Shown here in pieces: positions 1-64,000 of a DNA stretch of 64,000 bases. Positions within the stretch are counted from its first letter, which is position 1. Each line of letters begins with the position of its first letter. Source of the DNA: Xanthobacter sp. NM-59. GTDB taxonomy: Bacteria > Pseudomonadota > Alphaproteobacteria > Rhizobiales > Xanthobacteraceae. The notes below the pieces were generated by a model. The model saw only the letters and a program-made list of their open reading frames with translations. It ran no database searches and was not told the DNA's origin. Both the position numbers and the translations under genes were made by a program. The stretch spans positions 868,001 through 932,000 of the forward strand of contig NZ_JACBFQ010000001.1 of assembly GCF_021401125.1 (NCBI RefSeq), read 5' to 3'.

Positions 1-170
1 GTCATGTCGGCCTCCATTCGATGTCACCCTCCGATCGAGGGCGAGGAGGCGTTCGGCCGGCGCAATCGAGCGGCGCGGTCAGGCCCTACACGGTCCGGTA
101 CGGGCCGGGCTTGAGCGCGCCGCGGCGGCGGCCAGCGTTATCGGAGCTCGTTGAGAGGGGAAGATCGAAC
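1..170. repeat. Left copy of the DUF2958 leader (direct repeat)
   Basis: Positions 3-170 match 62918-63090 closely in the same orientation, with only scattered substitutions. In the right copy this stretch is the upstream region of the DUF2958 gene. The first bases of the window hold a minus-strand ATG (5-3), so a second DUF2958-type gene very probably lies just outside the left edge. Similarity stops near 170, where the LysR/MFS/hydrolase cargo begins. An internal CCCTC/GAGGG hairpin near 26-40 is kept in both copies. The repeat is read directly; the identity of the gene to the left is inferred. Confidence 0.85.
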
Positions 171-214
171 CGGCCGCTACGAAGCGCTCCTGCGAATGGA
201 CTCGTGTTGCTGGT

Positions 215-1135
215 TCACTGCGCTTCGGCTTTGCAGGGCAACGGTTGCGGATAGCGCAGCAGGTTCTCGGCCATGAACGAGACGAAGGCGGACAGCTTCG
301 GCGACGGGTGGCGGCTTGCCGGCCATAGGATATGGAAAGCGCCCACATCGCGGATGTAGTCGTCGAGCACGCTGACGAGCGTGCCGCGTGAAAGCTGAGT
401 GCGCACGGCGAACTGCGGCAGACAGACGAGGCCAAAGCCTTCCTCGGCCAGACAGATCTGGGGTTCCAGCGTGCTCGCGACCAGCGTGACCGGCAGGGCC
501 ATATCGAGATCCACCCCGTCGCGCGCAAGCGGCCAGCGCTCAAGCTTGCCGGTCGAGGGATATTTGTGATGCAGGCAGGCGTGGCCGGCGAGGTCTTCCG
601 GCACCTTCGGCACGCCATGCACGGCGAAATAGTCCGGTGAGCCGACGATGCGGTGGGAGAAGGCGCCGACGCGGCGCATCATCAGCCGGCTGTCGCGCGC
701 CTCGCCGGTGCGGATCACTGCGTCGAAGCCTTCGTCGATCACATCCACCAGCCTGTCGGTGAAGTCGAGATCGAGCTCGATCTCGGGATAGGCGCGCATG
801 AAGGCCATCACCGCCGGCATCATCAGCATGCCGATGAGTGGCAGGCTGACGCGGAGTTTCCCCCGCGGCGCCGCGCGGGTCTGCGACAGTTCGAGTTCCG
901 CCGCCTCGATCTCGCAGAAGATGCGACGGCAGCGGTCGCGGAAGAGCTCGCCCTCAGGCGTGAGGGTCAGCGACCGGGTCGAGCGGTGAAACAGGCGGAC
1001 ACCGAGCCGTTCCTCGAGCCGGGCCACCGCCTTGCCCACTGCGGAGGCCGAAATGCCGAGCTTGATTGCTGCGGCGGCAAAGCTGCCGGCCTCGGCCGTC
1101 TGAACGAAGGCATTGAGCGCGCCGAGATGTTCCAT
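215..1135 (-). CDS. LysR-family transcriptional regulator
   Basis: This 306-residue protein has the usual LysR layout and length. The N-terminal winged helix-turn-helix covers about residues 4-62 (start MEHLGALNAF, then a recognition region with SASAVGKAVARLEERLGVRL), followed by a periplasmic-binding-protein-like effector domain. It is divergent from the MFS exporter at 1222 and shares an 86-bp intergenic region with a perfect 16-bp palindrome, so it probably controls that exporter and the following hydrolase. The effector cannot be read from the sequence. It is the first gene of a cargo block inserted between two backbone repeats. Confidence 0.9.
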   Translation of the reverse strand: MEHLGALNAFVQTAEAGSFAAAAIKLGISASAVGKAVARLEERLGVRLFHRSTRSLTLTPEGELFRDRCRRIFCEIEAAELELSQTRAAPRGKLRVSLPLIGMLMMPAVMAFMRAYPEIELDLDFTDRLVDVIDEGFDAVIRTGEARDSRLMMRRVGAFSHRIVGSPDYFAVHGVPKVPEDLAGHACLHHKYPSTGKLERWPLARDGVDLDMALPVTLVASTLEPQICLAEEGFGLVCLPQFAVRTQLSRGTLVSVLDDYIRDVGAFHILWPASRHPSPKLSAFVSFMAENLLRYPQPLPCKAEAQ

Positions 1136-1152
1136 GGCGTCTTCCGAGATTG

Positions 1153-1168
1153 CGGACTCATGAGTCCG
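1153..1168. promoter_or_regulatory. Palindromic operator between LysR and MFS genes
   Basis: A perfect 16-bp palindrome, CGGACTCATGAGTCCG, lies between the divergent LysR and MFS starts. A looser GGAAT-N12-ATTCC inverted repeat follows about 10 bp later. LysR proteins usually bind such dyads in shared divergent promoters, so this is the likely binding site for the 215-1135 regulator. That role is inferred from position. Confidence 0.6.
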
Positions 1169-1221
1169 ATATAAATGGAATTCTAGCCTGATTATTCCGC
1201 ATCGGCGATACCGCTAGTCTC

Positions 1222-2436
1222 GTGGGCATGACAAAGACATGCTCCCACGACGCGGTCGGCCGCGTCTCGCCGACCTCGGCTCCATTCCCGTGGCCGAACC
1301 TTTTGGCGCTCGCGATGGCCGGGTTCATCACCATCCTGACCGAGGCGCTTCCGGCCGGTCTGTTGCCACAGATCGGCACGAGCCTGAGCGTTTCCGAGGC
1401 GTTCGCCGGGCAGCTCGTCACGCTCTACGCCATCGGTTCGCTCGCCGCGGCCATTCCCCTGACCACCGCGACGCAAAGCATGCGGCGACGGCCGCTGCTT
1501 CTCATCGCCATTTGCGGATTTGCGGTGGCGAACACGGCGACGGCGCTGTCGGATAGTTATGGACTGACACTCGTCGCCCGGTTTGTCGCGGGTGTTTCCG
1601 CAGGACTGCTCTGGGCACTGATCGCCGGCTATGCCGCGCGGATGGTGCCGGAAGGATCGAAGGGACGCGCCATCGCCGTTGCGATGATCGGCACTCCGTT
1701 GGCGTTGTCGCTCGGCATTCCGGCAGGAACATACCTGGGCGCTGCGATCGGATGGCGGGCTTCGTTCGGGGTCATGAGCGGCCTGACCCTGATCCTGATT
1801 GCCTGGGTGGTGATGAAAGTCCCCGACTTCCCGGGACAGACCGAGGACGAGCGGCTTCCGCTCAGCCAAGTCTTCGCCTTACCAGGAATCCGGCCGGTTC
1901 TCTTCGTCACCCTGACTTTCGTGCTCGCGCACAACATCCTCTACACCTACATCGCCCCTTTGCTCGGCAGTGCTGGCGGAGCCACCAGGACCGATCTTGC
2001 TCTGCTCGTCTTCGGAATTGCCGCGCTGGCCGGGATCTGGATCGTCGGTGTCCTGATCGACCGTCACCTGCGCAATCTCACTCTGATCAGCATCGCGTCG
2101 TTCGGCCTCGCAGCGCTCGCACTCGGTATCGCCGGTCATGCACCGATCATCGTCTTGAGCGCCACAGGACTCTGGGGCCTCGCCTTCGGCGGCGTCGCCA
2201 CGCTGTTTCAGACCGCCCTCGCTAAGGCGGCCGGAGACATGCACGACCTCGCCCAATCGATGCTCGTCACAGCCTGGAACGCGGCCATCGCCGGCGGCGG
2301 CATCATGGGCGGGGTGTTGCTCGATCATTTTGGAGCCGGTGCCTTTGCGCCTGTCGCGCTCTTGCTGCTGGCCGCAGCCTTCATCGCCGCACACCGCGCC
2401 TGCCGGCACGGATTTCCCTTCTCCTTCGCCCCTTGA
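1222..2436 (+). CDS. MFS efflux transporter (AraJ/SotB-like)
   Basis: A 404-residue protein with about twelve hydrophobic segments, matching the size of 12-TM drug/sugar exporters of the major facilitator superfamily. A short cytoplasmic N-terminus leads into TM1 (LLALAMAGFITILTEALPAG), a form typical of the AraJ/SotB/YdhP group. GTG at 1222 or ATG at 1228 may be the start. The stop is 17 bp before the hydrolase ATG at 2454, so the two genes are probably one transcript under the divergent LysR. The substrate is unknown; export of a drug or sugar-like compound is a family-level expectation only. Confidence 0.88.
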   Translation: MGMTKTCSHDAVGRVSPTSAPFPWPNLLALAMAGFITILTEALPAGLLPQIGTSLSVSEAFAGQLVTLYAIGSLAAAIPLTTATQSMRRRPLLLIAICGFAVANTATALSDSYGLTLVARFVAGVSAGLLWALIAGYAARMVPEGSKGRAIAVAMIGTPLALSLGIPAGTYLGAAIGWRASFGVMSGLTLILIAWVVMKVPDFPGQTEDERLPLSQVFALPGIRPVLFVTLTFVLAHNILYTYIAPLLGSAGGATRTDLALLVFGIAALAGIWIVGVLIDRHLRNLTLISIASFGLAALALGIAGHAPIIVLSATGLWGLAFGGVATLFQTALAKAAGDMHDLAQSMLVTAWNAAIAGGGIMGGVLLDHFGAGAFAPVALLLLAAAFIAAHRACRHGFPFSFAP

Positions 2437-2453
2437 TCCGAAACGGAGCTCCC

Positions 2454-3629
2454 ATGCTCGAACGCCCTCTTCAGACTTCTTCCACCACGCTCTCCAGGAG
2501 ACTCGACGCCGTCATCGATGGCGCGATTGCGGCCGAGCGGATCGTCGGCGCCGTCGTCCTGGTGCGCCGGAACGGCCAGCTGATCTATACCCGCGCCGCC
2601 GGCCTGGCGGATCGCGAGACCGGTTCCCCGATGCGCGAAGATGCGCAGTTCCGCCTCGCCTCGGTTTCCAAGCTCTTCGTCGCAGCGGCGGCCATGGCGT
2701 TGGTCGAACAAGGCAAACTCGATCTCGATCGACCGATCGCCGAATGGCTTCCGCACTTCGAACCGCGTTTTGGGGGCGATCCCGCCGCGATCTCCCTTCG
2801 CCACCTCCTCACCCACACGTCCGGCCTCGGCTACGGCTTTCTGGAGCCGGATGACGGGCCGCTGCACCGAGCCGGCGTCTCAGATGGCATGGACCGAACC
2901 GGCATCACGCTGGCCGAGAACCTCTCCCGCCTCGCCGGGGTGCCGCTGCTGTTTCGACCGGGGACGCAGTTTTGCTATTCGCTCGCCCTCGATGTCGCGG
3001 GCGCCTTGATCGAGGTCGCGACGGGACTGTCGCTGCCGCAGGCGGTGCGCCGACTGGTGACCGAGCCCCTCGGGCTGAACGACACCGGCTTCTCGGTTGC
3101 GGACCCGACCCGGCTGGCTGCGGCTTACGCCGACGACACCCCGTATCCGCGCCGGATGCGCGAGCCGGACCTGGTGCCGTTTCTTCCCGGTCTCCCCGGC
3201 ATCCTCATGGACCCGTCACGCGCCTTCGACCCAAAGGCCTTTCCGTCCGGCGGCGCCGGCATGACCGGCTCTGCCCTCGACACGATGACCCTGCTCGAAG
3301 CGCTGCGATCGGGCGGCGGGCCGTTGATGCCGCCCGGACACGCGGCTGAAATGGCGCGCGATCAGATTGCCGGCCTCGATATCGAAGGCTCATCCGGCTG
3401 GGGCTATGGCCTCGGCTTCTCGATCCTGCGTGATGCGACGGCGGCTGGAGTAACCGAGTCTCCCGGTACTTGGCGCTGGGGCGGAGCCTATGGCCATAGC
3501 TGGTTCGTCGATCCCAGCAAGAATCTGACGCTGGTCGCCTTCACCAACACCGCGCTCGAAGGCATGTCGAACGGCGGACGCTTCTCCGCCGACCTCAGCC
3601 GGGCACTTTACGCCGCGATCGAACCATAA
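2454..3629 (+). CDS. Serine hydrolase, class C beta-lactamase/EstB family
   Basis: A 391-residue protein starting MLERPLQ. The SxxK catalytic pair is visible at S70 and K73 (SVSK), followed by the helix typical of penicillin-binding-protein-fold enzymes, then LLTHTSGLGYG and a YS motif in FCYSLALD that takes the place of YxN. A GHSWF stretch near the C-terminus sits where beta-lactamases have KTG. There is no signal peptide, so it is more likely a cytoplasmic esterase of the EstB type than a true beta-lactamase. It follows the MFS gene directly and is probably co-expressed with it. Confidence 0.85.
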   Translation: MLERPLQTSSTTLSRRLDAVIDGAIAAERIVGAVVLVRRNGQLIYTRAAGLADRETGSPMREDAQFRLASVSKLFVAAAAMALVEQGKLDLDRPIAEWLPHFEPRFGGDPAAISLRHLLTHTSGLGYGFLEPDDGPLHRAGVSDGMDRTGITLAENLSRLAGVPLLFRPGTQFCYSLALDVAGALIEVATGLSLPQAVRRLVTEPLGLNDTGFSVADPTRLAAAYADDTPYPRRMREPDLVPFLPGLPGILMDPSRAFDPKAFPSGGAGMTGSALDTMTLLEALRSGGGPLMPPGHAAEMARDQIAGLDIEGSSGWGYGLGFSILRDATAAGVTESPGTWRWGGAYGHSWFVDPSKNLTLVAFTNTALEGMSNGGRFSADLSRALYAAIEP

Positions 3630-3760
3630 GGTGGAGCGCGCCCTCCGAAAATCTCCCCATTGCCGCCGTTTCCCGCACGCCGACGTCCGATGCCTTCAAC
3701 GCATGAGCAACATGCATCACCTTGGTCGCAGTCATTCCACAGCGATCGAAGGCGATCGAC

Positions 3761-4129
3761 ATGCGACGCGAACAAGCCACTCCCCAGAAAGACAAAGCTC
3801 TGGAAGTCGAGACTGGGCAACCCTCCATTGATGGACCAGCGGAGAATACCCTCAAACGGTTTCAACCACCTGCCGACCTGTTCAAGCGCGTGATCCGTCG
3901 CCCAGAGCTTCGCAAAATCGTCCCACTCGCGGACACGACGATCTACGAGATGGAACAGCGCGGCGAGTTTCCCAAGCGCTTCTTTCTGACGCCGCGCTGC
4001 GTGGTGTGGGACTTGGCCGAAGTCGAGACCTGGCTCGACGAACGGCGTCGCGCGTCAGAGGCGGATATCGTGCGCAAGGCGCCTCCACCGGACGTTCACC
4101 AGCGACGTGCGCGACCGGCCAAAGCATAA
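3761..4129 (+). CDS. AlpA-family DNA-binding regulator (copy A)
   Basis: A 122-residue protein whose central part, from RFQPPADLFKRVIRRPELRK to the tail, is almost identical to the protein at 63283-63672. The motif TTIYEMEQRGEFPKRF, followed by VVWDLAEVETWLDERR, is the AlpA/excisionase-type winged helix. The ATG at 3761 is chosen because the same upstream block (CACCTTGGTCGCAGTCATTC, then GCGATCGA repeats) precedes the ATG in both copies. AlpA proteins activate integrase or excision genes, and the integrase lies just to the right, so a role in excision control is plausible. The N-terminal 35 residues differ between copies. Confidence 0.85.
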   Translation: MRREQATPQKDKALEVETGQPSIDGPAENTLKRFQPPADLFKRVIRRPELRKIVPLADTTIYEMEQRGEFPKRFFLTPRCVVWDLAEVETWLDERRRASEADIVRKAPPPDVHQRRARPAKA

Positions 4130-4171
4130 TTTCCGAAGGTCCGACGAGCGCGGCAGGTCAGATGACAGCCG

Positions 4172-4702
4172 CTACGGCGTCCACTCCTTGCGCAGGATGG
4201 CGTATTGCATGGTATTCTCGTAGATTGGCACGCCCTGATCGTCATTAACGAATGACACGAACTCCCGGAACAGCCCCTCCCGTCGCATCCCCAGCCTCTC
4301 GCAGAGGCGCTGCGAGGCAAAGTTGTCTTCCTCGACATAGGCATAAAGCCGCCGGGCTTCTTTCACCTTGAACAAGTGGTCGAGTAGCGCCCGTGCCGCC
4401 TCCGAGGCATAGCCGGTACCGCCGAAATTCGCGTTGAAATTCCAACCAACCGAGTATGTGTCGGGAGGCTCGTGGACACAAAACAGGTCGCCGATCAGCG
4501 TATCGGAGCTGCGTAGACATACGGCGACATGCTCATCGCTGCCGCTGCGTGCTTCCACTTCGGCTTGAGCGGCGCCGAGATCGGCGAGCTTCAGAGAAGC
4601 GAAGCAGCTCGACCTGGGTTGGTGCAAATATGCAAACAGATCAGCAGCGTCACCCCGCCGGAAATTTCGGAGAATCAGCCGGTCCGTTTCAACGATGTTC
4701 AC
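4172..4702 (-). CDS. GNAT-family N-acetyltransferase (RimJ-like)
   Basis: A 176-residue protein starting at a GTG (MNIVETDRLILRNFRRGDA), the opening typical of RimJ/RimL-type acetyltransferases. The acetyl-CoA binding region is seen around GGTGYASEAARALLDHLF, followed by NFASQRLCERLGMRREG, the usual beta-bulge and C-terminal motif. The start overlaps the integrase stop by 14 bp, so it is probably translated from the integrase transcript. The substrate (an amino acid, a protein N-terminus or a drug) cannot be told. It is an accessory gene in the integrase module. Confidence 0.85.
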   Translation of the reverse strand: MNIVETDRLILRNFRRGDAADLFAYLHQPRSSCFASLKLADLGAAQAEVEARSGSDEHVAVCLRSSDTLIGDLFCVHEPPDTYSVGWNFNANFGGTGYASEAARALLDHLFKVKEARRLYAYVEEDNFASQRLCERLGMRREGLFREFVSFVNDDQGVPIYENTMQYAILRKEWTP

Positions 4703-5974
4703 TTGGACTTCCTCTCAGGCTTAATCCGTTCTTCTCGCCCATAAACGGCATCGACGGCGGCAACAGCGTCGGCACGCGCTTCTCTCCGTTCACCCAGGCA
4801 TCGACCATGTCGGCCCACTCCTGGAGCATGTGGCGGCGCTGCGGTTCGTATTCTGCCTTGTTGTAGACGCCGCGCGATGAGCGACCGTCCTCGTGGGCGA
4901 GGCATTTCTCGATCCAGTCGCTGTTGAAGCCCATCTCGTTCAGGAGCGTCGAGCCGGTCCGGCGCAAGTCGTGGACCGTGAACGGCTCCAGTGGCAGGCC
5001 CTCCTTCTTTGCCCGCGCCACGACAGCCGCGGTGACGCGATTGAAGGTTGCGCGCGACATGGGGCCGTCGGCGTCGTAGCGGGACGGCCGGAGATAGCGC
5101 GAGTTGCCGGCGCAGTCTTCAGGGCGATGAGGATGTCGAGCGACTGTTGCGAGAGATAGACGTTGTGCGCCTTCGACCGCTTCATGCGCTCCTTGGGAAG
5201 GGTCCAGACGGCGTTCTCGAAATCGACCTCGTCCCAGACGGCATCGGTCAGCTCGCTCTTGCGCACCATGGTGAGCAGGATCAGACGCAGGCCGAGGCGG
5301 ATGGTCGGCAGGGTTGGCACGTGCTCGACCTGCTGCAGCATGATCTTGATTTCGGCCGGCGACAGCGCCCGGTCCTTCGGCTGGAAGGTCGCGATCGAGG
5401 CAGGCCCGACCTCGTCGGCCGGGTTCGGTACTTTCTCACCGTGCAGGATGGCGAAGGCGAAGATCTGTTTGATGACGTCGCGGGCGTGGATGGCGGTCGC
5501 GGGCGCGCCGCGCTCTTTCACCTTGGCGCAGAGCTGGCGCAGATCGTCCGGCGTCACCTCGGTGAGAAGGCGGTTCTTCCAGGCGGGGAGAATGTCGCGA
5601 TCGAGGATGGCCTTGCGCATCGAGCGGGTGCTTTCCGCCATGCGCGCGTCCTTGATCCATAAGGCGCTCACCGCACCGAAGCTGCACTCCATCGCCTTGC
5701 GCCGCTTGTCGCGCTGTTTCTCGTGAGCCGGAGAAAGCCCCTCCGCCACCAGCTTGCGTGCCGTGATGCAGCGCTCTCGAGCCTCGGCAAGCGTGAGGTC
5801 ATCGGCGCCATAGGGGCCGATCGTCAGCATCTCCCGGCGACCGTTCAAACGGTAGTCGTACCGGAAGGTGATTTGGCCTGTCGTGGCGACGGAAACGTAC
5901 ATACCGTCACGGTCGGCCACCTTGTATAATTTATCCTTTGGGTTCAGCCTCTTGATGGCCATGTCGGTGAGCAT
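4689..5974 (-). pseudogene. int: P4-type tyrosine integrase, frameshifted
   Basis: Translation from ATG 5974 (MLTDMAIKRLNPKDKLYKVA) gives the DUF4102 arm-binding domain and the catalytic-domain start, including the box I region LILLTMVRKSELTDAVWDEV. The frame is lost near 5112-5117, after ALKT. The downstream frame then supplies the rest: the NSRYLRPSRYDADG stretch, HDLRRTGSTLL (box II H-x-x-R) and the LAHEDG/YNKAEY region that holds the catalytic tyrosine. The two parts together give about 428 residues, close to family length, so one base appears to be missing. Either the gene is dead or the base call is wrong. P4 integrases insert elements at tRNA genes; none is visible here. Confidence 0.85.
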
Positions 5975-6543
5975 GGGGACGGCCTCGTTGACGATCCAAA
6001 ACGCCTTTTCGCCCCCCAATTTTACCGTCAAACAACACGAATAACCGTTATATAACAGCGCGGTAGATTGTTTTTCCATGGGCCGCTTGCGTTTTCGGCC
6101 TGACGGTATGGCAAAAATCCGGCGGACGGCGAAAAACGCATACCGTCGCGCGCACCGTCAGAACCCATCGCTTGAAGGCGATAGGCTCCAATAGTGAGTG
6201 ATTGATTTTTGCTTTATTTCAGCTAGTTATGAGGATGTGGCGATAGCTCGCGAAACGCCGCGAGCCACATCATTTCATTCCCACTCGATGATTAACTGGA
6301 GCGGTAAGTATTTGAATTTTCGATGAGTGTAAAACGGAGAAATAGACGATTACCGTCATATATACCGTCAGAATCATACGCAATTGTTTTTCCACAATAA
6401 ATGTGGCGCGGTGCGCGGCGTCGATCTGTACGTTTGTATTATATACGAAGCGCGGGAGAAATAGCTAGAGTCGATCACAAAAGTTCGCGATTGACTGCGA
6501 TAGACGGCGAATCCGTGCGCGCGCGCCCGCGTTGCTCTGCAGG
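5975..6543. promoter_or_regulatory. Gene-free region with iterated TACCGTCA sites upstream of int
   Basis: No gene is seen in this 569-bp, locally AT-rich stretch. TACCGTCA or close variants occur near 6022, 6101 (inverted), 6140 and 6153 (ACCGTCA), 6351 and 6363, and once inside the integrase gene near 5902. ATTGTTTTTCCA is repeated near 6067 and 6384. A hairpin with stem GCTCGCG/CGCGAGC spans 6246-6265. Short repeats beside an integrase gene are typical of arm-type integrase or excisionase binding sites, so this may be part of the attachment region or the integrase promoter. The function is inferred. Confidence 0.55.
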
Positions 6544-7455
6544 CTATGCATTCGTCGCCCTCCAGCCTTCTCCGGGCTTCCAGCGCTCATCCTTTTCAGC
6601 AGGCTCGATCAGGGGAAGCAGAAATCCAGCGAGGTCGTAGACAACGACGGCCAGCTCGGTCGGCGCCGAGGCCATTCGCTCTCGCCCCAGAAAAGCCCTC
6701 CACTGTCGCCCCCAAGCCTCCACGTAAGCCTCGCTCAGACCGATCGGCTTTTCGGTTGGAAGCATGGTCTCGCGCCGCGCAAAAGTCTGGCGGATGGCCT
6801 CGGCAAGCGACGCCCGGTCAAACTCGAATGTCTGCGCGATCAGCCAGAGGTCGTAGAAATCCTTCAGCCGGCTATTCGCGATGCCGAGCAGCACGAGCGC
6901 CTGGAATTTCTCGGCCACTACGGTCGTTACCGGATAGGCGCGCAGGCGGGGCGCCGGCGCGTCGAGCAGTGGCGGATAGACGATCTCGACCGGCCCCGGC
7001 GTGACGGCATCACCGAAACCGATGTCGACCTGAATCGGAACGCGGGCACCCGCGATCGTCGCGGAGGTGCGCACACGAATGCCGCCGTATTCTACGTCTT
7101 CCCGGATCGGAACAGCCGTGATCGCTCCGATATCGAACTCCACGCCATCATCATCGACAGGCTGCCCGCAGATCTCGCGAAAGGTCCCGCCGATCGCCTC
7201 CGGGCTGCTTTCGCCATAGCCGAGGAAGTCGAGATCGCGCGTAGGCCGGAACGGGTCCTCCACCCAGGTCACGAACAGCATCGCCCCTTTCAGAACGAAG
7301 CGGTCGCGATGGGGTGATTGACTCAACCGGTAGAGAAGCCGCTCCAGCGCGTAGCGCGTCAGCAGAATCTGAAAGTCCGTGCGTTCGACGCGAGACCGAT
7401 CGAGCAGACGAGCCCGGACCGAAGCGCCGACATTTTTTCTCGGTTCACGCGCCAT
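6544..7455 (-). CDS. AbiEii-type nucleotidyltransferase toxin
   Basis: A 303-residue protein. Nucleotidyltransferase-fold motifs are visible: FVLKGAMLF, then TRDLDFLGYG (the metal-binding DxD), and later EKFQALVLLGIANSRLKDFY, which is characteristic of AbiEii/AbiGii toxins. ATG at 7455 overlaps the stop of the AbiEi gene by 11 bp, the tight coupling usual for these pairs. The family acts as the toxin of type IV toxin-antitoxin systems and in phage abortive infection. The pair lies between the integrase region and the restriction operon, in keeping with a defence role. Confidence 0.88.
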   Translation of the reverse strand: MAREPRKNVGASVRARLLDRSRVERTDFQILLTRYALERLLYRLSQSPHRDRFVLKGAMLFVTWVEDPFRPTRDLDFLGYGESSPEAIGGTFREICGQPVDDDGVEFDIGAITAVPIREDVEYGGIRVRTSATIAGARVPIQVDIGFGDAVTPGPVEIVYPPLLDAPAPRLRAYPVTTVVAEKFQALVLLGIANSRLKDFYDLWLIAQTFEFDRASLAEAIRQTFARRETMLPTEKPIGLSEAYVEAWGRQWRAFLGRERMASAPTELAVVVYDLAGFLLPLIEPAEKDERWKPGEGWRATNA

Positions 7456-8056
7456 CGGCCATCGTCGCCTCCACATAGGGCTTCATGGTCGACCAGACCT
7501 TGCCCTTGGTCCCATAGGTCCAAAGCTGGTCACTCGTGACTTTTCGCTGTCGAAGCCCCTCGCGCAGACCTTCCAGGGCGACATCCAGCCCGACCTTCGC
7601 CCGATAGCGAAAGCAATCGACGATCGTCCGCGCCGGATTTGTAATCGCCACCTCGACGCCATCGATGGAGCGCCGCTCCACACCTTCCGTCAGCGAGGGG
7701 CCGGTGAAGCGCACGAAGCGAATGGGTGGATAGTCGATCTTGGGACGCCAGGCGGTGCGATCGATGGCCATCCAAACGGCCGACGGCATTTGCAGGGTCA
7801 GCTCATGGAATTGCAGCGCTGAGGTCAGGCAGATGACGCCTTTGGGAACGAGCACCGAAGCTTCCGCCAGAATGCGAGCCGCATCGCCCGAACTATCCGC
7901 AAGCTGATAGAGACCGCGCGCAGGACGAACGACCTCGCCGTCCCGGACAAGACGCGCCAGGGTTTCGGGCGCGATGCCGCGGGCGGCAAAGTCCTTCAGC
8001 CGCATCATGGGGCACGTCTTCAGCAGCTTGAGCGCTTGGGCGCGTTGCGAGTCCAT
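7445..8056 (-). CDS. AbiEi-type antitoxin/transcriptional regulator
   Basis: A 203-residue protein (start MDSQRAQALKLLKTCPMMRL). The N-terminal winged helix covers residues 5-55 (LKDFAARGIAPETLARLVRDGEV, RPARGLYQL), followed by the AbiEi C-terminal domain with VICLTSALQFHELT and NPARTIVDCFRYR. Family members repress their own promoter and counteract the partner toxin without a stable complex. ATG 8056 is preferred over 8092 because inverted repeats that look like the operator lie around 8068-8145, just upstream. The gene comes first in the pair. Confidence 0.87.
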   Translation of the reverse strand: MDSQRAQALKLLKTCPMMRLKDFAARGIAPETLARLVRDGEVVRPARGLYQLADSSGDAARILAEASVLVPKGVICLTSALQFHELTLQMPSAVWMAIDRTAWRPKIDYPPIRFVRFTGPSLTEGVERRSIDGVEVAITNPARTIVDCFRYRAKVGLDVALEGLREGLRQRKVTSDQLWTYGTKGKVWSTMKPYVEATMADGA

Positions 8057-8065
8057 GGCCGTAGC

Positions 8066-8146
8066 GATGTGATATTTCCTCGGCAGATTCAAAATATAGC
8101 AGAGGTTTTATCACATTTACAGGAAAGGGCAAATCCGATGTGATCG
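8066..8146. promoter_or_regulatory. Candidate AbiEi operator
   Basis: TGTGATA (8068-8074) and its inverse TATCACA (8109-8115) flank the AT-rich promoter region just upstream of the antitoxin ATG. A third TGTGAT half-site is at 8139-8144. AbiEi-family antitoxins bind paired inverted repeats upstream of their own gene, so this arrangement fits negative autoregulation. The repeats are seen; the binding is inferred. The rest of 8147-8288 shows nothing recognised. Confidence 0.5.
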
Positions 8147-8288
8147 CCCTTTCAAGGGGCCACCGCATCGGCGACACCAAAGCACTGGCTTCAGCCCTAG
8201 TGGCGCCCCTTACCTCGATGACGGCGCATATTCACCCCCATTGGTGCAAGGCAATTGACGGATAGCCGCCCTCACGAACGATGCCGCC

Positions 8289-11276
8289 TTATGTGTGATC
8301 CATCAGGTCGTCGACGGTTCTCGCCTTTATGTAGCGAGCAGGGTTCGGCCCGGAGGCGAGCGCGCTGAAGTGCGCCTCCCCGCACGCGATCTTGCCGGCT
8401 TCGATGTCGCGCAAGTCATCGACGAAGAGACTGCCTTTGGTCTCCACGACGAAATACAGGCGCTCCTCGCCGCTGACTTCGACCAGAACCGCCCAGTCGG
8501 GGTTGTAGGTACCGAGCGGAGTCGGCACTTTGAACCACCCGGGCAGCTTGGCGTAGATCTTCACAGCTTCGTTCTTTTCGAGCTGCTCGGCGAATGTCCG
8601 CTCGACACCTCCGGAATCATAGACGACGTGCTCGAAGACCGACTTCTGCGCGTCCTTGAGCATGTTGCGCAAATAGCCGGTCAGCTCCTCCTGCGCAAAA
8701 AGCTCCTGCGCGTAATAGTGCTCGTCGCCGATCCGCTGATATTTGATGCCGTCCACGATCGCCAAACGCTTCGTCCGGTTGATCACTTCACCAGCGATCT
8801 CGATGAACGCCTGCGGATTGCGCTTGAAGTCGGTCAAGCGGCCGCACTCGGTCAGAATGCGGACGAGGCTCTTGCGGGTGAGTTGGGTCCGGTCCTGAAG
8901 ATCGGTCAGCACGTCGGGCAGGACGATATCGCCTTCCTCGATCGTGATGATGGTTTCGCTGTTCTTGTCGTGCTCCTTGGCCTCGACACCACCCTGCCCA
9001 ATGGAAAGATCGGCCTTCCTGACCCGCACCCGAGCTTTCGACACCGGCGGGCCATTGGCGATGGCCTTGGCACAATCGGTGATCAGCTTCTCGTTGTCGA
9101 AGTGAACGCGATACGTCGTCTTATGTTTGATGCGATCCCAGAGCGCCTGGAACTCGGCGCTTTCGAGAATGGCCTGCCGTGTCTTGACGGTGACGCGCTC
9201 GTCGGCATTCTTGATGTCGAGCTTCCCGGCGACCTTCTTCAGCACGTCACGAACCGCGCCAAGATGGGCGGCGAGCGCCACCGGCAGCGCGAGCGTTCCG
9301 TCCTTCAAGGCGGTGCGCAGCGTGTCCTGCACCTTGCCCTTGGTGTCGACGAAGCCCTCAGCCTTCAAGTGATCGAAGATGGCGGCGGATTCCTCGAAAC
9401 CCAGCATTCCGGTCGAGCCGTCCGGGTTGACCACGGGGATTGTCGCGAACTGGTGCTTCTCGACAATGCCGAACTTGATGCCGGTGTCCTTCTCGATTTC
9501 CTTCTGCAGGTTCTCGGCGAAGTCCTCGTAACTCTCGGTGGCGATGACGGTCAGCGTGTTGATGTCGAAGCCGCGCAGGCGTTCGCCATTCTGGTTCACG
9601 CACAGCCTAAGACCACGGCCGATGGTCTGCCGCCGCTCGCGCTCGGTGCCGATCTCGCGGAGCGCGCAGATCTGAAAGACGTTGGGATTGTCCCAGCCCT
9701 CCTTGAGGGCGGAGTGCGAGAAGATGAACTTCAGCTTCGTATCGAAGCTGAGCAGCTTCTCCTTGTCCTTCATGATCAGGTTATAGGCACGCTCGGCATT
9801 GTCGCGGCCCGCCTGATTGTTGTCGGCCGTGTCGGTCCAGCGCCGCGCCTTGTCGATCGAGAAATAGCCGTCATGCACCTCTTCGGCTTCCGACGTAACG
9901 TCGACCTCCTTGAACAGGCTGACGAAGTCGAGAAGCTTCGCCGCGCGGCGATACTCCTCTTCGAAGATGCGGGCATACTTGCCCTTCACGGGATTTCCGC
10001 CGGCATCGTAGGAGCGGTAGTGCTCCACCGCATCGATGAAGAACAGGCTCAGCACCTTGATGCCGAGCGGCGCCAAGCGCTTTTCCTTTTCCAGATGCTC
10101 GTGGATCGTGCGGCGGATCATCAGGCGCTTCAGAGCGTCAGCATCGACATCGCCGACGGCTTGGCCAGGCTGGAGAAACTCCTCGCTGCCCGGCAGCTTC
10201 ACCTCCAGGAGCTGATTGTCGCGTCCGGCGCGGATTTCCCCGATGCGGCAATCGGCATAGATCGCACGCTTGGTCAGTTCCTCCAGATCGTCGCCATCCT
10301 GAACCGTCACCTCCTGGCGACGCACTTGCTTGCCGTCGAGCACGTCGATTTCGACGCGGGCGGTGATCGTTCCCTTGGCGTTGCTGGCGGAGACGAAGCG
10401 GACATAGGCCTTGTTGTGGCCGCCCTCCACTTCGAGAGAAGCGACCTCGATCTGCTTGACCAGCTTGCGCTCATAGGCGTCGACAGCGTCGAGGCGGAAC
10501 ACCATGTGATGCTTGTCGACGTGGGTCGCCGAATAGCGCAGCGTGCAAAGCGGATTCATCTCGCCGAGGGCGTTCTTGCCTGCGCCGGAAAGGCCACCGT
10601 CGACGCTCTGCGGTTCGTCCACGATCAGGATTGGCCGGGTCGCGCGGATGAGGTCGATCGGCCGTTCGCCGCCCGTCTTCTCGCTGTCTTTGTAGAGGTT
10701 GTTCACATCCTTCTTATTGATGGCGCCGACCGTCACCACCATGATCTGGATGTTGGGACTGGTCGCGAAATTGCGCACCTGTCCGAGCTTGGCGGAATCG
10801 TAGAGAAAATAGTCGAAGGGCTGGCCCGAATAGAGGCCCTTGAAGTGCTCTTCGGTGATCTGCAGCGTCTTGTAGACGCCCTCCTTGATCGCCACCGACG
10901 GCACGACGATGACAAACTTGGTAAAACCGTAAAGCTTGTTCATCTCGAAGATGGTGCGGAGATAGACATAGGTCTTGCCCGTGCCGGTCTCCATTTCCAC
11001 CGTGAAATCGCCGGAGGTCAGCGCGGCGGATGGCGCCAAGCCATTGCGAAGCTGGATATCCTTCAGATTGGCGATGATCTCGTCGTCCAGCAGCGTAAGC
11101 CGGTTGCCAATGCCGAGTTCGCTTTCGACCAGCCCGAGTTCGCCCTGCAGTCCGCCCGCCTCCTGCCGGGTGACGGTGAACTCGGTGCGGTTGATCTCCT
11201 GGCCACGGAACAGGTCCGCGACGGCCTCGATCGCGCGTTTCTGGTAATCGAGATCGGGTTCGAAATGCAGCTTCAT
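8289..11276 (-). CDS. res: Type III restriction enzyme, Res subunit
   Basis: A 995-residue DEAD-like helicase-nuclease of the usual Res size. Walker A is METGTGKTYVYLR (about residue 97), motif II is IVDEPQS, motif III is YSATH and motif VI is QTIGRGLRL. The C-terminal nuclease shows the PD-ExK pattern in YNPDWAVLV followed by VVETKGS. Res forms a complex with Mod, translocates along DNA and cuts unmethylated sites. ATG 11276 overlaps the previous stop (ATGA) and is preferred to GTG 11282. It is the last gene of the defence operon. All key motifs look intact. Confidence 0.94.
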   Translation of the reverse strand: MKLHFEPDLDYQKRAIEAVADLFRGQEINRTEFTVTRQEAGGLQGELGLVESELGIGNRLTLLDDEIIANLKDIQLRNGLAPSAALTSGDFTVEMETGTGKTYVYLRTIFEMNKLYGFTKFVIVVPSVAIKEGVYKTLQITEEHFKGLYSGQPFDYFLYDSAKLGQVRNFATSPNIQIMVVTVGAINKKDVNNLYKDSEKTGGERPIDLIRATRPILIVDEPQSVDGGLSGAGKNALGEMNPLCTLRYSATHVDKHHMVFRLDAVDAYERKLVKQIEVASLEVEGGHNKAYVRFVSASNAKGTITARVEIDVLDGKQVRRQEVTVQDGDDLEELTKRAIYADCRIGEIRAGRDNQLLEVKLPGSEEFLQPGQAVGDVDADALKRLMIRRTIHEHLEKEKRLAPLGIKVLSLFFIDAVEHYRSYDAGGNPVKGKYARIFEEEYRRAAKLLDFVSLFKEVDVTSEAEEVHDGYFSIDKARRWTDTADNNQAGRDNAERAYNLIMKDKEKLLSFDTKLKFIFSHSALKEGWDNPNVFQICALREIGTERERRQTIGRGLRLCVNQNGERLRGFDINTLTVIATESYEDFAENLQKEIEKDTGIKFGIVEKHQFATIPVVNPDGSTGMLGFEESAAIFDHLKAEGFVDTKGKVQDTLRTALKDGTLALPVALAAHLGAVRDVLKKVAGKLDIKNADERVTVKTRQAILESAEFQALWDRIKHKTTYRVHFDNEKLITDCAKAIANGPPVSKARVRVRKADLSIGQGGVEAKEHDKNSETIITIEEGDIVLPDVLTDLQDRTQLTRKSLVRILTECGRLTDFKRNPQAFIEIAGEVINRTKRLAIVDGIKYQRIGDEHYYAQELFAQEELTGYLRNMLKDAQKSVFEHVVYDSGGVERTFAEQLEKNEAVKIYAKLPGWFKVPTPLGTYNPDWAVLVEVSGEERLYFVVETKGSLFVDDLRDIEAGKIACGEAHFSALASGPNPARYIKARTVDDLMDHT

Positions 11277-11788
11277 GCGCACACCTCACCGATCAGAGCC
11301 ATGTTCTTGTCGTGGCGCGCTTGGTCAAGGTCTTGATCAGCGGGAGCGGCTTCCAGCCGCGCAATATAGTCCGCTGGCAGACCGTGCTCCTTAGCGCCTG
11401 CAACAACGAGAGCGCGGTACCAAGTGTAAGGATTGAGCTTCGGATCGGTGATGGTGGCTACGTAGGCGATCGCAGTGCATTGGTCGGCTTCAAGATGGAC
11501 CTGCACTTGCGTTTCGTCATAGCCCGCCCCAAAGCCTTCAGCCTTGTCGAGGGCCGCCTTCTCGCTGCGCGCTATCTCGAATAGAACACCGAACACCGAC
11601 GCGCCGTGCTTATCTGTTTTCACGATGTCGCACTTTCCAGATCCGTCGCGGCTCTTCTTGTGCCAGCGAAGCTCGTAGCCATGCAGTTCGGTGATACCTT
11701 TCGGTTGCGCAGAAGGGCAGCGTTCCTGCAAACGCGTGCTAAGCATGTTAGAGCCATAGGCGAAGCTTAGAAACGTATCGGCGCTCAT
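11273..11788 (-). CDS. Gamma-glutamylcyclotransferase-fold protein
   Basis: A 171-residue protein that opens with FLSFAYGSNM, the nucleotide-like YGSN loop of the GGCT/AIG2/BtrG fold. The catalytic glutamate position is kept in LDKAEGFGAGY. GGCT-fold enzymes cyclise gamma-glutamyl groups or trim amide-linked amino acids. The ATG shares one base with the Mod stop (TGATG), and its own stop overlaps the Res start (ATGA), so it is translationally coupled between two subunits of one restriction complex. This placement is unusual; its role in the defence operon is unknown. Confidence 0.85.
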   Translation of the reverse strand: MSADTFLSFAYGSNMLSTRLQERCPSAQPKGITELHGYELRWHKKSRDGSGKCDIVKTDKHGASVFGVLFEIARSEKAALDKAEGFGAGYDETQVQVHLEADQCTAIAYVATITDPKLNPYTWYRALVVAGAKEHGLPADYIARLEAAPADQDLDQARHDKNMALIGEVCA

Positions 11789-13800
11789 CACAGGCTCCGC
11801 ACGTCGGCGATGCCGGCCTGATTCAGGATCGCGGCCATGTTGGTCTTGGCGATGTCGTCGGCAAAGCCGGTGTCCTTGAACACCACGCGCGTATCGACGG
11901 CCGGCGCCAGCGCCTTCCGCCAATCGACAATGCCGTTCGCGAGTTCCTCCACCACGTCCTTGGTCAGGCCGTCAGCGAGACAGACGATCAGCGTGCCACC
12001 GCCAATGGAATGAACCGTCTTGCCTGCCACCGTCTTGGTTTCGATCGGCACACAGAGATCGAGGCCGAGTTTGAGCAAGAGCTCATAGAGCACGTCCTGC
12101 TCCTTTCGACCCTGAACGAGGTGCTCGGCATTCTTCAGAAGGCTGTCTTCGAGATCGGCGGGGTCGGCATCCCACGCGCGGATGTTTGAGTTCTCTAACT
12201 TGAAAGCGCGAAAGCCCAGATCGCCCGCAAACATTGGGCTAGATTTCCGGAGTGCGGTAGCCGCCCTGCGGATGCGCTCCTTGGTCAACTCGCTTATGTT
12301 AATGAAGCCGGCTTTCCGCTCCTCAGACTCGGCAGCGGTTGGTTCAGGGAGTTGAACGGATACGAAGCGTTGGCGACTGTTCGTTTCAACTGCTAGTTCC
12401 ATGACGGCATGCGCGGCCGACCCAGAGCCCGCAAAAAAGTCTAGCGTGATGTCATCGTTCTTAACCCCGCAAATTGTCATAAGAAATTTCAACAATGCGG
12501 TCGGCTTTGCAAATTCAAAAGGAATAGCCAATTTTTTCAGTTCAGCAGAACTGTGACGGCTTTCGAATTTTTCCAGAATATTTCCAGGAAGCTGTCCGTC
12601 TTCAAGGCGATCCTTAAGCCAAATCTTATAGTAAATGTTCCAAACGGCTGGGGCGCCGTCGTGCGTAACCAGCGACGTGCGGTCACTTTTGATGAACTCG
12701 ATATTTCCAGACTGCTTCTCTGCTTTGTATCTCGCGTAGGTCCAGCGCCAAACGCCATCACCGTCATTCGGCTTAATTTGCTCACCGTCGGCAAAAGTGC
12801 TGGGAAATGTGCTTCCGGGCGGAATAACCAGTTGCCCATCAGGGCATTCGATGAAGTATCGTTGATTAGCCCGTGGGTCCAACATTGCTTGATACAGGCC
12901 CATCGACCTGTAGTTCTCTCCCTTGCGAGGGCCTTCGACCTCGACCTTTGTGTAAACCTTATCAATGACATTCTGACTAATTTCTGATCGAAATGGCTCA
13001 AGAGAGCTGATGTCTTTTGCATAGATCAAAATGTAATCCACGCATGGGGAAAAGTGCACCCCTTTTTGCCCCCCTGTCTTCATGACGCGAGAACATATCG
13101 TAACCAGATTTTCCTCGCCGAAAATCTCGTTGCACGCGAGCGTGAGATTACTTACTTCTGTTTCACCAATAGAAATACAAATTGCTCCGTTCGGCTTCAG
13201 CAAGTTTCTTGCTATGTATAGCCTAGGGTATATCATATTGAGCCAATCGGTATGATAGCGTCCTGATGCATCAGTATTTGAACTTATCTTTCGACCACCT
13301 TCAATTTGTCCTGTAAGTTCAAGATAATTTTTGATGCTGTCGCGGAAATCATCTGGATAAACGAAATCCTTACCCGTGTTGTAAGGCGGGTCGATGTAAA
13401 TCAGCTTCACCTTTCCGGCATAGCTTTTCTGCAAGAGTTTTAGGACTTCGAGGTTGTCGCCCTCGATCATCAGGTTCTGTGTCGTATCCCAGTCGACGCT
13501 CTCTTCCGGACAGGGCAGCAGCGTGCCGGCCGACGGGGTCAACGCGATCTGCCGGGCGCGGCGTTTGCCATGCCAATTGAGCCCATACTTCTCCTCGCGC
13601 TCGTCCACAGAGCCGCCGAGCAGTTGCTTCAGCACCTCGAAGTCGATCTTCCCTTCCGTGAATGCATCGGGGAACAGGGACTTCATCACCTCGACGTTGC
13701 CGGAGATGATATCGGCGCTCTTGGTCTCGGGGCTCTCGGCATCAAGTTTCTTCATTTTATCCAACTCAATCAGGTGCAAACGAGGCATGGCGGCGGTCAC
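11788..13800 (-). CDS. mod: Type III adenine-N6 DNA methyltransferase, Mod subunit
   Basis: A 670-residue beta-class methyltransferase. The catalytic motif IV YIDPPYNTG lies near residue 137, and the AdoMet motif I DFFAGSGSAAH near residue 455, which is the beta-class order. Between them is a long target-recognition region. GTG 13800 overlaps the DUF262 stop; ATG 13788 is an alternative. Mod sets the recognition site and methylates one strand, and is needed by Res for cutting. By eye, about 12200-13350 is clearly more AT-rich than the ends of the gene and its neighbours, suggesting that the recognition region was exchanged. Confidence 0.94.
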   Translation of the reverse strand: MTAAMPRLHLIELDKMKKLDAESPETKSADIISGNVEVMKSLFPDAFTEGKIDFEVLKQLLGGSVDEREEKYGLNWHGKRRARQIALTPSAGTLLPCPEESVDWDTTQNLMIEGDNLEVLKLLQKSYAGKVKLIYIDPPYNTGKDFVYPDDFRDSIKNYLELTGQIEGGRKISSNTDASGRYHTDWLNMIYPRLYIARNLLKPNGAICISIGETEVSNLTLACNEIFGEENLVTICSRVMKTGGQKGVHFSPCVDYILIYAKDISSLEPFRSEISQNVIDKVYTKVEVEGPRKGENYRSMGLYQAMLDPRANQRYFIECPDGQLVIPPGSTFPSTFADGEQIKPNDGDGVWRWTYARYKAEKQSGNIEFIKSDRTSLVTHDGAPAVWNIYYKIWLKDRLEDGQLPGNILEKFESRHSSAELKKLAIPFEFAKPTALLKFLMTICGVKNDDITLDFFAGSGSAAHAVMELAVETNSRQRFVSVQLPEPTAAESEERKAGFINISELTKERIRRAATALRKSSPMFAGDLGFRAFKLENSNIRAWDADPADLEDSLLKNAEHLVQGRKEQDVLYELLLKLGLDLCVPIETKTVAGKTVHSIGGGTLIVCLADGLTKDVVEELANGIVDWRKALAPAVDTRVVFKDTGFADDIAKTNMAAILNQAGIADVRSL

Positions 13801-15746
13801 GCCGCTTCCAGGTGCAGAATTTCGGTTTCGACATAGGTACGGAAATCAGCCGAGGACGTGAAGCAACGGAAACCCGCCTTGCTCGCCAGGGCGAGGATCT
13901 CCGGGCCTTCATTGAGCAACACGGCGATCGGAGCGCTCAAGCCAGGCTGCAGACCGTCCGGCCACGCCAGATCGAACAACGCCTTCTGCGCGCCCGTGAC
14001 CGGATCGGCGTAATCGAAGCCGAGCAGGCCACGCGGCAAGCCTTGGCCGTCGACCCAATCGTTGAGTGCTTCGAGTTCGGCTTCCTCGACCTCGCTCGTG
14101 ATGCCGCCCACGGCCTGCGCCTCGGCTTCCGCCACCGGCGCCGCTGTGCCGAGCCAGCGCGTATCGCCATGGAGCAAATCCTCGAAGCGCCGGTTCGCCT
14201 CCGCTGCCAGCAACGCCTTGCGGGCTTCGAGAAAATCGAGGTAGCGCTCGATCTTCCACAGTGCGGGATCGGCCGGTATCCACTGCGACGCCAGCGCGCT
14301 GGGATGCCGCGCCTCGACCTCCGGGAAATACTCCTCCGGCAGGCGATCGCTGATGTTGAGGTTCGTGTCCTTGGTCAGGAAGCAAAAATTGCCAAGCGCG
14401 TTCACGTCGGCCCGGCGGTGTTTCAGCTTGTAGAGCTGCGCCTTTGGGAAGATGTGATGAACCTCCAGGCGGCTCATTTTCCCGAGCAGGCTCGCGCGCA
14501 ACGGCAACCCCGTCCCCCAATCCCGCGCCTCGCCCATGCGGGTCAGCATGTAGAGCACCGGATAGAAGCGCGCACCGAGGCTCCAGCCGGTGAAGTGGCC
14601 GGCTTCAACCCGAAGCCCGCCATGCCAGAGCCGAAGCTGTTCCAGCAGCGTGTCCAGGCTGCCGTTCGGCCCTTCGAGGGCAGCCAGATCCTGATCGATG
14701 AAGGTCTCCGTCGATCCCGAGAAGCGCCCCCACATGCCGGCTTGCGCGAACCAGAACAGGAGTTTGTCACGCTCCTTGGCGTCCAGCGCTCCCTTCGTCT
14801 TGTCCATGTAGCGCACCATGACGGGCACGCCGAAGCGCCCGAAGAACACCTGGTCATGATCGAGCCCGAGGCGCCCGGCGATGAAATTCAAGCTCGCGTC
14901 GATGTGTTTGCTGGCGCGCTTCAAGCCATCCTGAATGTCGAGCGCGCCCTTGTCGTGGAGATAGCTGAACTTGGCCTCTCCGGTCAGAACCGTGTTGACG
15001 GAGCGTAGCAGCCAATCGAGGTTGAACTGGTAGCCGGCGGCCGTCCATTCCCTCAGCTTGGCCTTCATAGAGTCGCGCGCTTCCGGCCATTCGGCGCAGA
15101 TCTTCGCGAGCGCCAGATCGCCCTTCGACAGCTTGGTGCCGCCGCTGTTTACCCGGTTGAAAATATCGACGACGACATCGAGGGTCTTGTCCTGACCGGT
15201 GACCTCCTCGACATGCAGGTCGATCTCGGTGACACCAAGCAGAGCGCCAAGGCGGCCGACATAGGCACCCACATTCGCCACATGTGCAGGATCAGCGGAA
15301 AGCTGAGCGATCAATGCCCCAAGCCCGGCGTTCCCTGCCTTCATCAGGGCTGTCACATCGATCCATAGCGGATCGTCCTGCATCTTGACCGGCTGGTAGA
15401 AGGCGAAAGTCTCGGTCTGCAGATGGAAACGCAGGCCGCTGAAGGCCTGGGCGTTGCCGTCGAAAAACTTCGGAGGCTGTCCACGCACGACGCCATAGAG
15501 CGAGGTCATACGCTGCTGGCCGTCCAGCAAGAGCTTGACGATGCCTGCCGCGATAGGGCCGTCGCCGCGATGCGCGGCCGTTTTGGCCTCCGTTGCCCAC
15601 ACAAGCAGGCCGCCGACCGGATGCCGACGGTACAGAGAGTCGAACAGGCCGCGAACCTGATCGCGGTTCCAGACATAGCCACGCTGGAATTCAGGCAGCG
15701 CCATGTGCCCACTGTCAATATGGTCCAGGATCGTGGAAATCTTCAT
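13797..15746 (-). CDS. DUF262/HNH protein (GmrSD-like)
   Basis: A 649-residue protein. The N-terminal DUF262 domain shows PEFQRGYVW (18-26) and LLDGQQRMTSLY (about 73-84), the ParB-like nucleotide-hydrolysing motifs. The C-terminal part carries EVHHIFPKAQL near 424-434, an HNH nuclease core of the DUF1524 kind, followed by a 200-residue tail. Proteins of this layout include the modification-dependent enzyme GmrSD and SspE. It overlaps DUF4391 upstream and Mod downstream by 4 bp each. In this operon it may be a second nuclease that acts on modified or foreign DNA; that is inference. Confidence 0.87.
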   Translation of the reverse strand: MKISTILDHIDSGHMALPEFQRGYVWNRDQVRGLFDSLYRRHPVGGLLVWATEAKTAAHRGDGPIAAGIVKLLLDGQQRMTSLYGVVRGQPPKFFDGNAQAFSGLRFHLQTETFAFYQPVKMQDDPLWIDVTALMKAGNAGLGALIAQLSADPAHVANVGAYVGRLGALLGVTEIDLHVEEVTGQDKTLDVVVDIFNRVNSGGTKLSKGDLALAKICAEWPEARDSMKAKLREWTAAGYQFNLDWLLRSVNTVLTGEAKFSYLHDKGALDIQDGLKRASKHIDASLNFIAGRLGLDHDQVFFGRFGVPVMVRYMDKTKGALDAKERDKLLFWFAQAGMWGRFSGSTETFIDQDLAALEGPNGSLDTLLEQLRLWHGGLRVEAGHFTGWSLGARFYPVLYMLTRMGEARDWGTGLPLRASLLGKMSRLEVHHIFPKAQLYKLKHRRADVNALGNFCFLTKDTNLNISDRLPEEYFPEVEARHPSALASQWIPADPALWKIERYLDFLEARKALLAAEANRRFEDLLHGDTRWLGTAAPVAEAEAQAVGGITSEVEEAELEALNDWVDGQGLPRGLLGFDYADPVTGAQKALFDLAWPDGLQPGLSAPIAVLLNEGPEILALASKAGFRCFTSSADFRTYVETEILHLEAA

Positions 15747-16528
15747 TCGCCATCCCCCAACATCGACCGCTTGGCATGATCGATGGCGGCTTCGACCGCC
15801 TTGATTTTCTGGTTTAAATCAACCCGTTGACTAATCTGTTTGGCGCGCGCCGCCTGCGCGCGCAACTGTGCGATCTCGCGCAAAAGCCGAGCGTGCTCTT
15901 CCAGCGCCGAGCGACGACGATCGATCCGATCGGCTTCATTGGCGAGGATGAATTGGCCCGAGACGCGCGCCGCGTTCAGCGCCTCGATCCGAACCAGCCA
16001 CCCGTCGTACACCGTCGATAGATCGCGTGCGGGTTGCTGTGCAAGTGCCAGGCTTTCCAGGAATGACTGTTCCATCGCGGTAGGGGCGTCCGGATCAATC
16101 TCGCCCGCTATCACGAGACGCTCCACCACCACCTTGTTTCCTTCGTTCTGCGCCGCTCGCTTGGGGGCGACCGACACGGCCGCACGCGCGCCGGATAGTG
16201 TGATCAGCAGGACCGGATACGGAATGGCGCGATGAATGAGTTCGGTGAGACGGGCCGAACGGGCCTCGGGGCGAAGCGTCGCGGATAGGACCGCAATCTC
16301 CGAATAGTTCCGGCCTTCGTCCACGAAGGCGGGTATGGCGACGGTATTGGGCTTGAGCGCGGCGATCCACTGCATCTCTTCGATGCCGTCTTGGATGGCG
16401 CGCTTGTCGGCCGTCGTCGGCGCACCTTGCTCAAGCAGCGCCTTTTTCGGCACGCGCATGTCAAGGCGCGCTCCCGGCGGCAAGTCCAAAGCCGAAATGA
16501 TCGGGTCGGTCGCCACCACCTCCGTCAT
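15743..16528 (-). CDS. DUF4391 protein
   Basis: A 261-residue protein of the DUF4391 type. The N-terminal two thirds is a mixed alpha/beta domain (RLDMRVPKKALLEQG, then QDGIEEMQWIAALKPNTVAI), and the last 60 residues (EEHARLLREIAQLRAQAARA and on) form a likely coiled coil. The function of the family is not established. It is commonly encoded beside helicase, methyltransferase and Res-like genes, which suggests an accessory or bridging subunit. It has 4-bp overlaps with both neighbours. No catalytic motif was recognised. Confidence 0.8.
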   Translation of the reverse strand: MTEVVATDPIISALDLPPGARLDMRVPKKALLEQGAPTTADKRAIQDGIEEMQWIAALKPNTVAIPAFVDEGRNYSEIAVLSATLRPEARSARLTELIHRAIPYPVLLITLSGARAAVSVAPKRAAQNEGNKVVVERLVIAGEIDPDAPTAMEQSFLESLALAQQPARDLSTVYDGWLVRIEALNAARVSGQFILANEADRIDRRRSALEEHARLLREIAQLRAQAARAKQISQRVDLNQKIKAVEAAIDHAKRSMLGDGE

Positions 16529-19500
16529 GGCGTCACGTCCGCCGCCGGAGCCAGGGCAACCAGGAATGCAACGACCTCGAAGTCATTGATGCCGGCGAAC
16601 TCACCCTTCACCGCGTGGGTGCCACCCATTTGGAACAGGCTGGCAACCGCTCGCTCCTCACGTTTGCCGACAATGGTGCCGACAGCGCGGGCCAGCAGCT
16701 TGCGATAGGATTCCATGTCGCGACCAGCACGTGTCGCCTTGTCGAACCGCCCATAAGCCGCTTGGTCCGGCTGGTCGCGGCCGAGGCTGAGCTTCTTCAG
16801 ACGATCGAGCACCTGCTTGGCCTGCGTGTAGGGAAGCAGGACTTCTCCGTCCTCTCCGACGTGAACGACGTAATGCGGCGCCAGCGGATAACCCGGCTCG
16901 GCGACGGAGGAAGCCGCGTCGCCGACGGCCCGCAGGCAGAAGATGACACCCGGCGGCACCGGATTCTCCCCCTCGTCGGGAGCCTCAGTGACCGCGTAGG
17001 TGCCGAGCGGCAATGCATCGAGCCGCTCCCGATTGGCACCCAGATAGCCCGCCAGATCGATCCGGAAATCGTTGAGTGTGAGATCCGCGATAGAAACGCC
17101 ACTGGACAGGTCTTCGAGATCGATCACGGCGTCCTGCAGCTTCTGCAGCTGTGCGCGACGGTATTCCAGATCGTTCATCTCGTTGCCCGCCTGGAACTCG
17201 ATGACGTTCTCCTCGCCGGTGGCCGACACATCCAGAAGTATCATGCGCCCGCTGACGCGGGATTCGAGGTCAAGATACTCGTCCAGCTCCATATTCGGCC
17301 AGAAATTGACCAACTGAATTCTGGAGTTTCGGGAACCAATCCGGTCGATGCGGCCAAATCGTTGGATAATCCGCACGGGATTCCAATGGATATCATAGTT
17401 GACGAGGTAGTCGCAGTCCTGAAGATTCTGACCTTCCGAAATACAGTCCGTGGCAATCAGAAGATCGATTTCTCCCTCAGCGACAAGCTCTGCTGGCCGT
17501 TCTTTGGACCTCGGAGAGAAGGCGCTCAGAATGCTGCTCATGTCCCCGCGAACGCCCGGCAATGTGGTCTTATTCGCCCCAGCGCCGGTAACGACCGCGC
17601 TATGTAGATCGAGCGCCGAGCGCGCCCAATCGGCCAACTCGCGGTAGAGATAGTCCGCCGTATCGGCGAATGCCGTGAACAGCAAAATCTTCCGGTTATC
17701 CGGGTTTATCGGATTGCGGACTTTTTCAACGATCAACCGCTTGAGCGCAGCCAACTTGGCATCGCGCTTGGGGATAACAAGACGCGCGGCCGATAGAAGC
17801 GCCGCCAAGCGTTCATGGTCCTCGACGAGATCCTGTCGCCAGCGAATGCGGTCAACGTCCTGGAGAAGCACCTTGACCTTTCGGCCGACCAGCAGCGGCT
17901 CGAATGCGGGATCGTCCACATCCACGTCGTCAATCGGGATTTCCTCGATCGAGTCGTCATGGGAGTCGATTTTGGCGAGCAGAGCATCAACGTCCGCGAG
18001 TTGGCGTTCGATGGTCAGGGAGAACGACGCGACTGAACTCTCCATGCGCTTCAGGATATTCACGCGCAGGAGATGGATGAGGCTTTCCTCGCGATCAAGC
18101 TGCCGGAAAAACTGATCGCCACCTCTAATCTTCGTACTGTACTTCTCGTCATACGCCGCCTGCTTATGTGGCAGCACGTATCGCAGTGGCGCGTAGGCGC
18201 CGAGAGTAAGGCGCCGGATCTCGTTGTTGACCTCGCGAATAGGCCGAAACTCACCCGTGAGGTCAACATCCGCCTTGATGTTCACCGGCGGCAGCCGGTC
18301 AGGAAACTGCCCCGTTTCCTCGACCCCATAATAACGTTGCACATGCTTGCGCGATCTGGCGATCGTCAGCATGTCGAGCAGCTTGAAGTAGTCAAAGCCG
18401 AGCATGTCCATAAGCTTTGCGGGCCGACGCTCACTTTCCGGCAGGTCGAGCCAACGATTGAACTGGCCTTGCGCCTTACGGATTGTCGCCTCGATGCTTG
18501 GAATGCCATTGGCCGCAAGAGCCACGTCATTCCCTTCTGTTACAAAAGCGATTTGGTTCTTGAGGTCGGCAAGACGGTTGTTGACCGGCGTTGCAGAGAG
18601 CATCAGTACCTTGGTCTTCACCCCCGACAGAATGATCCGCTTCATCAGGTGGTCGTAGCGGCTGTCGCGGTCCTTATGGGTCGGCTTGTTCCTGAAGTTG
18701 TGCGACTCGTCGATGACCACGAGGTCGTAGTTGCCCCAGTTGACGTGGGCAAGATCGATGTCGCCGGATACACCACCATCGCGCGACAGATCCGTGTGGT
18801 TCAAAACGTCATAATTGAACCGATCTGAAGCCAGAATGTTACGGCGGTCATTTGCTTTATAGAGGGTCCAGTTATCACGGAGGCGCTTTGGGCAAAGCAC
18901 GAGAACGCGATCATTGCGAAGCTCATAGTACTTTATGACTGCGAGCGCTTCGAATGTCTTTCCGAGGCCAACACTGTCAGCAATAATGCAGCCGCCGATC
19001 CTCTCCAATTTGTCGATCGCACCCACGACTCCATCGCGCTGGAAGCGAAACAGCTTCTTCCACACGACGGTGTTTCGAATGCCGGTCGCCGATTTGATGA
19101 TCCGCTCTTCGTCAAGCTCATCACCCAAGTCCTTGAAGACCTGATAGAGGATCTGGAAATAGACGAGCGATGGCGCGCGCTGCGAGGCAATTTCCTCCAA
19201 CGCGTTCAGAAAGTGGGCCTTTGCCGATGGGCTCGCCTCAAAGTCCTCCCAGTTCGAGCGAAACCATTCGGAAAAATCAGCAGTCTCGACATCGGACTCG
19301 GTTGCCTGAACCAATCCCAAGCGACCGCTTGGAGTGACTCCGAGCCCATCGGACGTGAATGAGCATGTGCCGACCATGGCTCGACGGAAGTCAGGCTTGC
19401 CATTGACGAGTATCAGCGACTGAGGCGGCGACCGGCGTGCGTGCCGAATTTCAACCCGCTTCCGCGCCCAATCGGCAACAAGACGGGCTAGCCAACGCCC

Positions 19501-19737
19501 CTGGAGTTGTCCACGAAAGACGATGTCGGCGTCGCCGCCGAGAAGGCCGGGCAGAACGGAACTCGCGTCTCCGAGCAACAATCGGCATCGCTCGATCCGA
19601 TCGAGAACACCTCGAAGCTCTGCGAAAGCAAGCAGCGAAAAGGACGGGGAAACGATGTCTATGAGAGCGCCCTGATCGAGCCATTCGCGCAGCCTGTCGA
19701 CGCCTCGATCCGTCCCACTGTTTCTGACAAGCCTCAT
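16525..19737 (-). CDS. SNF2-family helicase with degenerate PLD-like N-terminus
   Basis: A 1070-residue protein. Residues 1-170 resemble a phospholipase D-type domain, with VGTCSFTSDGLG (122-133) in the place of the GSxNFT motif, but the HxK partner is not recognisable. The helicase core follows: ADSVGLGKTFEAL (253-265, Walker A), VVIDESHNF (about 340, DExH), MLSATPVNN, and DIHWNPVRIIQRFGRIDRIG (motif VI). It probably translocates on double-stranded DNA. It is the first large gene of the operon after the small RHH regulator, overlapping it and DUF4391 by 4 bp. Confidence 0.9.
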   Translation of the reverse strand: MRLVRNSGTDRGVDRLREWLDQGALIDIVSPSFSLLAFAELRGVLDRIERCRLLLGDASSVLPGLLGGDADIVFRGQLQGRWLARLVADWARKRVEIRHARRSPPQSLILVNGKPDFRRAMVGTCSFTSDGLGVTPSGRLGLVQATESDVETADFSEWFRSNWEDFEASPSAKAHFLNALEEIASQRAPSLVYFQILYQVFKDLGDELDEERIIKSATGIRNTVVWKKLFRFQRDGVVGAIDKLERIGGCIIADSVGLGKTFEALAVIKYYELRNDRVLVLCPKRLRDNWTLYKANDRRNILASDRFNYDVLNHTDLSRDGGVSGDIDLAHVNWGNYDLVVIDESHNFRNKPTHKDRDSRYDHLMKRIILSGVKTKVLMLSATPVNNRLADLKNQIAFVTEGNDVALAANGIPSIEATIRKAQGQFNRWLDLPESERRPAKLMDMLGFDYFKLLDMLTIARSRKHVQRYYGVEETGQFPDRLPPVNIKADVDLTGEFRPIREVNNEIRRLTLGAYAPLRYVLPHKQAAYDEKYSTKIRGGDQFFRQLDREESLIHLLRVNILKRMESSVASFSLTIERQLADVDALLAKIDSHDDSIEEIPIDDVDVDDPAFEPLLVGRKVKVLLQDVDRIRWRQDLVEDHERLAALLSAARLVIPKRDAKLAALKRLIVEKVRNPINPDNRKILLFTAFADTADYLYRELADWARSALDLHSAVVTGAGANKTTLPGVRGDMSSILSAFSPRSKERPAELVAEGEIDLLIATDCISEGQNLQDCDYLVNYDIHWNPVRIIQRFGRIDRIGSRNSRIQLVNFWPNMELDEYLDLESRVSGRMILLDVSATGEENVIEFQAGNEMNDLEYRRAQLQKLQDAVIDLEDLSSGVSIADLTLNDFRIDLAGYLGANRERLDALPLGTYAVTEAPDEGENPVPPGVIFCLRAVGDAASSVAEPGYPLAPHYVVHVGEDGEVLLPYTQAKQVLDRLKKLSLGRDQPDQAAYGRFDKATRAGRDMESYRKLLARAVGTIVGKREERAVASLFQMGGTHAVKGEFAGINDFEVVAFLVALAPAADVTP

Positions 19738-19946
19738 GCCTCACCACCCTTTCGAGGCGGCCGAGACATAGCGGAGGGATGACGAGCTTCAGATGTGCTC
19801 TCGATGAATTGGCGAATCGCCTGGCGAATGACCCACGAGACCGAAGCGTCCCTCGATAGCGCGATCTGACACAGCGTCTGATAGTCTTGCTCTTCCAGAC
19901 TAACTGTCAGCCGCGTTGCCTTGCGTGGACGCTCGTTCATTTCCAT
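19734..19946 (-). CDS. Ribbon-helix-helix regulator leading the defence operon
   Basis: A protein of about 70 residues (start MEMNERPRK; MNERPRK at 19940 is also possible). ATRLTVSLEEQDYQTLCQIA, followed by SVSWVIRQAIRQFIE, is a standard ribbon-helix-helix fold of the CopG/Arc kind. Its stop overlaps the helicase start (ATGA), so it is the promoter-proximal gene of the seven-gene restriction operon and probably its repressor. A short AAGTG/CACTT inverted repeat at 19997-20009 lies in the presumed promoter. Little else is seen in 19947-20181. Confidence 0.78.
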   Translation of the reverse strand: MEMNERPRKATRLTVSLEEQDYQTLCQIALSRDASVSWVIRQAIRQFIESTSEARHPSAMSRPPRKGGEA

Positions 19947-20181
19947 CCCCACGGTTCCTCGGGCCAACTTACCGGCTTGCGCATCAGACTTCAACGAAGT
20001 GATGCACTTTTCACCAGTACGTACCCGAGACCATTCGGAACGGGGAGGCCAAGGTGTCGTGGAGAAAAACTAATGATGAAAGTGAGTGCTTCGCCGTCGT
20101 CAGGAATATAGTGGTCGGGCGCGCCCTTGCGGCAAAGGGCCTTATGTTAGGTTCTTTTCCGAAGACAATAGTTGCGATGGC

Positions 20182-20430
20182 TCAGGGGTCCACTTTTTTG
20201 TTAACGGAGATATGGCTTCCCCGCCGCGCGCTGGCAAATCCCCGGTCGGTTGCCATGAACCGCTCCAGCATGGGCACGATCAGGCGAACGGGATCAGCGA
20301 CGGACTGCCCTCCGTCGCGGCCGAGGATCTCGGCATAGGCGGTTAGGTCGCGATGCAGGCTGGCGGGAAGCTCCAGCGTCACCTTGACCGGCTTGTCGTT
20401 GGCGATCGGACCGAGTTTCAGCTTTGCCAT
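20182..20430 (-). CDS. DUF2274 protein
   Basis: An 82-residue protein starting MAKLKLGPIANDKPVKVTLE, the standard opening of DUF2274. LPASLHRDLTAYAEILGRD looks like a ribbon-helix-helix. The gene lies one base after trbI and is almost always the last member of trb clusters in this ICE family. Its function is unknown; a DNA-binding regulator is the best guess. ATG 20430 is preferred over upstream in-frame codons because it fits family starts. Confidence 0.85.
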   Translation of the reverse strand: MAKLKLGPIANDKPVKVTLELPASLHRDLTAYAEILGRDGGQSVADPVRLIVPMLERFMATDRGFASARRGSHISVNKKVDP

Positions 20431-20431
20431 G

Positions 20432-21655
20432 TCAGCCTCCGTAGGGCTCAAGCACGAGATCGCGGGTGACGATCACACGGACGGGGAAACCCGGTCGGAT
20501 GGTCAGCGTAGGGGCGATGTTGAGCTGACGCTGCACGATCTGCTGGCCGGTCTGGTTGATGCTGTCGGACGCGCCATTGCGCAGCGCGCGAATGATGTCG
20601 CTGTCATTGCTCGATGATCCGGATTGGGCGCCAACGCTCAGCAGCGTCGACAGCGCCGCGGCCTTGAACAGCTCGCCCCAGTGGTAATCGACGCCATCTT
20701 CGAGCCCGGCATAGCCCTCAGCGTCTGCACCTGGCTGGCGCTCCAACACGATCGAGCGGCCATTGGGGAAGATCAGCCGGTTCCAGACCAGCAGCACGCG
20801 GCGCTGACCGAAGCCGACGCCGTTGTCGTATTGCCCGATGATCCGCGTGCCCTGCGGAACGAGCAGGATGCGCCCGGTCGGGCTGTCATAGACGTTCTCC
20901 GTCACCTGCGCGGTGATCTGACCGGGTAGATCGGAGCGGATGCCGGTGATGAGTGCCGCCGCGATCACCGCCCCCGCCTGAAGCACATTGGCCGACGCAG
21001 GAGCGGCGACATGATCCGGTGAGACGGTGCGCTTGTCGGGCGCCTGATTGAGGAACGCGAGCTGGCGATCCTGCGCGGAAGGCGTCGCGGGCTGTGGTAC
21101 CAGCCCGAGACTCGCGAGGTCCGTCTGAGGCGTGACCGCCGCCTGCGGCTGCGGGACAACGGTGCTGGCCGGCCGCGTCTCGGTCGAAGCGAAGAGACGG
21201 GCCGTCCGCGCGGCCTCCAGCTCCTGAATGCGGCGTTGCTCTTCCTGACTGATCCCCGAATTGGGCGTCGCAATCCCCGGCGTCGGCACCGACTGGCCGG
21301 CATTCTGGGCGCTGAGGATCGGCCGGCCGAGGTCGCCCGGCAGCGGCGGACCCAGCTTCGGGACACCGGCATAGTCCTTCGGCAAGGCGGCAAGGCCGTC
21401 TGGCGTCGTCCGGTTGTCGGTCGAATAGAGCTCCTCGTTCGTCTTGCCGCCGTGCCGGGTTTGGAGCGCGTAGATCAACGTGCCGCCGATGCCGGTGCCA
21501 GCGAGAAGGCCAAGGGCGATCAGCACCTTTCTCGAGAGGCGCGTCACACGCGGCGGTTCGGGCCGCAGCCGCATCGGTGCGACCGGCTCTCCGGTCAGCG
21601 GCCGGGCCTCGTCGTCCGCTTCTGACCTGTGACGATCAGGTTCGATCTCGCTCAC
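20432..21655 (-). CDS. trbI: TrbI, VirB10-like conjugation channel protein
   Basis: A 407-residue protein. A short cytoplasmic N-terminus, one membrane span (VLIALGLLAGTGIGGTLIYA, about 44-63) and a proline/glutamine-rich periplasmic linker precede the C-terminal VirB10/TrbI barrel domain (ILLVPQGTRIIGQYDNGV, VLVWNRLIFPNGRSI). VirB10 homologues link the inner-membrane energisers to the outer-membrane core of the type IV secretion channel. The start overlaps the trbG stop by 4 bp. Length and motifs look complete. Confidence 0.95.
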   Translation of the reverse strand: MSEIEPDRHRSEADDEARPLTGEPVAPMRLRPEPPRVTRLSRKVLIALGLLAGTGIGGTLIYALQTRHGGKTNEELYSTDNRTTPDGLAALPKDYAGVPKLGPPLPGDLGRPILSAQNAGQSVPTPGIATPNSGISQEEQRRIQELEAARTARLFASTETRPASTVVPQPQAAVTPQTDLASLGLVPQPATPSAQDRQLAFLNQAPDKRTVSPDHVAAPASANVLQAGAVIAAALITGIRSDLPGQITAQVTENVYDSPTGRILLVPQGTRIIGQYDNGVGFGQRRVLLVWNRLIFPNGRSIVLERQPGADAEGYAGLEDGVDYHWGELFKAAALSTLLSVGAQSGSSSNDSDIIRALRNGASDSINQTGQQIVQRQLNIAPTLTIRPGFPVRVIVTRDLVLEPYGG

Positions 21656-22704
21656 GACGCCGGCCTCCCGTCGGTTCGGGAGATGCGAACGCGCTTCTGA
21701 TCCTTCGCCGCCCCGAAGCGCAGCTCGGCGGCAGCAAACAGCCGGTCGACGATCATGTAGTTGTCGCGGACGCGATAATTCACCAGTTCCGAGGTGTCAC
21801 CCTCCGGACCGACGACGAAGAGCGGCGGCATCTCGCCCTGGCCGATACCGCGCGGGAACTCGATGAACACCTGACGGCCATCGTCGAAGGCACGCAGCGG
21901 CCGCCACGGTGCGCGGTCGCCGGTCACCTCGTAGCGGAAGTTGACGCGCGAGAGATCGATGCCGGTCGCCACCGGCTGGACGGCTTGCGCCTCGGCGTTC
22001 TGCCGACGCAGCGCGATGAGCTGATCCTGCGGATACTGCCATGACACCGAAGCCATGTAGGTCTTTTCGGTCGAGCGCAGCTCCATGTGGTAGGTGCGCG
22101 CGTTGGTGTTGATGACGAGATTGGTCATCAGCTCAAACCGCGTCGGCTTGACGAGGATATGAACCTGCTTCGTCGTTCCGGCGCCGCTCTCGGTGTCCCC
22201 GATGATCCAGCGCACCGTATCGCCGGCGGCGACGGGACCTGAGCCGACCAGCGTTTCGCCGGGCTGCAAGGCGATGTCGGTGATCTGGCCGGGCGCGGTG
22301 TAGACTTGATAGAGCGCGCCATCGACGAATGGATAGACCTGAATGGCGTTGATGAAGCCGTTCCTGACCGGCTGCATCCGCGCGGCGGCATTGGCCTCGT
22401 TCACCCTCGCGGCCGGGTCCGGCAGCTCGGGCGTCGCCTTGCCGTCTTTGCCGACCGGCTTTAACTGGCCAGGCAGCGGCAGAGGCTTCGGCAGCTCCAC
22501 CACCCGAACCGGCGCCGGCGGATCGGCGGTCTGAACCGCAGGCATCGCATCGTCATAGGAGATTTCTGGCGGCTTCTGCGCCGTGGCGCAGCCGGCGAGC
22601 GTGGATGTGAAAGCCAAGAGAAGCGGCAAGGCGGATTTACGGAAAGCCTGAGAACTGCAGGTAAGGAAAGCCGGCCTCCCGGCTTCACGGAGGGTCGGCG
22701 TCAT
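21652..22704 (-). CDS. trbG: TrbG, VirB9-like lipoprotein of the conjugation channel
   Basis: A 350-residue protein. The N-terminus carries a signal sequence ending in a lipobox (LAGC near residue 38), so it is probably a lipoprotein. The VirB9/CagX C-terminal domain is visible from PVRNGFINAIQVYPFVDGAL to the end, with YHMELRSTEKTYMASVSWQY. It forms the outer-membrane ring with TrbI. ATG 22704 overlaps the trbF stop by 4 bp and fixes the start over the longer open frame. Confidence 0.94.
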   Translation of the reverse strand: MTPTLREAGRPAFLTCSSQAFRKSALPLLLAFTSTLAGCATAQKPPEISYDDAMPAVQTADPPAPVRVVELPKPLPLPGQLKPVGKDGKATPELPDPAARVNEANAAARMQPVRNGFINAIQVYPFVDGALYQVYTAPGQITDIALQPGETLVGSGPVAAGDTVRWIIGDTESGAGTTKQVHILVKPTRFELMTNLVINTNARTYHMELRSTEKTYMASVSWQYPQDQLIALRRQNAEAQAVQPVATGIDLSRVNFRYEVTGDRAPWRPLRAFDDGRQVFIEFPRGIGQGEMPPLFVVGPEGDTSELVNYRVRDNYMIVDRLFAAAELRFGAAKDQKRVRISRTDGRPAS

Positions 22705-23384
22705 TGGGTTAGCTCCTTCGACCAGTTGATGGCGGTGACGTAGATTCCGAGTGGGTTGGCCCGGAGCTTTTCGGCGTCGCGCGGCACCTGCACGACGACG
22801 GTCAGAATGGCGGTCCAGCGCTCGGTGGAGGCGAGCGAGCCGTCCTGATAGGTCCGCTGGACCCAAGCGACGCGGAAACTGTCGGGCGACGCACGGATGA
22901 CGCTCGAGACATCGACGGCGATCTGCGTCTTGCCAACCTTGGTGAAGGGGTCGTTGGCGCGGGCGTAGTCGTTGAGCGCCAGTGCTCCGGCCTGTGTGGT
23001 GAAATCGTAGGCCCTGAGCCAGTTCTGACGGACGATGATCGCGTCGGCCGGGATCGAGCGAACCTCTTCGATGAAGCGCGCAAGATGGAAGGCGATCTGC
23101 GGATCGGTTGGCCTATAATCGGCGGTTGCCGGCGCGACGGCCTGCGCCTGACCGAGTTTGTCGACCTGCACCACCCACGGCACGACCGAGCCACTCAGCG
23201 ATTGCCAGACCAAGGCGGCGGAGAGACCCGCCGACAAGGCCAGCGATCCGAAAGCCATCAGGCGCCAGTTCTTCGCCTGCACACGAGCCGAACCGATGCG
23301 GTCGTCCCAGACTTGGGCGGCGCGCTGATAGGGCGTCTCGGGTTCGGGAGATTTGCCGTAATGCGCGGCGGGTCGTTTGAACAT
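22701..23384 (-). CDS. trbF: TrbF, VirB8-like conjugation protein
   Basis: A 227-residue protein with the TrbF/VirB8 pattern. A cytoplasmic N-terminus with ETPYQRAAQVWDDRIGSARV is followed by one membrane span (about 45-65) and a periplasmic domain with DYRPTDPQIAFHLARFIEEV and WTAILTVVVQVP. VirB8 proteins nucleate assembly of the inner-membrane complex. It overlaps trbG by 4 bp and follows trbL by 2 bp. Confidence 0.94.
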   Translation of the reverse strand: MFKRPAAHYGKSPEPETPYQRAAQVWDDRIGSARVQAKNWRLMAFGSLALSAGLSAALVWQSLSGSVVPWVVQVDKLGQAQAVAPATADYRPTDPQIAFHLARFIEEVRSIPADAIIVRQNWLRAYDFTTQAGALALNDYARANDPFTKVGKTQIAVDVSSVIRASPDSFRVAWVQRTYQDGSLASTERWTAILTVVVQVPRDAEKLRANPLGIYVTAINWSKELTQ

Positions 23385-23386
23385 GG

Positions 23387-24709
23387 TCAGTTGCCTTCGG
23401 AGAGATTGACGGAAGCGCCGCCGCCATGACTGTCACCGGACTTGACCGCGTGGGCGGCGGCCTGGACGCCGTGTGACATCGCCTGAGAGCGCTTCATGCG
23501 CTTGGCCCAAGCGGGCGGGCCGTCAGTGGTTGCAGATGAGGATGCGGCGGCATCCGATGGAGCGCCGTCGCCGGTGACCGATCGGCTGCCGGCTTCGAAG
23601 CTGTCCTTCATCGACGCGGCGGCTCGCCGGAACGGGCTGGCGATGGCCGAGCCGAGTTTGGAAGCACCGGTGCCGGCGACATTGCCGAGACCCGCTGCGA
23701 CGCCTGTCGCACCAGTGTGTCCGGCCGCGCCGAGGCTGTAGGCAGATGATGCTCCCCCGGCGAGCGCCGCCCCGCCACGCGCCGCTGCGGCAGCGCCTCC
23801 TGCCAATGCCGCGCCACCGGAGGCGACAGCGCCGACCGTCGCAGCACCCGCCATCACCATGCCGCCGGCGGCGAGCCCGGTTCCGATCGCCGCGCCGGCG
23901 CCGAGTTGCGGGCCTCCGGAGACGAGACCGTTGGCGATGCCGGGACCGAAGATGCCGAGGCCGAGCAGCGACAGCGCCGCCAGCACGATCGCCATGGCGT
24001 CGTCGATGGTCGGCGTCGCGCCGTTGAAGCCGGCGGTGAACTCGGAGAAGAGCGTCGAGCCGATGCCGATGATGACGGCGAGAACCATCACCTTGATGCC
24101 CGACGAGATCACGTTGCCGAGCACCCGTTCGGCCATGAAGGCGGACTTGCCGAAGAGGCCGAAGGGGATCAGCACGAAACCGGCCAGCGTCGTCAGCTTG
24201 AACTCGATCAGGGTGACGAAGAGCTGGACGGCGAGGATGAAGAAGGCGAGCAGGATCAGCGCCCAGGCGAACAGCAGGCAGGCGATCTGGATGAAGTTCT
24301 CGAAGAACGACACCCAGCCCATCAGGTCCGAGATGGAATCGAGCAGCGGCCGGCCCGCATCAAGGCCGGTCTGCGCCACCTTGCCGGGACGCATGAGATC
24401 GCTGACCGAGAAGCCGGTGCCGGACGCTTTCAGGCCGAGCCCCGCGAAACTCTCGAAGACGATGCGCGCGAGGTTGTTCCAGTTGCCGATGATGTAGGCG
24501 AAGACACCGACGAACAGGGTCTTCTTGATCAGCCGCGCGATGATGTCGTTGTCGGCGCCCCACGACCAGAACAGCGCGGCCAGTGTCACGTCGATGACGA
24601 TCAACGTCGTGGCGATGAAGGCCACCTCGCCCTGCAGCAGGCCGAAGCCGCTGTCGATGTAGCGGGTGAAGACCTCCAGGAAATGGTCGATGACGCCGGA
24701 GCCGCCCAT
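23387..24709 (-). CDS. trbL: TrbL, VirB6-like polytopic membrane protein
   Basis: A 440-residue protein that starts MGGSGVIDHFLEVFTRYIDS. Several membrane segments follow (residues about 30-230), then a low-complexity alanine/glycine-rich tail (about 250-350) and a polar C-terminus. This is the normal TrbL layout. It forms part of the inner-membrane channel. ATG 24709 is chosen because it lies 2 bp after the trbK stop and matches family starts. Confidence 0.93.
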   Translation of the reverse strand: MGGSGVIDHFLEVFTRYIDSGFGLLQGEVAFIATTLIVIDVTLAALFWSWGADNDIIARLIKKTLFVGVFAYIIGNWNNLARIVFESFAGLGLKASGTGFSVSDLMRPGKVAQTGLDAGRPLLDSISDLMGWVSFFENFIQIACLLFAWALILLAFFILAVQLFVTLIEFKLTTLAGFVLIPFGLFGKSAFMAERVLGNVISSGIKVMVLAVIIGIGSTLFSEFTAGFNGATPTIDDAMAIVLAALSLLGLGIFGPGIANGLVSGGPQLGAGAAIGTGLAAGGMVMAGAATVGAVASGGAALAGGAAAAARGGAALAGGASSAYSLGAAGHTGATGVAAGLGNVAGTGASKLGSAIASPFRRAAASMKDSFEAGSRSVTGDGAPSDAAASSSATTDGPPAWAKRMKRSQAMSHGVQAAAHAVKSGDSHGGGASVNLSEGN

Positions 24710-24711
24710 GA

Positions 24712-24981
24712 TCAATGCGCCTCCGGCAGGGTGGCGCCGAGAAACCGGTCGCGGTTCTCCGCCCATGCCTTCAGACAGCTTGCATCACGGGCTGCGGCCT
24801 CTCCCATGTCGCGGCAATGCCGGAGCGTGGCGCGCTGCGATCCGGGATCACCGACGTGAGGACGACTGACGGCGCGGATCTCCTTCACCTCGTCGGTGCG
24901 CGTCAGCTCGATCACTGTGGCGGTGATCGCGACCGCGACGAAGGCGACGGCGCCGATGCGTGCGAAGGTCTTGCCATCCAT
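24712..24981 (-). CDS. trbK: TrbK-like entry-exclusion family protein
   Basis: An 89-residue protein with an N-terminal hydrophobic segment (IGAVAFVAVAITATVIEL), then a periplasmic part with paired cysteines (HCRDMGEAAARDASCLKAWA) and the WAENRDRFLG end typical of the TrbK-alt family in trb clusters. In IncP plasmids TrbK blocks entry of a related plasmid. Whether this short relative has the same role is not shown by the sequence. Its position between trbJ and trbL is standard. Confidence 0.85.
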   Translation of the reverse strand: MDGKTFARIGAVAFVAVAITATVIELTRTDEVKEIRAVSRPHVGDPGSQRATLRHCRDMGEAAARDASCLKAWAENRDRFLGATLPEAH

Positions 24982-24991
24982 CGCCGCGCCC

Positions 24992-25750
24992 TCAATTGCT
25001 ACCGTAGAACATCTTGGCCGAGCCGGGCTGATAGCCCGTGCCCGGCGTCAGGAAGCGACGGCGCTGCTCGCGACCTTGCTCAGCCGCGGCCGTCCGCTCG
25101 GCATCGCTGAGCGCCTGCGCCCGGCCGTTTGCCGCGACCACCGCCGTGAGGTCGGCGAGCTGCTGTGCCTGGAGCGCGAGTAGCTGATTGCCGGCCTGCG
25201 TCGCCTGGAGCGCTCCGGTCGCCGACTGGCTGGCGCCGACCAGCGTCGACATCTGCGCACGATTGGTGTCGATGTTGCCGACGACGCCGGCCTGCACGCG
25301 CATCGCGTCCTGCAGACCGCCCACGGTGTTCTGCCAGCGCGAGCGGGCATCGGCGACGAGTTGCTGGTCCGACGCCGACATCGAGGCGGTCGAGTATTTC
25401 TGCTGGAAGGCCCGATCGATCTGCTGGACGTCGAAGGCGATGTTCTGCGCCTGCCCCAGAAGCTGTTGCGTCCGTTGCACGGACTGCTGAAGCTGCTGGA
25501 GCGACGAATACGGCAGGCTCGCCAGATTGCGGGCCTGATTGATCAGCATCTGCGCTTCGTTCTGCAGCGAGGTGATCTGATTGGTGATCTGCTGGAGCGC
25601 ACGGGCGGCCTGAAGGACGTTCTGCGCATAGTTCGACGGGTCGAAGACGATGATGGCGTGCGCGGGCATCGGCAGCATCGGTGCGACGGCGACGGAGGCG
25701 GAAAGCAAGGCAGCGGCGAAGCGCGCCGCGCGCGAACGGCGCAGTGTCAT
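24992..25750 (-). CDS. trbJ: TrbJ, VirB5-like pilus-associated protein
   Basis: A 252-residue protein with a signal peptide (MTLRRSRAARFAAALLSASV and on to AHA). It continues with IIVFDPSNYAQNVLQAARAL, the conserved TrbJ opening, and glutamine-rich coiled-coil segments. VirB5-type proteins sit at the pilus tip or stabilise the mating junction. ATG 25750 overlaps the trbE stop by 4 bp. Confidence 0.93.
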   Translation of the reverse strand: MTLRRSRAARFAAALLSASVAVAPMLPMPAHAIIVFDPSNYAQNVLQAARALQQITNQITSLQNEAQMLINQARNLASLPYSSLQQLQQSVQRTQQLLGQAQNIAFDVQQIDRAFQQKYSTASMSASDQQLVADARSRWQNTVGGLQDAMRVQAGVVGNIDTNRAQMSTLVGASQSATGALQATQAGNQLLALQAQQLADLTAVVAANGRAQALSDAERTAAAEQGREQRRRFLTPGTGYQPGSAKMFYGSN

Positions 25751-28185
25751 GGACGTGTCTCCAGATTGGTGAGGTCGGGAATGAGGTCGGCGGCCCAGCC
25801 GGCGCCGCGATGACGCAACCAGGCATCGAGGAAGCCGTCGCGGCCATGTTCGGCAACGATCTTCGCGATGGCCGCCTGATCGGTCTTCGAGGACGCGGCG
25901 CAGAGGGCGAGCGCCACGTCCGACAGGCCCAGCTCGAACAACCGATTGCCGCGCCGGGACTGGCAGTAGTAGTCGCGCTTCGGCATGGCCCGCGCGATGA
26001 TCTCGATCTGACGATCGTTGAGGCCGAAGCGGCGATAGATGGCGGTGATCTGCGGCTCGATCGCCCGCTCGTTCGGCAGCAGCAGCCGCGTCTGGCAACT
26101 CTCGATGATGGCGGGCGCGATTGCCGAGCCATCGATGTCCGAAAGGCTCTGCGTGGCGAAGATGACGCTGGCGTTCTTCTTCCGGAGCGTCTTCAACCAT
26201 TCGCGAAGCTGGCCGGCAAAGCCCTCGTCGTCGAGCGCGAGCCAGCCCTCATCGACGATGATGAGCGTCGGCGATCCGTCGAGCCGATCCTCGATACGAT
26301 GGAAGAGATAGGCGAGAACGGCCGGGGCGGCGTCCGTGCCGATCAGCCCTTCGGTCTCGAAGGCTTGGCAACTGGCCGTGCCGAGATGCTCGCTCTCGGC
26401 ATCGAGCAACCGGCCCCACGCTCCACCGATGCAGTACGGGCGGAGCGCCTGTTTCAGGTCGTTCGACTGCAAGAGGACGCAGAGGCCGGTGATGGTGCGT
26501 TCCTCGACTGGCGCGGATGTCAACGAGGTCAGCGCTGTCCAGATGTGCTCCTTGACCTCCGGCGTGATGGCGACGCCTTCGCGGATGAGGATGGGGACGA
26601 TCCAGTCCCCGGCCCAAGCCCGTTCGGCGGTCTCCTCGATGCGGGCGAGCGGCTGCAGGCTGACGGAGGTTTCCGCTCCATCCGTCAGTCCACCACCGAG
26701 ATCGTGCCAGTCGCCACCCATTGCGAGCGCGGCAGCACGGATCGAACCACCGAAATCGAAGGCGAAGACCTGCGCTCCACGGTAACGGCGGAACTGCAAC
26801 GCCATCAGCGCCAATAGCACCGACTTGCCGGCACCGGTCGGACCGACGACCAGGGTGTGGCCGACATCACCGACGTGAAGGGAAAACCGGAACGGGGTTG
26901 AGCCTTCGGTCTTGCCGAAGAGCAAGGGGGCGGCGCCAAAGTGCTCGTCCCGTTCCGGCCCCGCCCACACGGCACTGAGGGGGATCATGTGGGCGAGATT
27001 GAGTGTGGAAATCGGTGGCTGGCGGACATTGGCGTAGACATGCCCCGGCAGACTGCCGAGCCATGCGTCGACCGCGTTGATGGTCTCCCCCATCGCGGTG
27101 AAGTCGCGGCCCTGGATGACCTTCTCGACCAGCCGCAGCTTTTCGTCGGCGACGCGCGGATCGGCGTCCCACACCGTCACCGACGCGGTGACATAGGCGA
27201 TGCCGGCGTAATCTGCGCCCAGTTCCTGAAGCGCGAGATCGGCGTCAGCCGCCTTGTTCGAGGCATCCGTGTCCATCAGCACCGATTGCTCGTTGGTCAT
27301 CACCTCCTTCAGGATCGCGGCGATCGACTTGCGCTTGGCGAACCACTGACGGCGGATTTTGGTGAGCAGCTTCGTCGCGTCGGTCTTGTCGAGCAGGATC
27401 GCGCGGGTGGACCAGCGATACGGGAAGGCGAGCCGATTCAACTCGTCGAGCAGGCCCGGCGTGGTCGCGGTCGGAAAGCCGGTGACGGAGAGGACGCGCA
27501 GGTGCTGCGCTCCCAGCCGCGGTTCCAGCCCGCCGGTGAGCGGCTGATCGGCCAGGAGCGCGTCGAGATACATCGGCGTTTCGGGAACGCGGACGCGATG
27601 CCGGTGTGTGGAGACGCAGCCGTGCAGATAGGTCAGCGTATCCGCATCATCGAGCCAACGACATTCCGGCATGAAGGCTTCGATGAGATTCAGCAGCCGG
27701 TCGGTGCGATCGGCGAAGCCGTTCAACACCTCATGCGGATCGATGCCGGTCTTCTCGCGACCCTCGTAGAGCCACGTCTCGGCGCGCGCGGCGTCCTCGG
27801 CCGGCGGCAGATAGGCGAAGGTCAGGAAGTAGCTGGACTCGAAATGGCTCCCCGCTTCTTCGAAGTCGGCTTTCCGCTCGGCATCGACCAAGGCCGAAGC
27901 AGCATCGGGAAAGCGGCTGGCGGGATAGACGCCCGCCGCATGGCGTTGCGCCTCGACGAAAATTGCCCAACCGCTGCCGAGACGACGGAAGGCATTGTTG
28001 AGGCGGCCTGCGACGGCGACCAGTTCGGCGGGCACGGCCGAATCCAGATCGGGACCACGGAAGCCCGCGGTGCGCTGGAAGCTGCCGTCCTTGTTGAGCA
28101 CGATGCCGGGGCCGACCAAGGCCGCCCAGGGCAGGAAATCGGCAAGCCGGCGATTGCGGTTGCGATACTCGGCGAGGTTCATCAT
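25747..28185 (-). CDS. trbE: TrbE, VirB4-like conjugation ATPase
   Basis: A protein of about 812 residues starting MMNLAEYRNRNRRLADFLPW. Walker A is VVGPTGAGKSVLLAL and Walker B is LIIVDEGWLAL, with the VirB4/TrbE N-terminal domain before them. This is the main assembly ATPase of the type IV secretion system. ATG 28185 follows a GGGGAG ribosome-binding site, 14 bp after the trbD stop. Length and motifs look intact. Confidence 0.95.
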   Translation of the reverse strand: MMNLAEYRNRNRRLADFLPWAALVGPGIVLNKDGSFQRTAGFRGPDLDSAVPAELVAVAGRLNNAFRRLGSGWAIFVEAQRHAAGVYPASRFPDAASALVDAERKADFEEAGSHFESSYFLTFAYLPPAEDAARAETWLYEGREKTGIDPHEVLNGFADRTDRLLNLIEAFMPECRWLDDADTLTYLHGCVSTHRHRVRVPETPMYLDALLADQPLTGGLEPRLGAQHLRVLSVTGFPTATTPGLLDELNRLAFPYRWSTRAILLDKTDATKLLTKIRRQWFAKRKSIAAILKEVMTNEQSVLMDTDASNKAADADLALQELGADYAGIAYVTASVTVWDADPRVADEKLRLVEKVIQGRDFTAMGETINAVDAWLGSLPGHVYANVRQPPISTLNLAHMIPLSAVWAGPERDEHFGAAPLLFGKTEGSTPFRFSLHVGDVGHTLVVGPTGAGKSVLLALMALQFRRYRGAQVFAFDFGGSIRAAALAMGGDWHDLGGGLTDGAETSVSLQPLARIEETAERAWAGDWIVPILIREGVAITPEVKEHIWTALTSLTSAPVEERTITGLCVLLQSNDLKQALRPYCIGGAWGRLLDAESEHLGTASCQAFETEGLIGTDAAPAVLAYLFHRIEDRLDGSPTLIIVDEGWLALDDEGFAGQLREWLKTLRKKNASVIFATQSLSDIDGSAIAPAIIESCQTRLLLPNERAIEPQITAIYRRFGLNDRQIEIIARAMPKRDYYCQSRRGNRLFELGLSDVALALCAASSKTDQAAIAKIVAEHGRDGFLDAWLRHRGAGWAADLIPDLTNLETRP

Positions 28186-28199
28186 GGCCGCGCTCCCCT

Positions 28200-28481
28200 T
28201 CAGACCGAAAGGTGCGCAGGGATGCGCAGATGGCGGCGACCGACCTCGACGAACAGCGGGTCGCGCTTGGCAGCCCACACCGCCGCAAGGTGGCCGATGG
28301 CCCAGATGGCGATGCCGACCAGCCAGAGACGAAGGCCGAGACCGACAGCACCAGCCAGCGTTCCGTTCATGATTGCGATGGCGCGCGGCGCGCCGCCGAG
28401 CAGGATCGGCTCGGTCAACGCCCGGTGAACCGGCACGGTGAAACCCGACACTTCATCGCTCTGGTCGCCGACGCCCGCCAT
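28200..28481 (-). CDS. trbD: TrbD, VirB3-like membrane protein
   Basis: A 93-residue protein with FTVPVHRALTEPILLGGAPR, the standard TrbD/VirB3 opening, and two closely spaced membrane spans (about 37-73). It works with TrbE at the inner membrane. The start shares one base with the trbC stop (TGATG). Confidence 0.92.
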   Translation of the reverse strand: MAGVGDQSDEVSGFTVPVHRALTEPILLGGAPRAIAIMNGTLAGAVGLGLRLWLVGIAIWAIGHLAAVWAAKRDPLFVEVGRRHLRIPAHLSV

Positions 28482-28813
28482 CAGACCAGCGCCCCGCCGC
28501 CGAACGAGAAGAAGCTGAGGAAGAACGAGCTGGCGGCAAACGCGATCGACAGACCGAAGACGATCTGGATCAGGCGACGGAAACCACCCGAGCTGTCGCC
28601 GAACGCGAGCGCCAAGCCCGTGGTGATGATGATGATGACGGCGATGATCTTGGCGACCGGGCCTTCGATCGACTGCAGGATCTGCTGCAGCGGCTGTTCC
28701 CACGGCATCGATGAGCCGGAGGCATAGGCGGGCGCCGTCACCGCCACGCTGAGCGCGACGATGGATACGGTCATGGCGAGACGTTGGCGCGCGAGGCGTG
28801 CGACTTGGATCAC
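28481..28813 (-). CDS. trbC: TrbC, VirB2-like pilin
   Basis: A 110-residue prepilin. A long signal segment ends near APAYASGSSMPWEQPL, then two hydrophobic helices follow (IIAVIIIITTGLALAFG and IVFGLSIAFAASSFFLSFF), as expected for a pilin that is cyclised by TraF-type peptidase. The start is GTG 28813, overlapping the trbB stop (GTGA); no ATG in this frame fits the full signal sequence. The partner peptidase is at 52264-52809. Confidence 0.92.
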   Translation of the reverse strand: MIQVARLARQRLAMTVSIVALSVAVTAPAYASGSSMPWEQPLQQILQSIEGPVAKIIAVIIIITTGLALAFGDSSGGFRRLIQIVFGLSIAFAASSFFLSFFSFGGGALV

Positions 28814-29817
28814 GGAGTTTCTCCTTCCGGGTTGGTGCTGATCGCGTTCGATGCGCCATCGACGGCAGGCACGACGCGGTAATCGCCGTCCGGGCCGAGG
28901 CCATCGACACGGGCGAGTTCGGCGAGCCGGCGCGCGGCACCACGGCCGGAAAGCACGACCACGAGATCGATCGTCTCGGCGATCAGCGCGCGCGGGACGG
29001 TGACGACGGCTTCCTGGATGAGCTGTTCCATCCGCCTCAGCGCGCCGATGGCGCTGCCGGCGTGGATCGTGCCGATGCCGCCCGGATGGCCGGTGCCCCA
29101 CGCTTTCAGCAGGTCGAGTGCCTCGGCGCCGCGTACTTCGCCGATCGGGATGCGATCGGGGCGCAGGCGAAGCGAGGAACGAACGAGATCGGAGAGCGAG
29201 GCGACGCCGTCCTTCGTTCGCATCGCGACGAGATTGGGCGCTGCGCATTGCAGTTCGCGCGTATCCTCGATGATGACGACGCGATCGGAAGTCTTCGCCA
29301 CTTCGGCCAGCAGCGCGTTGGTCAGCGTCGTCTTGCCGGTGGACGTGCCTCCGGCGACGAGAATGTTGGCGCGGGAGGCAACGCCAATCCGAAGAGCATC
29401 GGCCTGTATGGCGGACATGATCCCGGCGGCGACGTAGTCGTCGAGCGTGAATACCGCGACGGCGGGTTTGCGGATGGCGAAGGCCGGTGCTGCGACTACC
29501 GGCGGCAACAGCCCCTCGAACCGCTCCCCCGTTTCGGGCAGTTCGGCGGACACACGCGGCGCGCCAGCATGGACCTCCGCGCCGACATGGTGCGCGACCA
29601 AGCGCACGATGCGCTCGCCATCTGCCGGCGACAGATGCTCACCGGTATCCGACAGCCCTTCGGAAAGCCGATCGATCCAGATGCGCCCGTCCGGGTTCAG
29701 CATGACCTCGACTACAGCGGGGTCTTCGAGGAACTGGGCGATGGCCGGACCGAGTGCCGTGCGCAGCATCCGCGCGCCGCGTGCAAGCCCTTCGGAATTG
29801 TGGTGCAAAACCGCCAT
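28810..29817 (-). CDS. trbB: TrbB, VirB11-like ATPase
   Basis: A 335-residue hexameric ATPase with Walker [18 protein letters not shown], an Asp box in [12 protein letters not shown], and the Walker B/His region [19 protein letters not shown] and [13 protein letters not shown]. It drives pilus assembly and substrate transfer. This is the first trb gene. Upstream (29818-30044) no gene is seen; the CopG gene that normally sits right before trbB is 1.4 kb away because an HxlR/SDR pair lies between. Confidence 0.95.
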
Positions 29818-30044
29818 TCGATCCCCGATCTCGCCGGGGAGAAGTCAGACGATCCCCAGACGGGGTCGATTAAAAGAGCCGGAAATGGGGCTGATTCAAC
29901 AAGGATTTGATGACGTACGGCCTTGGCGAAGAAAAGACGGCGATCGGCGGGATCGAAGACTTGGAGCGATGGAATTCCGACGTTGCGAATTCAAAAGTGG
30001 ATTGGATATTACGTATGCAATCTGCCAATCGCGAGACTGGCAGC

Positions 30045-30407
30045 TTAGGCGAGAAGCTCGCTTCCATGGGTTCGCATCCACGTCGCGAGCGAATCTAAAG
30101 TGCCGCGCAATGTCACGGCGAGTTCGCTTGCCTCGTACTCTACGCGGGGCGGCACCTCCGCGTAGATGGTCCGCTTCACGAGACCACGCTGCTCAAAGAG
30201 GCGCAGTTGCTTGGTCAGCTCCTTCTGCGTGATGGGTGCGACGGCCCGCTGCAACTCCAGGAAACGAATGGGACGTCCAGTGACGATCAAGCGATAAAGG
30301 ATCGGAATGGCCCACTTTCCCGAAACCAGATTGACAAAATCAACCATCGGACAGCGTTCGGTCGCATCTGACCTCTGCGATATGTCGGCCGTTACCTTAG
30401 TTTCCAT
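30045..30407 (-). CDS. HxlR-family transcriptional regulator
   Basis: A 120-residue winged-helix protein. [20 protein letters not shown] is the HxlR opening with a cysteine, and the recognition region is [20 protein letters not shown], followed by the wing [16 protein letters not shown]. HxlR proteins often answer to quinones, aldehydes or other electrophiles and control a divergent gene. Here the divergent SDR at 30499 shares a 91-bp promoter region. It is cargo inside the tra/trb backbone. Confidence 0.9.
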
Positions 30408-30498
30408 GAAGATTCCTAATAGTATCTAATCGGTGCCTACTATGCATTTGATACCATGAAAGCGATAATGCGGCCACCCACACCAAAGGAGGCACCGC

Positions 30499-31248
30499 AT
30501 GGGACGTTTGGAAGGTAAGTTTGCACTCATCACCGGAGGCACAAGCGGCATCGGATTGGAAACCGCACGCCAGTTTCTTGCCGAAGGTGCAACGGTCGCC
30601 ATCACCGGCCGGAACGAGGCTGGTCTGGAAGCTGCCGCACTGGACCTTTCTCCAGAGGTCGTCGCGATCCGAAGCGATGCTGGCGCCCTCTCCGATCAGG
30701 AAGCGCTGGCTGCCGAAATCATGGCGCGATGGGGGCGGTTGGACATCCTCTACGTCAACGCCGCCGATGTCTCCCATATGTCGTTGGAGGATTGGAGCGA
30801 GGATGTTTTCGACCGGCTCATGGCGAGCAATCTCAAAGGGCCGTTCTTTCTGATCCGGGCGCTGCTGCCACTGTTTTCAAACTCAGCGTCGATCATCCTG
30901 TGCGGCTCGGTCAGCGCGCATATCGGCTTGCCGCAAAGCAGCGCCTATGCCGCCAGCAAGGCTGGACTATTGTCGCTGGCGCGCACCTTGTCGGGCGAAC
31001 TGATCGGCAGGGGCATAAGGGTGAATGGATTGAGCCCCGGTCCAACGGCGACGCCTGCTCTCGGCAAGCTGGGCCTTCCCAAGGACGAACAGGAAAAGCT
31101 TCAGGAAGAAATTCGCAGTCTCGTCCCGTTGGGCCGGATGGGAACGCCCCTTGAGCTTGCCAAGGCTGCCGTGTTTCTCGCTTCGGACGAGTCGAGTTTC
31201 GTGGTCGGAACCGAGTTGCTCGTCGATGGTGGAACGGGCAGCCTATAG
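30499..31248 (+). CDS. SDR-family oxidoreductase
   Basis: A 249-residue classical short-chain dehydrogenase. The nucleotide-binding loop is ITGGTSGIG (about 13-21), and the catalytic serine and YxxxK are in CGSVSAHIG and SAYAASKAG. A strong AAAGGAGG ribosome-binding site precedes the ATG. The cofactor preference is probably NADP, from the Arg in AITGRNEAG after beta-2. The divergent HxlR regulator suggests induction by a reactive carbonyl or similar compound. Confidence 0.92.
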   Translation: MGRLEGKFALITGGTSGIGLETARQFLAEGATVAITGRNEAGLEAAALDLSPEVVAIRSDAGALSDQEALAAEIMARWGRLDILYVNAADVSHMSLEDWSEDVFDRLMASNLKGPFFLIRALLPLFSNSASIILCGSVSAHIGLPQSSAYAASKAGLLSLARTLSGELIGRGIRVNGLSPGPTATPALGKLGLPKDEQEKLQEEIRSLVPLGRMGTPLELAKAAVFLASDESSFVVGTELLVDGGTGSL

Positions 31249-31264
31249 CGGCGCGCCGACTTAG

Positions 31265-31702
31265 CTATTCTGGCTGTTTGCCATCATGATGTCGGGCGTC
31301 GATGTCGCGCGATATGTCCTTCAGGAATCGATCACCCGTAGCCAGCTTTCGGCCCAGCGTGTTCAGGAATCGGCCGAACCGTTCGGTGCCCTTCGCCTTG
31401 GCGGAAGCGTGCGCGCTTTCGGGCAGCGGCGGCGTAATGGTCAGCCAATATTCGACAAACAGTGAGAGCGTTTCGGCGACGATGGCGAGGTCTTCGTCCA
31501 TACCGTCGATCTGGCGGCCGATCTTGTCCATACGTCGGGCGAACACCGCCTCCAGCCGCTCCGAGGCGTCCGCCGACAGAAAAGACGCGACGGCGGCTTC
31601 GATGATCGCGGATTTAGAGACGTTGCGCCGGAGCGACAGGGCTTCGACCTTCTTCAACAGGTCGGGGTCGAAATAGACGTTCATGCGGGTTTTCGTCTGC
31701 AT
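31265..31702 (-). CDS. CopG-family ribbon-helix-helix protein
   Basis: A 145-residue protein starting MQTKTRMNVYFDPDLLKKVE, with the RHH continuing in NVSKSAIIEAAVASFL, followed by a helical C-terminal part. The GTG at 31717 overlaps the traG stop and is an alternative start. This gene normally links traG to trbB in this ICE family and probably regulates the transfer operon. Here the HxlR/SDR pair separates it from trbB. Confidence 0.87.
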   Translation of the reverse strand: MQTKTRMNVYFDPDLLKKVEALSLRRNVSKSAIIEAAVASFLSADASERLEAVFARRMDKIGRQIDGMDEDLAIVAETLSLFVEYWLTITPPLPESAHASAKAKGTERFGRFLNTLGRKLATGDRFLKDISRDIDARHHDGKQPE

Positions 31703-31713
31703 GATCGTCGCCC

Positions 31714-33699
31714 TCACAGCTCGATGCCATCGGCCGGGTCCATCGTCGCCTGCCGGGCGTTCGATGTGACCTGAAGGCGGAGGCGGTCGGCCGTGGCGGC
31801 GTCCACATCGGGATCGTCGTCGAGCAGGTCGAACTCGCCGATCGCCTGGCGGTCGGGTGGCGCGATCTCCTCGTGCTCAGGCAATTCCGGCTCGCGGCGG
31901 ATACCGGCATTGGCCGGATCGGCAATCGTGCTGCCGGCATTTCCCGGTGCGGTCCCTGTCGAGACAGGGGGGATCGCCAGTGCCGACCAGTCGTCGTCCG
32001 GCGGCGTTATCGGCGTCCTCGTCGCCTTCGGCGGCGGCAAGATGCGTTCCTTGAAACGAGCATCCTCGTAATAGCGCGCCTTCTTCGCCCGGACCGGCGG
32101 CACGCCCGCGACCAACAGCAATTCGTCTGTCGGAGGAAGCTGCATCACCTCGCCAGGGGTGAGCAGCGGCCGCGCCGTCTCCTGCCGCGACACCATGAGA
32201 TGGCCGAGCCAGGGCGACAGCCGGTGCCCGGCATAGTTGGTGGAATCGCGCATCTCGGTCGCGGTACCGAGCGCGTCCGACACGCGCTTAGCCGTGCGTT
32301 CGTCGTTGGTGGCGAAGGCGACGCGCACATGGCAATTGTCGAGCACGCTGTTGTTCGCGCCATAGGCTTTCTCGATCTGGTTGAGGCTTTGGGCGATCAG
32401 GAAACTCTTGATGCCGTAGCCCGCCATGAAGGCCAGCGCACTCTCGAAGAAGTCGAGGCGGCCGAGCGCCGGAAACTCATCCAGCATCAGCAAGAGCCGA
32501 TGCCGGTTGGCGGAGGTCTTCAGGTCCTCGGTCAGACGCCGCCCGACCTGATTAAGCAGCAGGCGGATCAGCGGTTTGGTACGGTTGATGTCGGAGGGCG
32601 GAACCACGAGGTAGAGGCTGACCGGCCTCTCCCCCGTCACCAGATCGGCGATGCGCCAGTCGCAGCGCTCCGTCACCTTGGCTACAACGGGATCGCGGTA
32701 GAGGCCGAGGAACGACATTGCGGTGGATAGGACGCCCGATCGCTCGTTGTCGCTCTTGTTGAGAAGCTCGCGGGCCGAAGACGCGATGACGGGGTGAACG
32801 CCGGCCTTGCCGAGGTGCGGCGTGCTCATCATGGCGCGCAACGTCGCCTCGACGGGCCGTTTCGGATCGGAGAGGAAATTGGCGACACCGGCCAACGTCT
32901 TGTCGGGTTCGGCATAAAGGACATGCAGGATCGCGCCGACCAGCAGCGAATGGCTGGTCTTTTCCCAATGGTTGCGCTTGTCGAGTGCGCCTTCCGGATC
33001 GACGAGAATGTCGGCGATGTTCTGCACGTCGCGGACTTCCTTGTCACCGCGACGCACCTCCAGCAGCGGATTGTAAGCCGACGACGCCGGATTGGTCGGG
33101 TCGAACAGCAGCACGCGGCCATGCTTCGACCGGAAACCGGCGGTCAGCCCCCAGTTCTCGCCCTTGATGTCGTGGATGATTGTACTGCCCGGCCAGGTCA
33201 GCAATGTCGGCACGACAAGGCCCACACCCTTGCCGCTCCTTGTCGGCGCGAAGCACAGCACATGCTCGGGGCCGTCATGGCGGAGATAGTCGCTGTCCAG
33301 CTTGCCGAGCAGCACGCCATCGGGACCAAGCAATCCGGCGGCGCGAATTTCCTCCGATTCCGCCCAGCGCGCCGATCCATAGGTGGCGACGTTCTTCGCC
33401 TCCCGCGCCCGGATCACCGACAGGGTGATGGCGACGACGATCGAGACCAACGCGCCCGACACCGCGATGCAGGCGCCTTCGACGAAGATCTGCGGCGCAT
33501 AGGCGTCATAGCAATACCACCACCAGAGGAAGAGCGGCGGATAGTAGAAGGGCCAGCCGGCCACCTCGAACCAGGGTGGCCCAAGCTGCGCCTGAAAGCC
33601 GAGCCGCCACGCTGTCCATTCCGTCGCGCCCAAGATCGCGGTGAACACGATCGTCAGAACGAGGGCGACTTGTCCCCACAGGACACGGCTTCCTGACAT
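31714..33699 (-). CDS. traG: TraG, VirD4-like coupling protein
   Basis: A 661-residue coupling ATPase. Two or three N-terminal membrane segments are followed by Walker A (APTRSGKGVGLV) and Walker B (LLLMLDEFPALG). It passes the relaxase-DNA complex to the Trb channel. ATG 33699 (MSGSRVLWGQ) is preferred to 33717. The polar, proline-rich C-terminus after residue 560 is a common TraG extension in this family. Confidence 0.95.
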   Translation of the reverse strand: MSGSRVLWGQVALVLTIVFTAILGATEWTAWRLGFQAQLGPPWFEVAGWPFYYPPLFLWWWYCYDAYAPQIFVEGACIAVSGALVSIVVAITLSVIRAREAKNVATYGSARWAESEEIRAAGLLGPDGVLLGKLDSDYLRHDGPEHVLCFAPTRSGKGVGLVVPTLLTWPGSTIIHDIKGENWGLTAGFRSKHGRVLLFDPTNPASSAYNPLLEVRRGDKEVRDVQNIADILVDPEGALDKRNHWEKTSHSLLVGAILHVLYAEPDKTLAGVANFLSDPKRPVEATLRAMMSTPHLGKAGVHPVIASSARELLNKSDNERSGVLSTAMSFLGLYRDPVVAKVTERCDWRIADLVTGERPVSLYLVVPPSDINRTKPLIRLLLNQVGRRLTEDLKTSANRHRLLLMLDEFPALGRLDFFESALAFMAGYGIKSFLIAQSLNQIEKAYGANNSVLDNCHVRVAFATNDERTAKRVSDALGTATEMRDSTNYAGHRLSPWLGHLMVSRQETARPLLTPGEVMQLPPTDELLLVAGVPPVRAKKARYYEDARFKERILPPPKATRTPITPPDDDWSALAIPPVSTGTAPGNAGSTIADPANAGIRREPELPEHEEIAPPDRQAIGEFDLLDDDPDVDAATADRLRLQVTSNARQATMDPADGIEL

Positions 33700-33815
33700 A
33701 AGGGCTCCAATCAGCAAAAGAGACGGAGCCGATCAGAGAATAGCCGCTTCGGTCAAAAGCAACAGAAAATCCGTAACGTGCAGGTTTCGGATACCATGGC
33801 GAAGAAATAGGATGG

Positions 33816-34115
33816 TCAGCGCGGAGCCGAGCGCGCCTCTGCCGTCGCCTGTTCCAGAATCTTGCGGTAGCCGGTCTTCATCATCCATTGCGCGCGGGCC
33901 ATGTGACTTTGCCAGCAAAGGCGCGTGCGGTCAGCTTCTGCCACCGGATCGCGATGCAGCACGATCCGGGCAACCTCGCGCCAGTCGGCACTATCTGCCT
34001 CGGCGTCGAGCAGGCGCAGATAGGTCACGAAATGCGCCTCGTCGTAGATCGTGATCTCCGGTGTGGTCGGCGCCAGATCATCGACATCGGGGTCAAGCTC
34101 GGGTCGCACCCGCAT
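33816..34115 (-). CDS. Short DUF2285 protein
   Basis: A 99-residue protein (MRVRPELDPDVDDLAPTTPE). HFVTYLRLLDAEADSADWRE, continuing to VARIVLHRDPVAEADRTRLC and MARAQWMMKTGYRKIL, is the DUF2285 helical domain, probably DNA-binding. It precedes traG by 116 bp and is divergent from two XRE regulators. It probably belongs to the control of transfer, but no direct function is known. Confidence 0.82.
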   Translation of the reverse strand: MRVRPELDPDVDDLAPTTPEITIYDEAHFVTYLRLLDAEADSADWREVARIVLHRDPVAEADRTRLCWQSHMARAQWMMKTGYRKILEQATAEARSAPR

Positions 34116-34150
34116 CGGACAGCCCTCCCTCGGACCTAGCGTCCAGAACA

Positions 34151-34183
34151 ATCCCGAAATGGGATAATCCTGAATCAGGATTA
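34151..34183. promoter_or_regulatory. Two adjacent palindromic operators
   Basis: ATCCC-N5-GGGAT (34151-34165) touches a perfect dyad TAATCCTGA-A-TCAGGATTA (34165-34183). They lie between the divergent DUF2285 and XRE genes. Symmetric sites of this size are typical of XRE-family repressors. Binding by the 34223 or 34559 protein is inferred. Confidence 0.6.
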
Positions 34184-34222
34184 CCGGATCGGCTCCCCCT
34201 TATCAACGGAGAGCCGCCCCGA

Positions 34223-34486
34223 ATGCAGAAATCCTTGCGCACGCCCCGACAAATCCTGCTGCAATCTCTCCTCGTCGAAGCGCGCAAGGCCAAGGGTCTG
34301 ACACAAGCCGAGTTGGCCGATGCCTTGGGCAAACCGCAATCGTTCGTCGCAAAGTATGAGAACGGCGAGCGGCGGATTGATGTTGTCGAGTTCGTGGACA
34401 TTACTGCGGTCCTCGGTATTGCCGCCAACGATCTCCTCGCGAAGATCGAACCGGCCGTCGCGAAAACGCCCCCGACAGCGCAATGA
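34223..34486 (+). CDS. XRE-family helix-turn-helix regulator 1
   Basis: An 87-residue protein. The HTH is LTQAELADALGKPQSFVAKY, followed by ENGERRIDVVEFVDITAVLG. ATG 34223 follows adjacent palindromes and fits the fold; the longer frame upstream overlaps them and is not credible. It is probably a repressor acting on its own promoter and on the DUF2285/traG side. Together with the second XRE gene 72 bp downstream it resembles the paired control genes of ICE transfer regions. Confidence 0.87.
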   Translation: MQKSLRTPRQILLQSLLVEARKAKGLTQAELADALGKPQSFVAKYENGERRIDVVEFVDITAVLGIAANDLLAKIEPAVAKTPPTAQ

Positions 34487-34523
34487 ATACCACAGCAAAT
34501 GGAGAATCGGATTGATCGTTCCT

Positions 34524-34537
34524 GGAATGATCATTCC
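34524..34537. promoter_or_regulatory. Perfect palindrome upstream of the second XRE gene
   Basis: GGAATGATCATTCC is a perfect 14-bp palindrome 21 bp before the ATG at 34559. Its place fits an autoregulatory operator for the second XRE protein. It differs from the dyads at 34151-34183, so the two XRE proteins may have distinct sites. Confidence 0.55.
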
Positions 34538-34558
34538 GACGCTGGTTCCTCTCGTGTC

Positions 34559-34780
34559 ATGGACCTCAAGGAGGTCATGGCGGTCAATCTGCGTCGGATT
34601 CGTCATGATCGGAACATGACGCAAGAAGAGCTGGCCGATCTCGCCCGCCTGAGCGCCCACTATATCGGCGCGATAGAACGCGCGGATGTATCCGCGAGCG
34701 TCACAGTGCTGGGACAGATTGCCCAAGCGCTGAAGGTCGAGCCGGGCGAATTGGTGAAGGCGTCAGACCGCGCCCGCTGA
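34559..34780 (+). CDS. XRE-family helix-turn-helix regulator 2
   Basis: A 73-residue protein, little more than an HTH domain: MTQEELADLARLSAHYIGAI, then ERADVSASVTVLGQIAQALK. ATG 34559 (MDLKEVMAVNLRRIRHDRN) is the start that gives a standard XRE domain. Its 3' end overlaps the convergent LysR gene by 18 bp. It belongs to the backbone regulators; the cargo starts after it. Confidence 0.87.
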   Translation: MDLKEVMAVNLRRIRHDRNMTQEELADLARLSAHYIGAIERADVSASVTVLGQIAQALKVEPGELVKASDRAR

Positions 34781-35725
34781 CCGGCTCATCTGCGCGGCGA
34801 GGTCAAGCAGATTGAGCAGGGCCGGATTGCGGTTGTGCGGCGACCATACGGCGCTAAATCGCGCCCGTTCGGTCTCATCGGCGATCAGCCGGAACACGAC
34901 GCCGGGAAACGGAACATGCGTCGTCGCCTCGCTGGTCAGCGTGATACCGTCACCCACCGCGACCATACCCATCAGTGTGTCACGCGCGACATCGCAACGG
35001 TGGATACGTGGCGAACGGTCCCGTTCGCTGATCCGGCGCACGACATGCTCGAACACTTGGGGGCCAGTGCCATCATGCCGGACGAGAAAGGTTTCGTCAG
35101 CGAGGTCAAGCCAGGTGATCGTCTCGCGTTCGCCCAACGGATGACCCGTCGGCACTGCAACCACCATCGGCTCGCACCATAACTGACGGGAATGGCAATC
35201 GGGTGCATTCACGGCTGCGACGACGAAGGCGACGTCGAGTCTGCCGTCGCGAACCATCGCAATCGTCTCCGCAGACCGGCCCTCCAGCACAGATTGCTCG
35301 ATCATGGGATAGGTCGCTCGATACTGGCGACGAAGATCGGCGAGAAATCCGGCGGTGATGGGGCTATGCACGCCGATTGCAATGCGTCCCTCGGTTCCAT
35401 CCAACATCGCGCCCGCCGTTCGCACCGCGTGATCGAGTTGCGCGATGCCGGCGGAGACGCCGGCAACAAAATGGCGCCCAGCCTCGGTCAAGCGCACTCC
35501 GCGATGGCGACGCTCGAACAGCAGGACGCCGAGGGCATCTTCGAGCCCCTTAATCCGGGCGCTGACACTGGATTGCGTCACGCCAAGAACAGCGGCAGCA
35601 TGGTGGAAATTGAGCGTGTGGGAGACGACAAGGGCCTGCCGCAAGGCGGTCAACGGAATGCCATCAAGTCGGTCTCCGCTCGGCGTCCGACTGTTTATAT
35701 TATGCTTGGATTTTCTCCACCGCAT
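34763..35725 (-). CDS. LysR-family regulator
   Basis: A 320-residue LysR protein with a 20-residue lead before the HTH (PLTALRQALVVSHTLNFHHA, TQSSVSARIKGLEDALGVLL). The ATG at 35755 gives a longer form. It follows the M24 peptidase stop within 31 bp on the same strand and may be co-transcribed with it. It probably controls the metabolic cargo next to it; the ligand is unknown. Confidence 0.87.
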   Translation of the reverse strand: MRWRKSKHNINSRTPSGDRLDGIPLTALRQALVVSHTLNFHHAAAVLGVTQSSVSARIKGLEDALGVLLFERRHRGVRLTEAGRHFVAGVSAGIAQLDHAVRTAGAMLDGTEGRIAIGVHSPITAGFLADLRRQYRATYPMIEQSVLEGRSAETIAMVRDGRLDVAFVVAAVNAPDCHSRQLWCEPMVVAVPTGHPLGERETITWLDLADETFLVRHDGTGPQVFEHVVRRISERDRSPRIHRCDVARDTLMGMVAVGDGITLTSEATTHVPFPGVVFRLIADETERARFSAVWSPHNRNPALLNLLDLAAQMSRSAGAV

Positions 35726-35756
35726 AGTTTGCGTCTCTTTGCCCCTACGTTGCAAA

Positions 35757-37001
35757 CTAAACGCGCATCAGTCTCGTCGAATTACTGTTGAGTTCGATAC
35801 CGCCGTTCTCGCCGACCAGGACGGTCCCGCCGAGATTGATCATGCGACGACCGATGCCGCAGTTCGGCTCAAGAGCGAAGACCATTCCCGCTTCAAGCAC
35901 CCGGTCAGTACCCATTGAGGGGATCGGCAACACCTTGCCGTAGCGCGCCATTTCGGAGAGATCAGCGAGGCGTTCTCCCGCTCCAATCATCGTGTACGGT
36001 GTCAGCGAATGAATGAGGGGATGTACCTGCCAACAAGACTGCTCTCGCATTGGTGCCCGCATCGCCTCTACGACATCCGCAAAGATCGCTCCGACCCTAA
36101 GGGCCTTGACACCCGCCTCATAGGAAGCACGCGCCAAAGCGGCGGCGTCGTGGAAGTCAGAATGTACGTTGCCGACGGCGATCGCCGGCTGATGCTGGGT
36201 TTCAAGCATGCCGAACGATGAGAAGACCTCAGACAGGACGACATCGCCTTCTCGGATGGTGCGCGGCAACTGCGGTCGATAGAGCCATGCCGGTTGCCCC
36301 CATCCGACGAACTCTGGCCCGGAGCCGAGTAGAATCTGGCCGCAATAGCCGATATTGCTGGCGGCTGTGCCGAGAGCGGCTGCATAGATTTCATGCTCGC
36401 CGACACCCGGTCGGGTCGCATCGCGCATCGAGGCGCACATCTTCTCACCGACACCGGCCGACCACTTGAGGACGGCGATTTCTTCGGCGCTCTTGGCGGC
36501 CGTGCGGGCGAAGAAGTCATTGCCGACGGCTTCGAAACGCGCATCCGGTAAATCTTCGACAATTCCCTTCCACGTATTATAGGGAACTACACCATCGAAA
36601 TAATATGGCGGATAAGGTTCCAGGCCGACGACACCGAACTTGCACCTCGCAAGGCCTCTATCTTCGATGATCTCGACGACGTTGGACCCCATCTTCCCGG
36701 CATAGATATTCTCGGACCTGATCCAGCTCTTGTGGCCGGTCGTCGCTGCCTGGATGTGATCCTCAATGACCGTCACCAGGAAAACAATGACGATGGGTTC
36801 TTCGCCCTTCGGGACGATGACGATCGAGCCGGGACGCTCGTTGGTGAACCATGCGTCGGGGGCATAGAAAGCGGGAAACGCTCCCTCGCGATCCCCATAA
36901 ATGAGCAGGGCGTCGAGGCCGCGCTCTTCCATGAGCATGTTGGCGAGAGACCAGCGGCGATCGCGTTCTGCGAAAGAATAGGTCGGAACAATAGCGGACA
37001 T
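35757..37001 (-). CDS. M24-family metallopeptidase (Xaa-Pro peptidase-like)
   Basis: A 414-residue protein starting MSAIVPTYSFAERDRRWSLA, with a creatinase-type N-terminal domain and a pita-bread C-terminal domain. Parts of the metal-site pattern can be followed: GDVVLSEVFSSFG where a conserved Asp is expected, HPLIHSLTPYT, and EAGMVFALEPN and GGTVLVGENGGIEL with glutamates. The first Asp-x-x-x pattern appears altered (SEVFSSFG), so full metal binding is not certain. The small gene at 37021 precedes it by 19 bp. The substrate is unknown; such genes occur beside catabolic clusters. Confidence 0.83.
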   Translation of the reverse strand: MSAIVPTYSFAERDRRWSLANMLMEERGLDALLIYGDREGAFPAFYAPDAWFTNERPGSIVIVPKGEEPIVIVFLVTVIEDHIQAATTGHKSWIRSENIYAGKMGSNVVEIIEDRGLARCKFGVVGLEPYPPYYFDGVVPYNTWKGIVEDLPDARFEAVGNDFFARTAAKSAEEIAVLKWSAGVGEKMCASMRDATRPGVGEHEIYAAALGTAASNIGYCGQILLGSGPEFVGWGQPAWLYRPQLPRTIREGDVVLSEVFSSFGMLETQHQPAIAVGNVHSDFHDAAALARASYEAGVKALRVGAIFADVVEAMRAPMREQSCWQVHPLIHSLTPYTMIGAGERLADLSEMARYGKVLPIPSMGTDRVLEAGMVFALEPNCGIGRRMINLGGTVLVGENGGIELNSNSTRLMRV

Positions 37002-37020
37002 AATTTTCCTTTCGCAACGA

Positions 37021-37317
37021 TCAGATCCGAGCGCCTTGGATATCGGCTGTGCCAAGCGGAAGTTTCGCTGTGGCGCTCAGTTGATCGCCGTCCACTCTTC
37101 CTTGGATGTCGGCGTGCACGCGTCCGATCGGCGTGCCGATGCGGGCCGAAAATCGGAACTCCGCTCCATCAACGGTTCCGCCGGAGAATTCGGATCGACC
37201 TTTGGCGTTTTCGATAAAGCCAGACAGATCCGTTCCCTCAGCACGGAGCGTCATTTGCGCATCTTGTGGTCCGAGCGGTGTCTTGACCGTGATTTGGTAG
37301 ATTCCATCGACTGGCAT
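37021..37317 (-). CDS. Small beta-rich protein of unknown function
   Basis: A 98-residue protein made of alternating strands (MPVDGIYQITVKTPLGPQDA, GGTVDGAEFRFSARIGTPIG, HADIQGRVDGDQLSATAKLP). Two similar GxVDG..F/LS halves suggest a duplicated beta unit. Proteins like it are often found beside or fused to oxidoreductases, but no function is established. It is the first gene of the M24 transcript, directly downstream of two TetR-type operators. Confidence 0.7.
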   Translation of the reverse strand: MPVDGIYQITVKTPLGPQDAQMTLRAEGTDLSGFIENAKGRSEFSGGTVDGAEFRFSARIGTPIGRVHADIQGRVDGDQLSATAKLPLGTADIQGARI

Positions 37318-37340
37318 GGGTGCACCTCAAGGCAAGTTAA

Positions 37341-37409
37341 TTAGTGACTTTCAAGTCATTAATCGAGCCCGAGGGTGCCGTCAACAAATTAGTGACCCAA
37401 GAGTCATTA
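37341..37409. promoter_or_regulatory. Paired TetR-type operators (copy 1)
   Basis: Two dyads of the form TTAGTGAC-N6-GTCATTA lie at 37341-37362 and 37389-37409, 48 bp apart start to start. They sit between the small-protein/M24 transcript and the broken TetR gene. The same pair recurs at 39320-39387 before the intact TetR gene, so the 39460 TetR protein is the likely ligand of all four sites. Confidence 0.7.
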
Positions 37410-37485
37410 TTAGATAAGTCTGGCTTGTGCGGATTCGTTTTGGAATGCCCCCCGAATGTGCGGTCAGAGGGAGGAAATAGGATCA

Positions 37486-37591
37486 ATGAGCAAGCGCCCC
37501 CCGCCCGCGGTGGCAGGACGACGGCGACGCAAAGAGGTGCCCCCCCCAAAGAAATCATCGCTATCAGGTTGGCAGAATTCTCCGAAGATGC
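37486..37591 (+). pseudogene. TetR gene fragment, cut by an IS5-family remnant
   Basis: The first 35 codons (MSKRPPPAVAGRRRRKEVPP and on) match the N-terminus of the intact TetR gene at 39460 at DNA level, including the upstream GAGGAAATAGGATCAATGAG-like region. Homology stops near 37591, after TTCTCCGAAGATG, where transposase sequence begins. The reading frame happens to stay open into the transposase remnant. This is a dead duplicate of the regulator. Confidence 0.75.
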
Positions 37592-38105
37592 TGGATGAGG
37601 CGATCTTTGAGAAGATCAACTTTGCTCTGGTCGAGCGTTACCGCCAGCGATGCAGGCGTGATGCGCACCCGACGGCGGCGATCATGGATAGCCAAAGCGT
37701 CAAGACGACCGAAGCCAGCGGGCCGTGCGGCTATGACGGCGGCCAAAAGATCAAGGGCCGCAAGCCGTCCAATCTAGTCGACACCGGCGGGCGGCGGCTG
37801 TTCAGCGAAGCGCATGCAGCCGATATTCAAGGCCGGGACTCGGGCGGTCCCGTGATCGAGGTTGCAAGACGATTTTACCCCTTTATCTCAAAAGTCTACG
37901 CCAGCGTGGAAATCGTGCGCAAAATCGCCGATCAAGTTGGCTTCGTCGTACCGCCCCTACGTTGGGGCGTGGAGCGAATTCGCCTCGCTCGGAAGATGTC
38001 GCAGGCTGGCAAAGGACTTGGAGGCCACAACCGAAAGCGCGAGAGCCCTCCTCTACGCCGCCGCCGTCATACTGATGGTCAGACGGCTCGCACGACCATC
38101 ATGAG
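37592..38105 (+). mobile_element. IS5-family transposase remnant
   Basis: In-frame text reads DEAIFEKINFALVERYRQRC, AAIMDSQSVKTTEASGPCGY and DGGQKIKGRKPSNLVDTGG, the middle part of IS5-group DDE transposases (the Asp in IMDSQSVK is the first catalytic residue). Later parts are out of order or frameshifted: EIVRKIADQVGFVV and then WGVERIRLARKM in one frame, CRRLAKDLEATTESARALLY in another. Neither the N-terminal half nor clear terminal inverted repeats are present. It is an old, inactive insertion. Confidence 0.8.
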
Positions 38106-38212
38106 GTGTGCATGAAAAAATGGACACCTTCAAATTTTATGGGATGGACTCTTAGATTCGCAAGATGCCGGCGATATGACCGATCTCGGTATGTACGCTG
38201 TTGGGCTGATGC

Positions 38213-39127
38213 TTACTGCTCTGCCGGCGTCTTCGCGCTAAGCTTCAGGCTGAGCCAATTCGAGATTCTCGAAAATACCTGAGTAAGATGCGATATCCCG
38301 GCGCTATCGATCATCGCGTGGTCATAGTCCTCGTATTCCCAATAAGTGAGATTGGTTCTTGCTGAGAACGCGTCGCGGAAAGCTCTTGCCGAGGAGACGG
38401 GATTCGACTTGTCACGGACGCCTTGGACGACCAGCAGGAATCCAGAGGCTTTGAGCGCATCCTGCCATAATGGCCGATCAGCGATATCTGCCCACCAGCG
38501 ATACGAATTCCCACCCCATCTCGCAGCGCTAAGCGGGTCGCGGAGCGCGTTTTCGATTTGTGCTTGCGCCTCTGCTGCCATTCCTGCCGGCAGAGTCTGA
38601 ACAAAAGCGTCTCGGAACGGAATGCCGGTTGCGGATGAGAAAATCACAGTTGCGTTCGCATTCACGTCGGCGGCAAGTATTTGAACTACCGCCCCACCCT
38701 CGGACCCACCGAACAGGACGAGTTGCCCATTCCACCACCGTTCGGTCTTCACGGCATCTATGACGGCACGATAGTCGCGCACTCGCTGGCTGATCGTGTG
38801 TTTGGCCCAGAAGGCTGGCGAACAATCGTCCGGACCTTCTTGGATGTCGCCTGGCTCCACTCCATATTTCTCGACCGTAAGAACTGCGAAATCGGGGCGC
38901 AAACCTTTCGCCACCTCGACATTCCGGTTGTTTTCGACCGACCCGCAGCCCGACCCCTGTGCGATCACCAGGATACCCTGTCGATCGGAAGGGTGCTGAC
39001 GGTCGAGATACCAGTCGATGTTCGAACCGTCTGACCGCTTAAGTGTGTGGTGCAGCGGAGCGGCGGCGACATTGGTGGCGATAGCAGCAAAAAGCGGAAT
39101 AAATCGCAGCGAATGGAATAAAATCAT
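38213..39127 (-). CDS. Secreted alpha/beta hydrolase
   Basis: A 304-residue protein with a signal peptide (about residues 1-22, ending VAAAP). An alpha/beta hydrolase core follows: the oxyanion region ILVIAQGSGCGS, the nucleophile elbow LFGGSEGGAVV (GxSxG), and a probable catalytic His in YEDYDHAMID. It probably acts in the periplasm as an esterase or peptidase. It sits between the IS remnant and the intact TetR control region, divergent from TetR, so TetR may control it too. Confidence 0.83.
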   Translation of the reverse strand: MILFHSLRFIPLFAAIATNVAAAPLHHTLKRSDGSNIDWYLDRQHPSDRQGILVIAQGSGCGSVENNRNVEVAKGLRPDFAVLTVEKYGVEPGDIQEGPDDCSPAFWAKHTISQRVRDYRAVIDAVKTERWWNGQLVLFGGSEGGAVVQILAADVNANATVIFSSATGIPFRDAFVQTLPAGMAAEAQAQIENALRDPLSAARWGGNSYRWWADIADRPLWQDALKASGFLLVVQGVRDKSNPVSSARAFRDAFSARTNLTYWEYEDYDHAMIDSAGISHLTQVFSRISNWLSLKLSAKTPAEQ

Positions 39128-39459
39128 CGACGGATCTCAAATTCTCTCAGGACCTAGCATGCGCGCGGATGAAACATAGAAAGTTCACCGTTTCAAAAGA
39201 CCTGACAGAAACAAGGCGCTTTTCTGCGAGATCAAACTACGGACTTGCGGGCATAGGAGTCGCCTTGATCACGATTTTCCGGACAGAGTCCCGCAAGCGG
39301 CGCTGCGGACCGGGAAAATAATAACCGGAAAGTCATTATCGACACCTCTGCCGCCCGTCAACGAAATAGTGACTCATAGGTCATTAATTGATAATGATGC
39401 CTCTCGGCATACGCTTGGATGCCGTCAGATATCGGGCTGCAAGGGACGAAATAGGATCA
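39128..39459. promoter_or_regulatory. Divergent control region with paired TetR operators (copy 2)
   Basis: No gene lies in this 332-bp stretch. An exact-type dyad TAGTGAC-N6-GTCATTAA is at 39367-39387, and a weaker one (TAAC-N6-GTCATTA) is near 39321-39339, giving the same 47-48-bp phasing as the pair at 37341-37409. The text between them, including CGTCAAC, also matches. This is a duplicated TetR promoter-operator region upstream of the intact regulator and, on the other side, the hydrolase gene. Confidence 0.7.
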
Positions 39460-40128
39460 ATGAGTGAGCAAGCACCTTCGCCGGCGAGGAAAGGACGACG
39501 GCGACGCAAGGAGGCGCGCCCCCAGGAAATCATCGCTGCCGGTCTGGCCGAATTCGCGGAACATGGGTTCGAGGCGACCAGACTAGAAGACGTTGCTATA
39601 CGTGCCGGCATCGTCAAGGGCACGATCTATCGCTATTTCGACAGTAAGGACGCGCTCTTTGAAGCGGCGTTATGGTCGGGCATCGCTCCGGCTTTCGAGA
39701 CACTGCGGCAGGTGGTCGTTTCCTACGAGGGCTCGACCTTCGATCTTCTGACGCTACTCATCGAGCGTTTGTATGCGACCGTCTTCACATCCGATGTCGA
39801 ATTATTAGCAAGGATCATCATCTCCGAGGGGCGACGATTTCCGGTCATCTCAAAACTCTACCATCAGCTTCTGGTGTGCCATGGGCGTGAGATACTACAT
39901 CGAGCCATCGAGCGAGGCATCGCACGCGGTGAAATAGCACCATCGCCGCTGACCGAGACGCCGGAAGCTCTCATTGGCCCTATGGTCATGGCGCTCGTCT
40001 GGCAGATGATCTTTGCCCACCTCGATCCAATCGAACCTGCACGGTTTCTTGAAGCTCATCGTTATATGCTGAAGCTCGTTCTTGCAGACACGGAACTGAA
40101 AGAGAGGTCGGAAGAGGTCGACAAGTGA
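39460..40128 (+). CDS. TetR-family transcriptional regulator
   Basis: A 222-residue protein. A basic lead (MSEQAPSPARKGRRRRKEAR) is followed by the TetR HTH: EIIAAGLAEFAEHGFEATRL, EDVAIRAGIVKGTIYRYFDS. The C-terminal ligand domain is helical and ends in a polar tail. ATG 39460 follows a GGACGAAATAGGATCA region shared with the pseudogene copy. It probably represses its own gene and the hydrolase through the TGAC-N6-GTCA dyads. Confidence 0.9.
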   Translation: MSEQAPSPARKGRRRRKEARPQEIIAAGLAEFAEHGFEATRLEDVAIRAGIVKGTIYRYFDSKDALFEAALWSGIAPAFETLRQVVVSYEGSTFDLLTLLIERLYATVFTSDVELLARIIISEGRRFPVISKLYHQLLVCHGREILHRAIERGIARGEIAPSPLTETPEALIGPMVMALVWQMIFAHLDPIEPARFLEAHRYMLKLVLADTELKERSEEVDK

Positions 40129-40195
40129 GACCGCCCGAAGGAGGAATCTGACGAACCGTGCGAGCGATGCGCCGTTGCGAAGGATAACAGGCGCG

Positions 40196-41092
40196 TCAAT
40201 CCGAATATCTTAATGCGATCAACATTCCTGCCGTAACGAGCATCACGCCAATCGAACTAAAGGCGCTCGGTACTTCACCAAGCAGGATGAAGGCAGCAAG
40301 AATAGTGATGACTGGAACGGTTGCGGTGAAAAGAGAAACCCGACTTGCTCCCAGCAAAGTTACGGCGCGTGTGTAAACAAAGATCGAAATAGCACCGACC
40401 AAAATACCCTGGAACGCCCCCTGCAAGAGAAGCTCCGGCCATTGCGCCTTCAACAGCATCTTGCCGGGCAGAAGCACATAGATCGGCAGGAACATTAATG
40501 CGGAAAAGACCGCGACCATCGCGGCCGCTCCGATGGCCGGTAGCCCCAGACGCCTGACATAAAGACCATAACCGGACCAGCATCCGGACGCGAGCAACAG
40601 ACAGGCATCGCCGATCAACAACGAGGAGGAAGCGTTCGCGAAGCCGTCCCAGGCCATAGCCGCGATGCCGGAAACGATGACCGCGAGGCTCATGCTCCGT
40701 CCTTGGCTCGGTGCTTTTCCGTCGAAGGTGAAAATCAGAAAGGCCGTCGTCAAGGACAAGGTGCCGTGCAGTAACACCGCGCCGTGCGCCGCCGGCGCGA
40801 GCGCGAATCCGGCATAGGCAAACAGGGCGAACCCCAACCCTCCCAAGACCGCCAGTGCGACGGCCTCGCTAAGGCGCAAGCCATTCAGGCCATGGCGCAT
40901 CAGGATCGGAGACAGGATCAACCCGCCAATTCCGAAGCGCAGCGCGGCTATATCGGGCAAGGTGAGGGCGGTCGAGAATCCCATACGGGACACCACGACG
41001 AAGCCCGAAAACAAGATGACCACGCCACCGGCATAGAGGATCCCCGGCAGCCGGGCATGAGTTTTTATTCGCGTGCCCAATTCAGCCGTCAC
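40196..41092 (-). CDS. EamA/DMT-family exporter
   Basis: A 298-residue protein with ten hydrophobic segments in two EamA repeats (first repeat starting LPGILYAGGVVILFSGFVVV, second starting SMSLAVIVSGIAAMAW). This is the usual size for drug/metabolite transporters. It is divergent from the LysR gene at 41230 and is probably under its control. The substrate is unknown. Confidence 0.9.
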   Translation of the reverse strand: MTAELGTRIKTHARLPGILYAGGVVILFSGFVVVSRMGFSTALTLPDIAALRFGIGGLILSPILMRHGLNGLRLSEAVALAVLGGLGFALFAYAGFALAPAAHGAVLLHGTLSLTTAFLIFTFDGKAPSQGRSMSLAVIVSGIAAMAWDGFANASSSLLIGDACLLLASGCWSGYGLYVRRLGLPAIGAAAMVAVFSALMFLPIYVLLPGKMLLKAQWPELLLQGAFQGILVGAISIFVYTRAVTLLGASRVSLFTATVPVITILAAFILLGEVPSAFSSIGVMLVTAGMLIALRYSD

Positions 41093-41229
41093 GTCGCACC
41101 TCGAACGAAATCCTGAACTGGTGCGAACCTAAGCGTCGTCACCTAAATAAGAGAAATTCATTTTTTGTGGCCTTCCAAATCGAATTTTTCTATATTGCCT
41201 CGATGTCGAAGCGACAGGGGGCATGCGGC

Positions 41230-42150
41230 ATGAAGCTCCAGCAGCTCAGATTTTTCTGTGCGGTGGTCGAGAGTCGGTCCGTCACCGCCGCGTCCGAACG
41301 CCTGCACATCTCGCAACCTGCCCTTTCGGCAGGCCTGAAGGCCCTTCAAGACGATCTTGGTTCGCCGTTGTTCGATCGTTCCGGTGGTAAGCAGCGCATC
41401 GTCCCAACCCAACAGGCTCTGTTATTTTATGAACATGCGAAGGACATTCTGGACCGGTGCGACGTCGCGCGCGCCAGCATAGCCGAAGGCGGACAATCGC
41501 CCGCTGCCATGCGGATCGGCGTTCTCCGAACGCTCGCCAGCGACGATGTCGCGACCGTCCTCGGCTATCTCATGCGCTCCCCTTCTCCCGTTTGGAAAGC
41601 CCGTGAGGGAACGAATGCGGAGGTCGGCAAGTGGCTTGCGCAAGGACGCATTGATATCGCGTGGACATCGATCGAAAGGCCATCCGAGACCGCGCAGATT
41701 CTTTGGCAGGAACCTTTCGACGTTCTGGTCGCGCGGCATCACCGACTGGCCCAACGGGAGACGATCTGCATCACCGATCTGGTCAACGAAAACATCATCC
41801 TGCGAACTTCGTGCGAACTGAGAAGCGGGAAGCTCCAGTCCGCCGGCATCAAGCTTCGTGTGGTTGCGAGGGCGAGTCGAGATGATCTGGCATTAAAGCT
41901 GGTTGAACAGGGAACGGGCGTCGCCATCGCGCCGCGAAGCTTCGCGGGTGGTGACATCGTAGCTGTGCCATTTGCAGACGTAGACCTGTCGCGGAGCATT
42001 GGTCTGCGTTGGCGCCCTGGTCTGTCCGATAGCCATGTTGTCAGCGTTAGAGAGGCCATATCCGCTTGCGGTAGCGAACCTGATCCAAAGCGACAATCGG
42101 CGACGAGCAATGGCTCCCGACATTTGGTCGTCAGCAGGAGGAACGCCTGA
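41230..42150 (+). CDS. LysR-family regulator
   Basis: A 306-residue LysR protein that starts MKLQQLRFFCAVVESRSVTA, with the HTH in ERLHISQPALSAGLKALQDD. It resembles the CysB/Cbl-like group by its N-terminus only. It is divergent from the DMT exporter and ends immediately before the DUF2267 gene. The C-terminal 30 residues are longer than usual (PDPKRQSATSNGSRHLVVSR). Confidence 0.9.
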   Translation: MKLQQLRFFCAVVESRSVTAASERLHISQPALSAGLKALQDDLGSPLFDRSGGKQRIVPTQQALLFYEHAKDILDRCDVARASIAEGGQSPAAMRIGVLRTLASDDVATVLGYLMRSPSPVWKAREGTNAEVGKWLAQGRIDIAWTSIERPSETAQILWQEPFDVLVARHHRLAQRETICITDLVNENIILRTSCELRSGKLQSAGIKLRVVARASRDDLALKLVEQGTGVAIAPRSFAGGDIVAVPFADVDLSRSIGLRWRPGLSDSHVVSVREAISACGSEPDPKRQSATSNGSRHLVVSRRNA

Positions 42151-42570
42151 ATGCCGAGGCCGTTCGAATATCAGCACGCGTCGGAGGATTTCGACCGTTT
42201 TCTTTGTAAGCTCATTGAGCAGACAGAGCTCGCCACGCGCAACCAGGCTTACACGACTGTACAAGGGGTGCTCTATGCCTTTCGGCGACGACTCACATTG
42301 AAGGACGCAATTCGGTTCGCGGGCGTGCTCCCACCGATCTTGCGAGCAATTTTCGTCGCTGATTGGAACGTGGATGAGGTGCAGGCGCCATTCGAGGATC
42401 GTTCAGTCATGACCCGAGAAGCACAGTCCTTACGCAAGGACCATAACTTTTCTCCCGCAACATGCATTCGAGATGTAGCGGCCGCCTTACGAAGTTGCAT
42501 CGACGAACGAGAATTCGATCGCGTGCTCGCCTCATTGCCGCCAAGGGCTGCGGAATTTTGGGATGTCTGA
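42151..42570 (+). CDS. DUF2267 protein
   Basis: A 139-residue protein. FEYQHASEDFDRFLCKLIEQ, TVQGVLYAFRRRLTLKDAIR and FAGVLPPILRAIFVADWNVD match the DUF2267 helical family (two similar halves of about 65 residues). The function is unknown; the family is found in soil bacteria and often linked to stress genes. Its ATG directly follows the LysR stop, so it is probably co-transcribed. Confidence 0.83.
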   Translation: MPRPFEYQHASEDFDRFLCKLIEQTELATRNQAYTTVQGVLYAFRRRLTLKDAIRFAGVLPPILRAIFVADWNVDEVQAPFEDRSVMTREAQSLRKDHNFSPATCIRDVAAALRSCIDEREFDRVLASLPPRAAEFWDV

Positions 42571-42575
42571 GCGTA

Positions 42576-43508
42576 ATGCCTGTCAAAAATGAGCCTTACA
42601 ACCGTCTCGCTCAATGGGGTGATAAGAGTCGAGCGTTCTATGCGGAGCTCCAGCCGACCGCACGGCATCGCTCCTTTATCGATCATCTTTTCATCTTGCA
42701 GGACTGTGGCGGTCTGATCCGCGCCGATGGCAGTCTATTCGCCTCATCGTTCTCCGAAATCGCACTCGTTCACAGGTGTCAGAGTGAAAGGACGGGTGGT
42801 TCTCGTCCGGTAACGGAATGGAAGGCAGTTCAACTTTCCCCTCGTTTCGGTCGGCGACCGAGGCAGCGCGAATTTCATGGCTGGATTGCGGGAGTGCGCA
42901 GCCAGATCCATGACGTGACTCTGAATGAAGCCTCACTCACTCGCCTCTCCGAGCAATTCGCTGCGATGATCGGGCCGGAGAGGGAGGCAGCTTCCATCGT
43001 TTCCGCGCTTGACGCCTGGATCGACTATCTAAAGCTTTGGCTGCAACCAGATGCATGTGTCGCCATGTTGCCCGATCGTCAATTGTCACGGACGGCTTTG
43101 GCCCAACGCGCTCGCGTGGCATCTTTTGCTGACGAGTGTGGTATCGCTCCGAGGTCCGTTCAGCGGCATTTCCGGAAATGCGTCGGGCTTCCGCCCAAAC
43201 AATATCTTGCGGTCCAACGCCTGGAGGCTGCTCTGCACGAAATTGCGTTTGAGCAAGACAATCTGGCCTCTATAGCTCTCAAGGTCGGCTACTACGATCA
43301 GGCTCATCTGTCGGCGGAGGTGAGACGCCACACGGGCTTGTCACCGAGGCAGTTCCGCTTTTTGGCGCGAAAGCAACTAACCGAGAGTGTTGTCCGATTT
43401 TTCCAAGACCCAAATCTGCAAGGCCGGATAAATCTCGTCGTTGCGAATTCCACGACGGCCGACGAGGTATCCGATGACTCAATTCAATCCAAAAGACCCG
43501 AATTTTGA
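42576..43508 (+). CDS. AraC-family transcriptional regulator
   Basis: A 310-residue protein. The N-terminal domain has no recognised ligand motif. The C-terminal double HTH is clear: VASFADECGIAPRSVQRHFR, then KCVGLPPKQYLAVQRLEAAL and NLASIALKVGYYDQAHLSAE with SPRQF at the end. ATG 42576 is 5 bp after the DUF2267 stop. Its 3' end overlaps the thioesterase start by 35 bp, suggesting coupled expression. Confidence 0.88.
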   Translation: MPVKNEPYNRLAQWGDKSRAFYAELQPTARHRSFIDHLFILQDCGGLIRADGSLFASSFSEIALVHRCQSERTGGSRPVTEWKAVQLSPRFGRRPRQREFHGWIAGVRSQIHDVTLNEASLTRLSEQFAAMIGPEREAASIVSALDAWIDYLKLWLQPDACVAMLPDRQLSRTALAQRARVASFADECGIAPRSVQRHFRKCVGLPPKQYLAVQRLEAALHEIAFEQDNLASIALKVGYYDQAHLSAEVRRHTGLSPRQFRFLARKQLTESVVRFFQDPNLQGRINLVVANSTTADEVSDDSIQSKRPEF

Positions 43509-43929
43509 GGCACGCGTTCTGGCTGGGTTTAAGCGCCAGAATGCGATGGCAACCTTGGGGGTTCAAATCGTGAGTCTGTCGGCTGGCGAAATCGAGCTCA
43601 GCATGCCTTTTTCGACGGAATATGCTCAACAGCACGGTTTTGTGCATGCGGGTGTCATTGCAACCGCCCTCGATTCGGCGTGTGGGTATGCTGCCTACTC
43701 GCTCATGCCTGAGGACGCGGCGGTGTTGACCGTTGAATTCAAGATAAATCTGGTTGCGCCGGCTCAAGGCGACCATTTTCTTTTTCGGGCGCACGTACTC
43801 AGGCCAGGTCGTACCATTACAGTTTGCGATGCTCAGGCATATGCCGTTCGGGGCACGCAGGAAAAGCTCGTCGCGACGATGACTGGGACGTTAATGGCGC
43901 TTTTTGATCGAGAGGGCATAGCCCATTAG
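43474..43929 (+). CDS. PaaI-family hotdog thioesterase
   Basis: A 151-residue hotdog-fold protein. YAQQHGFVHAGVIATALDSA is the PaaI-type motif with the catalytic HGG-like turn (HAG) and aspartate, and NLVAPAQGDHFLFRAHVLRP follows as expected. It hydrolyses acyl-CoA esters, often aromatic ones. ATG 43474 (MTQFNPKDPNFEARVLAGF) is preferred to 43441 by fit to the family. Confidence 0.9.
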   Translation: MTQFNPKDPNFEARVLAGFKRQNAMATLGVQIVSLSAGEIELSMPFSTEYAQQHGFVHAGVIATALDSACGYAAYSLMPEDAAVLTVEFKINLVAPAQGDHFLFRAHVLRPGRTITVCDAQAYAVRGTQEKLVATMTGTLMALFDREGIAH

Positions 43930-44140
43930 GCTTGGGGTCTACGCTTCGCAAGCTCCTGCAACGGGAGAGGCGATGGGTGAGCGGGCCGCGAACACAGGCC
44001 TCGGGCGAGCGAGCGATGCCACGCCATCGAGGTCCACCCGAACAAGGCCAACTCACGGCACCTGCAGTCTTCGGATCGAGCATCCACTGCGTTCTACAAG
44101 GATCTCCACCAAAACATCACACTCATCCGGGAGCACAATC

Positions 44141-44560
44141 TTGGTTCAGGGCCTCAGTCACATGACATTCATCGTCCGCGACCTCGATCGCATGCAGGTT
44201 ATTCTCGAACGAATTTTCGATGCCCGAATGATTTATGATAGCGATGCGGAAACATTCTCTTTGTCCAGAGAGAGATTTTTCCTCATCGGAGAAGGTGCTG
44301 AACCCGTATGGGTCGCAACGATGGAGGGAGACCCGCTTCCATCGCGAACGTACAACCATGTCGCATTCAAGATTTCAAATCAAGAATATGATGAATATTT
44401 ACAACGTGTTTACTCGCTCGGCCTGGAAGTTCGAGAAGGACGATCGCGTGTACCGGGTGAAGGGCAATCGATTTATTTCTACGGCGACGACAACCACATG
44501 TTCGAACTTCACACCGGAACGCTTGATGAACGCTTGAAGCGCTATTCGGAGGGCCGTTAG
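44141..44560 (+). CDS. fosX: FosX-family fosfomycin hydrolase
   Basis: A 139-residue vicinal-oxygen-chelate enzyme, close in text to Listeria FosX. With TTG 44141 as start, the metal ligands fall at His7 (GLSH), His73 (RTYNHVAF) and Glu122 (HMFELHTG), and Glu44 (SRE) takes the place of the FosX general base. Starting at ATG 44162 would remove His7, so the TTG (preceded by GGGAG) is chosen. FosX adds water to the oxirane of fosfomycin with Mn(II). The gene is part of the cargo; 43930-44140 before it holds no recognised gene. Confidence 0.88.
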   Translation: MVQGLSHMTFIVRDLDRMQVILERIFDARMIYDSDAETFSLSRERFFLIGEGAEPVWVATMEGDPLPSRTYNHVAFKISNQEYDEYLQRVYSLGLEVREGRSRVPGEGQSIYFYGDDNHMFELHTGTLDERLKRYSEGR

Positions 44561-44744
44561 CAGTGATCCGGCAGTCCCTTTTGTTGCCTCCGGTGCTAGC
44601 CGCAGGGCCATGGTTCCAATCCCCTATTGGGGCACCAACTCGCCAGGACGCGGGCTTTGTCCCGTGTCGCGAAAATGTCCATTCCCCAGCGGAGCCCGCC
44701 GGTGATTGCCGTGGCTCACATTCGCGGTCTGAAAGAGCCCTACC

Positions 44745-45467
44745 TTGACACAGGCGCGTCCTCCCATTCTCGTTACGGGTGCGACAAGAGGTATCGGCAG
44801 GGCCGTCTCGGATATGCTCGCCAAGCGCGGGCATCATGTCGTGGGGATCGCGCGCAATGTCGAAGACGTTTCGTTCCCGGGAACGCTCTTGGGCTGCGAT
44901 CTTACCGAGACGAGGCAGACAGATGAGGTGCTGTCACGCATATCCGAGGAGTTCGAGATCGGCGGCATCGTCAACAATGCCGGCATCGCCACCCCCCAAC
45001 CGCTCGGTAGCATAGACATGATCGCGTTGCAGGCTGTAATGGACCTGAATGTTCGCGCCGCTATCCAAGCCACGCAAATACTCGTCTCGGGCATGAAAGC
45101 CAGAAACTACGGGCGTATCGTCAACATTTGCAGCCGGGCGATCCATGGGGCACGCGATCGAACTGCCTATGCAGCCGCCAAAGCGGCCCTCGTCGGCTGT
45201 ACACGCACATGGGCGCTCGAGCTTGCAACTTTTGGCATCACCGCCAATGCCGTCGCGCCCGGTCCGATCGAAACAGAGCTCTTCCGCAAGACCCGCCCGA
45301 TTGGCAGCGAGGCCGAACAGCAAGTCCTGTCGTCGGTTCCGATGGGACGATTGGGAACTCCGGCCGAGGTTGCAGTCGCGATCTGCTTTCTGTTGTCGGA
45401 AGAGGCGAGTTTCATCACCGGTCAGGTTCTGGCCGTTGACGGAGGTGGGAGTCTCGGTGGCCGGTGA
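44745..45467 (+). CDS. SDR-family oxidoreductase (FabG-like)
   Basis: A 240-residue short-chain dehydrogenase. The cofactor loop is LVTGATRGIGRA, NNAG is in GGIVNNAGIA, catalytic residues are in ICSRAIHG and TAYAAAKAA, and the end is ITGQVLAVDGGGSLGG. The start is TTG 44745 (residues MTQARPPILV); no ATG before the glycine loop fits. It is the second gene with a TTG start in this block. The substrate is unknown. Confidence 0.9.
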   Translation: MTQARPPILVTGATRGIGRAVSDMLAKRGHHVVGIARNVEDVSFPGTLLGCDLTETRQTDEVLSRISEEFEIGGIVNNAGIATPQPLGSIDMIALQAVMDLNVRAAIQATQILVSGMKARNYGRIVNICSRAIHGARDRTAYAAAKAALVGCTRTWALELATFGITANAVAPGPIETELFRKTRPIGSEAEQQVLSSVPMGRLGTPAEVAVAICFLLSEEASFITGQVLAVDGGGSLGGR

Positions 45468-45799
45468 TCTCGCCACTGATGAAATTCCCAGAGAGACATC
45501 GAAGGCCCGCAACCGGCTTTGCCCGGTATCGTCGCGCGGTGCGGTGCGATGATCCGGTCTTGGCCGATCGGGCTTCTGCTCCATCCGTTGTTGCGCCCGC
45601 CGCGCGCATGGCAGCATCGGGTCGTGCGATGTCGGACGCGATTTCCGCGACGACGACGGCGTGGTGGAGGGAAACGGGCGGAACGCTGCGAAGTTGCTCG
45701 CGGGTGATTTTTCGCCGAGCGTCCCTGAAGTCGTCTCACACACCTCGTTCGGCCTGCTACTCTTCATCGGACACGGCCCTCGATCAAGGCTCCATACGC
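45468..45799. other. Gene-free stretch between convergent genes
   Basis: This 332-bp stretch lies between the 3' ends of the SDR gene and the metallo-beta-lactamase-fold gene. Open frames here have no family character and look like chance. No clear hairpin terminator or repeat was found. It may hold a decayed gene or the join between two cargo blocks. Confidence 0.4.
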
Positions 45800-46636
45800 T
45801 CATTCATAAGCGACCGAATAGCCGGAAGCCGTTCGTGTGATCCGCGCGAAGCCGGGTTCGGCGAGGTGCATGCCGGCGATCAGGATTCGGTCGGCCGCCA
45901 CACAGTCCAGCAGCCTCAATCGTGTCGCGGTTGCGAGTATCGCGTCCTGATCGAACGCGATCGACACCTCCGGGTGCGGAACCTGAATCTGCGGGAAATG
46001 AACGATGTCGCCCCAGACCAGCAGGATTTCGTCGCCCGAGTCGAGCCGATAGCCCGAATGTCCCGCCGAATGTCCCGGCAACGGTATCGCCGTGATGCAG
46101 GGCATTACCTCGCCGCTCTCGAAGGTGCGCAGCCTGTCGCGGTAGCCGTCAAACGCTCGACGCGCGACGAGGAAGTTTCCCCGCGCTCGCTCGCTGGCGC
46201 GGGCCAAATTGCCGTCGTCTCGCCAGAACGCGACTTCGCTTTCGTGGACGACAAGCTCAGCATTGGGGAACGCAGCCTGTCCAGACGTCCGCATCAACCC
46301 GCCGATATGATCGGGATGAGCATGGGTCAGCAGGATCGCATCGATGGCGGAGGGATCGACGCCCGCGCGTAGCAGATTTGTCACCAGCTTGCCGCCCCAG
46401 TATTTGATTCCGCCGGCACCGGCATCGATCAGCACGGTGCGGCCATGGCTGCGGATCAGATAGCAGTTGATGTGGATGGCAGCCGGTTCTTGTGCTCCCG
46501 CGTCGCGTTGCATTCGAAGCGCATCGGCTGGGTCGATGTTCGAGAGAAGATCGAGGTTGGCGGTCAGATACCCATCGCTGATTGCGGTGATAGCGACATC
46601 GCCAATCTGCCGGGTGGGAAAAATCGAAAGCGACAT
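45800..46636 (-). CDS. Metallo-beta-lactamase-fold hydrolase
   Basis: A 278-residue protein. The metal motif LLTHAHPDHIGG (HxHxDH) is near residue 105, with further ligands in LPGHSAGHSGY and LVWGDIVH and a final AGMHLAEPG. This layout is common to quorum-quenching lactonases and related hydrolases. It is the last of three co-directional genes read from the shared promoter before the LysR gene at 47702. The substrate cannot be named. Confidence 0.9.
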   Translation of the reverse strand: MSLSIFPTRQIGDVAITAISDGYLTANLDLLSNIDPADALRMQRDAGAQEPAAIHINCYLIRSHGRTVLIDAGAGGIKYWGGKLVTNLLRAGVDPSAIDAILLTHAHPDHIGGLMRTSGQAAFPNAELVVHESEVAFWRDDGNLARASERARGNFLVARRAFDGYRDRLRTFESGEVMPCITAIPLPGHSAGHSGYRLDSGDEILLVWGDIVHFPQIQVPHPEVSIAFDQDAILATATRLRLLDCVAADRILIAGMHLAEPGFARITRTASGYSVAYE

Positions 46637-46657
46637 CGCGTATCTCCAAAGCGTGGA

Positions 46658-46984
46658 TCAGTTGCGGGCGTGCAGGCTTGCGGCCGCATAGCCGAAGCAA
46701 CGGATACGGGCGGTGAAGCCGGTCGCGCGCCGGATGGCGCTGTCGAGTTCTTCCATGAAGTGCTCCATGACTGGCGGCGTGCGGGACGCGGTGAGCCGGT
46801 AGCGGATGTCCACGAAGACCGGATGGCCGCGACCGTGCCGAACCGGAACGTAGACGACATGCACGTTGTCGAGCTCTGCTCGGAGAGTGCCGGTGCAAAG
46901 CTCGGTGCAGCGGTCGGTCAAATCCGAGAGCAGCGTGTCCGACGGCATGGCGTCCGCGGGCAAGAAGATCGTGACATTGGGCAT
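46658..46984 (-). CDS. Tautomerase-like protein
   Basis: A 108-residue protein starting MPNVTIFLPADAMPSDTLLS. Pro2, which becomes the catalytic N-terminal proline of the tautomerase/MIF superfamily, is present. GHPVFVDIRYRLTASRTPPV fits the core beta strand of the fold. It lies between the metallo-hydrolase and the 46991 gene with short gaps (21 and 6 bp), so the three probably act in one catabolic step series. Confidence 0.7.
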   Translation of the reverse strand: MPNVTIFLPADAMPSDTLLSDLTDRCTELCTGTLRAELDNVHVVYVPVRHGRGHPVFVDIRYRLTASRTPPVMEHFMEELDSAIRRATGFTARIRCFGYAAASLHARN

Positions 46985-46990
46985 CGCGAT

Positions 46991-47536
46991 CTAGCGCCCC
47001 TGCCCGGCGGCACTGTCATCGCCCTTGGTCAACTGCGCTGTCATCGCTTCATAGACATGAACGTCGTCCGGCAGCCGATCGATTGCCGGCAGCCGGGTGC
47101 GGTCCATCTTGGCGAGCCAGCGTTGAGCCGGAAACTTCTCCAGCTCGACCGCCTGCATGGCGGATGGCGTCAAGCCCAACCCGATCAATGATTGCGGGCC
47201 GGTGGCGCTCACCACCAGCACTTCGTCAGCCCCCACAGCCAACGCCCGGTCCAGGCCGTCATAGAGATTGCGGTGCCAATCGGTGATGTGCTGTTGCCAG
47301 CGCGCGAAATTGCCGCCGCCCTTCTGGCGGTATTCCTCGCCTGTCAGCACGTCGTGGCCGTCGATCGTGTGCAGCGCGAGATAGACGGGGCAGCCGCCGC
47401 TCAGTGCCTTGAGCCGCTGCGATGTGTGAAAGCCGCTCACCGAGATGAGCGCCGGCAGCTTGTCCAGGCTGTAGAAGTCGTTCCACTCCGCCTCGCTGTC
47501 GGGATCGGCGAAGCTGCATTCCACCGTGTAAATCAT
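46991..47536 (-). CDS. Hypothetical protein, possible dimeric alpha/beta barrel
   Basis: A 181-residue protein. MIYTVECSFADPDSEAEWND and FYSLDKLPALISVSGFHTSQ resemble the EthD-like ferredoxin fold, in which a short strand is followed by WNxFYxxxKLPxL. The fold is then partly repeated (VLVVSATGPQSLI). No catalytic residues are known. It is the first gene of the operon that faces away from the LysR gene. Confidence 0.6.
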   Translation of the reverse strand: MIYTVECSFADPDSEAEWNDFYSLDKLPALISVSGFHTSQRLKALSGGCPVYLALHTIDGHDVLTGEEYRQKGGGNFARWQQHITDWHRNLYDGLDRALAVGADEVLVVSATGPQSLIGLGLTPSAMQAVELEKFPAQRWLAKMDRTRLPAIDRLPDDVHVYEAMTAQLTKGDDSAAGQGR

Positions 47537-47701
47537 CGGACCATCCTTGGCCGGGCGTGGGAGGCGACCGGCTTGCCTATAATTGATATTTGATCATGTT
47601 AGGCGTGCGATCCTCGGCTATATAGCGATATCGGATCATCCTTCAGTGACTATAAGTCATGGTTCGGAGGGTCACATTTCGATCATTCCGTGGAGACGCC
47701 T
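47537..47701. promoter_or_regulatory. Divergent promoter region with TGACT-ATA-AGTCA dyad
   Basis: This AT-rich 165-bp region separates the three-gene operon from the LysR gene. A perfect dyad TGACTATAAGTCA is at 47647-47659, and TTGATATTTGATCATG near 47582 looks like a LysR-type T-N11-A site. It is the likely binding region of the LysR protein at 47702. Confidence 0.5.
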
Positions 47702-48601
47702 ATGCGCCGCAAAATTCCCAGTCATTCCGCGCTCATGGCGTTCGAGGCGGCGGCCCGTCACGGCAGCTTCGCGCGGGCGGCCGACGAGTTGGCCCTGACT
47801 GAAGGCGCGATCAGCCGCCAGATCAGCCGGCTGGAGGCCTTTCTCGGCATCCTACTGTTCGAGCGGGTCGGGAATCGCGTGCGGCTCCGGCCGAACGGCG
47901 AACGTTATGCGGCGCAGGTTCGCGAGACGCTCGACCGGCTGGAACGCGACAGTCACTATCTGATGGGCCAGCCGGAGGACGGCGCGAGCCTCGACATCGC
48001 GACCCTGCCGACGTTTGCGACCCGCTGGCTCATTCCGCGTCTGAAGCGGTTTCAGGAACGGCATCCGAATATCACCGTGCATCTCGCCGAGCGGATGGAA
48101 CCGTTCATTCTCTCCGGTAGCGGGTTCGACGCCGCCATCCATTTCGAGCACCCAGCCTGGACGGGGATGCGGACACACCGCCTGCTGCACGAGGTACTGG
48201 TTCCTGTCTGCCATCCGGCGCTCATCGCGCGGCAGGACCCGGCGACAGCTCTCGACAGACTGCCGCGCCTCCATCGCCGTCAGAACCCGGACGCCTGGCA
48301 GCTCTATGCCGAAGAGACTGGAATCACACTGACCAACCCGGCGATCGGCGCGCGCCATGACCTCCACGCCATGCTGATCGAGGCCGCACTCGCTGGCCTC
48401 GGGGTCGCGCTGGTGCCGCGTCTCTATGTCGACGCGGAAATTGCAGACGGTCGGCTGGTCGCGCCTTGGCCGGAGGGAACGTCGATCTCAAAGACCTTTT
48501 GCCTCGTCATGCCGGAGGCGATGCGGCTGAGCGAAAGACCGCTTCACGCATTTGCAGATTGGCTTCTCAATGAAGCTCAATCATCGACTGCAGAGAGATG
48601 A
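47702..48601 (+). CDS. LysR-family regulator (GcvA-like)
   Basis: A 299-residue protein starting MRRKIPSHSALMAFEAAARH. The HTH is ADELALTEGAISRQISRLEA, and the effector domain has the GcvA-type ATLPTFATRWLIPRLKRFQE opening. It is divergent from the tautomerase/hydrolase operon and probably controls it. Its stop is 18 bp from the convergent relaxase stop, so it marks the right edge of the large cargo. Confidence 0.9.
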   Translation: MRRKIPSHSALMAFEAAARHGSFARAADELALTEGAISRQISRLEAFLGILLFERVGNRVRLRPNGERYAAQVRETLDRLERDSHYLMGQPEDGASLDIATLPTFATRWLIPRLKRFQERHPNITVHLAERMEPFILSGSGFDAAIHFEHPAWTGMRTHRLLHEVLVPVCHPALIARQDPATALDRLPRLHRRQNPDAWQLYAEETGITLTNPAIGARHDLHAMLIEAALAGLGVALVPRLYVDAEIADGRLVAPWPEGTSISKTFCLVMPEAMRLSERPLHAFADWLLNEAQSSTAER

Positions 48602-48619
48602 AGACGGCCAGCGGAACCA

Positions 48620-50671
48620 TCAAACGCCTAAATCTCGCTGCCGCCCCAATTGCCACGACACCGATCCGCCACGGACGATGCCCGACACCTCGCGACCAAG
48701 CTGGCGGTCGATGGCCGGCCGCCACGGGACAAGGGTGAACTCGTGGGACTTCTCGACGATCGCGAACTTACCGCTAGATAGCTGCGTGGTCCCGGTGAAG
48801 GTGCCGGTGACGGTTTCACCGTCGGCAGCGGCACGAAACGGCAGCGATTTCTTGGCCGCCAGCTCCTCGCCCGCGCGGGCGACTTCGCGCTCCTGAAGCT
48901 TGGCGATCAGGTTGCGCCGATACGCGATCCTGCCATCCGGCTGAGGAGCGGCATCGCCATGCTCGATATGATGTTCACGGCGGCGATCCATCGCCTCGCG
49001 CACCTGTTCGCCGAACCCTGACGCTGACAGATCCGACTCCCCCGCGCCCACCAGCCGCCGGTCGAGCCAGGTCGCACCGTCTGATCCAATTTGGCGTTCG
49101 AGGTCGAAAGCGGAAAGGACGCGGATATTGGCGCGGGTACTACGCCCGGCATCATAGACGGCGGCGCGTGCCTCGAAGTCGTCCGGGATGCGCCAATGAT
49201 CGGCGTCGATCCGCTCGGTGATCCCGGCGCGGCGCAACGCCTCCAGCCGACGGACATGGGCATCGACGAAGCCGTCATAATCGCCGTTCGGCACACGCCC
49301 TTCGAACCGCGCCTGCTCAAGATGGCGGCTCGGCCGATAGAGGCCGTCTTCGACCATGCCGGCGATGGCGCGATCGGATGGGCGGCCGGTGCTCTCCGCC
49401 GGCCCGATCTCGATGACGCTGCCGATGTGGGCGTCCTCGACCCGCGCCGGGTCGACGCCGGAGACATGGTGCGTGCGTCCGTCGATGCCATCGATCAGCA
49501 GCGTCAGGTTCTCGCCCAACTCGTCGGTGAGATGCTTGTCGATGACGCGGCCGACGATCAGCGTCGCGGGCGCGTCATCGTGAATCTGAAAACTCATCGG
49601 GTCGCGCTCGGCGCCGTCGGCCCGGAGCACCTTCTGCATGGTGCGGATGATGTCGCCGCGCTCGCCCATCCCGCGCAGGGTCGACTCCAACCGCTCGCTC
49701 AGTTCCCAAACGCCCGGCGCGTGCTCGGTGGCCAGCCCCATGTCCTCAAGCTTGCCGAGACGGCGCAGTCGCATCGTCCGATCGGACTGGCCGCGCATGT
49801 CGTCCGGCTCATGGCGCAGGTCGATAAAGCGCTCCTCCGCCTCGGCGATCATCGCCCGGTCGATGCGGGTCAAGCGGTGCTGGTCGATCTCCGCCATGAG
49901 CTTGCGACGCTGCTCGATCTCGGTGACGGGGCCGAGTTCCAGCGTTGCCAGTTCGCTCGCGCGCTCGCGGATGCCATTGGCGAGATAGTCGCCGTTGATG
50001 ACGAGATCCTCGCGGAGATCGTCGCGGCCGTTGACGATGATATGCACATGCGGGTGGCCGGTGTTGTGGTGATTGACCGCGACCCAATCGAGCTTGGTGC
50101 CGAGGTCGGCTTCCATTTGCGCCATCAACTCGCGGATATGGCCGGTGAGGTCAGCGAGATCGGCGGCGTCCTCGGGCGAGACGATGAAACGGAACTGATG
50201 GCGATCATCCTTGCCGCGATCGAGGAAGGCGCCGCCGTTGGCGTGATCCTCGGTGGCGGAATAGAGTTGGCCGTGCTCGCCATCGCGGGACGTGCCGTCG
50301 CGCTGGATGTAGCGCAGATGGGCGGCGGCCTTGCCGTTCCGGCCCGCGCCCCGGACGGACCGGGATTTGACGATGACGCGGCGGCTGCCGGGCTGGCGAT
50401 GGCTCCAGCCGTTCGATAGGTTGCGGGCGCGCACGAAGGCCGCGCCGCGTCCGCGCTGCACGCCCCGGCCAGAAGCGACAACGCTCCTGTTTTTCGCCGC
50501 CCGCCCAAGGCCGCTGTCCTTTGCCGACCGGCTTCGGCCGGACGCCGCCTGCTGCTGGCGCGTGACCTTCCGCACCTTGCTGAGGAAGCTCTTGGCCTGT
50601 CCAGCTTTCGCGCCGTCAGATCGGACGCGGCCAGGCTTCGGCCGGAAGCGGTTTTCGTCATCGCCGCTCAT
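48620..50671 (-). CDS. DUF3363 relaxase (VirD2/RlxS-like, MOBP)
   Basis: A 683-residue protein. After a basic N-terminus, the relaxase region includes HLRYIQRDGTSRDG, with a candidate catalytic Tyr, and the metal-binding histidine motif HPHVHIIVNG. The C-terminal DUF3363 domain follows. It would nick oriT and pilot the strand into the recipient. ATG 50671 (MSGDDENRFRPKPGRVRSDG) fits the family; the longer frame to 50827 does not. The genes downstream on this strand are cargo in reverse order. Confidence 0.92.
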   Translation of the reverse strand: MSGDDENRFRPKPGRVRSDGAKAGQAKSFLSKVRKVTRQQQAASGRSRSAKDSGLGRAAKNRSVVASGRGVQRGRGAAFVRARNLSNGWSHRQPGSRRVIVKSRSVRGAGRNGKAAAHLRYIQRDGTSRDGEHGQLYSATEDHANGGAFLDRGKDDRHQFRFIVSPEDAADLADLTGHIRELMAQMEADLGTKLDWVAVNHHNTGHPHVHIIVNGRDDLREDLVINGDYLANGIRERASELATLELGPVTEIEQRRKLMAEIDQHRLTRIDRAMIAEAEERFIDLRHEPDDMRGQSDRTMRLRRLGKLEDMGLATEHAPGVWELSERLESTLRGMGERGDIIRTMQKVLRADGAERDPMSFQIHDDAPATLIVGRVIDKHLTDELGENLTLLIDGIDGRTHHVSGVDPARVEDAHIGSVIEIGPAESTGRPSDRAIAGMVEDGLYRPSRHLEQARFEGRVPNGDYDGFVDAHVRRLEALRRAGITERIDADHWRIPDDFEARAAVYDAGRSTRANIRVLSAFDLERQIGSDGATWLDRRLVGAGESDLSASGFGEQVREAMDRRREHHIEHGDAAPQPDGRIAYRRNLIAKLQEREVARAGEELAAKKSLPFRAAADGETVTGTFTGTTQLSSGKFAIVEKSHEFTLVPWRPAIDRQLGREVSGIVRGGSVSWQLGRQRDLGV

Positions 50672-50959
50672 GGCCGATCCGCCTGAAACTGCCGATTGCG
50701 GACAGGAGTGCCACGAGAAACGCAGGAAATGCTGGCTTTGCCGCGCCTCGCGGCACCATGCCGGCCCGGCGAGGGTGCCACCCCAAACAGTGTGCAGACA
50801 AGGGCTTGCCCTGCGGATCGGACCCATAGGGTGCCGTCCGCTTTAATCTTGCCCTCCGCCCTTTGCCCCTTCGTGCCCCTCCTGCTGATGGATGAGACCG
50901 TTGCCAGCCCCATCCGCAGTACACTGAAGTCTCTCGCCGGGCGGACGCGATCACGAGGC
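50672..50959. other. Gap upstream of the relaxase, possible oriT
   Basis: No gene is seen in these 288 bp. Inverted repeats are present: GGCACC (50752-50757) with GGTGCC (50774-50779) around a GCCGG-CCC-GGC core, and AGGGC-TT-GCCCT near 50804-50815. Origins of transfer often lie next to the relaxase gene and carry such repeats, but no nick-site consensus was recognised. It is a candidate only. Confidence 0.35.
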
Positions 50960-51667
50960 TCATGGCTGTCGTCCCGCATCCGCTCGCACAACGAACAGAC
51001 CGCCGGACTGCGGCAGGATGGCGGACAGGTCGCGCACGGTGATCGCCTGCGGAATGTCGTCCTTGTGCTCGTCGGACTGCACGGGAGTGACCGTCGTCTT
51101 GCTCAAAGGCTGCATGACGAAAAGCGGGGCACGAGTCCAGGAGAGCGGATCGGCGGACGCGATCATGACCGCGCTGGTGGTCTCGCTGCCGCTGATGATC
51201 GGCGCGAGGGCGGCGACATAAGCGCGGGTTTCTGGCGGGAGCGGTCGGCCCTTCAGCGCCTCCTCGTAGCGCCCGGGTCCGGCGTTGTAAGCCGCGATCC
51301 ATTGCGGCGAACCGTAGCGGTCGAACAGTTCTCGGATGTAGGCCGCACCCGCCACGATGTTGTCGTGCGGGTCATATGGATCGTCACCTAATCGGTAGCG
51401 CACGCGTAGCTCGGCCCACGTCTCCGGCATGATCTGCATCAGCCCGATCGCCCCTTTGGGCGAGAGCGCGCGCGGATCACCATCGCTCTCGACGCGCCTC
51501 ACCGCGCGAATCCAGGCGGCGGGAAGCTCGAAGCGCTGCGCCGCCTCGGCGATGTGATCGCCATAGGGATCGCGCGCAGACGGTTGGACGACAGGCAGAG
51601 GCTGCGCCAGCGCCATCGCCGGGATCGCAACGCCGTAAAGCATGCCCGAGAGAAGAATGGCCGCCAT
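50960..51667 (-). CDS. Lytic transglycosylase (conjugation-associated)
   Basis: A 235-residue secreted protein. A signal peptide (MAAILLSGMLYGVAIPAMAL) is followed by the SLT domain: AVRRVESDGDPRALSPKGAI with the catalytic Glu, GLMQIMPETW and IAAYNAGPGRY. It opens the peptidoglycan for the conjugation channel, as VirB1 does. ATG 51667 is chosen because it starts the signal peptide. About 210 bp before it (51668-51881) hold no clear gene. Confidence 0.9.
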   Translation of the reverse strand: MAAILLSGMLYGVAIPAMALAQPLPVVQPSARDPYGDHIAEAAQRFELPAAWIRAVRRVESDGDPRALSPKGAIGLMQIMPETWAELRVRYRLGDDPYDPHDNIVAGAAYIRELFDRYGSPQWIAAYNAGPGRYEEALKGRPLPPETRAYVAALAPIISGSETTSAVMIASADPLSWTRAPLFVMQPLSKTTVTPVQSDEHKDDIPQAITVRDLSAILPQSGGLFVVRADAGRQP

Positions 51668-51881
51668 TCGAACAGGCGCGCCTTTTCCACTGCGACACCA
51701 GCCTGCCAGCGTGCTCGCTGCCGTCAAGGGTACGCGCACTGCGCCGATCTTCGATCGCCCTTGACCTCCGCTGCGCGCGCCGGCCGACCGGTCGTCGAGC
51801 GGGACGAAGGGATGAGACGGCTTTACCGCGAACAAAGGGATGACCGATCGCAATAGGATCGCGCTGGCGGGTCGCATGTTG

Positions 51882-52217
51882 TCACTCCCGCTCGCCGCGC
51901 TTTGGGGCACGGTTCCAATGCAGCGACCAGGACGCGCCACCGTCGTCGTCACGAAACAGGTTCGCGCGGATCGGCTGCGGCAAGGCGGGATCGTCGATGA
52001 CGAGCGCGATGTAGTCCCCGGCCCGTTCGCCGGTGCGTTTCCAGCCCGCACCGATCTCCGGCCCTTCCTCGTTGCCGTTGTGGACGCGGTAGTCCGGCGC
52101 GTTGTCGGTATCGGACGGCTCTGCTGGAATGATGGTGATCTCGCGGAAGAGCGTGAAGGTATGGACGCGCCCGACAAAGCCGGTGGTCTCGCGCGTGAAC
52201 TCGCCAATCTGTGGCAT
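51882..52217 (-). CDS. DUF736 protein, first paralogue
   Basis: A 111-residue protein (MPQIGEFTRETTGFVGRVHT) of the DUF736 family, with PDYRVHNGNEEGPEIGAGWK and YIALVIDDPALPQPIRANLF. A second copy-family member is at 58026-58340, with the same motif order but clear divergence. The function is unknown; the family is a constant companion of this type of ICE and plasmid. It lies between the transglycosylase and the TraF peptidase. Confidence 0.88.
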   Translation of the reverse strand: MPQIGEFTRETTGFVGRVHTFTLFREITIIPAEPSDTDNAPDYRVHNGNEEGPEIGAGWKRTGERAGDYIALVIDDPALPQPIRANLFRDDDGGASWSLHWNRAPKRGERE

Positions 52218-52263
52218 GTAGAACCTCCATGAACTGGTAGTGGGATGAACGGTGGTGCGGCAC

Positions 52264-52809
52264 TCACCGTGTCGGGGCATGCCAGACGAAATGGCCGTCG
52301 CCCTCCTCGTCGGTGTAGATCGGCGTCGCCGTGCCGATGACGGCGCGCGCTGGGATCGGGCCGAAGTAGCGGCCGTCCAGACTGTCGGGCACGTTCGGGT
52401 TCATCAGGAAGAACTCGTCTTGCGCGACCGTCCGGCACCCTTGCCAGACCGGCAGATCGCGGCCCGCGCGGTCGCGATCGAGCGCGTCACCGAGCGGCAC
52501 ATGATCGACCGTGATGGTGCGCCCGATGCGACAGACTTCGTGTCCTGGCAGGGCCATGATGCGCTTCAACAGCGGCACGCCGCGGCCGATGTAGCCGCGC
52601 TCCACCATGAAGTCGGCGAGCGGTTTGTCAGGAAGCACAGCAACGAGATCGCCGACCTCCAGGTCCGGCGCCGGAGCAAGACCGTAGAGACCAATCGGAA
52701 CGCTCGCGGATGCGTTCCAGACGAGGCGCAACGGTGTGGGAATGAACGATGCGACGGCGACGCCCATCACGGAGAAGTACGTCACCATGACGTAGCCAAA
52801 CCGGGTCAT
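52264..52809 (-). CDS. traF: TraF-like S26 signal peptidase
   Basis: A 181-residue protein with one N-terminal membrane span. The catalytic serine is in ASASVPIGLYGL and the lysine in PLLKRIMALPGHEV, as in IncP TraF and LepB-type S26 peptidases. It matures and cyclises the TrbC pilin encoded 24 kb away. ATG 52809 overlaps the DUF2840 stop by 4 bp. Confidence 0.93.
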   Translation of the reverse strand: MTRFGYVMVTYFSVMGVAVASFIPTPLRLVWNASASVPIGLYGLAPAPDLEVGDLVAVLPDKPLADFMVERGYIGRGVPLLKRIMALPGHEVCRIGRTITVDHVPLGDALDRDRAGRDLPVWQGCRTVAQDEFFLMNPNVPDSLDGRYFGPIPARAVIGTATPIYTDEEGDGHFVWHAPTR

Positions 52810-53327
52810 GGTTCGGCCCTCCGGCGCAACAGAAACGCCTGGTGCTGATCGACGGTATAGGCGCGCGGCTGGTGGCCGACGGTCAACCGATTGTGGACGT
52901 GCCGCCAGTGATCGGGCGACACGTCGGTGGCGTCGATGCCGATCGCCTCGACAGCATCGATGTGCTGAAGGATGCGCTCGACCTTCGGCCAGCCCTCGAT
53001 CCTGAGCAGGATCTCGCCGCCGGGACGCACGAAGGGCAGCGTCTGGAACGGTTCGCCCGGCACCACCGCACGCACGATGTCGATCCGTGACGTGATCGTG
53101 CCGAAATCGTTCGAAGCCCACCGCACGAAGGCGAAAACGCTGCGGGGTCGATAGAAAAAGACACGCCGACTGCGGTCGAGCACCTGTTCGCGTACCTTTC
53201 GACCGAACCTGATCCAGTTCTCGAGCCGCTTCTCGATGTGCGTCAGTTCGACTTGCGTGAAAGCGTCGGCGGACCGGTTGCGCGGTGCGATACCGACATA
53301 TGAACGGGAAGCGGTGGCGCCGGTCAT
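52806..53327 (-). CDS. DUF2840 protein
   Basis: A 173-residue protein recognised by its place and by text such as TQVELTHIEKRLENWIRFGR and HVHNRLTVGHQPRAYTVDQH. The function is unknown, but it is a core gene between traF and the parA group in this ICE family. It overlaps its neighbours by 4 bp on both sides. No catalytic motif is seen. Confidence 0.85.
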   Translation of the reverse strand: MTGATASRSYVGIAPRNRSADAFTQVELTHIEKRLENWIRFGRKVREQVLDRSRRVFFYRPRSVFAFVRWASNDFGTITSRIDIVRAVVPGEPFQTLPFVRPGGEILLRIEGWPKVERILQHIDAVEAIGIDATDVSPDHWRHVHNRLTVGHQPRAYTVDQHQAFLLRRRAEP

Positions 53328-53575
53328 GGGCGATCTCCATCGGCGGTCGGTGGGAATTCGCGCGCGAGCAGATCGCGCAGCATGTCGGCGACGGTGATGC
53401 CGCGCTGAAAGGCGACGATCTTGATGCGGCCGCGCAGTTCGGGCGTGATGTCGATGGTCAGCCGCGCGGTGAAGCGGGCCACCTCGTCGGTACGCGGCGC
53501 GTCGGCTGCCTTGATCCAGCTTTCCGGGTCGGCGGGCCGGGCGGCAAAGCGGCGACGGATCGGGTGCGCGCTCAT
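53324..53575 (-). CDS. Ribbon-helix-helix partner of ParA
   Basis: An 83-residue protein. The C-terminal half (ARFTARLTIDITPELRGRIK, then ITVADMLRDLLAREF) is a ribbon-helix-helix domain, with a disordered N-terminus, as in ParG-type centromere-binding proteins. It overlaps parA by 4 bp, so it probably binds the partition site and activates ParA. Small RHH partners replace ParB in many such systems. Confidence 0.8.
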   Translation of the reverse strand: MSAHPIRRRFAARPADPESWIKAADAPRTDEVARFTARLTIDITPELRGRIKIVAFQRGITVADMLRDLLAREFPPTADGDRP

Positions 53576-54225
53576 GGCAATGTCCTTCCCGTCACCAGCC
53601 GTCCGATCTCTGCAGCGAGCGCCGCGATCTCTCTCGCGGCCTGACTGTCGGGATCGATTTCGGAGGCGAGCCGACCGGACTGTGCGGCATCGGCGAAAAC
53701 GACGCGCTGGCCGATGGTCGTCGCCAGCACCGGCGGGTCATGATCTGCAAGCGTCTCGGCGGTCTCGCGCGCGATGATGGTGCGCGCGCCGCAGCGGTTG
53801 AGCACGAAGCGCGCCGCCAAGGCGGGCCGGTAGATGCGCGCTTCGGCGAGGAGCACCAGCATCTCGGCCGAGGCCCAGCCATCGAACGGCGATGGCTGCA
53901 CGGGGATCAGCACCAGGTCAGCGGCCAGCAGTGCCGAACGCATAAGCCCGGCGATGCGCGGCGGTCCATCGATGACAATGTGATCGGCATCGCGCGCCAG
54001 TTCCGGCGCTTCCCGGTGCAAGGTGTCGCGCGCCAGGCCCACGACGCCGAACAGCCGGACACCATTCTCGCGCACACGCTGCTGCGACCAATCCAGCGCC
54101 GATCCCTGCGGGTCGGCGTCGATCAGCGTGACGCGCTTGCCTCTCCCAGCCCATTCTCCGGCGAGATGCAGCGCCAGCGTCGTCTTGCCGACGCCACCCT
54201 TCTGATTGAGGAGCGCGACGATCAT
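53572..54225 (-). CDS. parA: ParA-family partition ATPase
   Basis: A 217-residue short ParA (no N-terminal HTH). The deviant Walker A is LNQKGGVGKTTLALHLAG, the Walker A' region is TLIDADPQGSALDWSQ, and the Walker B region is HIVIDGPPRIA. It moves or separates the circular form of the element. It overlaps repA and the RHH gene by 4 bp, forming a rep-par operon. Confidence 0.94.
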   Translation of the reverse strand: MIVALLNQKGGVGKTTLALHLAGEWAGRGKRVTLIDADPQGSALDWSQQRVRENGVRLFGVVGLARDTLHREAPELARDADHIVIDGPPRIAGLMRSALLAADLVLIPVQPSPFDGWASAEMLVLLAEARIYRPALAARFVLNRCGARTIIARETAETLADHDPPVLATTIGQRVVFADAAQSGRLASEIDPDSQAAREIAALAAEIGRLVTGRTLP

Positions 54226-55292
54226 GGCGCCCGCCTTCCGGCGGCACCGGCACCACGGCCGCGTTTCGCACGCGCCAACAAGGAAGAGTTAGATTCTCTG
54301 TTAGACTCTAAGTTAGCGGCCGGATTTCGTGTTTCAGGCCAGAGTGTTAACTGCGGTCCGTGCGCCCGATCTGCCGATAGGCCTGCGCCCGATGTGCCGA
54401 TACCCTTTGCGCCTGATCTGCCGATGCTATTCACAGGCTCATCCACTGGCACTGTGAATTGTTGGACGGGCCGTATGCGGAGCAGTTCACGCCGCCCCTC
54501 GCGTTCGATCGACAGGCGATATCCCGGCAAGGACTGGCGAAGGGCAATGCGGCGTAGATCGAGCGCAAAATCGGAAATGCGCGCGAGGCTGCCGGATTTG
54601 GCGTGGAGGTGGCCGATCTCGAACAGCCAGCCGTGTTGCTGATGGCCGGCGTGCTTGCGCGCGACGCGATAGAGCCAGCGCTCGATGCCGCCGGTCAGCC
54701 GGAAATAGTCCGGGTCGATGGTCAGCACCAAGGAGCGATCGACGACCCCGTTGTAGAACCACTCGGGCAGGACGAACTCCATGCCCTCGACGCGACCCTC
54801 GCGCGTCGTCATCTCTTCCCATTCGTTGATCCAGGAGAATTGTCGGCGGCGCCATTGCACGCCGTTCCGGATCGTCGTGGCGATGACGGTCGATTGCAGC
54901 CGCGCCAGCGACGCCTTCAACAAAAGATACTGCTGATTTCCAGTCGGGCGGCCGACACCGCGCAGGAGCTGGTAGGGCGTGAAGCGAAAGAAGCGCGACG
55001 TGCGCAGGCCGTGGTTCTCGGCCGCGACAATCTGCGAGGCGGCCCAGATCAGCACATCGGCATCCCAGATCGTCGCCATGCCGTGCTCTGGCATCCCGAG
55101 CACCTGCACCTCGACATCGGCGGCCTTGTAGAGGATCGGCTTGATGCGCGGCGTCTTCGACAGCGAGAAGAACGGCCGTTCCATGAGATCGCGCTGATCG
55201 CGCGGACTGGCATCACCGGTGGCCACCACGAAGGGATCGAGCCGTTGGCGCTCGCTCCGGTGCTTGCTGTCTGGTCGAGAAGCGCCGCTCAT
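54222..55292 (-). CDS. repA: RepA-like replication initiator
   Basis: A 356-residue protein of the plasmid RepA family common in alphaproteobacterial ICEs. Typical stretches are ERPFFSLSKTPRIKPILYKA, IWDADVLIWAASQIVAAENH and GGIERWLYRVARKHAGHQQH. The C-terminal 80 residues are polar and less conserved. It probably starts replication of the excised circle. The gene directly follows the HTH gene and overlaps parA. Confidence 0.9.
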   Translation of the reverse strand: MSGASRPDSKHRSERQRLDPFVVATGDASPRDQRDLMERPFFSLSKTPRIKPILYKAADVEVQVLGMPEHGMATIWDADVLIWAASQIVAAENHGLRTSRFFRFTPYQLLRGVGRPTGNQQYLLLKASLARLQSTVIATTIRNGVQWRRRQFSWINEWEEMTTREGRVEGMEFVLPEWFYNGVVDRSLVLTIDPDYFRLTGGIERWLYRVARKHAGHQQHGWLFEIGHLHAKSGSLARISDFALDLRRIALRQSLPGYRLSIEREGRRELLRIRPVQQFTVPVDEPVNSIGRSGAKGIGTSGAGLSADRAHGPQLTLWPETRNPAANLESNRESNSSLLARAKRGRGAGAAGRRAP

Positions 55293-55562
55293 TCAGCGTG
55301 CTCCCCGCTCGGCAGGCGTCAGAGGTCGCGCCGGAAAGACTCGGCCGGCAGTCTGATCCGTGGTGGACTTGCGCGCGCCGATGGCCGTCCAGGCCTGCAG
55401 GTCTTCGAGCGCATAGATGACGCGGCCGCCGATCTTGCGATAGGTCGGGCCGGTGCCGTAGGTGCGGTGCTTCTCCAGCGTCCTGAGCGATATGCCAAGG
55501 AAACGCGCCGCGTCGGGCGTGCGTAGAAAACGCGGCGGCAACCCCGTCTTCGGGTCGAGCAT
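55293..55562 (-). CDS. AlpA/MerR-type helix-turn-helix protein
   Basis: An 89-residue protein. FLRTPDAARFLGISLRTLEK, then YRKIGGRVIYALEDLQAWTA, is the small winged HTH used by AlpA-like and excisionase-like regulators. It stops exactly at the repA start, so it heads the rep-par operon and may regulate it. It is unrelated at sequence level to the duplicated AlpA proteins at 3761 and 63283 beyond the fold. Confidence 0.87.
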   Translation of the reverse strand: MLDPKTGLPPRFLRTPDAARFLGISLRTLEKHRTYGTGPTYRKIGGRVIYALEDLQAWTAIGARKSTTDQTAGRVFPARPLTPAERGAR

Positions 55563-55718
55563 GATCGGGCCTCCGGGTCGGTTCGGATGGCTGCCGGTGA
55601 CGGCAGCGGGTCATGGCGAACCGTGGCGGAGGAACGGCGGCTTGCAGCGTGCCGGAATCAGGGGATGGCGATTTCGGCACCCCTGGAGACCCGAATGGTG
55701 ATGATCGCGTGGCAACGT

Positions 55719-56511
55719 TCAGCGGGGCAGCAGACGCGTGGGATAATGCAGCAGATCGCGATATCCGCCGCGCATGTAGTGAGTGCCATCGGCCACGAGA
55801 CGACGCGCCTGGTTCTTGCGGGGATCGCTCTCCCAATCGGTCTTGTTGCCGTGAAAGCCCAGCAGGGCTTCCGCAATCTTCCGATAGCTGGCGCCATCGG
55901 TGCGCCCATCGAGGGCGCGCAGGATCAGGATGTGCCGGTCTCGGGTTTGCGCGGGTAGCGCGTGATGGTGGTCGCCGATCGCCCGCCCTGTCAGTGTTCG
56001 CCAGAAACGCAACACCGCTTCGGCGCGGTGCTCCAGCAATGCGTCGAGCGGCAAAATGACGACATAGGCCGTCTTGGCGCTGGGCGGCGGATTTGCGAGC
56101 CAGAACTGATGGTTCACCCCCGCCGATCGCCAGAGACCATGCCACGCCCCATCCTCGACGGCGCGAGCTTCCAGACCCGACAACGTCGGCAGGCTGATCG
56201 TCATGCTGGAGGGACCGTCAACACTCCCTGGAGGAAGGGGGTGAAGCTCAAAGGCGTCAGGCAGCAGCGACGGCATCCAGAACAGCGCGGCCCGGTTGGC
56301 GGAGAGAGCCGGGTCCGTCGGGAAATCGCAACCCCCAGCGTTCCGAGAACGCCGTCTGCGCAGAGCCGCCGAGGCGCGGCAGTTGCGTTACGCGATGGAA
56401 GTCGCGGCGATAATCTTCATCGCGACGAAGGTACTCCCAGGCAAAGCCGGCGGCAGAAATGCTCTTGGCATGTGCATAAGCGGCCGGCGAGCGCCAATCT
56501 GTACTCGGCAT
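55719..56511 (-). pseudogene. DUF6499-DUF2285 regulator split by a frameshift
   Basis: The first part (MPSTDWRSPAAYAHAKSISA and AWEYLRRDEDYRRDF) is the DUF6499 N-terminal domain. The frame changes inside RWGLRFP near a GGG run at 56320-56322. Dropping one base gives an uninterrupted join to ALSANRAALFWMPSLLPD and the DUF2285 domain (RDRHILILRALDGRTDGASY, GYRDLLHYP). Relatives are one protein of about 230-260 residues, so this is either a broken gene, a sequencing error or a programmed slip. The family is thought to bind DNA. Confidence 0.78.
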
Positions 56512-56806
56512 GGCGTCACCTCTCGTCCAGCATTTACGCGTTGCTGGAAAGAGGAATTGTTCGTGATGCACCGCTCACGTTGAAGCCACTGTTGCCCGAT
56601 ATGTTGATCGCGTTGGCCGATCAATATTTGAAGACAATTCGGATCATTTTTGAAATTCCTCGCGAGCCGGGCCATGCCCGGCGAGCGGCGTATTTCCGGC
56701 TCAGCGGAAACCTGCCGATCCGTAAAGACGAATCGGCGCGAAATCTGATCCACGCTTCTGCAGGAAGCCGTGAAGCCGGATTTCCGGCTCCGCGGCTCTG
56801 CGGATG
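56512..56806. other. Hairpin-rich intergenic region
   Basis: No gene is seen in these 295 bp. Perfect dyads are GCCGGGC-CAT-GCCCGGC (56666-56682) and AGCCGGA-TT-TCCGGCT (56774-56789), the second 18 bp beyond the DUF932 stop. Neither has a U-rich tail. They may act as terminators or protein sites, or be part of a leader RNA for the DUF6499-DUF2285 gene. Confidence 0.45.
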
Positions 56807-57649
56807 TCAGGCGCTCTTCAGCCGCTGCATTCCCTCGGCCAGCGTCCAGAGGGCGCGGTTCAGACCGACATTCTGGTCGATACCGTTGATGGGCCGCGTG
56901 GTGCTACGACGGATGCGGCCATCCGAAGTCTGCCGCCGTCCGTTCAGCCCACCCCGAATGAGGTTTTCCTGAATGACGTTGAACGTCTGCCACAGGCTTT
57001 GCCCGGCATCTTCGCGGCGGCGCGGAGCGATGATCTGATCCGGGCGGACCGGACTTTCCTCCTCGCCATAGCGCGCGACGAGGCTCGCCTCCGCCAATAC
57101 CTGCTGTTCATCCCGCGAAAGGAACGTGTCCTTCATGGTTTCCGTCGCATCGATCAGGCGCGGAAAGTCCTCCGCGACGGTGTAGACGCCCTCGATGATC
57201 TGGTCCTGAATGCCGCCCTTGTGGGGCACACGGACTTCCTCGAACCGCTCGCCAGCAATCATGCTGTTGGTGCAGACGAAGCGCAGCATTCCGGCGAACA
57301 TCTGATAGGCGCTGGTCCCGTCATGGCTGTTGACGATGATGACTTCCGCCGCTTCCGGCTTGCCGATGCCGTCATCCCGGCGCAGGCGCAGCATGTGCTT
57401 GGCATGGCCGTGGCGGCTGCCGTCGCGCGGAACCGCCTGCACGGCGAAAAACGGAAACCATCCTTCCCGGCGCAGCCCCTCCACGATCTCGATGGTGGGG
57501 ACGTAAACGTAGCGATCCGACCGGCTGTCGTGCGCCTCGCGGGCGAACACTGAGGGGACATGATGGTGAAGGGCATCGTTGTCGAGTGCCTCACGCCCGC
57601 TGATCTGGTGAGAGTTGCGGCCGAACCGGGTGGCGAGATGATGATACAT
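56807..57649 (-). CDS. DUF932 protein
   Basis: A 280-residue protein starting MYHHLATRFGRNSHQISGRE. DUF932 text includes RYVYVPTIEIVEGLRREGWF, AYQMFAGMLRFVCTNSMIAG and EAEVIIVNSHDGTS-like strands. The family is phage/plasmid-linked (also called LGT_TIGR03299-like) and its activity is unknown. It is preceded by a long structured leader that also precedes the ParB-like gene at 60158-62173. ATG 57649 follows a GGAGA ribosome-binding site. Confidence 0.88.
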   Translation of the reverse strand: MYHHLATRFGRNSHQISGREALDNDALHHHVPSVFAREAHDSRSDRYVYVPTIEIVEGLRREGWFPFFAVQAVPRDGSRHGHAKHMLRLRRDDGIGKPEAAEVIIVNSHDGTSAYQMFAGMLRFVCTNSMIAGERFEEVRVPHKGGIQDQIIEGVYTVAEDFPRLIDATETMKDTFLSRDEQQVLAEASLVARYGEEESPVRPDQIIAPRRREDAGQSLWQTFNVIQENLIRGGLNGRRQTSDGRIRRSTTRPINGIDQNVGLNRALWTLAEGMQRLKSA

Positions 57650-57946
57650 GGTCTGTCTCCGTGGGGCTGGGTTGGAGCGCAGCGCTGCGCTGCAACCCTG
57701 GCCGTCGCCGAGACCGGGGTAGCAAGGTGCAAGGGCGTTGGGGCCGGAGGGGGATCGCCCGGCCTGCACGCAATGAAATGGAGGAAGGCCGGGGATACCG
57801 GCCCGGACGAGCGTCAGCGATCCCTTGCACCGCGCGGGGGCGGAGCCCTTAGCCAAGCTTACCCGGCATGAGCAAGGCGGGTGCCGGGCTAAAGGATTGG
57901 ATCGGGATGCGCGCAGCAACCGAACCTGAAAACCGCGCATCCTGAT
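57650..57946 (-). promoter_or_regulatory. Structured 5' leader, copy 1 (upstream of DUF932)
   Basis: This 297-nt untranslated leader is repeated at 62174-62503 before the ParB-like gene. In both copies, GGTGCAAGGG (57726-57735) can pair with CCCTTGCACC (57822-57831), a GGATGCGCG/CGCGCATCC stem (57905-57913 with 57934-57942) caps the 5' end around the conserved loop AACCTGAAA, and a 30-bp near-perfect dyad (57669-57698) lies just before the start codon. The stems are kept although bases differ, which favours a functional RNA. Its role is unknown. Confidence 0.6.
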
Positions 57947-57984
57947 TTCCGCATTTCCTGAATGGTTGCCGTAATAAGCGTGAC

Positions 57985-58011
57985 GAAGCCCCGCTTTGGG
58001 AGCGGGGCTTC
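57985..58011 (-). terminator. GC-rich hairpin after DUF736
   Basis: GAAGCCCCGCT (57985-57995) and AGCGGGGCTTC (58001-58011) make an 11-bp stem with a 5-nt loop, 14 bp beyond the DUF736 stop. No U-tract follows, so termination may be weak or need Rho. A comparable hairpin follows DUF2958 at 62531-62556. Confidence 0.6.
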
Positions 58012-58025
58012 GGAGATGTTCGGCC

Positions 58026-58340
58026 TCAGTCGCCAATGCGGCGAGACCAGATCAGGTTGTGAGCTTCGCCGCCCTCGTCCTCGACTAGGCTGGCGTAGAT
58101 TGGAGCTGGGAAGCTCGGATCGTCCAGCTTGACCGAGAGATAGTCGCGACCAGTCTCGCGGGCGGTCTTCTTCCACGCCGCACCGAACTCGGTGGTGCCG
58201 GCGAAGATCCGATAGTCCGGGCCGCGCTCGCTGTCGCCCTCGGTGGGAACGAACTTGGCCTTGACGTTGAGGGTCAGGGTCTTGACCGTGCCGGTGATGT
58301 CGCCGTTCGCGGTCTTGGTGAAGGTGCCGATGGTTGCCAT
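58026..58340 (-). CDS. DUF736 protein, second paralogue
   Basis: A 104-residue protein ([20 protein letters not shown]) of the DUF736 family; it shares with the 51882 paralogue the [20 protein letters not shown] and [19 protein letters not shown] blocks. This one is closer to the common family form. The function is unknown. It stands alone, with a long gene-free region upstream and a strong hairpin downstream. Confidence 0.9.
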
Positions 58341-59046
58341 TGTCGTGTCTCCGTTCCTCGGGCCGCGCCTATCGCGACCTCGATGGTGGTCGTGCGACCG
58401 GGGACGATCAGCCCGCACCTGAAAGGCTGGAACGAAGTGGAAGGCGGACGGCGATGGCTTTTTTGCCTCGCGATGCAAAGCGCGCTCGCGCGCGGCGGAA
58501 AAAAGCTGGCGACGGCCGTTGCGGGAGGATGATCGAGGCGAAGCCGTTCTCCGGTCAGACCCCATCCATTCGAGGACGCCGTGGGTGCGACTCGGCGAAA
58601 CCATGGAGATACGATGATGCGAGCAGTTGCCTATCACGGGATGAGACCGGCCAACGGGATCACTGTTATGGCTGGCGCTGTCCCCGAGGCGGCTGGCTGT
58701 CCCGACCGAGATGGTGAAAGTTACGGCCACGGCTCGTGGATCATCGGCATTTCCAGACAGCGCGGCTGGACGTACCGCTCCCGCCGGGCTTCGTTATCGA
58801 ACGACGAAGCTGAGTGACCCGCCCCGGCACGATCGCTGTTCTGGGGGTGGCAAAGCTGCGAGACTTCCACAATTGGGTTTCGCCGCCATACCGACTGACG
58901 CAATCCGCCATCGCGCATCGGTCGAATGCGGGGCTTCCTGCGTCCCGCCGCTACTTTGCGTTAGCGATCGAAGCCGAATGGCGGAAACGCGCCTCAGACG
59001 TGGTTCCGGCGCAGCCGAGAGCGCGGCCCAGGAGGGGCAACGCCGA
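58341..59046. other. Long gene-free region upstream of DUF736
   Basis: This 706-bp stretch has no convincing gene; open frames on both strands look like chance. Two hairpins stand out: GCTTTTTT (about 58457) with AAAAAAGC (about 58498) around a GC-rich loop region, and GCTTCGT (58788-58794) with ACGAAGC (58804-58810). The part nearest DUF736 may be its leader and promoter. The rest could be a replication or partition site, but no iteron array was found. Confidence 0.4.
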
Positions 59047-59559
59047 TCACACCTGTTGGCTTATGTAGAGTTCCCGAATGATGTCGGTGACAATCTCGAA
59101 CGTGGTCAGAAACATGGGCGGGTTCAACACTGTATCGCTTCCGTGGGCAAACATATTGCGCAATTGACTCAGATGTTCGATCTCAGAGGAAATCAGGTTC
59201 TGCTTCTTGGCGGATTTCAACAGCTCGTCGAGCATGACAGGGCGAGGCTTTCCTCTCTTGTCCACTCTTCCGGCGAACTGGTGCCCGATCCGCTCGCGCA
59301 AAGCCAGTTCGAGGCAAGGGAATGTCTGGCTCGCCGCCATGGTCAAAAGATCATACGAGAAGTACGCGTAGATATAGGCGTGTCGCACCGCATCATGGGA
59401 TCGCCGGACAGAATCAGGAAGTGAAGCGGGAAGCTCGAACGCGCACATATCCCTGTGCAAGTCTTGCAGTGCGGAGCCGATAAAACCGGCTTCCCCTGAA
59501 AAATAGGGGTCTGGCCGGGTGAGGTCTGACACGCTCTTTAGCACGGAATATTCTTTCAT
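59047..59559 (-). CDS. Hypothetical protein with HEPN-like RNxxxH motif
   Basis: A 170-residue, mostly helical protein. Its C-terminal part has EIEHLSQLRNMFAHGSDTVL, in which RNMFAH matches the RNxxxH pattern of HEPN ribonuclease domains and DUF4145-like proteins. The rest shows no known motif. It is accessory to the ICE backbone and might be a stand-alone defence or toxin protein; the evidence is one motif plus the helical pattern. Confidence 0.5.
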   Translation of the reverse strand: MKEYSVLKSVSDLTRPDPYFSGEAGFIGSALQDLHRDMCAFELPASLPDSVRRSHDAVRHAYIYAYFSYDLLTMAASQTFPCLELALRERIGHQFAGRVDKRGKPRPVMLDELLKSAKKQNLISSEIEHLSQLRNMFAHGSDTVLNPPMFLTTFEIVTDIIRELYISQQV

Positions 59560-59603
59560 GTGTTGATCAGCTTAAGCAATGGTAGCGTGACTTACCGGGA
59601 TTT

Positions 59604-60026
59604 TCAGCCTCCGCGATGAATTGTCGAGCCTGTTGCTGCCAATCGCATCAGCGCCGAAACGCTGACGAAACCACCTCCGACCAAGCAGAAGATCACGCGC
59701 CAGACATGGGACGGCACGGCTTCGCGCGCGATGCCATCCACCAGCGCATAGCCGGCGATGGCAGCCGGAGCGGCGAAGACGAGCGCCACCGCAAGACGGA
59801 GGATCGGCAGACGGACCGCCATAAACAGGATCAGCAACAGACCATAGGTGGCGACACGTGCCACCAGCCCTACCAGTCCCGCGCCGATCAGGCCGGAGCC
59901 CGAGGCGTAAGTCCAACGCGCCGCCTCCACGCCGAGCATGAAGGGCAGCGCATAGACGGCGAGTGCATAGGCCAGGATACAAAGACCGGCGACCAAGGCG
60001 ACGGCCACGCCAAAGAGCGCGATCAT
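59604..60026 (-). CDS. Small integral membrane protein
   Basis: A 140-residue protein with four clear hydrophobic segments (about 2-34, 46-68, 76-98 and 108-128). No motif shows its job. It is not a known Trb component. It lies between the HEPN-like gene and the ParB-like gene, and a GCGGTGGCGCG-rich spacer separates it from the latter. A function in surface or mating exclusion is possible but unsupported. Confidence 0.65.
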   Translation of the reverse strand: MIALFGVAVALVAGLCILAYALAVYALPFMLGVEAARWTYASGSGLIGAGLVGLVARVATYGLLLILFMAVRLPILRLAVALVFAAPAAIAGYALVDGIAREAVPSHVWRVIFCLVGGGFVSVSALMRLAATGSTIHRGG

Positions 60027-60157
60027 TGCAATTTCCTCCTGACCCGATGACGGTCACGGTCATCGGGCGGTGGCGCGAGGCTCGCCCTCGCGCGACCGCA
60101 ATTTTTCCAAGCAACAGCGAGAAAAACCGGGACCACTCGCGCGGTCCCGGCTCGTCC

Positions 60158-62173
60158 TCACTCGGCAGCTTGCGCGATGGCTCCCGCCTCCGACTCCGCG
60201 TCTCGCGACAGAGGCCTTGCGGTGCGCAACACGGACGGCAGCCAGCCGGTTCCGGCGAGAAGCTGTTCGGCAGCCTGCGCCATCTCTGCCTTCTTTAAAC
60301 CCGCGATCCGCTCGGCCGCCTCATCACCGACACCTTCCCGCACGGCGTTGAGAATATGCGCCTTGGTCACGCGGCCGAGGTAGCTCTGCACGGTCGGGGT
60401 CCAGTGTGCCTTCATGTCGAGCGTGACCGCACTCGCCAGCTTTTCCGCCGTCGCGCGGGCATTAGGCTTCTGCTCCCAAGGTATCCTGACCGCGTTGACG
60501 GTCAGCGCGGCGCAATGGGCGAGCAAGGCCATAACGCTCGCATGGTCGAGACCGGCGACGAAGGTCCACAGGTCGGCTACGTCGCGCGGCATGTCCGACG
60601 CCCATCCGGCATGACGATCCGCCAGCGCCTTGGCGGCGGGCGTATCCTCGATCCCATCCGCGTGGGAAGCGAGATAGGCGCTGGTCAAGCGGATTTCGAG
60701 GCAGGAGGCTTCCCCACCGCGATAGAAGGTCTGGGCTGCCAGCGCATGGACCACGGCGACAAGCGCCATAGCCGGCTGCTCGCCAAGGGCGAGACGCAGA
60801 CCAAGGGTGCGATGGGCGGTCAGGTCGCGGATGAGAAGGTCCGATAGCGGCTTCCCCGCATCCTCGACCTCCTCGTCGTCCGGCTGTGGTTCTGCATCCT
60901 CGTCGCTTCCCTCGCCGACGATTTCGCCATCTTCCGTGATGGTCGCCCCCTCCACATCCGCCGATTTCGGGGCCTCGTCTTCGGCGCGGATGAAGCCGCG
61001 TTCGATACGGGCCGTGCCGTCATGGTTCAGGATGACGAACACGCCACCGCGCGCGATCTCGTGGGCGTCATAGGCGTGGCGCCTGGCGTCGATCCGTTCG
61101 ATCTCCGCTTCAAGCTCACCGAACCGCCGATCTACCTCGTCAGGCAGTTCCTCGTAACCTTCGTACTCCGACGACAGGCGGTCGTAGTCCTCCTGCGCCG
61201 CGCCAAAAGCGGCGTCATCGTCCGCCGACAGGTCCACCGGATGCGGATAGCTGCGGCGCATCCCATGCGCGTGGGGGAAGTCGATGTGAACGGAAGCCCA
61301 CTTCCATCCCTCGACTGCCTGTACCTCGGCGGCGATGCCTTCCAACTTGTCGATGACGAGCCGATCCAGTAGCGCGGCGTCCTCGAAATAACCGCCCCGG
61401 TCCTCGGTGAAGAGGTCGCGGATGATGGTGCCACCCGCCTCGGCGTAAGCGTCCGCGCCGACGAAGATCGCCTGCCGGTCGGTCGCCGCGACATTCATCT
61501 TGGTGAGGTCGCGTCGAATGGTGGATGGGTCGCGGTTCCACGACAGGTTCTCGTAGACCTGCACCTGCCGAGCATGGTCCTCGGTGAGGGCGAAGGCCAT
61601 CAACTGGTCCAGCGACAAGCCGCCCTCCCGATAAACCTGCATCAGCTTCGGGCTGACGGCGCCGAGGCGAAGCCGTTGTCTCACGACATGGGCGCTGACG
61701 CCGAACCGGGCGGCGATGTCTTCCGCACCCCATCCGCGATTTTCAGCCAGCTCGCGAAAGCGCTCGAACTGATCGGCGGGGTGCATCGCCTCGCGCGTGA
61801 CGTTTTCGTCGAGACTGATTTCCGTCGCATCGTTCTCGGTATCCAGAACGCAGCGGATGGCTTCTGTCTTCTTGATCTGCTTGCGCTTTACGCGCAGCAA
61901 CTGCGCCAGCCTGCGGCCTTCGCCGATGGTGACGAAATAGAAGCCGGTCGGCTCGCCTTCCGCGTTCGTTTCCGGCTCTACCACCAGATTTTGCAGCATC
62001 CCCTTGGCAGAAATGCTCGCCGCCAGCGCCTCGATATGGGCCTCGCTGTGCGGGGTCTTGCGGGCGTTGCGGGGCGATTTCTTCAGCTTGTTCAGCGGCA
62101 CGAACAGCACCGCGCCGTTCTCAATCGCGGAAGCTTCGAGAACCGTGGTGGTCGTTTCGATAGTGTCGGTCAT
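60158..62173 (-). CDS. Large ParB/Srx-domain protein
   Basis: A 671-residue protein starting MTDTIETTTTVLEASAIENG. The ParB-type N-terminal nucleotide domain is visible in PLNKLKKSPRNARKT and TIGEGRRLAQLL (the GxxR motif), then an HTH region (GWGAEDIAARFGVSAHVVRQ RLRLG in two parts). An acidic stretch (about 425-475, DEDAEPQPDDEEVED) separates it from a long C-terminal domain. It is much larger than chromosomal ParB and typical of ICEs and large plasmids. Its ATG follows a structured leader shared with DUF932. Confidence 0.87.
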   Translation of the reverse strand: MTDTIETTTTVLEASAIENGAVLFVPLNKLKKSPRNARKTPHSEAHIEALAASISAKGMLQNLVVEPETNAEGEPTGFYFVTIGEGRRLAQLLRVKRKQIKKTEAIRCVLDTENDATEISLDENVTREAMHPADQFERFRELAENRGWGAEDIAARFGVSAHVVRQRLRLGAVSPKLMQVYREGGLSLDQLMAFALTEDHARQVQVYENLSWNRDPSTIRRDLTKMNVAATDRQAIFVGADAYAEAGGTIIRDLFTEDRGGYFEDAALLDRLVIDKLEGIAAEVQAVEGWKWASVHIDFPHAHGMRRSYPHPVDLSADDDAAFGAAQEDYDRLSSEYEGYEELPDEVDRRFGELEAEIERIDARRHAYDAHEIARGGVFVILNHDGTARIERGFIRAEDEAPKSADVEGATITEDGEIVGEGSDEDAEPQPDDEEVEDAGKPLSDLLIRDLTAHRTLGLRLALGEQPAMALVAVVHALAAQTFYRGGEASCLEIRLTSAYLASHADGIEDTPAAKALADRHAGWASDMPRDVADLWTFVAGLDHASVMALLAHCAALTVNAVRIPWEQKPNARATAEKLASAVTLDMKAHWTPTVQSYLGRVTKAHILNAVREGVGDEAAERIAGLKKAEMAQAAEQLLAGTGWLPSVLRTARPLSRDAESEAGAIAQAAE

Positions 62174-62503
62174 GGTCTTGATCCTTTGGCTTGGGTTGGA
62201 GCGCAGCGCTGCGCTGCAACCCTGGCCGTCGCCGAGACTGGGGGGTGCAAGGTGCAAGGGCGGCTGGGGCGGAGGGGGATCACCCGGCCTGCACAAGCGG
62301 ATTGAACCTATGGGCGAGTCTGAAACAGGCATCCGCGCGGAAGGCCGGGGAAACCGTCCCGGCCGAGCGTCAGCGATCCCTTGCACCGCGCCAGGGGGCA
62401 GCGCCCCCAAGCGACTGCCCGGCACGAGCGAAAGCGGGCGCCGGGAATGATGACCGGATCAGGATGTACAAAGCCGTAGAACCTGAAAGCCGTGCATCCT
62501 GAT
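62174..62503 (-). promoter_or_regulatory. Structured 5' leader, copy 2 (upstream of the ParB-like gene)
   Basis: This 330-nt leader is a diverged copy of 57650-57946. The shared parts are the 30-bp dyad next to the start (62193-62222), GGTGCAAGGG/CCCTTGCACC (62251-62260 with 62378-62387), a GGCCGGGG-type stem, and a 5' stem-loop that here pairs ATCAGGATG (62458-62466) with CATCCTGAT (62495-62503). The loop AACCTGAAA is conserved while the stem is built from partly different bases, as expected for covariation. Confidence 0.6.
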
Positions 62504-62530
62504 CGCCGTCTTTCCTCATGAGTACGACGA

Positions 62531-62556
62531 AGCGCCCCGCCCGAAGACGGGGCGCT
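62531..62556 (-). terminator. GC-rich hairpin after DUF2958
   Basis: AGCGCCCCG (62531-62539) pairs with CGGGGCGCT (62548-62556), 10 bp beyond the DUF2958 stop. As with 57985-58011, it lies between a gene end and a structured leader and lacks a U-tract. The bases before it (ACGAAGC) match the first hairpin, so hairpin and leader were duplicated together. Confidence 0.55.
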
Positions 62557-62566
62557 ATCGCGATCG

Positions 62567-62920
62567 TCAGTCGGTGACGACTCTGCCGGATTGGCGGGCG
62601 CGCTGAGTGTACCAGCTCAAGGGATGCTCGGCCCTGAAGTGGAGGTCACGCTCAACCGGAAGCCGGAGCCGTCCGCGCACCGAGCGGATTTCTGCAAGGC
62701 TGACATAGCCGAGTTCGGGTTCGCCAAGGCCGAGATCGCAGAGGCCGAATAGACGGTCGGGGTTTTCGGGATCGGCTTCGGTGAGAAGCCAGGTGGCGCC
62801 GGCGTCCGGTGTGAAGAGCTTGACGACGGGACGCGGATCGATGTCCTCGCCGGCGGCGCTGCGAGCACCATTGGCGAGAAGTCGGGCGTAGAGTTCGTTG
62901 GTGATGAGCGCTGCGGCCAT
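62567..62920 (-). CDS. DUF2958 protein
   Basis: A 117-residue protein, near the usual length. VVKLFTPDAGATWLLTEADP, LFGLCDLGLGEPELGYVSLA and RLRLPVERDLHFRAEHPLSW are the DUF2958 core. The function is unknown; the family is common on conjugative elements. Its upstream region (62918-63090) is duplicated at the start of the window, where a second DUF2958-type gene presumably lies just outside. Confidence 0.9.
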   Translation of the reverse strand: MAAALITNELYARLLANGARSAAGEDIDPRPVVKLFTPDAGATWLLTEADPENPDRLFGLCDLGLGEPELGYVSLAEIRSVRGRLRLPVERDLHFRAEHPLSWYTQRARQSGRVVTD

Positions 62921-63090
62921 GTCGGCCTCCCTTCGATGTCACCCTCCGATCGAGGGCGAGGAGGCGTTCGGCCGGCGCAATCGAGCGGCGTGGTCAGGCC
63001 CTACACGGTCCGGTGCGGGCCGGGCTTGACCGCGCTGCGGCGGCGGTCAGCGTTACCGGAGCTCGTCGAGAGGGAAATATCGAAAGCCAC
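62918..63090. repeat. Right copy of the DUF2958 leader (direct repeat)
   Basis: This stretch matches 3-170 in the same orientation. It lies between the divergent DUF2958 and AlpA genes. After about 63090 the copies differ: here only about 90 bp lead to the next shared block (63176 on), while the left copy has 3.5 kb of cargo. The rest of the 362-bp intergenic region (62921-63282) holds no other gene. Confidence 0.85.
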
Positions 63091-63282
63091 AGGCAGCGCA
63101 CACTCGAAGAAACGACAAATCCGGACCTCCGGTAGCAAGGGTCGTGGAGTCGCCCGCGCTCACCTTCCGTTTCTTTCGCGATGGCCGCCGATTTCCGCAC
63201 GCCCACCTCTGGGGTCTTCAATACGCAAGCAGTGCGCGTCACCTTGGTCGCAGTCATTCCACTGCGATCGAGGGCGATCGAC

Positions 63283-63672
63283 ATGAAACCCGAACACACG
63301 ATTTCTCAAGAAGACCGGACCTTGGCCTCCGACACTGCACAGCCATCCACCGTCGAGCCCGTCGAGAGCAGCCACAGGCGGTTTCAGCCGCCCGCCGATC
63401 TGTTCAAGCGTGTGATCCGCCGCCCGGAGCTTCGCAAGATCGTGCCACTCGCCGACACGACGATCTACGAAATGGAACAGCGCGGCGAGTTTCCGAAGCG
63501 TTTCTTCCTGACGCCACGCTGCGTGGTGTGGGATTTGGCCGAAGTTGAGACCTGGCTCGATGAACGGCGCCGCGCATCGGATGCGGACATCGTGCGCAAA
63601 GCGTCTCCGCCGGATGTTCATCAACGGCGTGCGCGACCAGTGAAGTCGTCGCTTCATCTACGTGATCGGTAA
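63283..63672 (+). CDS. AlpA-family DNA-binding regulator (copy B)
   Basis: A 129-residue paralogue of the 3761-4129 protein. From RRFQPPADLFKRVIRRPELR to PPDVHQRRARP the two are identical but for a few residues, while the N-termini and last residues differ. ATG 63283 follows the same CACCTTGGTCGCAGTCATTC block and GCGATCG repeats as copy A. Here it neighbours a UvrD-like helicase instead of an integrase. It probably regulates excision or transfer genes. Confidence 0.85.
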   Translation: MKPEHTISQEDRTLASDTAQPSTVEPVESSHRRFQPPADLFKRVIRRPELRKIVPLADTTIYEMEQRGEFPKRFFLTPRCVVWDLAEVETWLDERRRASDADIVRKASPPDVHQRRARPVKSSLHLRDR

Positions 63673-63783
63673 CACGGTGCCATGAGCCACATTTACGTAA
63701 CTCAGCGGCATCCATGAGAATCATTGCCGGAGGGGCGCATCGAACTCCTTCGATTACACCCACAGTACTGCCCCCAATTACCT

Positions 63784-63999
63784 TCAGGTGGCAACAATCT
63801 CGATCTCGTCATCGGCGAACCAGCCCCGCTCAAGGAGCGCGGTGCGCGCCAAGCCGGGATCGTCGGAATAATAGACGATGGCGAGGCTCTCCTCCGCTCG
63901 GCTGCAGGTCACGTAGAAGAGACGACGAGTGCGGGCGATGCTGGTGTCGTTACCCGCTGCCTCATTTTCGAGGTCGGTCTTGGTCTTCTCTTTTGTCCC
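63784..63999 (-). CDS. UvrD-like ATP-dependent helicase, C-terminal end (partial)
   Basis: The minus-strand frame ending at 63784 reads 71 residues before the window edge: IARTRRLFYVTCSRAEESLA and IVYYSDDPGLARTALLERGW. RRLFYVTCSRA is motif VI of the UvrD/Rep/AddA helicase family. The N-terminal part lies outside the window, so domain order and partners cannot be told. It is convergent with the AlpA gene; 63673-63783 shows nothing recognised. Confidence 0.85.
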   Translation of the reverse strand, partial: GTKEKTKTDLENEAAGNDTSIARTRRLFYVTCSRAEESLAIVYYSDDPGLARTALLERGWFADDEIEIVAT

Positions 64000-64000
64000 C

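Follow-up and report, generated by a model that had tools for sequence, protein, structure and literature searches.

The 64,000-nucleotide stretch of Xanthobacter sp. NM-59 DNA analysed here (hereafter ‘the window’) carries seven genes on its minus strand, between positions 8289 and 19994, which the ORF listing places in a single orientation. They are given below from the upstream end, together with one segment of Mod; slot A denotes the interval between the DUF4391 and Mod genes, and slot B the interval between the Mod and Res genes.

19734..19946, minus strand: RHH (CopG-type) regulator (PF01402, 33 bits)
16525..19737, minus strand: SNF2-family ATPase; core gene; N-terminal domain of PLD fold without the catalytic histidine (PF00176, PF00271)
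15743..16528, minus strand: DUF4391 protein; core gene (PF14335, 233 bits)
13797..15746, minus strand: DUF262 protein with an HHIFP (HNH-like) motif, related to BrxU, GmrSD and RloF; slot A cargo (PF03235, 87 bits)
11788..13800, minus strand: Mod, type III N6-adenine methyltransferase; core gene (EcoP15I Mod 4zcf_A, E 1e-60; PADLOC MTase_III, 644 bits)
12232..13232, minus strand: replaced stretch of Mod, about residues 190–520, presumed recognition domain (nucleotide and protein comparison)
11273..11788, minus strand: GGCT-fold (gamma-glutamylcyclotransferase-like) protein; slot B cargo (AIG2_2, 63 bits)
8289..11276, minus strand: Res, type III restriction subunit with a DEAD helicase and an endonuclease domain; core gene (RE_endonuc, 118 bits; ResIII)

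The Pfam families of the seven products are RHH_1, SNF2/Helicase_C, DUF4391, GmrSD_N/DUF262, N6_N4_Mtase, AIG2_2/GGACT and RE_endonuc with ResIII. All six gene junctions overlap, by 1–4 bases each. The ORF ends give four-base overlaps for RHH/SNF2, SNF2/DUF4391, DUF4391/DUF262 and DUF262/Mod; in the sequence, Mod and GGCT overlap by one base and GGCT and Res by four, taking the ATG codons at 11788 and 11276 as starts (the ORF list begins Res at GTG 11282). For the RHH gene, an ATG near 19940–19946 is a more likely start than the listed TTG at 19994. Alignments of two related loci (L091 and L160) to the window extend from positions ∼20,016–20,021 down to 8293–8299, and so begin slightly ahead of the RHH gene and finish at the Res stop codon; L091 has an additional, separate match to an integrase. 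These data agree with the first-pass annotation of seven genes on one strand with 1–4 base overlaps, and support its reading of them as a single operon, here seen to be tightly packed and module-like. The block has the appearance of a discrete unit, and the carrier of the operon is a bacterial mobile element. A consensus scan of positions 8000–20600 returned a single promoter-like site, which is on the plus strand, with none upstream of the minus-strand operon, while terminator-like sites in the same interval occurred at about chance frequency (16, versus 12.2 with a standard deviation of 3.5 in shuffled sequence); these signals therefore neither support nor refute a single transcript.

The identification of Mod and Res as a type III pair was confirmed by homology to EcoP15I, domain content and motifs. 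The EcoP15I-like Mod contains a DPPY motif at residue 137 and an FxGxG region at residue 455, and Res, encoded near it, matches both EcoP15I Res (4zcf_C, E 9e-68) and the PADLOC REase_III model (1271 bits). Type III restriction-modification (R-M) systems methylate one strand of an asymmetric site and cut between sites in head-to-head orientation.

The SNF2 protein scores 395 bits against the PADLOC model C3a139 (‘HKD+Snf2’), and its ATPase motifs are nearly invariant across 45 homologues. The ‘PLD-like end’ previously proposed for this protein is real as a fold, located at the N-terminus (by Foldseek, with SauUSI, 7clg, as best match at E 1e-4), but none of the 45 homologues has the catalytic histidine at the PLD motif position, which is instead occupied by glutamine (43), leucine (1) or proline (1). 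A full HxKxxxxD precedes the Walker A motif in only one of the 45 (L009), away from that position. We therefore rejected an active PLD nuclease at this N-terminus. The AF2 model of the DUF4391 protein (pLDDT 83.7) matched no PDB fold at E ≤ 0.001. Homologues of the RHH gene occupy the same place in four related loci (L050, L091, L108 and L160).

The DUF262 protein possesses an N-terminal DUF262 domain with a DGQQR motif, as in the GmrSD and BrxU type IV enzymes, and matches the BrxU structure 7p9k at E 2.6e-12. Of the 76 family members (window included), 75 have DGQQR and 74 have HHIFP. GmrSD_C (DUF1524, PF07510) gave no match at E ≤ 0.001, so that the putative nuclease half is assigned from the HHIFP motif; as judged by eye rather than from an alignment, the window protein has HH where BrxU has D474-H475. 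Its earlier assignment as a GmrSD-type protein holds, and it recurs at slot A in other genomes. Of the 80 other loci retained by the genome scan, 6 have a near-family DUF262 gene in slot A; such cargo is uncommon, being found within the DUF4391 genome samples only in the window and in G575, whose contig equals that of L108 in length. Kin of this protein are encoded in type I R-M operons at 28 of the 67 other loci examined, weak matches accounting for some of these, with the order HsdM-HsdS-DUF262-HsdR at 14 (one HsdS and one HsdR were checked), and also adjoin BREX or DISARM genes. On the DUF262 tree, the label ‘embedded’ needs five changes, five being forced by well-supported branches (a quick method, no bootstrap), which may represent gains mixed with losses. 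On the SNF2 tree, which for this comparison was restricted to cargo-bearing rows, DUF262-bearing chassis occupy only two places relative to chassis whose slot A holds something else. The slot A DUF262 gene was probably acquired by repeated capture.

The GGCT-fold protein matches human GGCT (2i5t, E 4.5e-13) and retains the YGSN and LDxxEG motifs as YGSNM and LDKAEG, the glutamate of the latter being what we take to be the catalytic residue of gamma-glutamylcyclotransferase. Besides the window, Rhizobium sp. SL86 is the only place where its gene was found inside the operon; Mod is interrupted in this close relative. Four of 13 matching plasmid records with GGCT relatives placed none of them in an R-M operon and offered no functional clue; some small-molecule or modification chemistry is our guess at its role. 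The question raised in the first-pass annotation, of whether the DUF262 and GGCT genes occur only in this genome, thus has two answers: DUF262 is found elsewhere as well, and GGCT is nearly restricted to it, with one more locus.

What recurs is a smaller unit. SNF2, DUF4391, Mod and Res are all present, with their order kept, at 25 of 37 loci in the genome samples; ten of the other 12 end at a contig or region edge, and the two that depart (L144 and L167) lack an expected neighbor. Of 398 Pseudomonadota genomes sampled, 23 have DUF4391, counting that of the window; none of the phage records has it. The four-gene unit is also borne on plasmids of Paraburkholderia, an archaeon, Acinetobacter, Aeromonas, E. 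coli and Enterococcus (drawn from 8 of 34 matching plasmid records). The proposal that the full set of seven forms a conserved system was not upheld, because the DUF262 and GGCT genes behave as cargo, and we rejected a single conserved seven-gene system on finding close chassis relatives without DUF262, GGCT or both. The same relatives, the restriction of GGCT to two loci and the absence of near-family DUF262 from most make it highly improbable that the seven proteins are parts of a single complex that functions only when whole, an arrangement with which the overlapping junctions would otherwise agree.

Slot A is occupied at 13 of 33 sampled loci, slot B at 11 of 30, and either slot at 18 of 33; the 200-bp rule used here also counts short or doubtful frames (L139, L143, L148, slot A of L150, and L155). 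Among the cargo families identified by Pfam are GmrSD, HNH, zeta-toxin, Abi_C, RhuM, Fic and AlbA/Schlafen. The window carries its BrxU-related DUF262 gene in slot A and the GGCT-fold gene in slot B. L160 (SNF2 88% and Res 93% identical to the window) has HNH_2 in place of DUF262; L108 (97% and 98%) has both DUF262 and HNH_2 in slot A and no GGCT, its alignment skipping that gene with breaks at 11785 and 11276; and L091 (85% and 94%) has DUF262 as sole cargo. The changes between close relatives break at gene ends or within ∼45 bases of them. Near-identical chassis thus carry different cargo, and the two inner slots take exchangeable genes. Comparison of the same operons indicates that the middle of Mod, its presumed recognition domain, has also been replaced between close relatives: positions 12232..13232 lack any nucleotide match in L050 and L091, whose flanking sequences align at 84–91% and 76–78%, and protein identity across residues 201–500 is 18–46% versus L108, L091 and L160.

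The slots might simply be neutral insertion points, with cargo that hitch-hikes and is functionally unlinked to the core. The variety of families found there, the large share of empty slots (under 200 bp at 20 of 33 loci for A and 19 of 30 for B) and a transposase-like insert in Mod of one relative are consistent with this. We nevertheless consider it quite unlikely, as the DUF262 gene is flanked on both sides by four-base start-stop overlaps, the cargo comes largely from defense or toxin families, and the same DUF262 family also lies within type I operons and next to BREX and DISARM genes.

The explanation that we judge probable, taken as a whole, is a four-gene type III-like R-M operon (SNF2-DUF4391-Mod-Res), led by the RHH gene and carrying two cargo genes, that most likely combines restriction of unmodified DNA with a backup against modified DNA. 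By analogy with known families, Mod would methylate adenine in an asymmetric site and Mod-Res would cut DNA bearing unmodified sites. The SNF2 protein would hydrolyze ATP, with either DNA or the Mod-Res complex as its target, and would use its PLD-fold domain to bind, not to cut; DUF4391 would be its partner. Phage DNA with modified cytosines would escape Mod-Res; the DUF262 protein, based on its homology to BrxU, would be an NTP-dependent nuclease for such DNA, and its position within the operon would ensure joint production of the two layers. The first-pass suggestion that the system may restrict both unmodified and modified DNA appears fair, since a GmrSD-type DUF262 gene recurs in the same place in other genomes and the parallel with BREX-BrxU has been tested (PMC8565348, in the portions available).

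The DUF262 protein could alternatively be a backup or suicide effector, held by Mod-Res and freed when a phage inhibits it, with cleavage of modified DNA not its main role. PrrC, which is held off by its type I system, offers a precedent, as do RhuM/DOC genes in R-M operons (both in the accessible part of PMC3710099), and much of the other slot cargo resembles toxins or abortive-infection proteins (zeta toxin, Fic, RhuM, Abi_C, AlbA/Schlafen). Kinship to BrxU, which cuts modified DNA and suffices for defense without BREX (PMC8565348, same portions), argues against this, and we regard it as unlikely.

It is possible, although we would place the chance somewhat below even, that SNF2-DUF4391-Mod-Res is a distinct, widespread and unnamed defense system rather than plain type III R-M: one that needs an ATP-driven SNF2 motor with a non-catalytic PLD-fold domain together with DUF4391, whose chassis has two slots reloaded with backup effectors (modified-DNA nucleases, toxins), and whose Mod recognition domain is swapped. 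Within the literature searched, the coverage of which largely leaves out subscription journals, DUF4391 appears in one paper, only as a table row, and the four-gene unit carries no name there, including in the available parts of PMC3710099, PMC12839542, PMC12458937, PMC2292703, PMC10853773, PMC8565348, PMC7784981 and PMC4619093. DUF4391 and the SNF2 protein are unexplained parts of a type III-like system that DUF4391 marks, and reading the DUF4391-mod and mod-res slots provides a simple hunt for new anti-phage genes. Type I R-M (RloF, PrrC) and BREX (BrxU) were already known to lodge a second defense line within their operons; the window suggests that a common type III-like operon does the same, at defined slots.

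Several known systems resemble the operon in part. Its Mod and Res match those of EcoP15I, a type III R-M system, but the window adds conserved upstream SNF2 and DUF4391 genes and two cargo slots. SauUSI is the top fold match of the SNF2 N-terminal domain, which differs in lacking the catalytic histidine at the motif position. DISARM DrmD is a related SNF2 helicase, but the window protein scores 145 bits versus a cut-off of 610; with no drmA, drmB or drmC among the seven genes, DISARM class 1 was rejected. BREX was rejected on the families of the seven genes. A DUF499 ATPase in the locus defines the DUF499-centered, BREX-related (Hma) systems (PMC12839542, main text), and this assignment was likewise rejected, there being no DUF499 match among the seven. 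Auxiliary GmrSD, Schlafen and HKD effectors are recruited into the core loci of BREX and DUF499-Hma systems, as described in that main text, which does not contain the terms ‘EcoP15I’ or ‘Mod subunit’; the four-gene unit is not described in the available portions of the paper.

Other parallels concern the DUF262 gene. Among the R-linked ORFs of type I R-M loci, RloF for instance, a DUF262 gene lies between the specificity and restriction genes, and ResIII domains are among the enriched neighbors of GmrSD (both in the available part of PMC4619093); the host operon in the window is instead SNF2-DUF4391-Mod-Res. In the BREX locus of pEFER, brxU, a GmrSD-family gene homologous to the window's DUF262 gene, lies within a methylation-based defense operon, between brxC and pglX, and each layer stops different phages (PMC8565348, again in the portions available). 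The window differs in its type III-like host operon and, by eye, in having HH versus the DH of BrxU. The operon is a variant of a known arrangement, that of RloF and of BREX-BrxU, with a type III-like host.

The minus strand of the window at positions 8289–19994 carries seven genes, described in the first-pass annotation as one composite restriction operon: an RHH regulator, an SNF2 ATPase, DUF4391, a DUF262 protein, Mod, a GGCT-fold protein and Res, with overlaps at all six junctions (4, 4, 4, 4, 1 and 4 bases, from RHH to Res). Mod and Res resemble their EcoP15I counterparts (E = 1e-60 and 9e-68), the DUF262 protein resembles BrxU (E = 2.6e-12) and the small protein resembles human GGCT (E = 4.5e-13). 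GC content over window 12001–14000 (Mod) is 0.52, versus 0.56–0.63 elsewhere in the operon; that interval overlaps the replaced middle of Mod described below.

The unit that recurs consists of four genes. In the genome samples, DUF4391 was present in 23 of 398 genomes of Pseudomonadota, 11 of 385 of the same class and 8 of 296 of the same family; each count includes the window's own genome, and some genomes are common to several samples. We fetched 40 regions, 38 from sampled DUF4391 hits and two from DUF262 hits, leaving out G575 (the same locus as L108) and G807 (a 51-residue match). Profiles recognized DUF4391 in 37 of the 38 regions, the exception being L136, with a hit below the family cut-off. 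SNF2, DUF4391, Mod and Res were all present in identical order in 25 of the 37 loci; a contig or region end cuts ten, and in two (L144 and L167) an expected neighbor is missing inside the contig. In the eight plasmids viewed, from 34 records with DUF4391, the set was whole in Paraburkholderia, Methanomethylovorans, Acinetobacter, Aeromonas, E. coli and Enterococcus, while Res was interrupted in Acetobacter and partial in Desulforapulum.

Two positions within this unit, slot A (between DUF4391 and Mod) and slot B (between Mod and Res), take varying cargo. Scored as occupied where the gap was at least 200 bp (some such slots hold short or doubtful frames only), slot A was filled in 13 of 33 sampled loci, slot B in 11 of 30, and either in 18 of 33. 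Families were assigned by Pfam on tested cargo, plasmid and named loci included.

Cargo families by slot and locus (Pfam matches unless stated)
Slot A, L147: GmrSD
Slot A, L138: zeta toxin (L140 and L141 alike by eye)
Slot A, L131: Abi_C
Slot A, L149: DUF2130
Slot A, L154: KilA-N
Slot A, L160: HNH_2
Slot A, L052: PLD-like (match just below cut-off)
Slot A, L158: SMC-like ATPase (weak match below cut-off)
Slot A, L004: no Pfam match
Slot B, L059 and L153: AlbA/Schlafen (L135 alike by eye)
Slot B, L140 and L150: RhuM (L141 alike by eye)
Slot B, L131 and L156: Fic (L138 and L140 alike by eye)
Slot B, L131 and L138, gene preceding Fic: no Pfam match
Slot B, L006: GmrSD
Slot B, L164: NgoFVII-type PLD, opposite strand

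By analogy with EcoP15I, Mod and Res would probably restrict unmodified DNA and, by analogy with BrxU, the DUF262 protein would probably restrict DNA with modified cytosine. SNF2 and DUF4391 might work together as a motor on DNA or on the complex, which is the weakest step of the proposal, and it is a bold guess that GGCT could act chemically on a signal or on a DNA modification of amino-acid type. Because much of the other slot cargo is toxin-like, the main rival is a PrrC-like guard model.

Close relatives differ in what their slots carry. L160, from the same family (SNF2 88% and Res 93% identical to the window's), aligns from 20016 to 15743 and resumes at 13756; the gap covers DUF262 plus the initial 44 bases of mod, and L160 has an HNH_2 protein in the place of DUF262. 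L108 (Xanthobacter agilis; 97% and 98%) breaks at 11785 and resumes at 11276, skipping GGCT, and its slot A holds DUF262 together with an HNH_2 protein. DUF262 is the sole cargo of L091 (85% and 94%). L050 (Rhizobium sp. SL86; 97% and 98%) carries DUF262 and a GGCT 68% identical to the window's, and its Mod (L050:13068–15520) is interrupted by an insert with a transposase-like frame (by eye). Between the window and L108, L091 and L160, Mod identity drops to 18–46% over residues 201–500 while residues 51–200 and 501–670 retain 58–98%, and the middle of Mod has therefore been replaced; it presumably corresponds to the recognition domain. The first 50 residues are 34–66% identical.

As operon cargo, GGCT is local. 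Relatives were found in seven of the 36 genomes searched (the 39 known with a DUF4391 match, less G077, G215 and G275), and lay at the operon only in the window's genome; among plasmid relatives (four of 13 matches viewed), none lay in an R-M operon. Two plasmids, of Nitratireductor (L170:7293–8501) and Rhizobium (L171:7008–8525), encode GGCT-family proteins of ∼400–500 amino acids, with the match at the C-terminal end and an uncharacterized part before it.

Several systems host DUF262. With one genome scanned per species, 100 relatives emerged and 80 were kept; in six of these (L050, with its interrupted Mod, L059, L089, L090, L091 and L108) DUF262 lies between DUF4391 and Mod, followed by Res. 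Elsewhere L097 has SNF2-DUF4391-DUF262 without Mod following, L114, on a short contig, has SNF2-DUF262, and L052 has DUF262 after Res. A DUF262 tree made by a quick method comprised 76 of 81 rows (five not longer than 480 residues, including L114, were omitted); the motif DGQQR is conserved in 75 of the 76, and HHIFP in 74. An ‘embedded’ label on nine rows, L052 and L097 counted, required five changes, five being forced by well-supported branches (shuffled mean 8.7). In the SNF2 tree (45 rows), the seven DUF262-bearing chassis fell in two places in a comparison with the ten that have other slot A cargo, which required two changes once 28 rows without listed cargo were omitted. Given two changes in one tree and five in the other, the data fit both repeated capture of DUF262 and its replacement within a few chassis lineages. 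Of the other 67 rows in the DUF262 tree, 28 had a type I R-M gene match within 6 kb on the same strand (a few weak), 14 of these in the order HsdM-HsdS-DUF262-HsdR; the Pfam check of these neighbors covered one HsdS and one HsdR. A further relative follows BrxL (L051), and one from Nostoc (52% identical) lies near drmA and drmC. Many relatives (L050–L129) in records assigned by name to other phyla are 70–80% identical to the window's protein, suggesting that transfer has been recent and frequent.

SNF2 ATPase motifs are nearly invariant across 45 aligned homologs. Its first 250 residues (model pLDDT 72) matched PLD folds, SauUSI best (E = 1e-4), then the FAM83B DUF1669 domain (1.6e-3). At the position of the PLD catalytic histidine, the residue is Q in 43 of the 45, L in one and P in another; an HxK lies somewhere ahead of the Walker A motif in eight, and a complete HxKxxxxD in one (L009), not at the catalytic position. 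The domain thus has a PLD fold but no catalytic motif where one is expected. The DUF4391 model was good (pLDDT 84, eight sequences) and had no fold match in the PDB at E ≤ 0.001.

The operon appears to sit in a conjugative element: one flank encodes a TraG-type coupling protein, a TrbE-like ATPase and a DUF3363 relaxase, and the opposite flank AbiEi/AbiEii and an integrase. The integrase (window 4689–6079, minus strand) is split into two overlapping frames of 379 and 123 amino acids; its L108 relative matches as one frame of ∼474 codons, and the window's copy may be broken. The AbiEi/AbiEii toxin–antitoxin pair (6544–8092, minus strand), directly downstream of the operon, is present in L050 and L108 but did not appear in the flanking sequence retrieved for L091 and L160, and so seems part of the element rather than the operon. 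An AbiEi-like gene likewise precedes SNF2 in L154. Apparent metabolic cargo of the element lies within window 30499–46636: an SDR dehydrogenase near the TraG gene and, in the interval from TraG to the relaxase, genes for an M24 peptidase, an AraC-type regulator and a metallo-beta-lactamase-fold hydrolase (a superfamily match only).

PADLOC model C3a139 matches the SNF2 protein, and no PADLOC model matched DUF4391 or GGCT at E ≤ 0.001; our literature search found no name for the SNF2-DUF4391-Mod-Res unit or its slots. Comparable arrangements have been published: RloF is a DUF262 protein inside type I loci, and type I and ResIII domains are enriched near GmrSD genes (both PMC4619093); PrrC, RhuM and DOC have each been described in R-M operons (PMC3710099); BREX contains BrxU (PMC8565348); and BREX and DUF499 systems carry auxiliary effectors throughout (PMC12839542).
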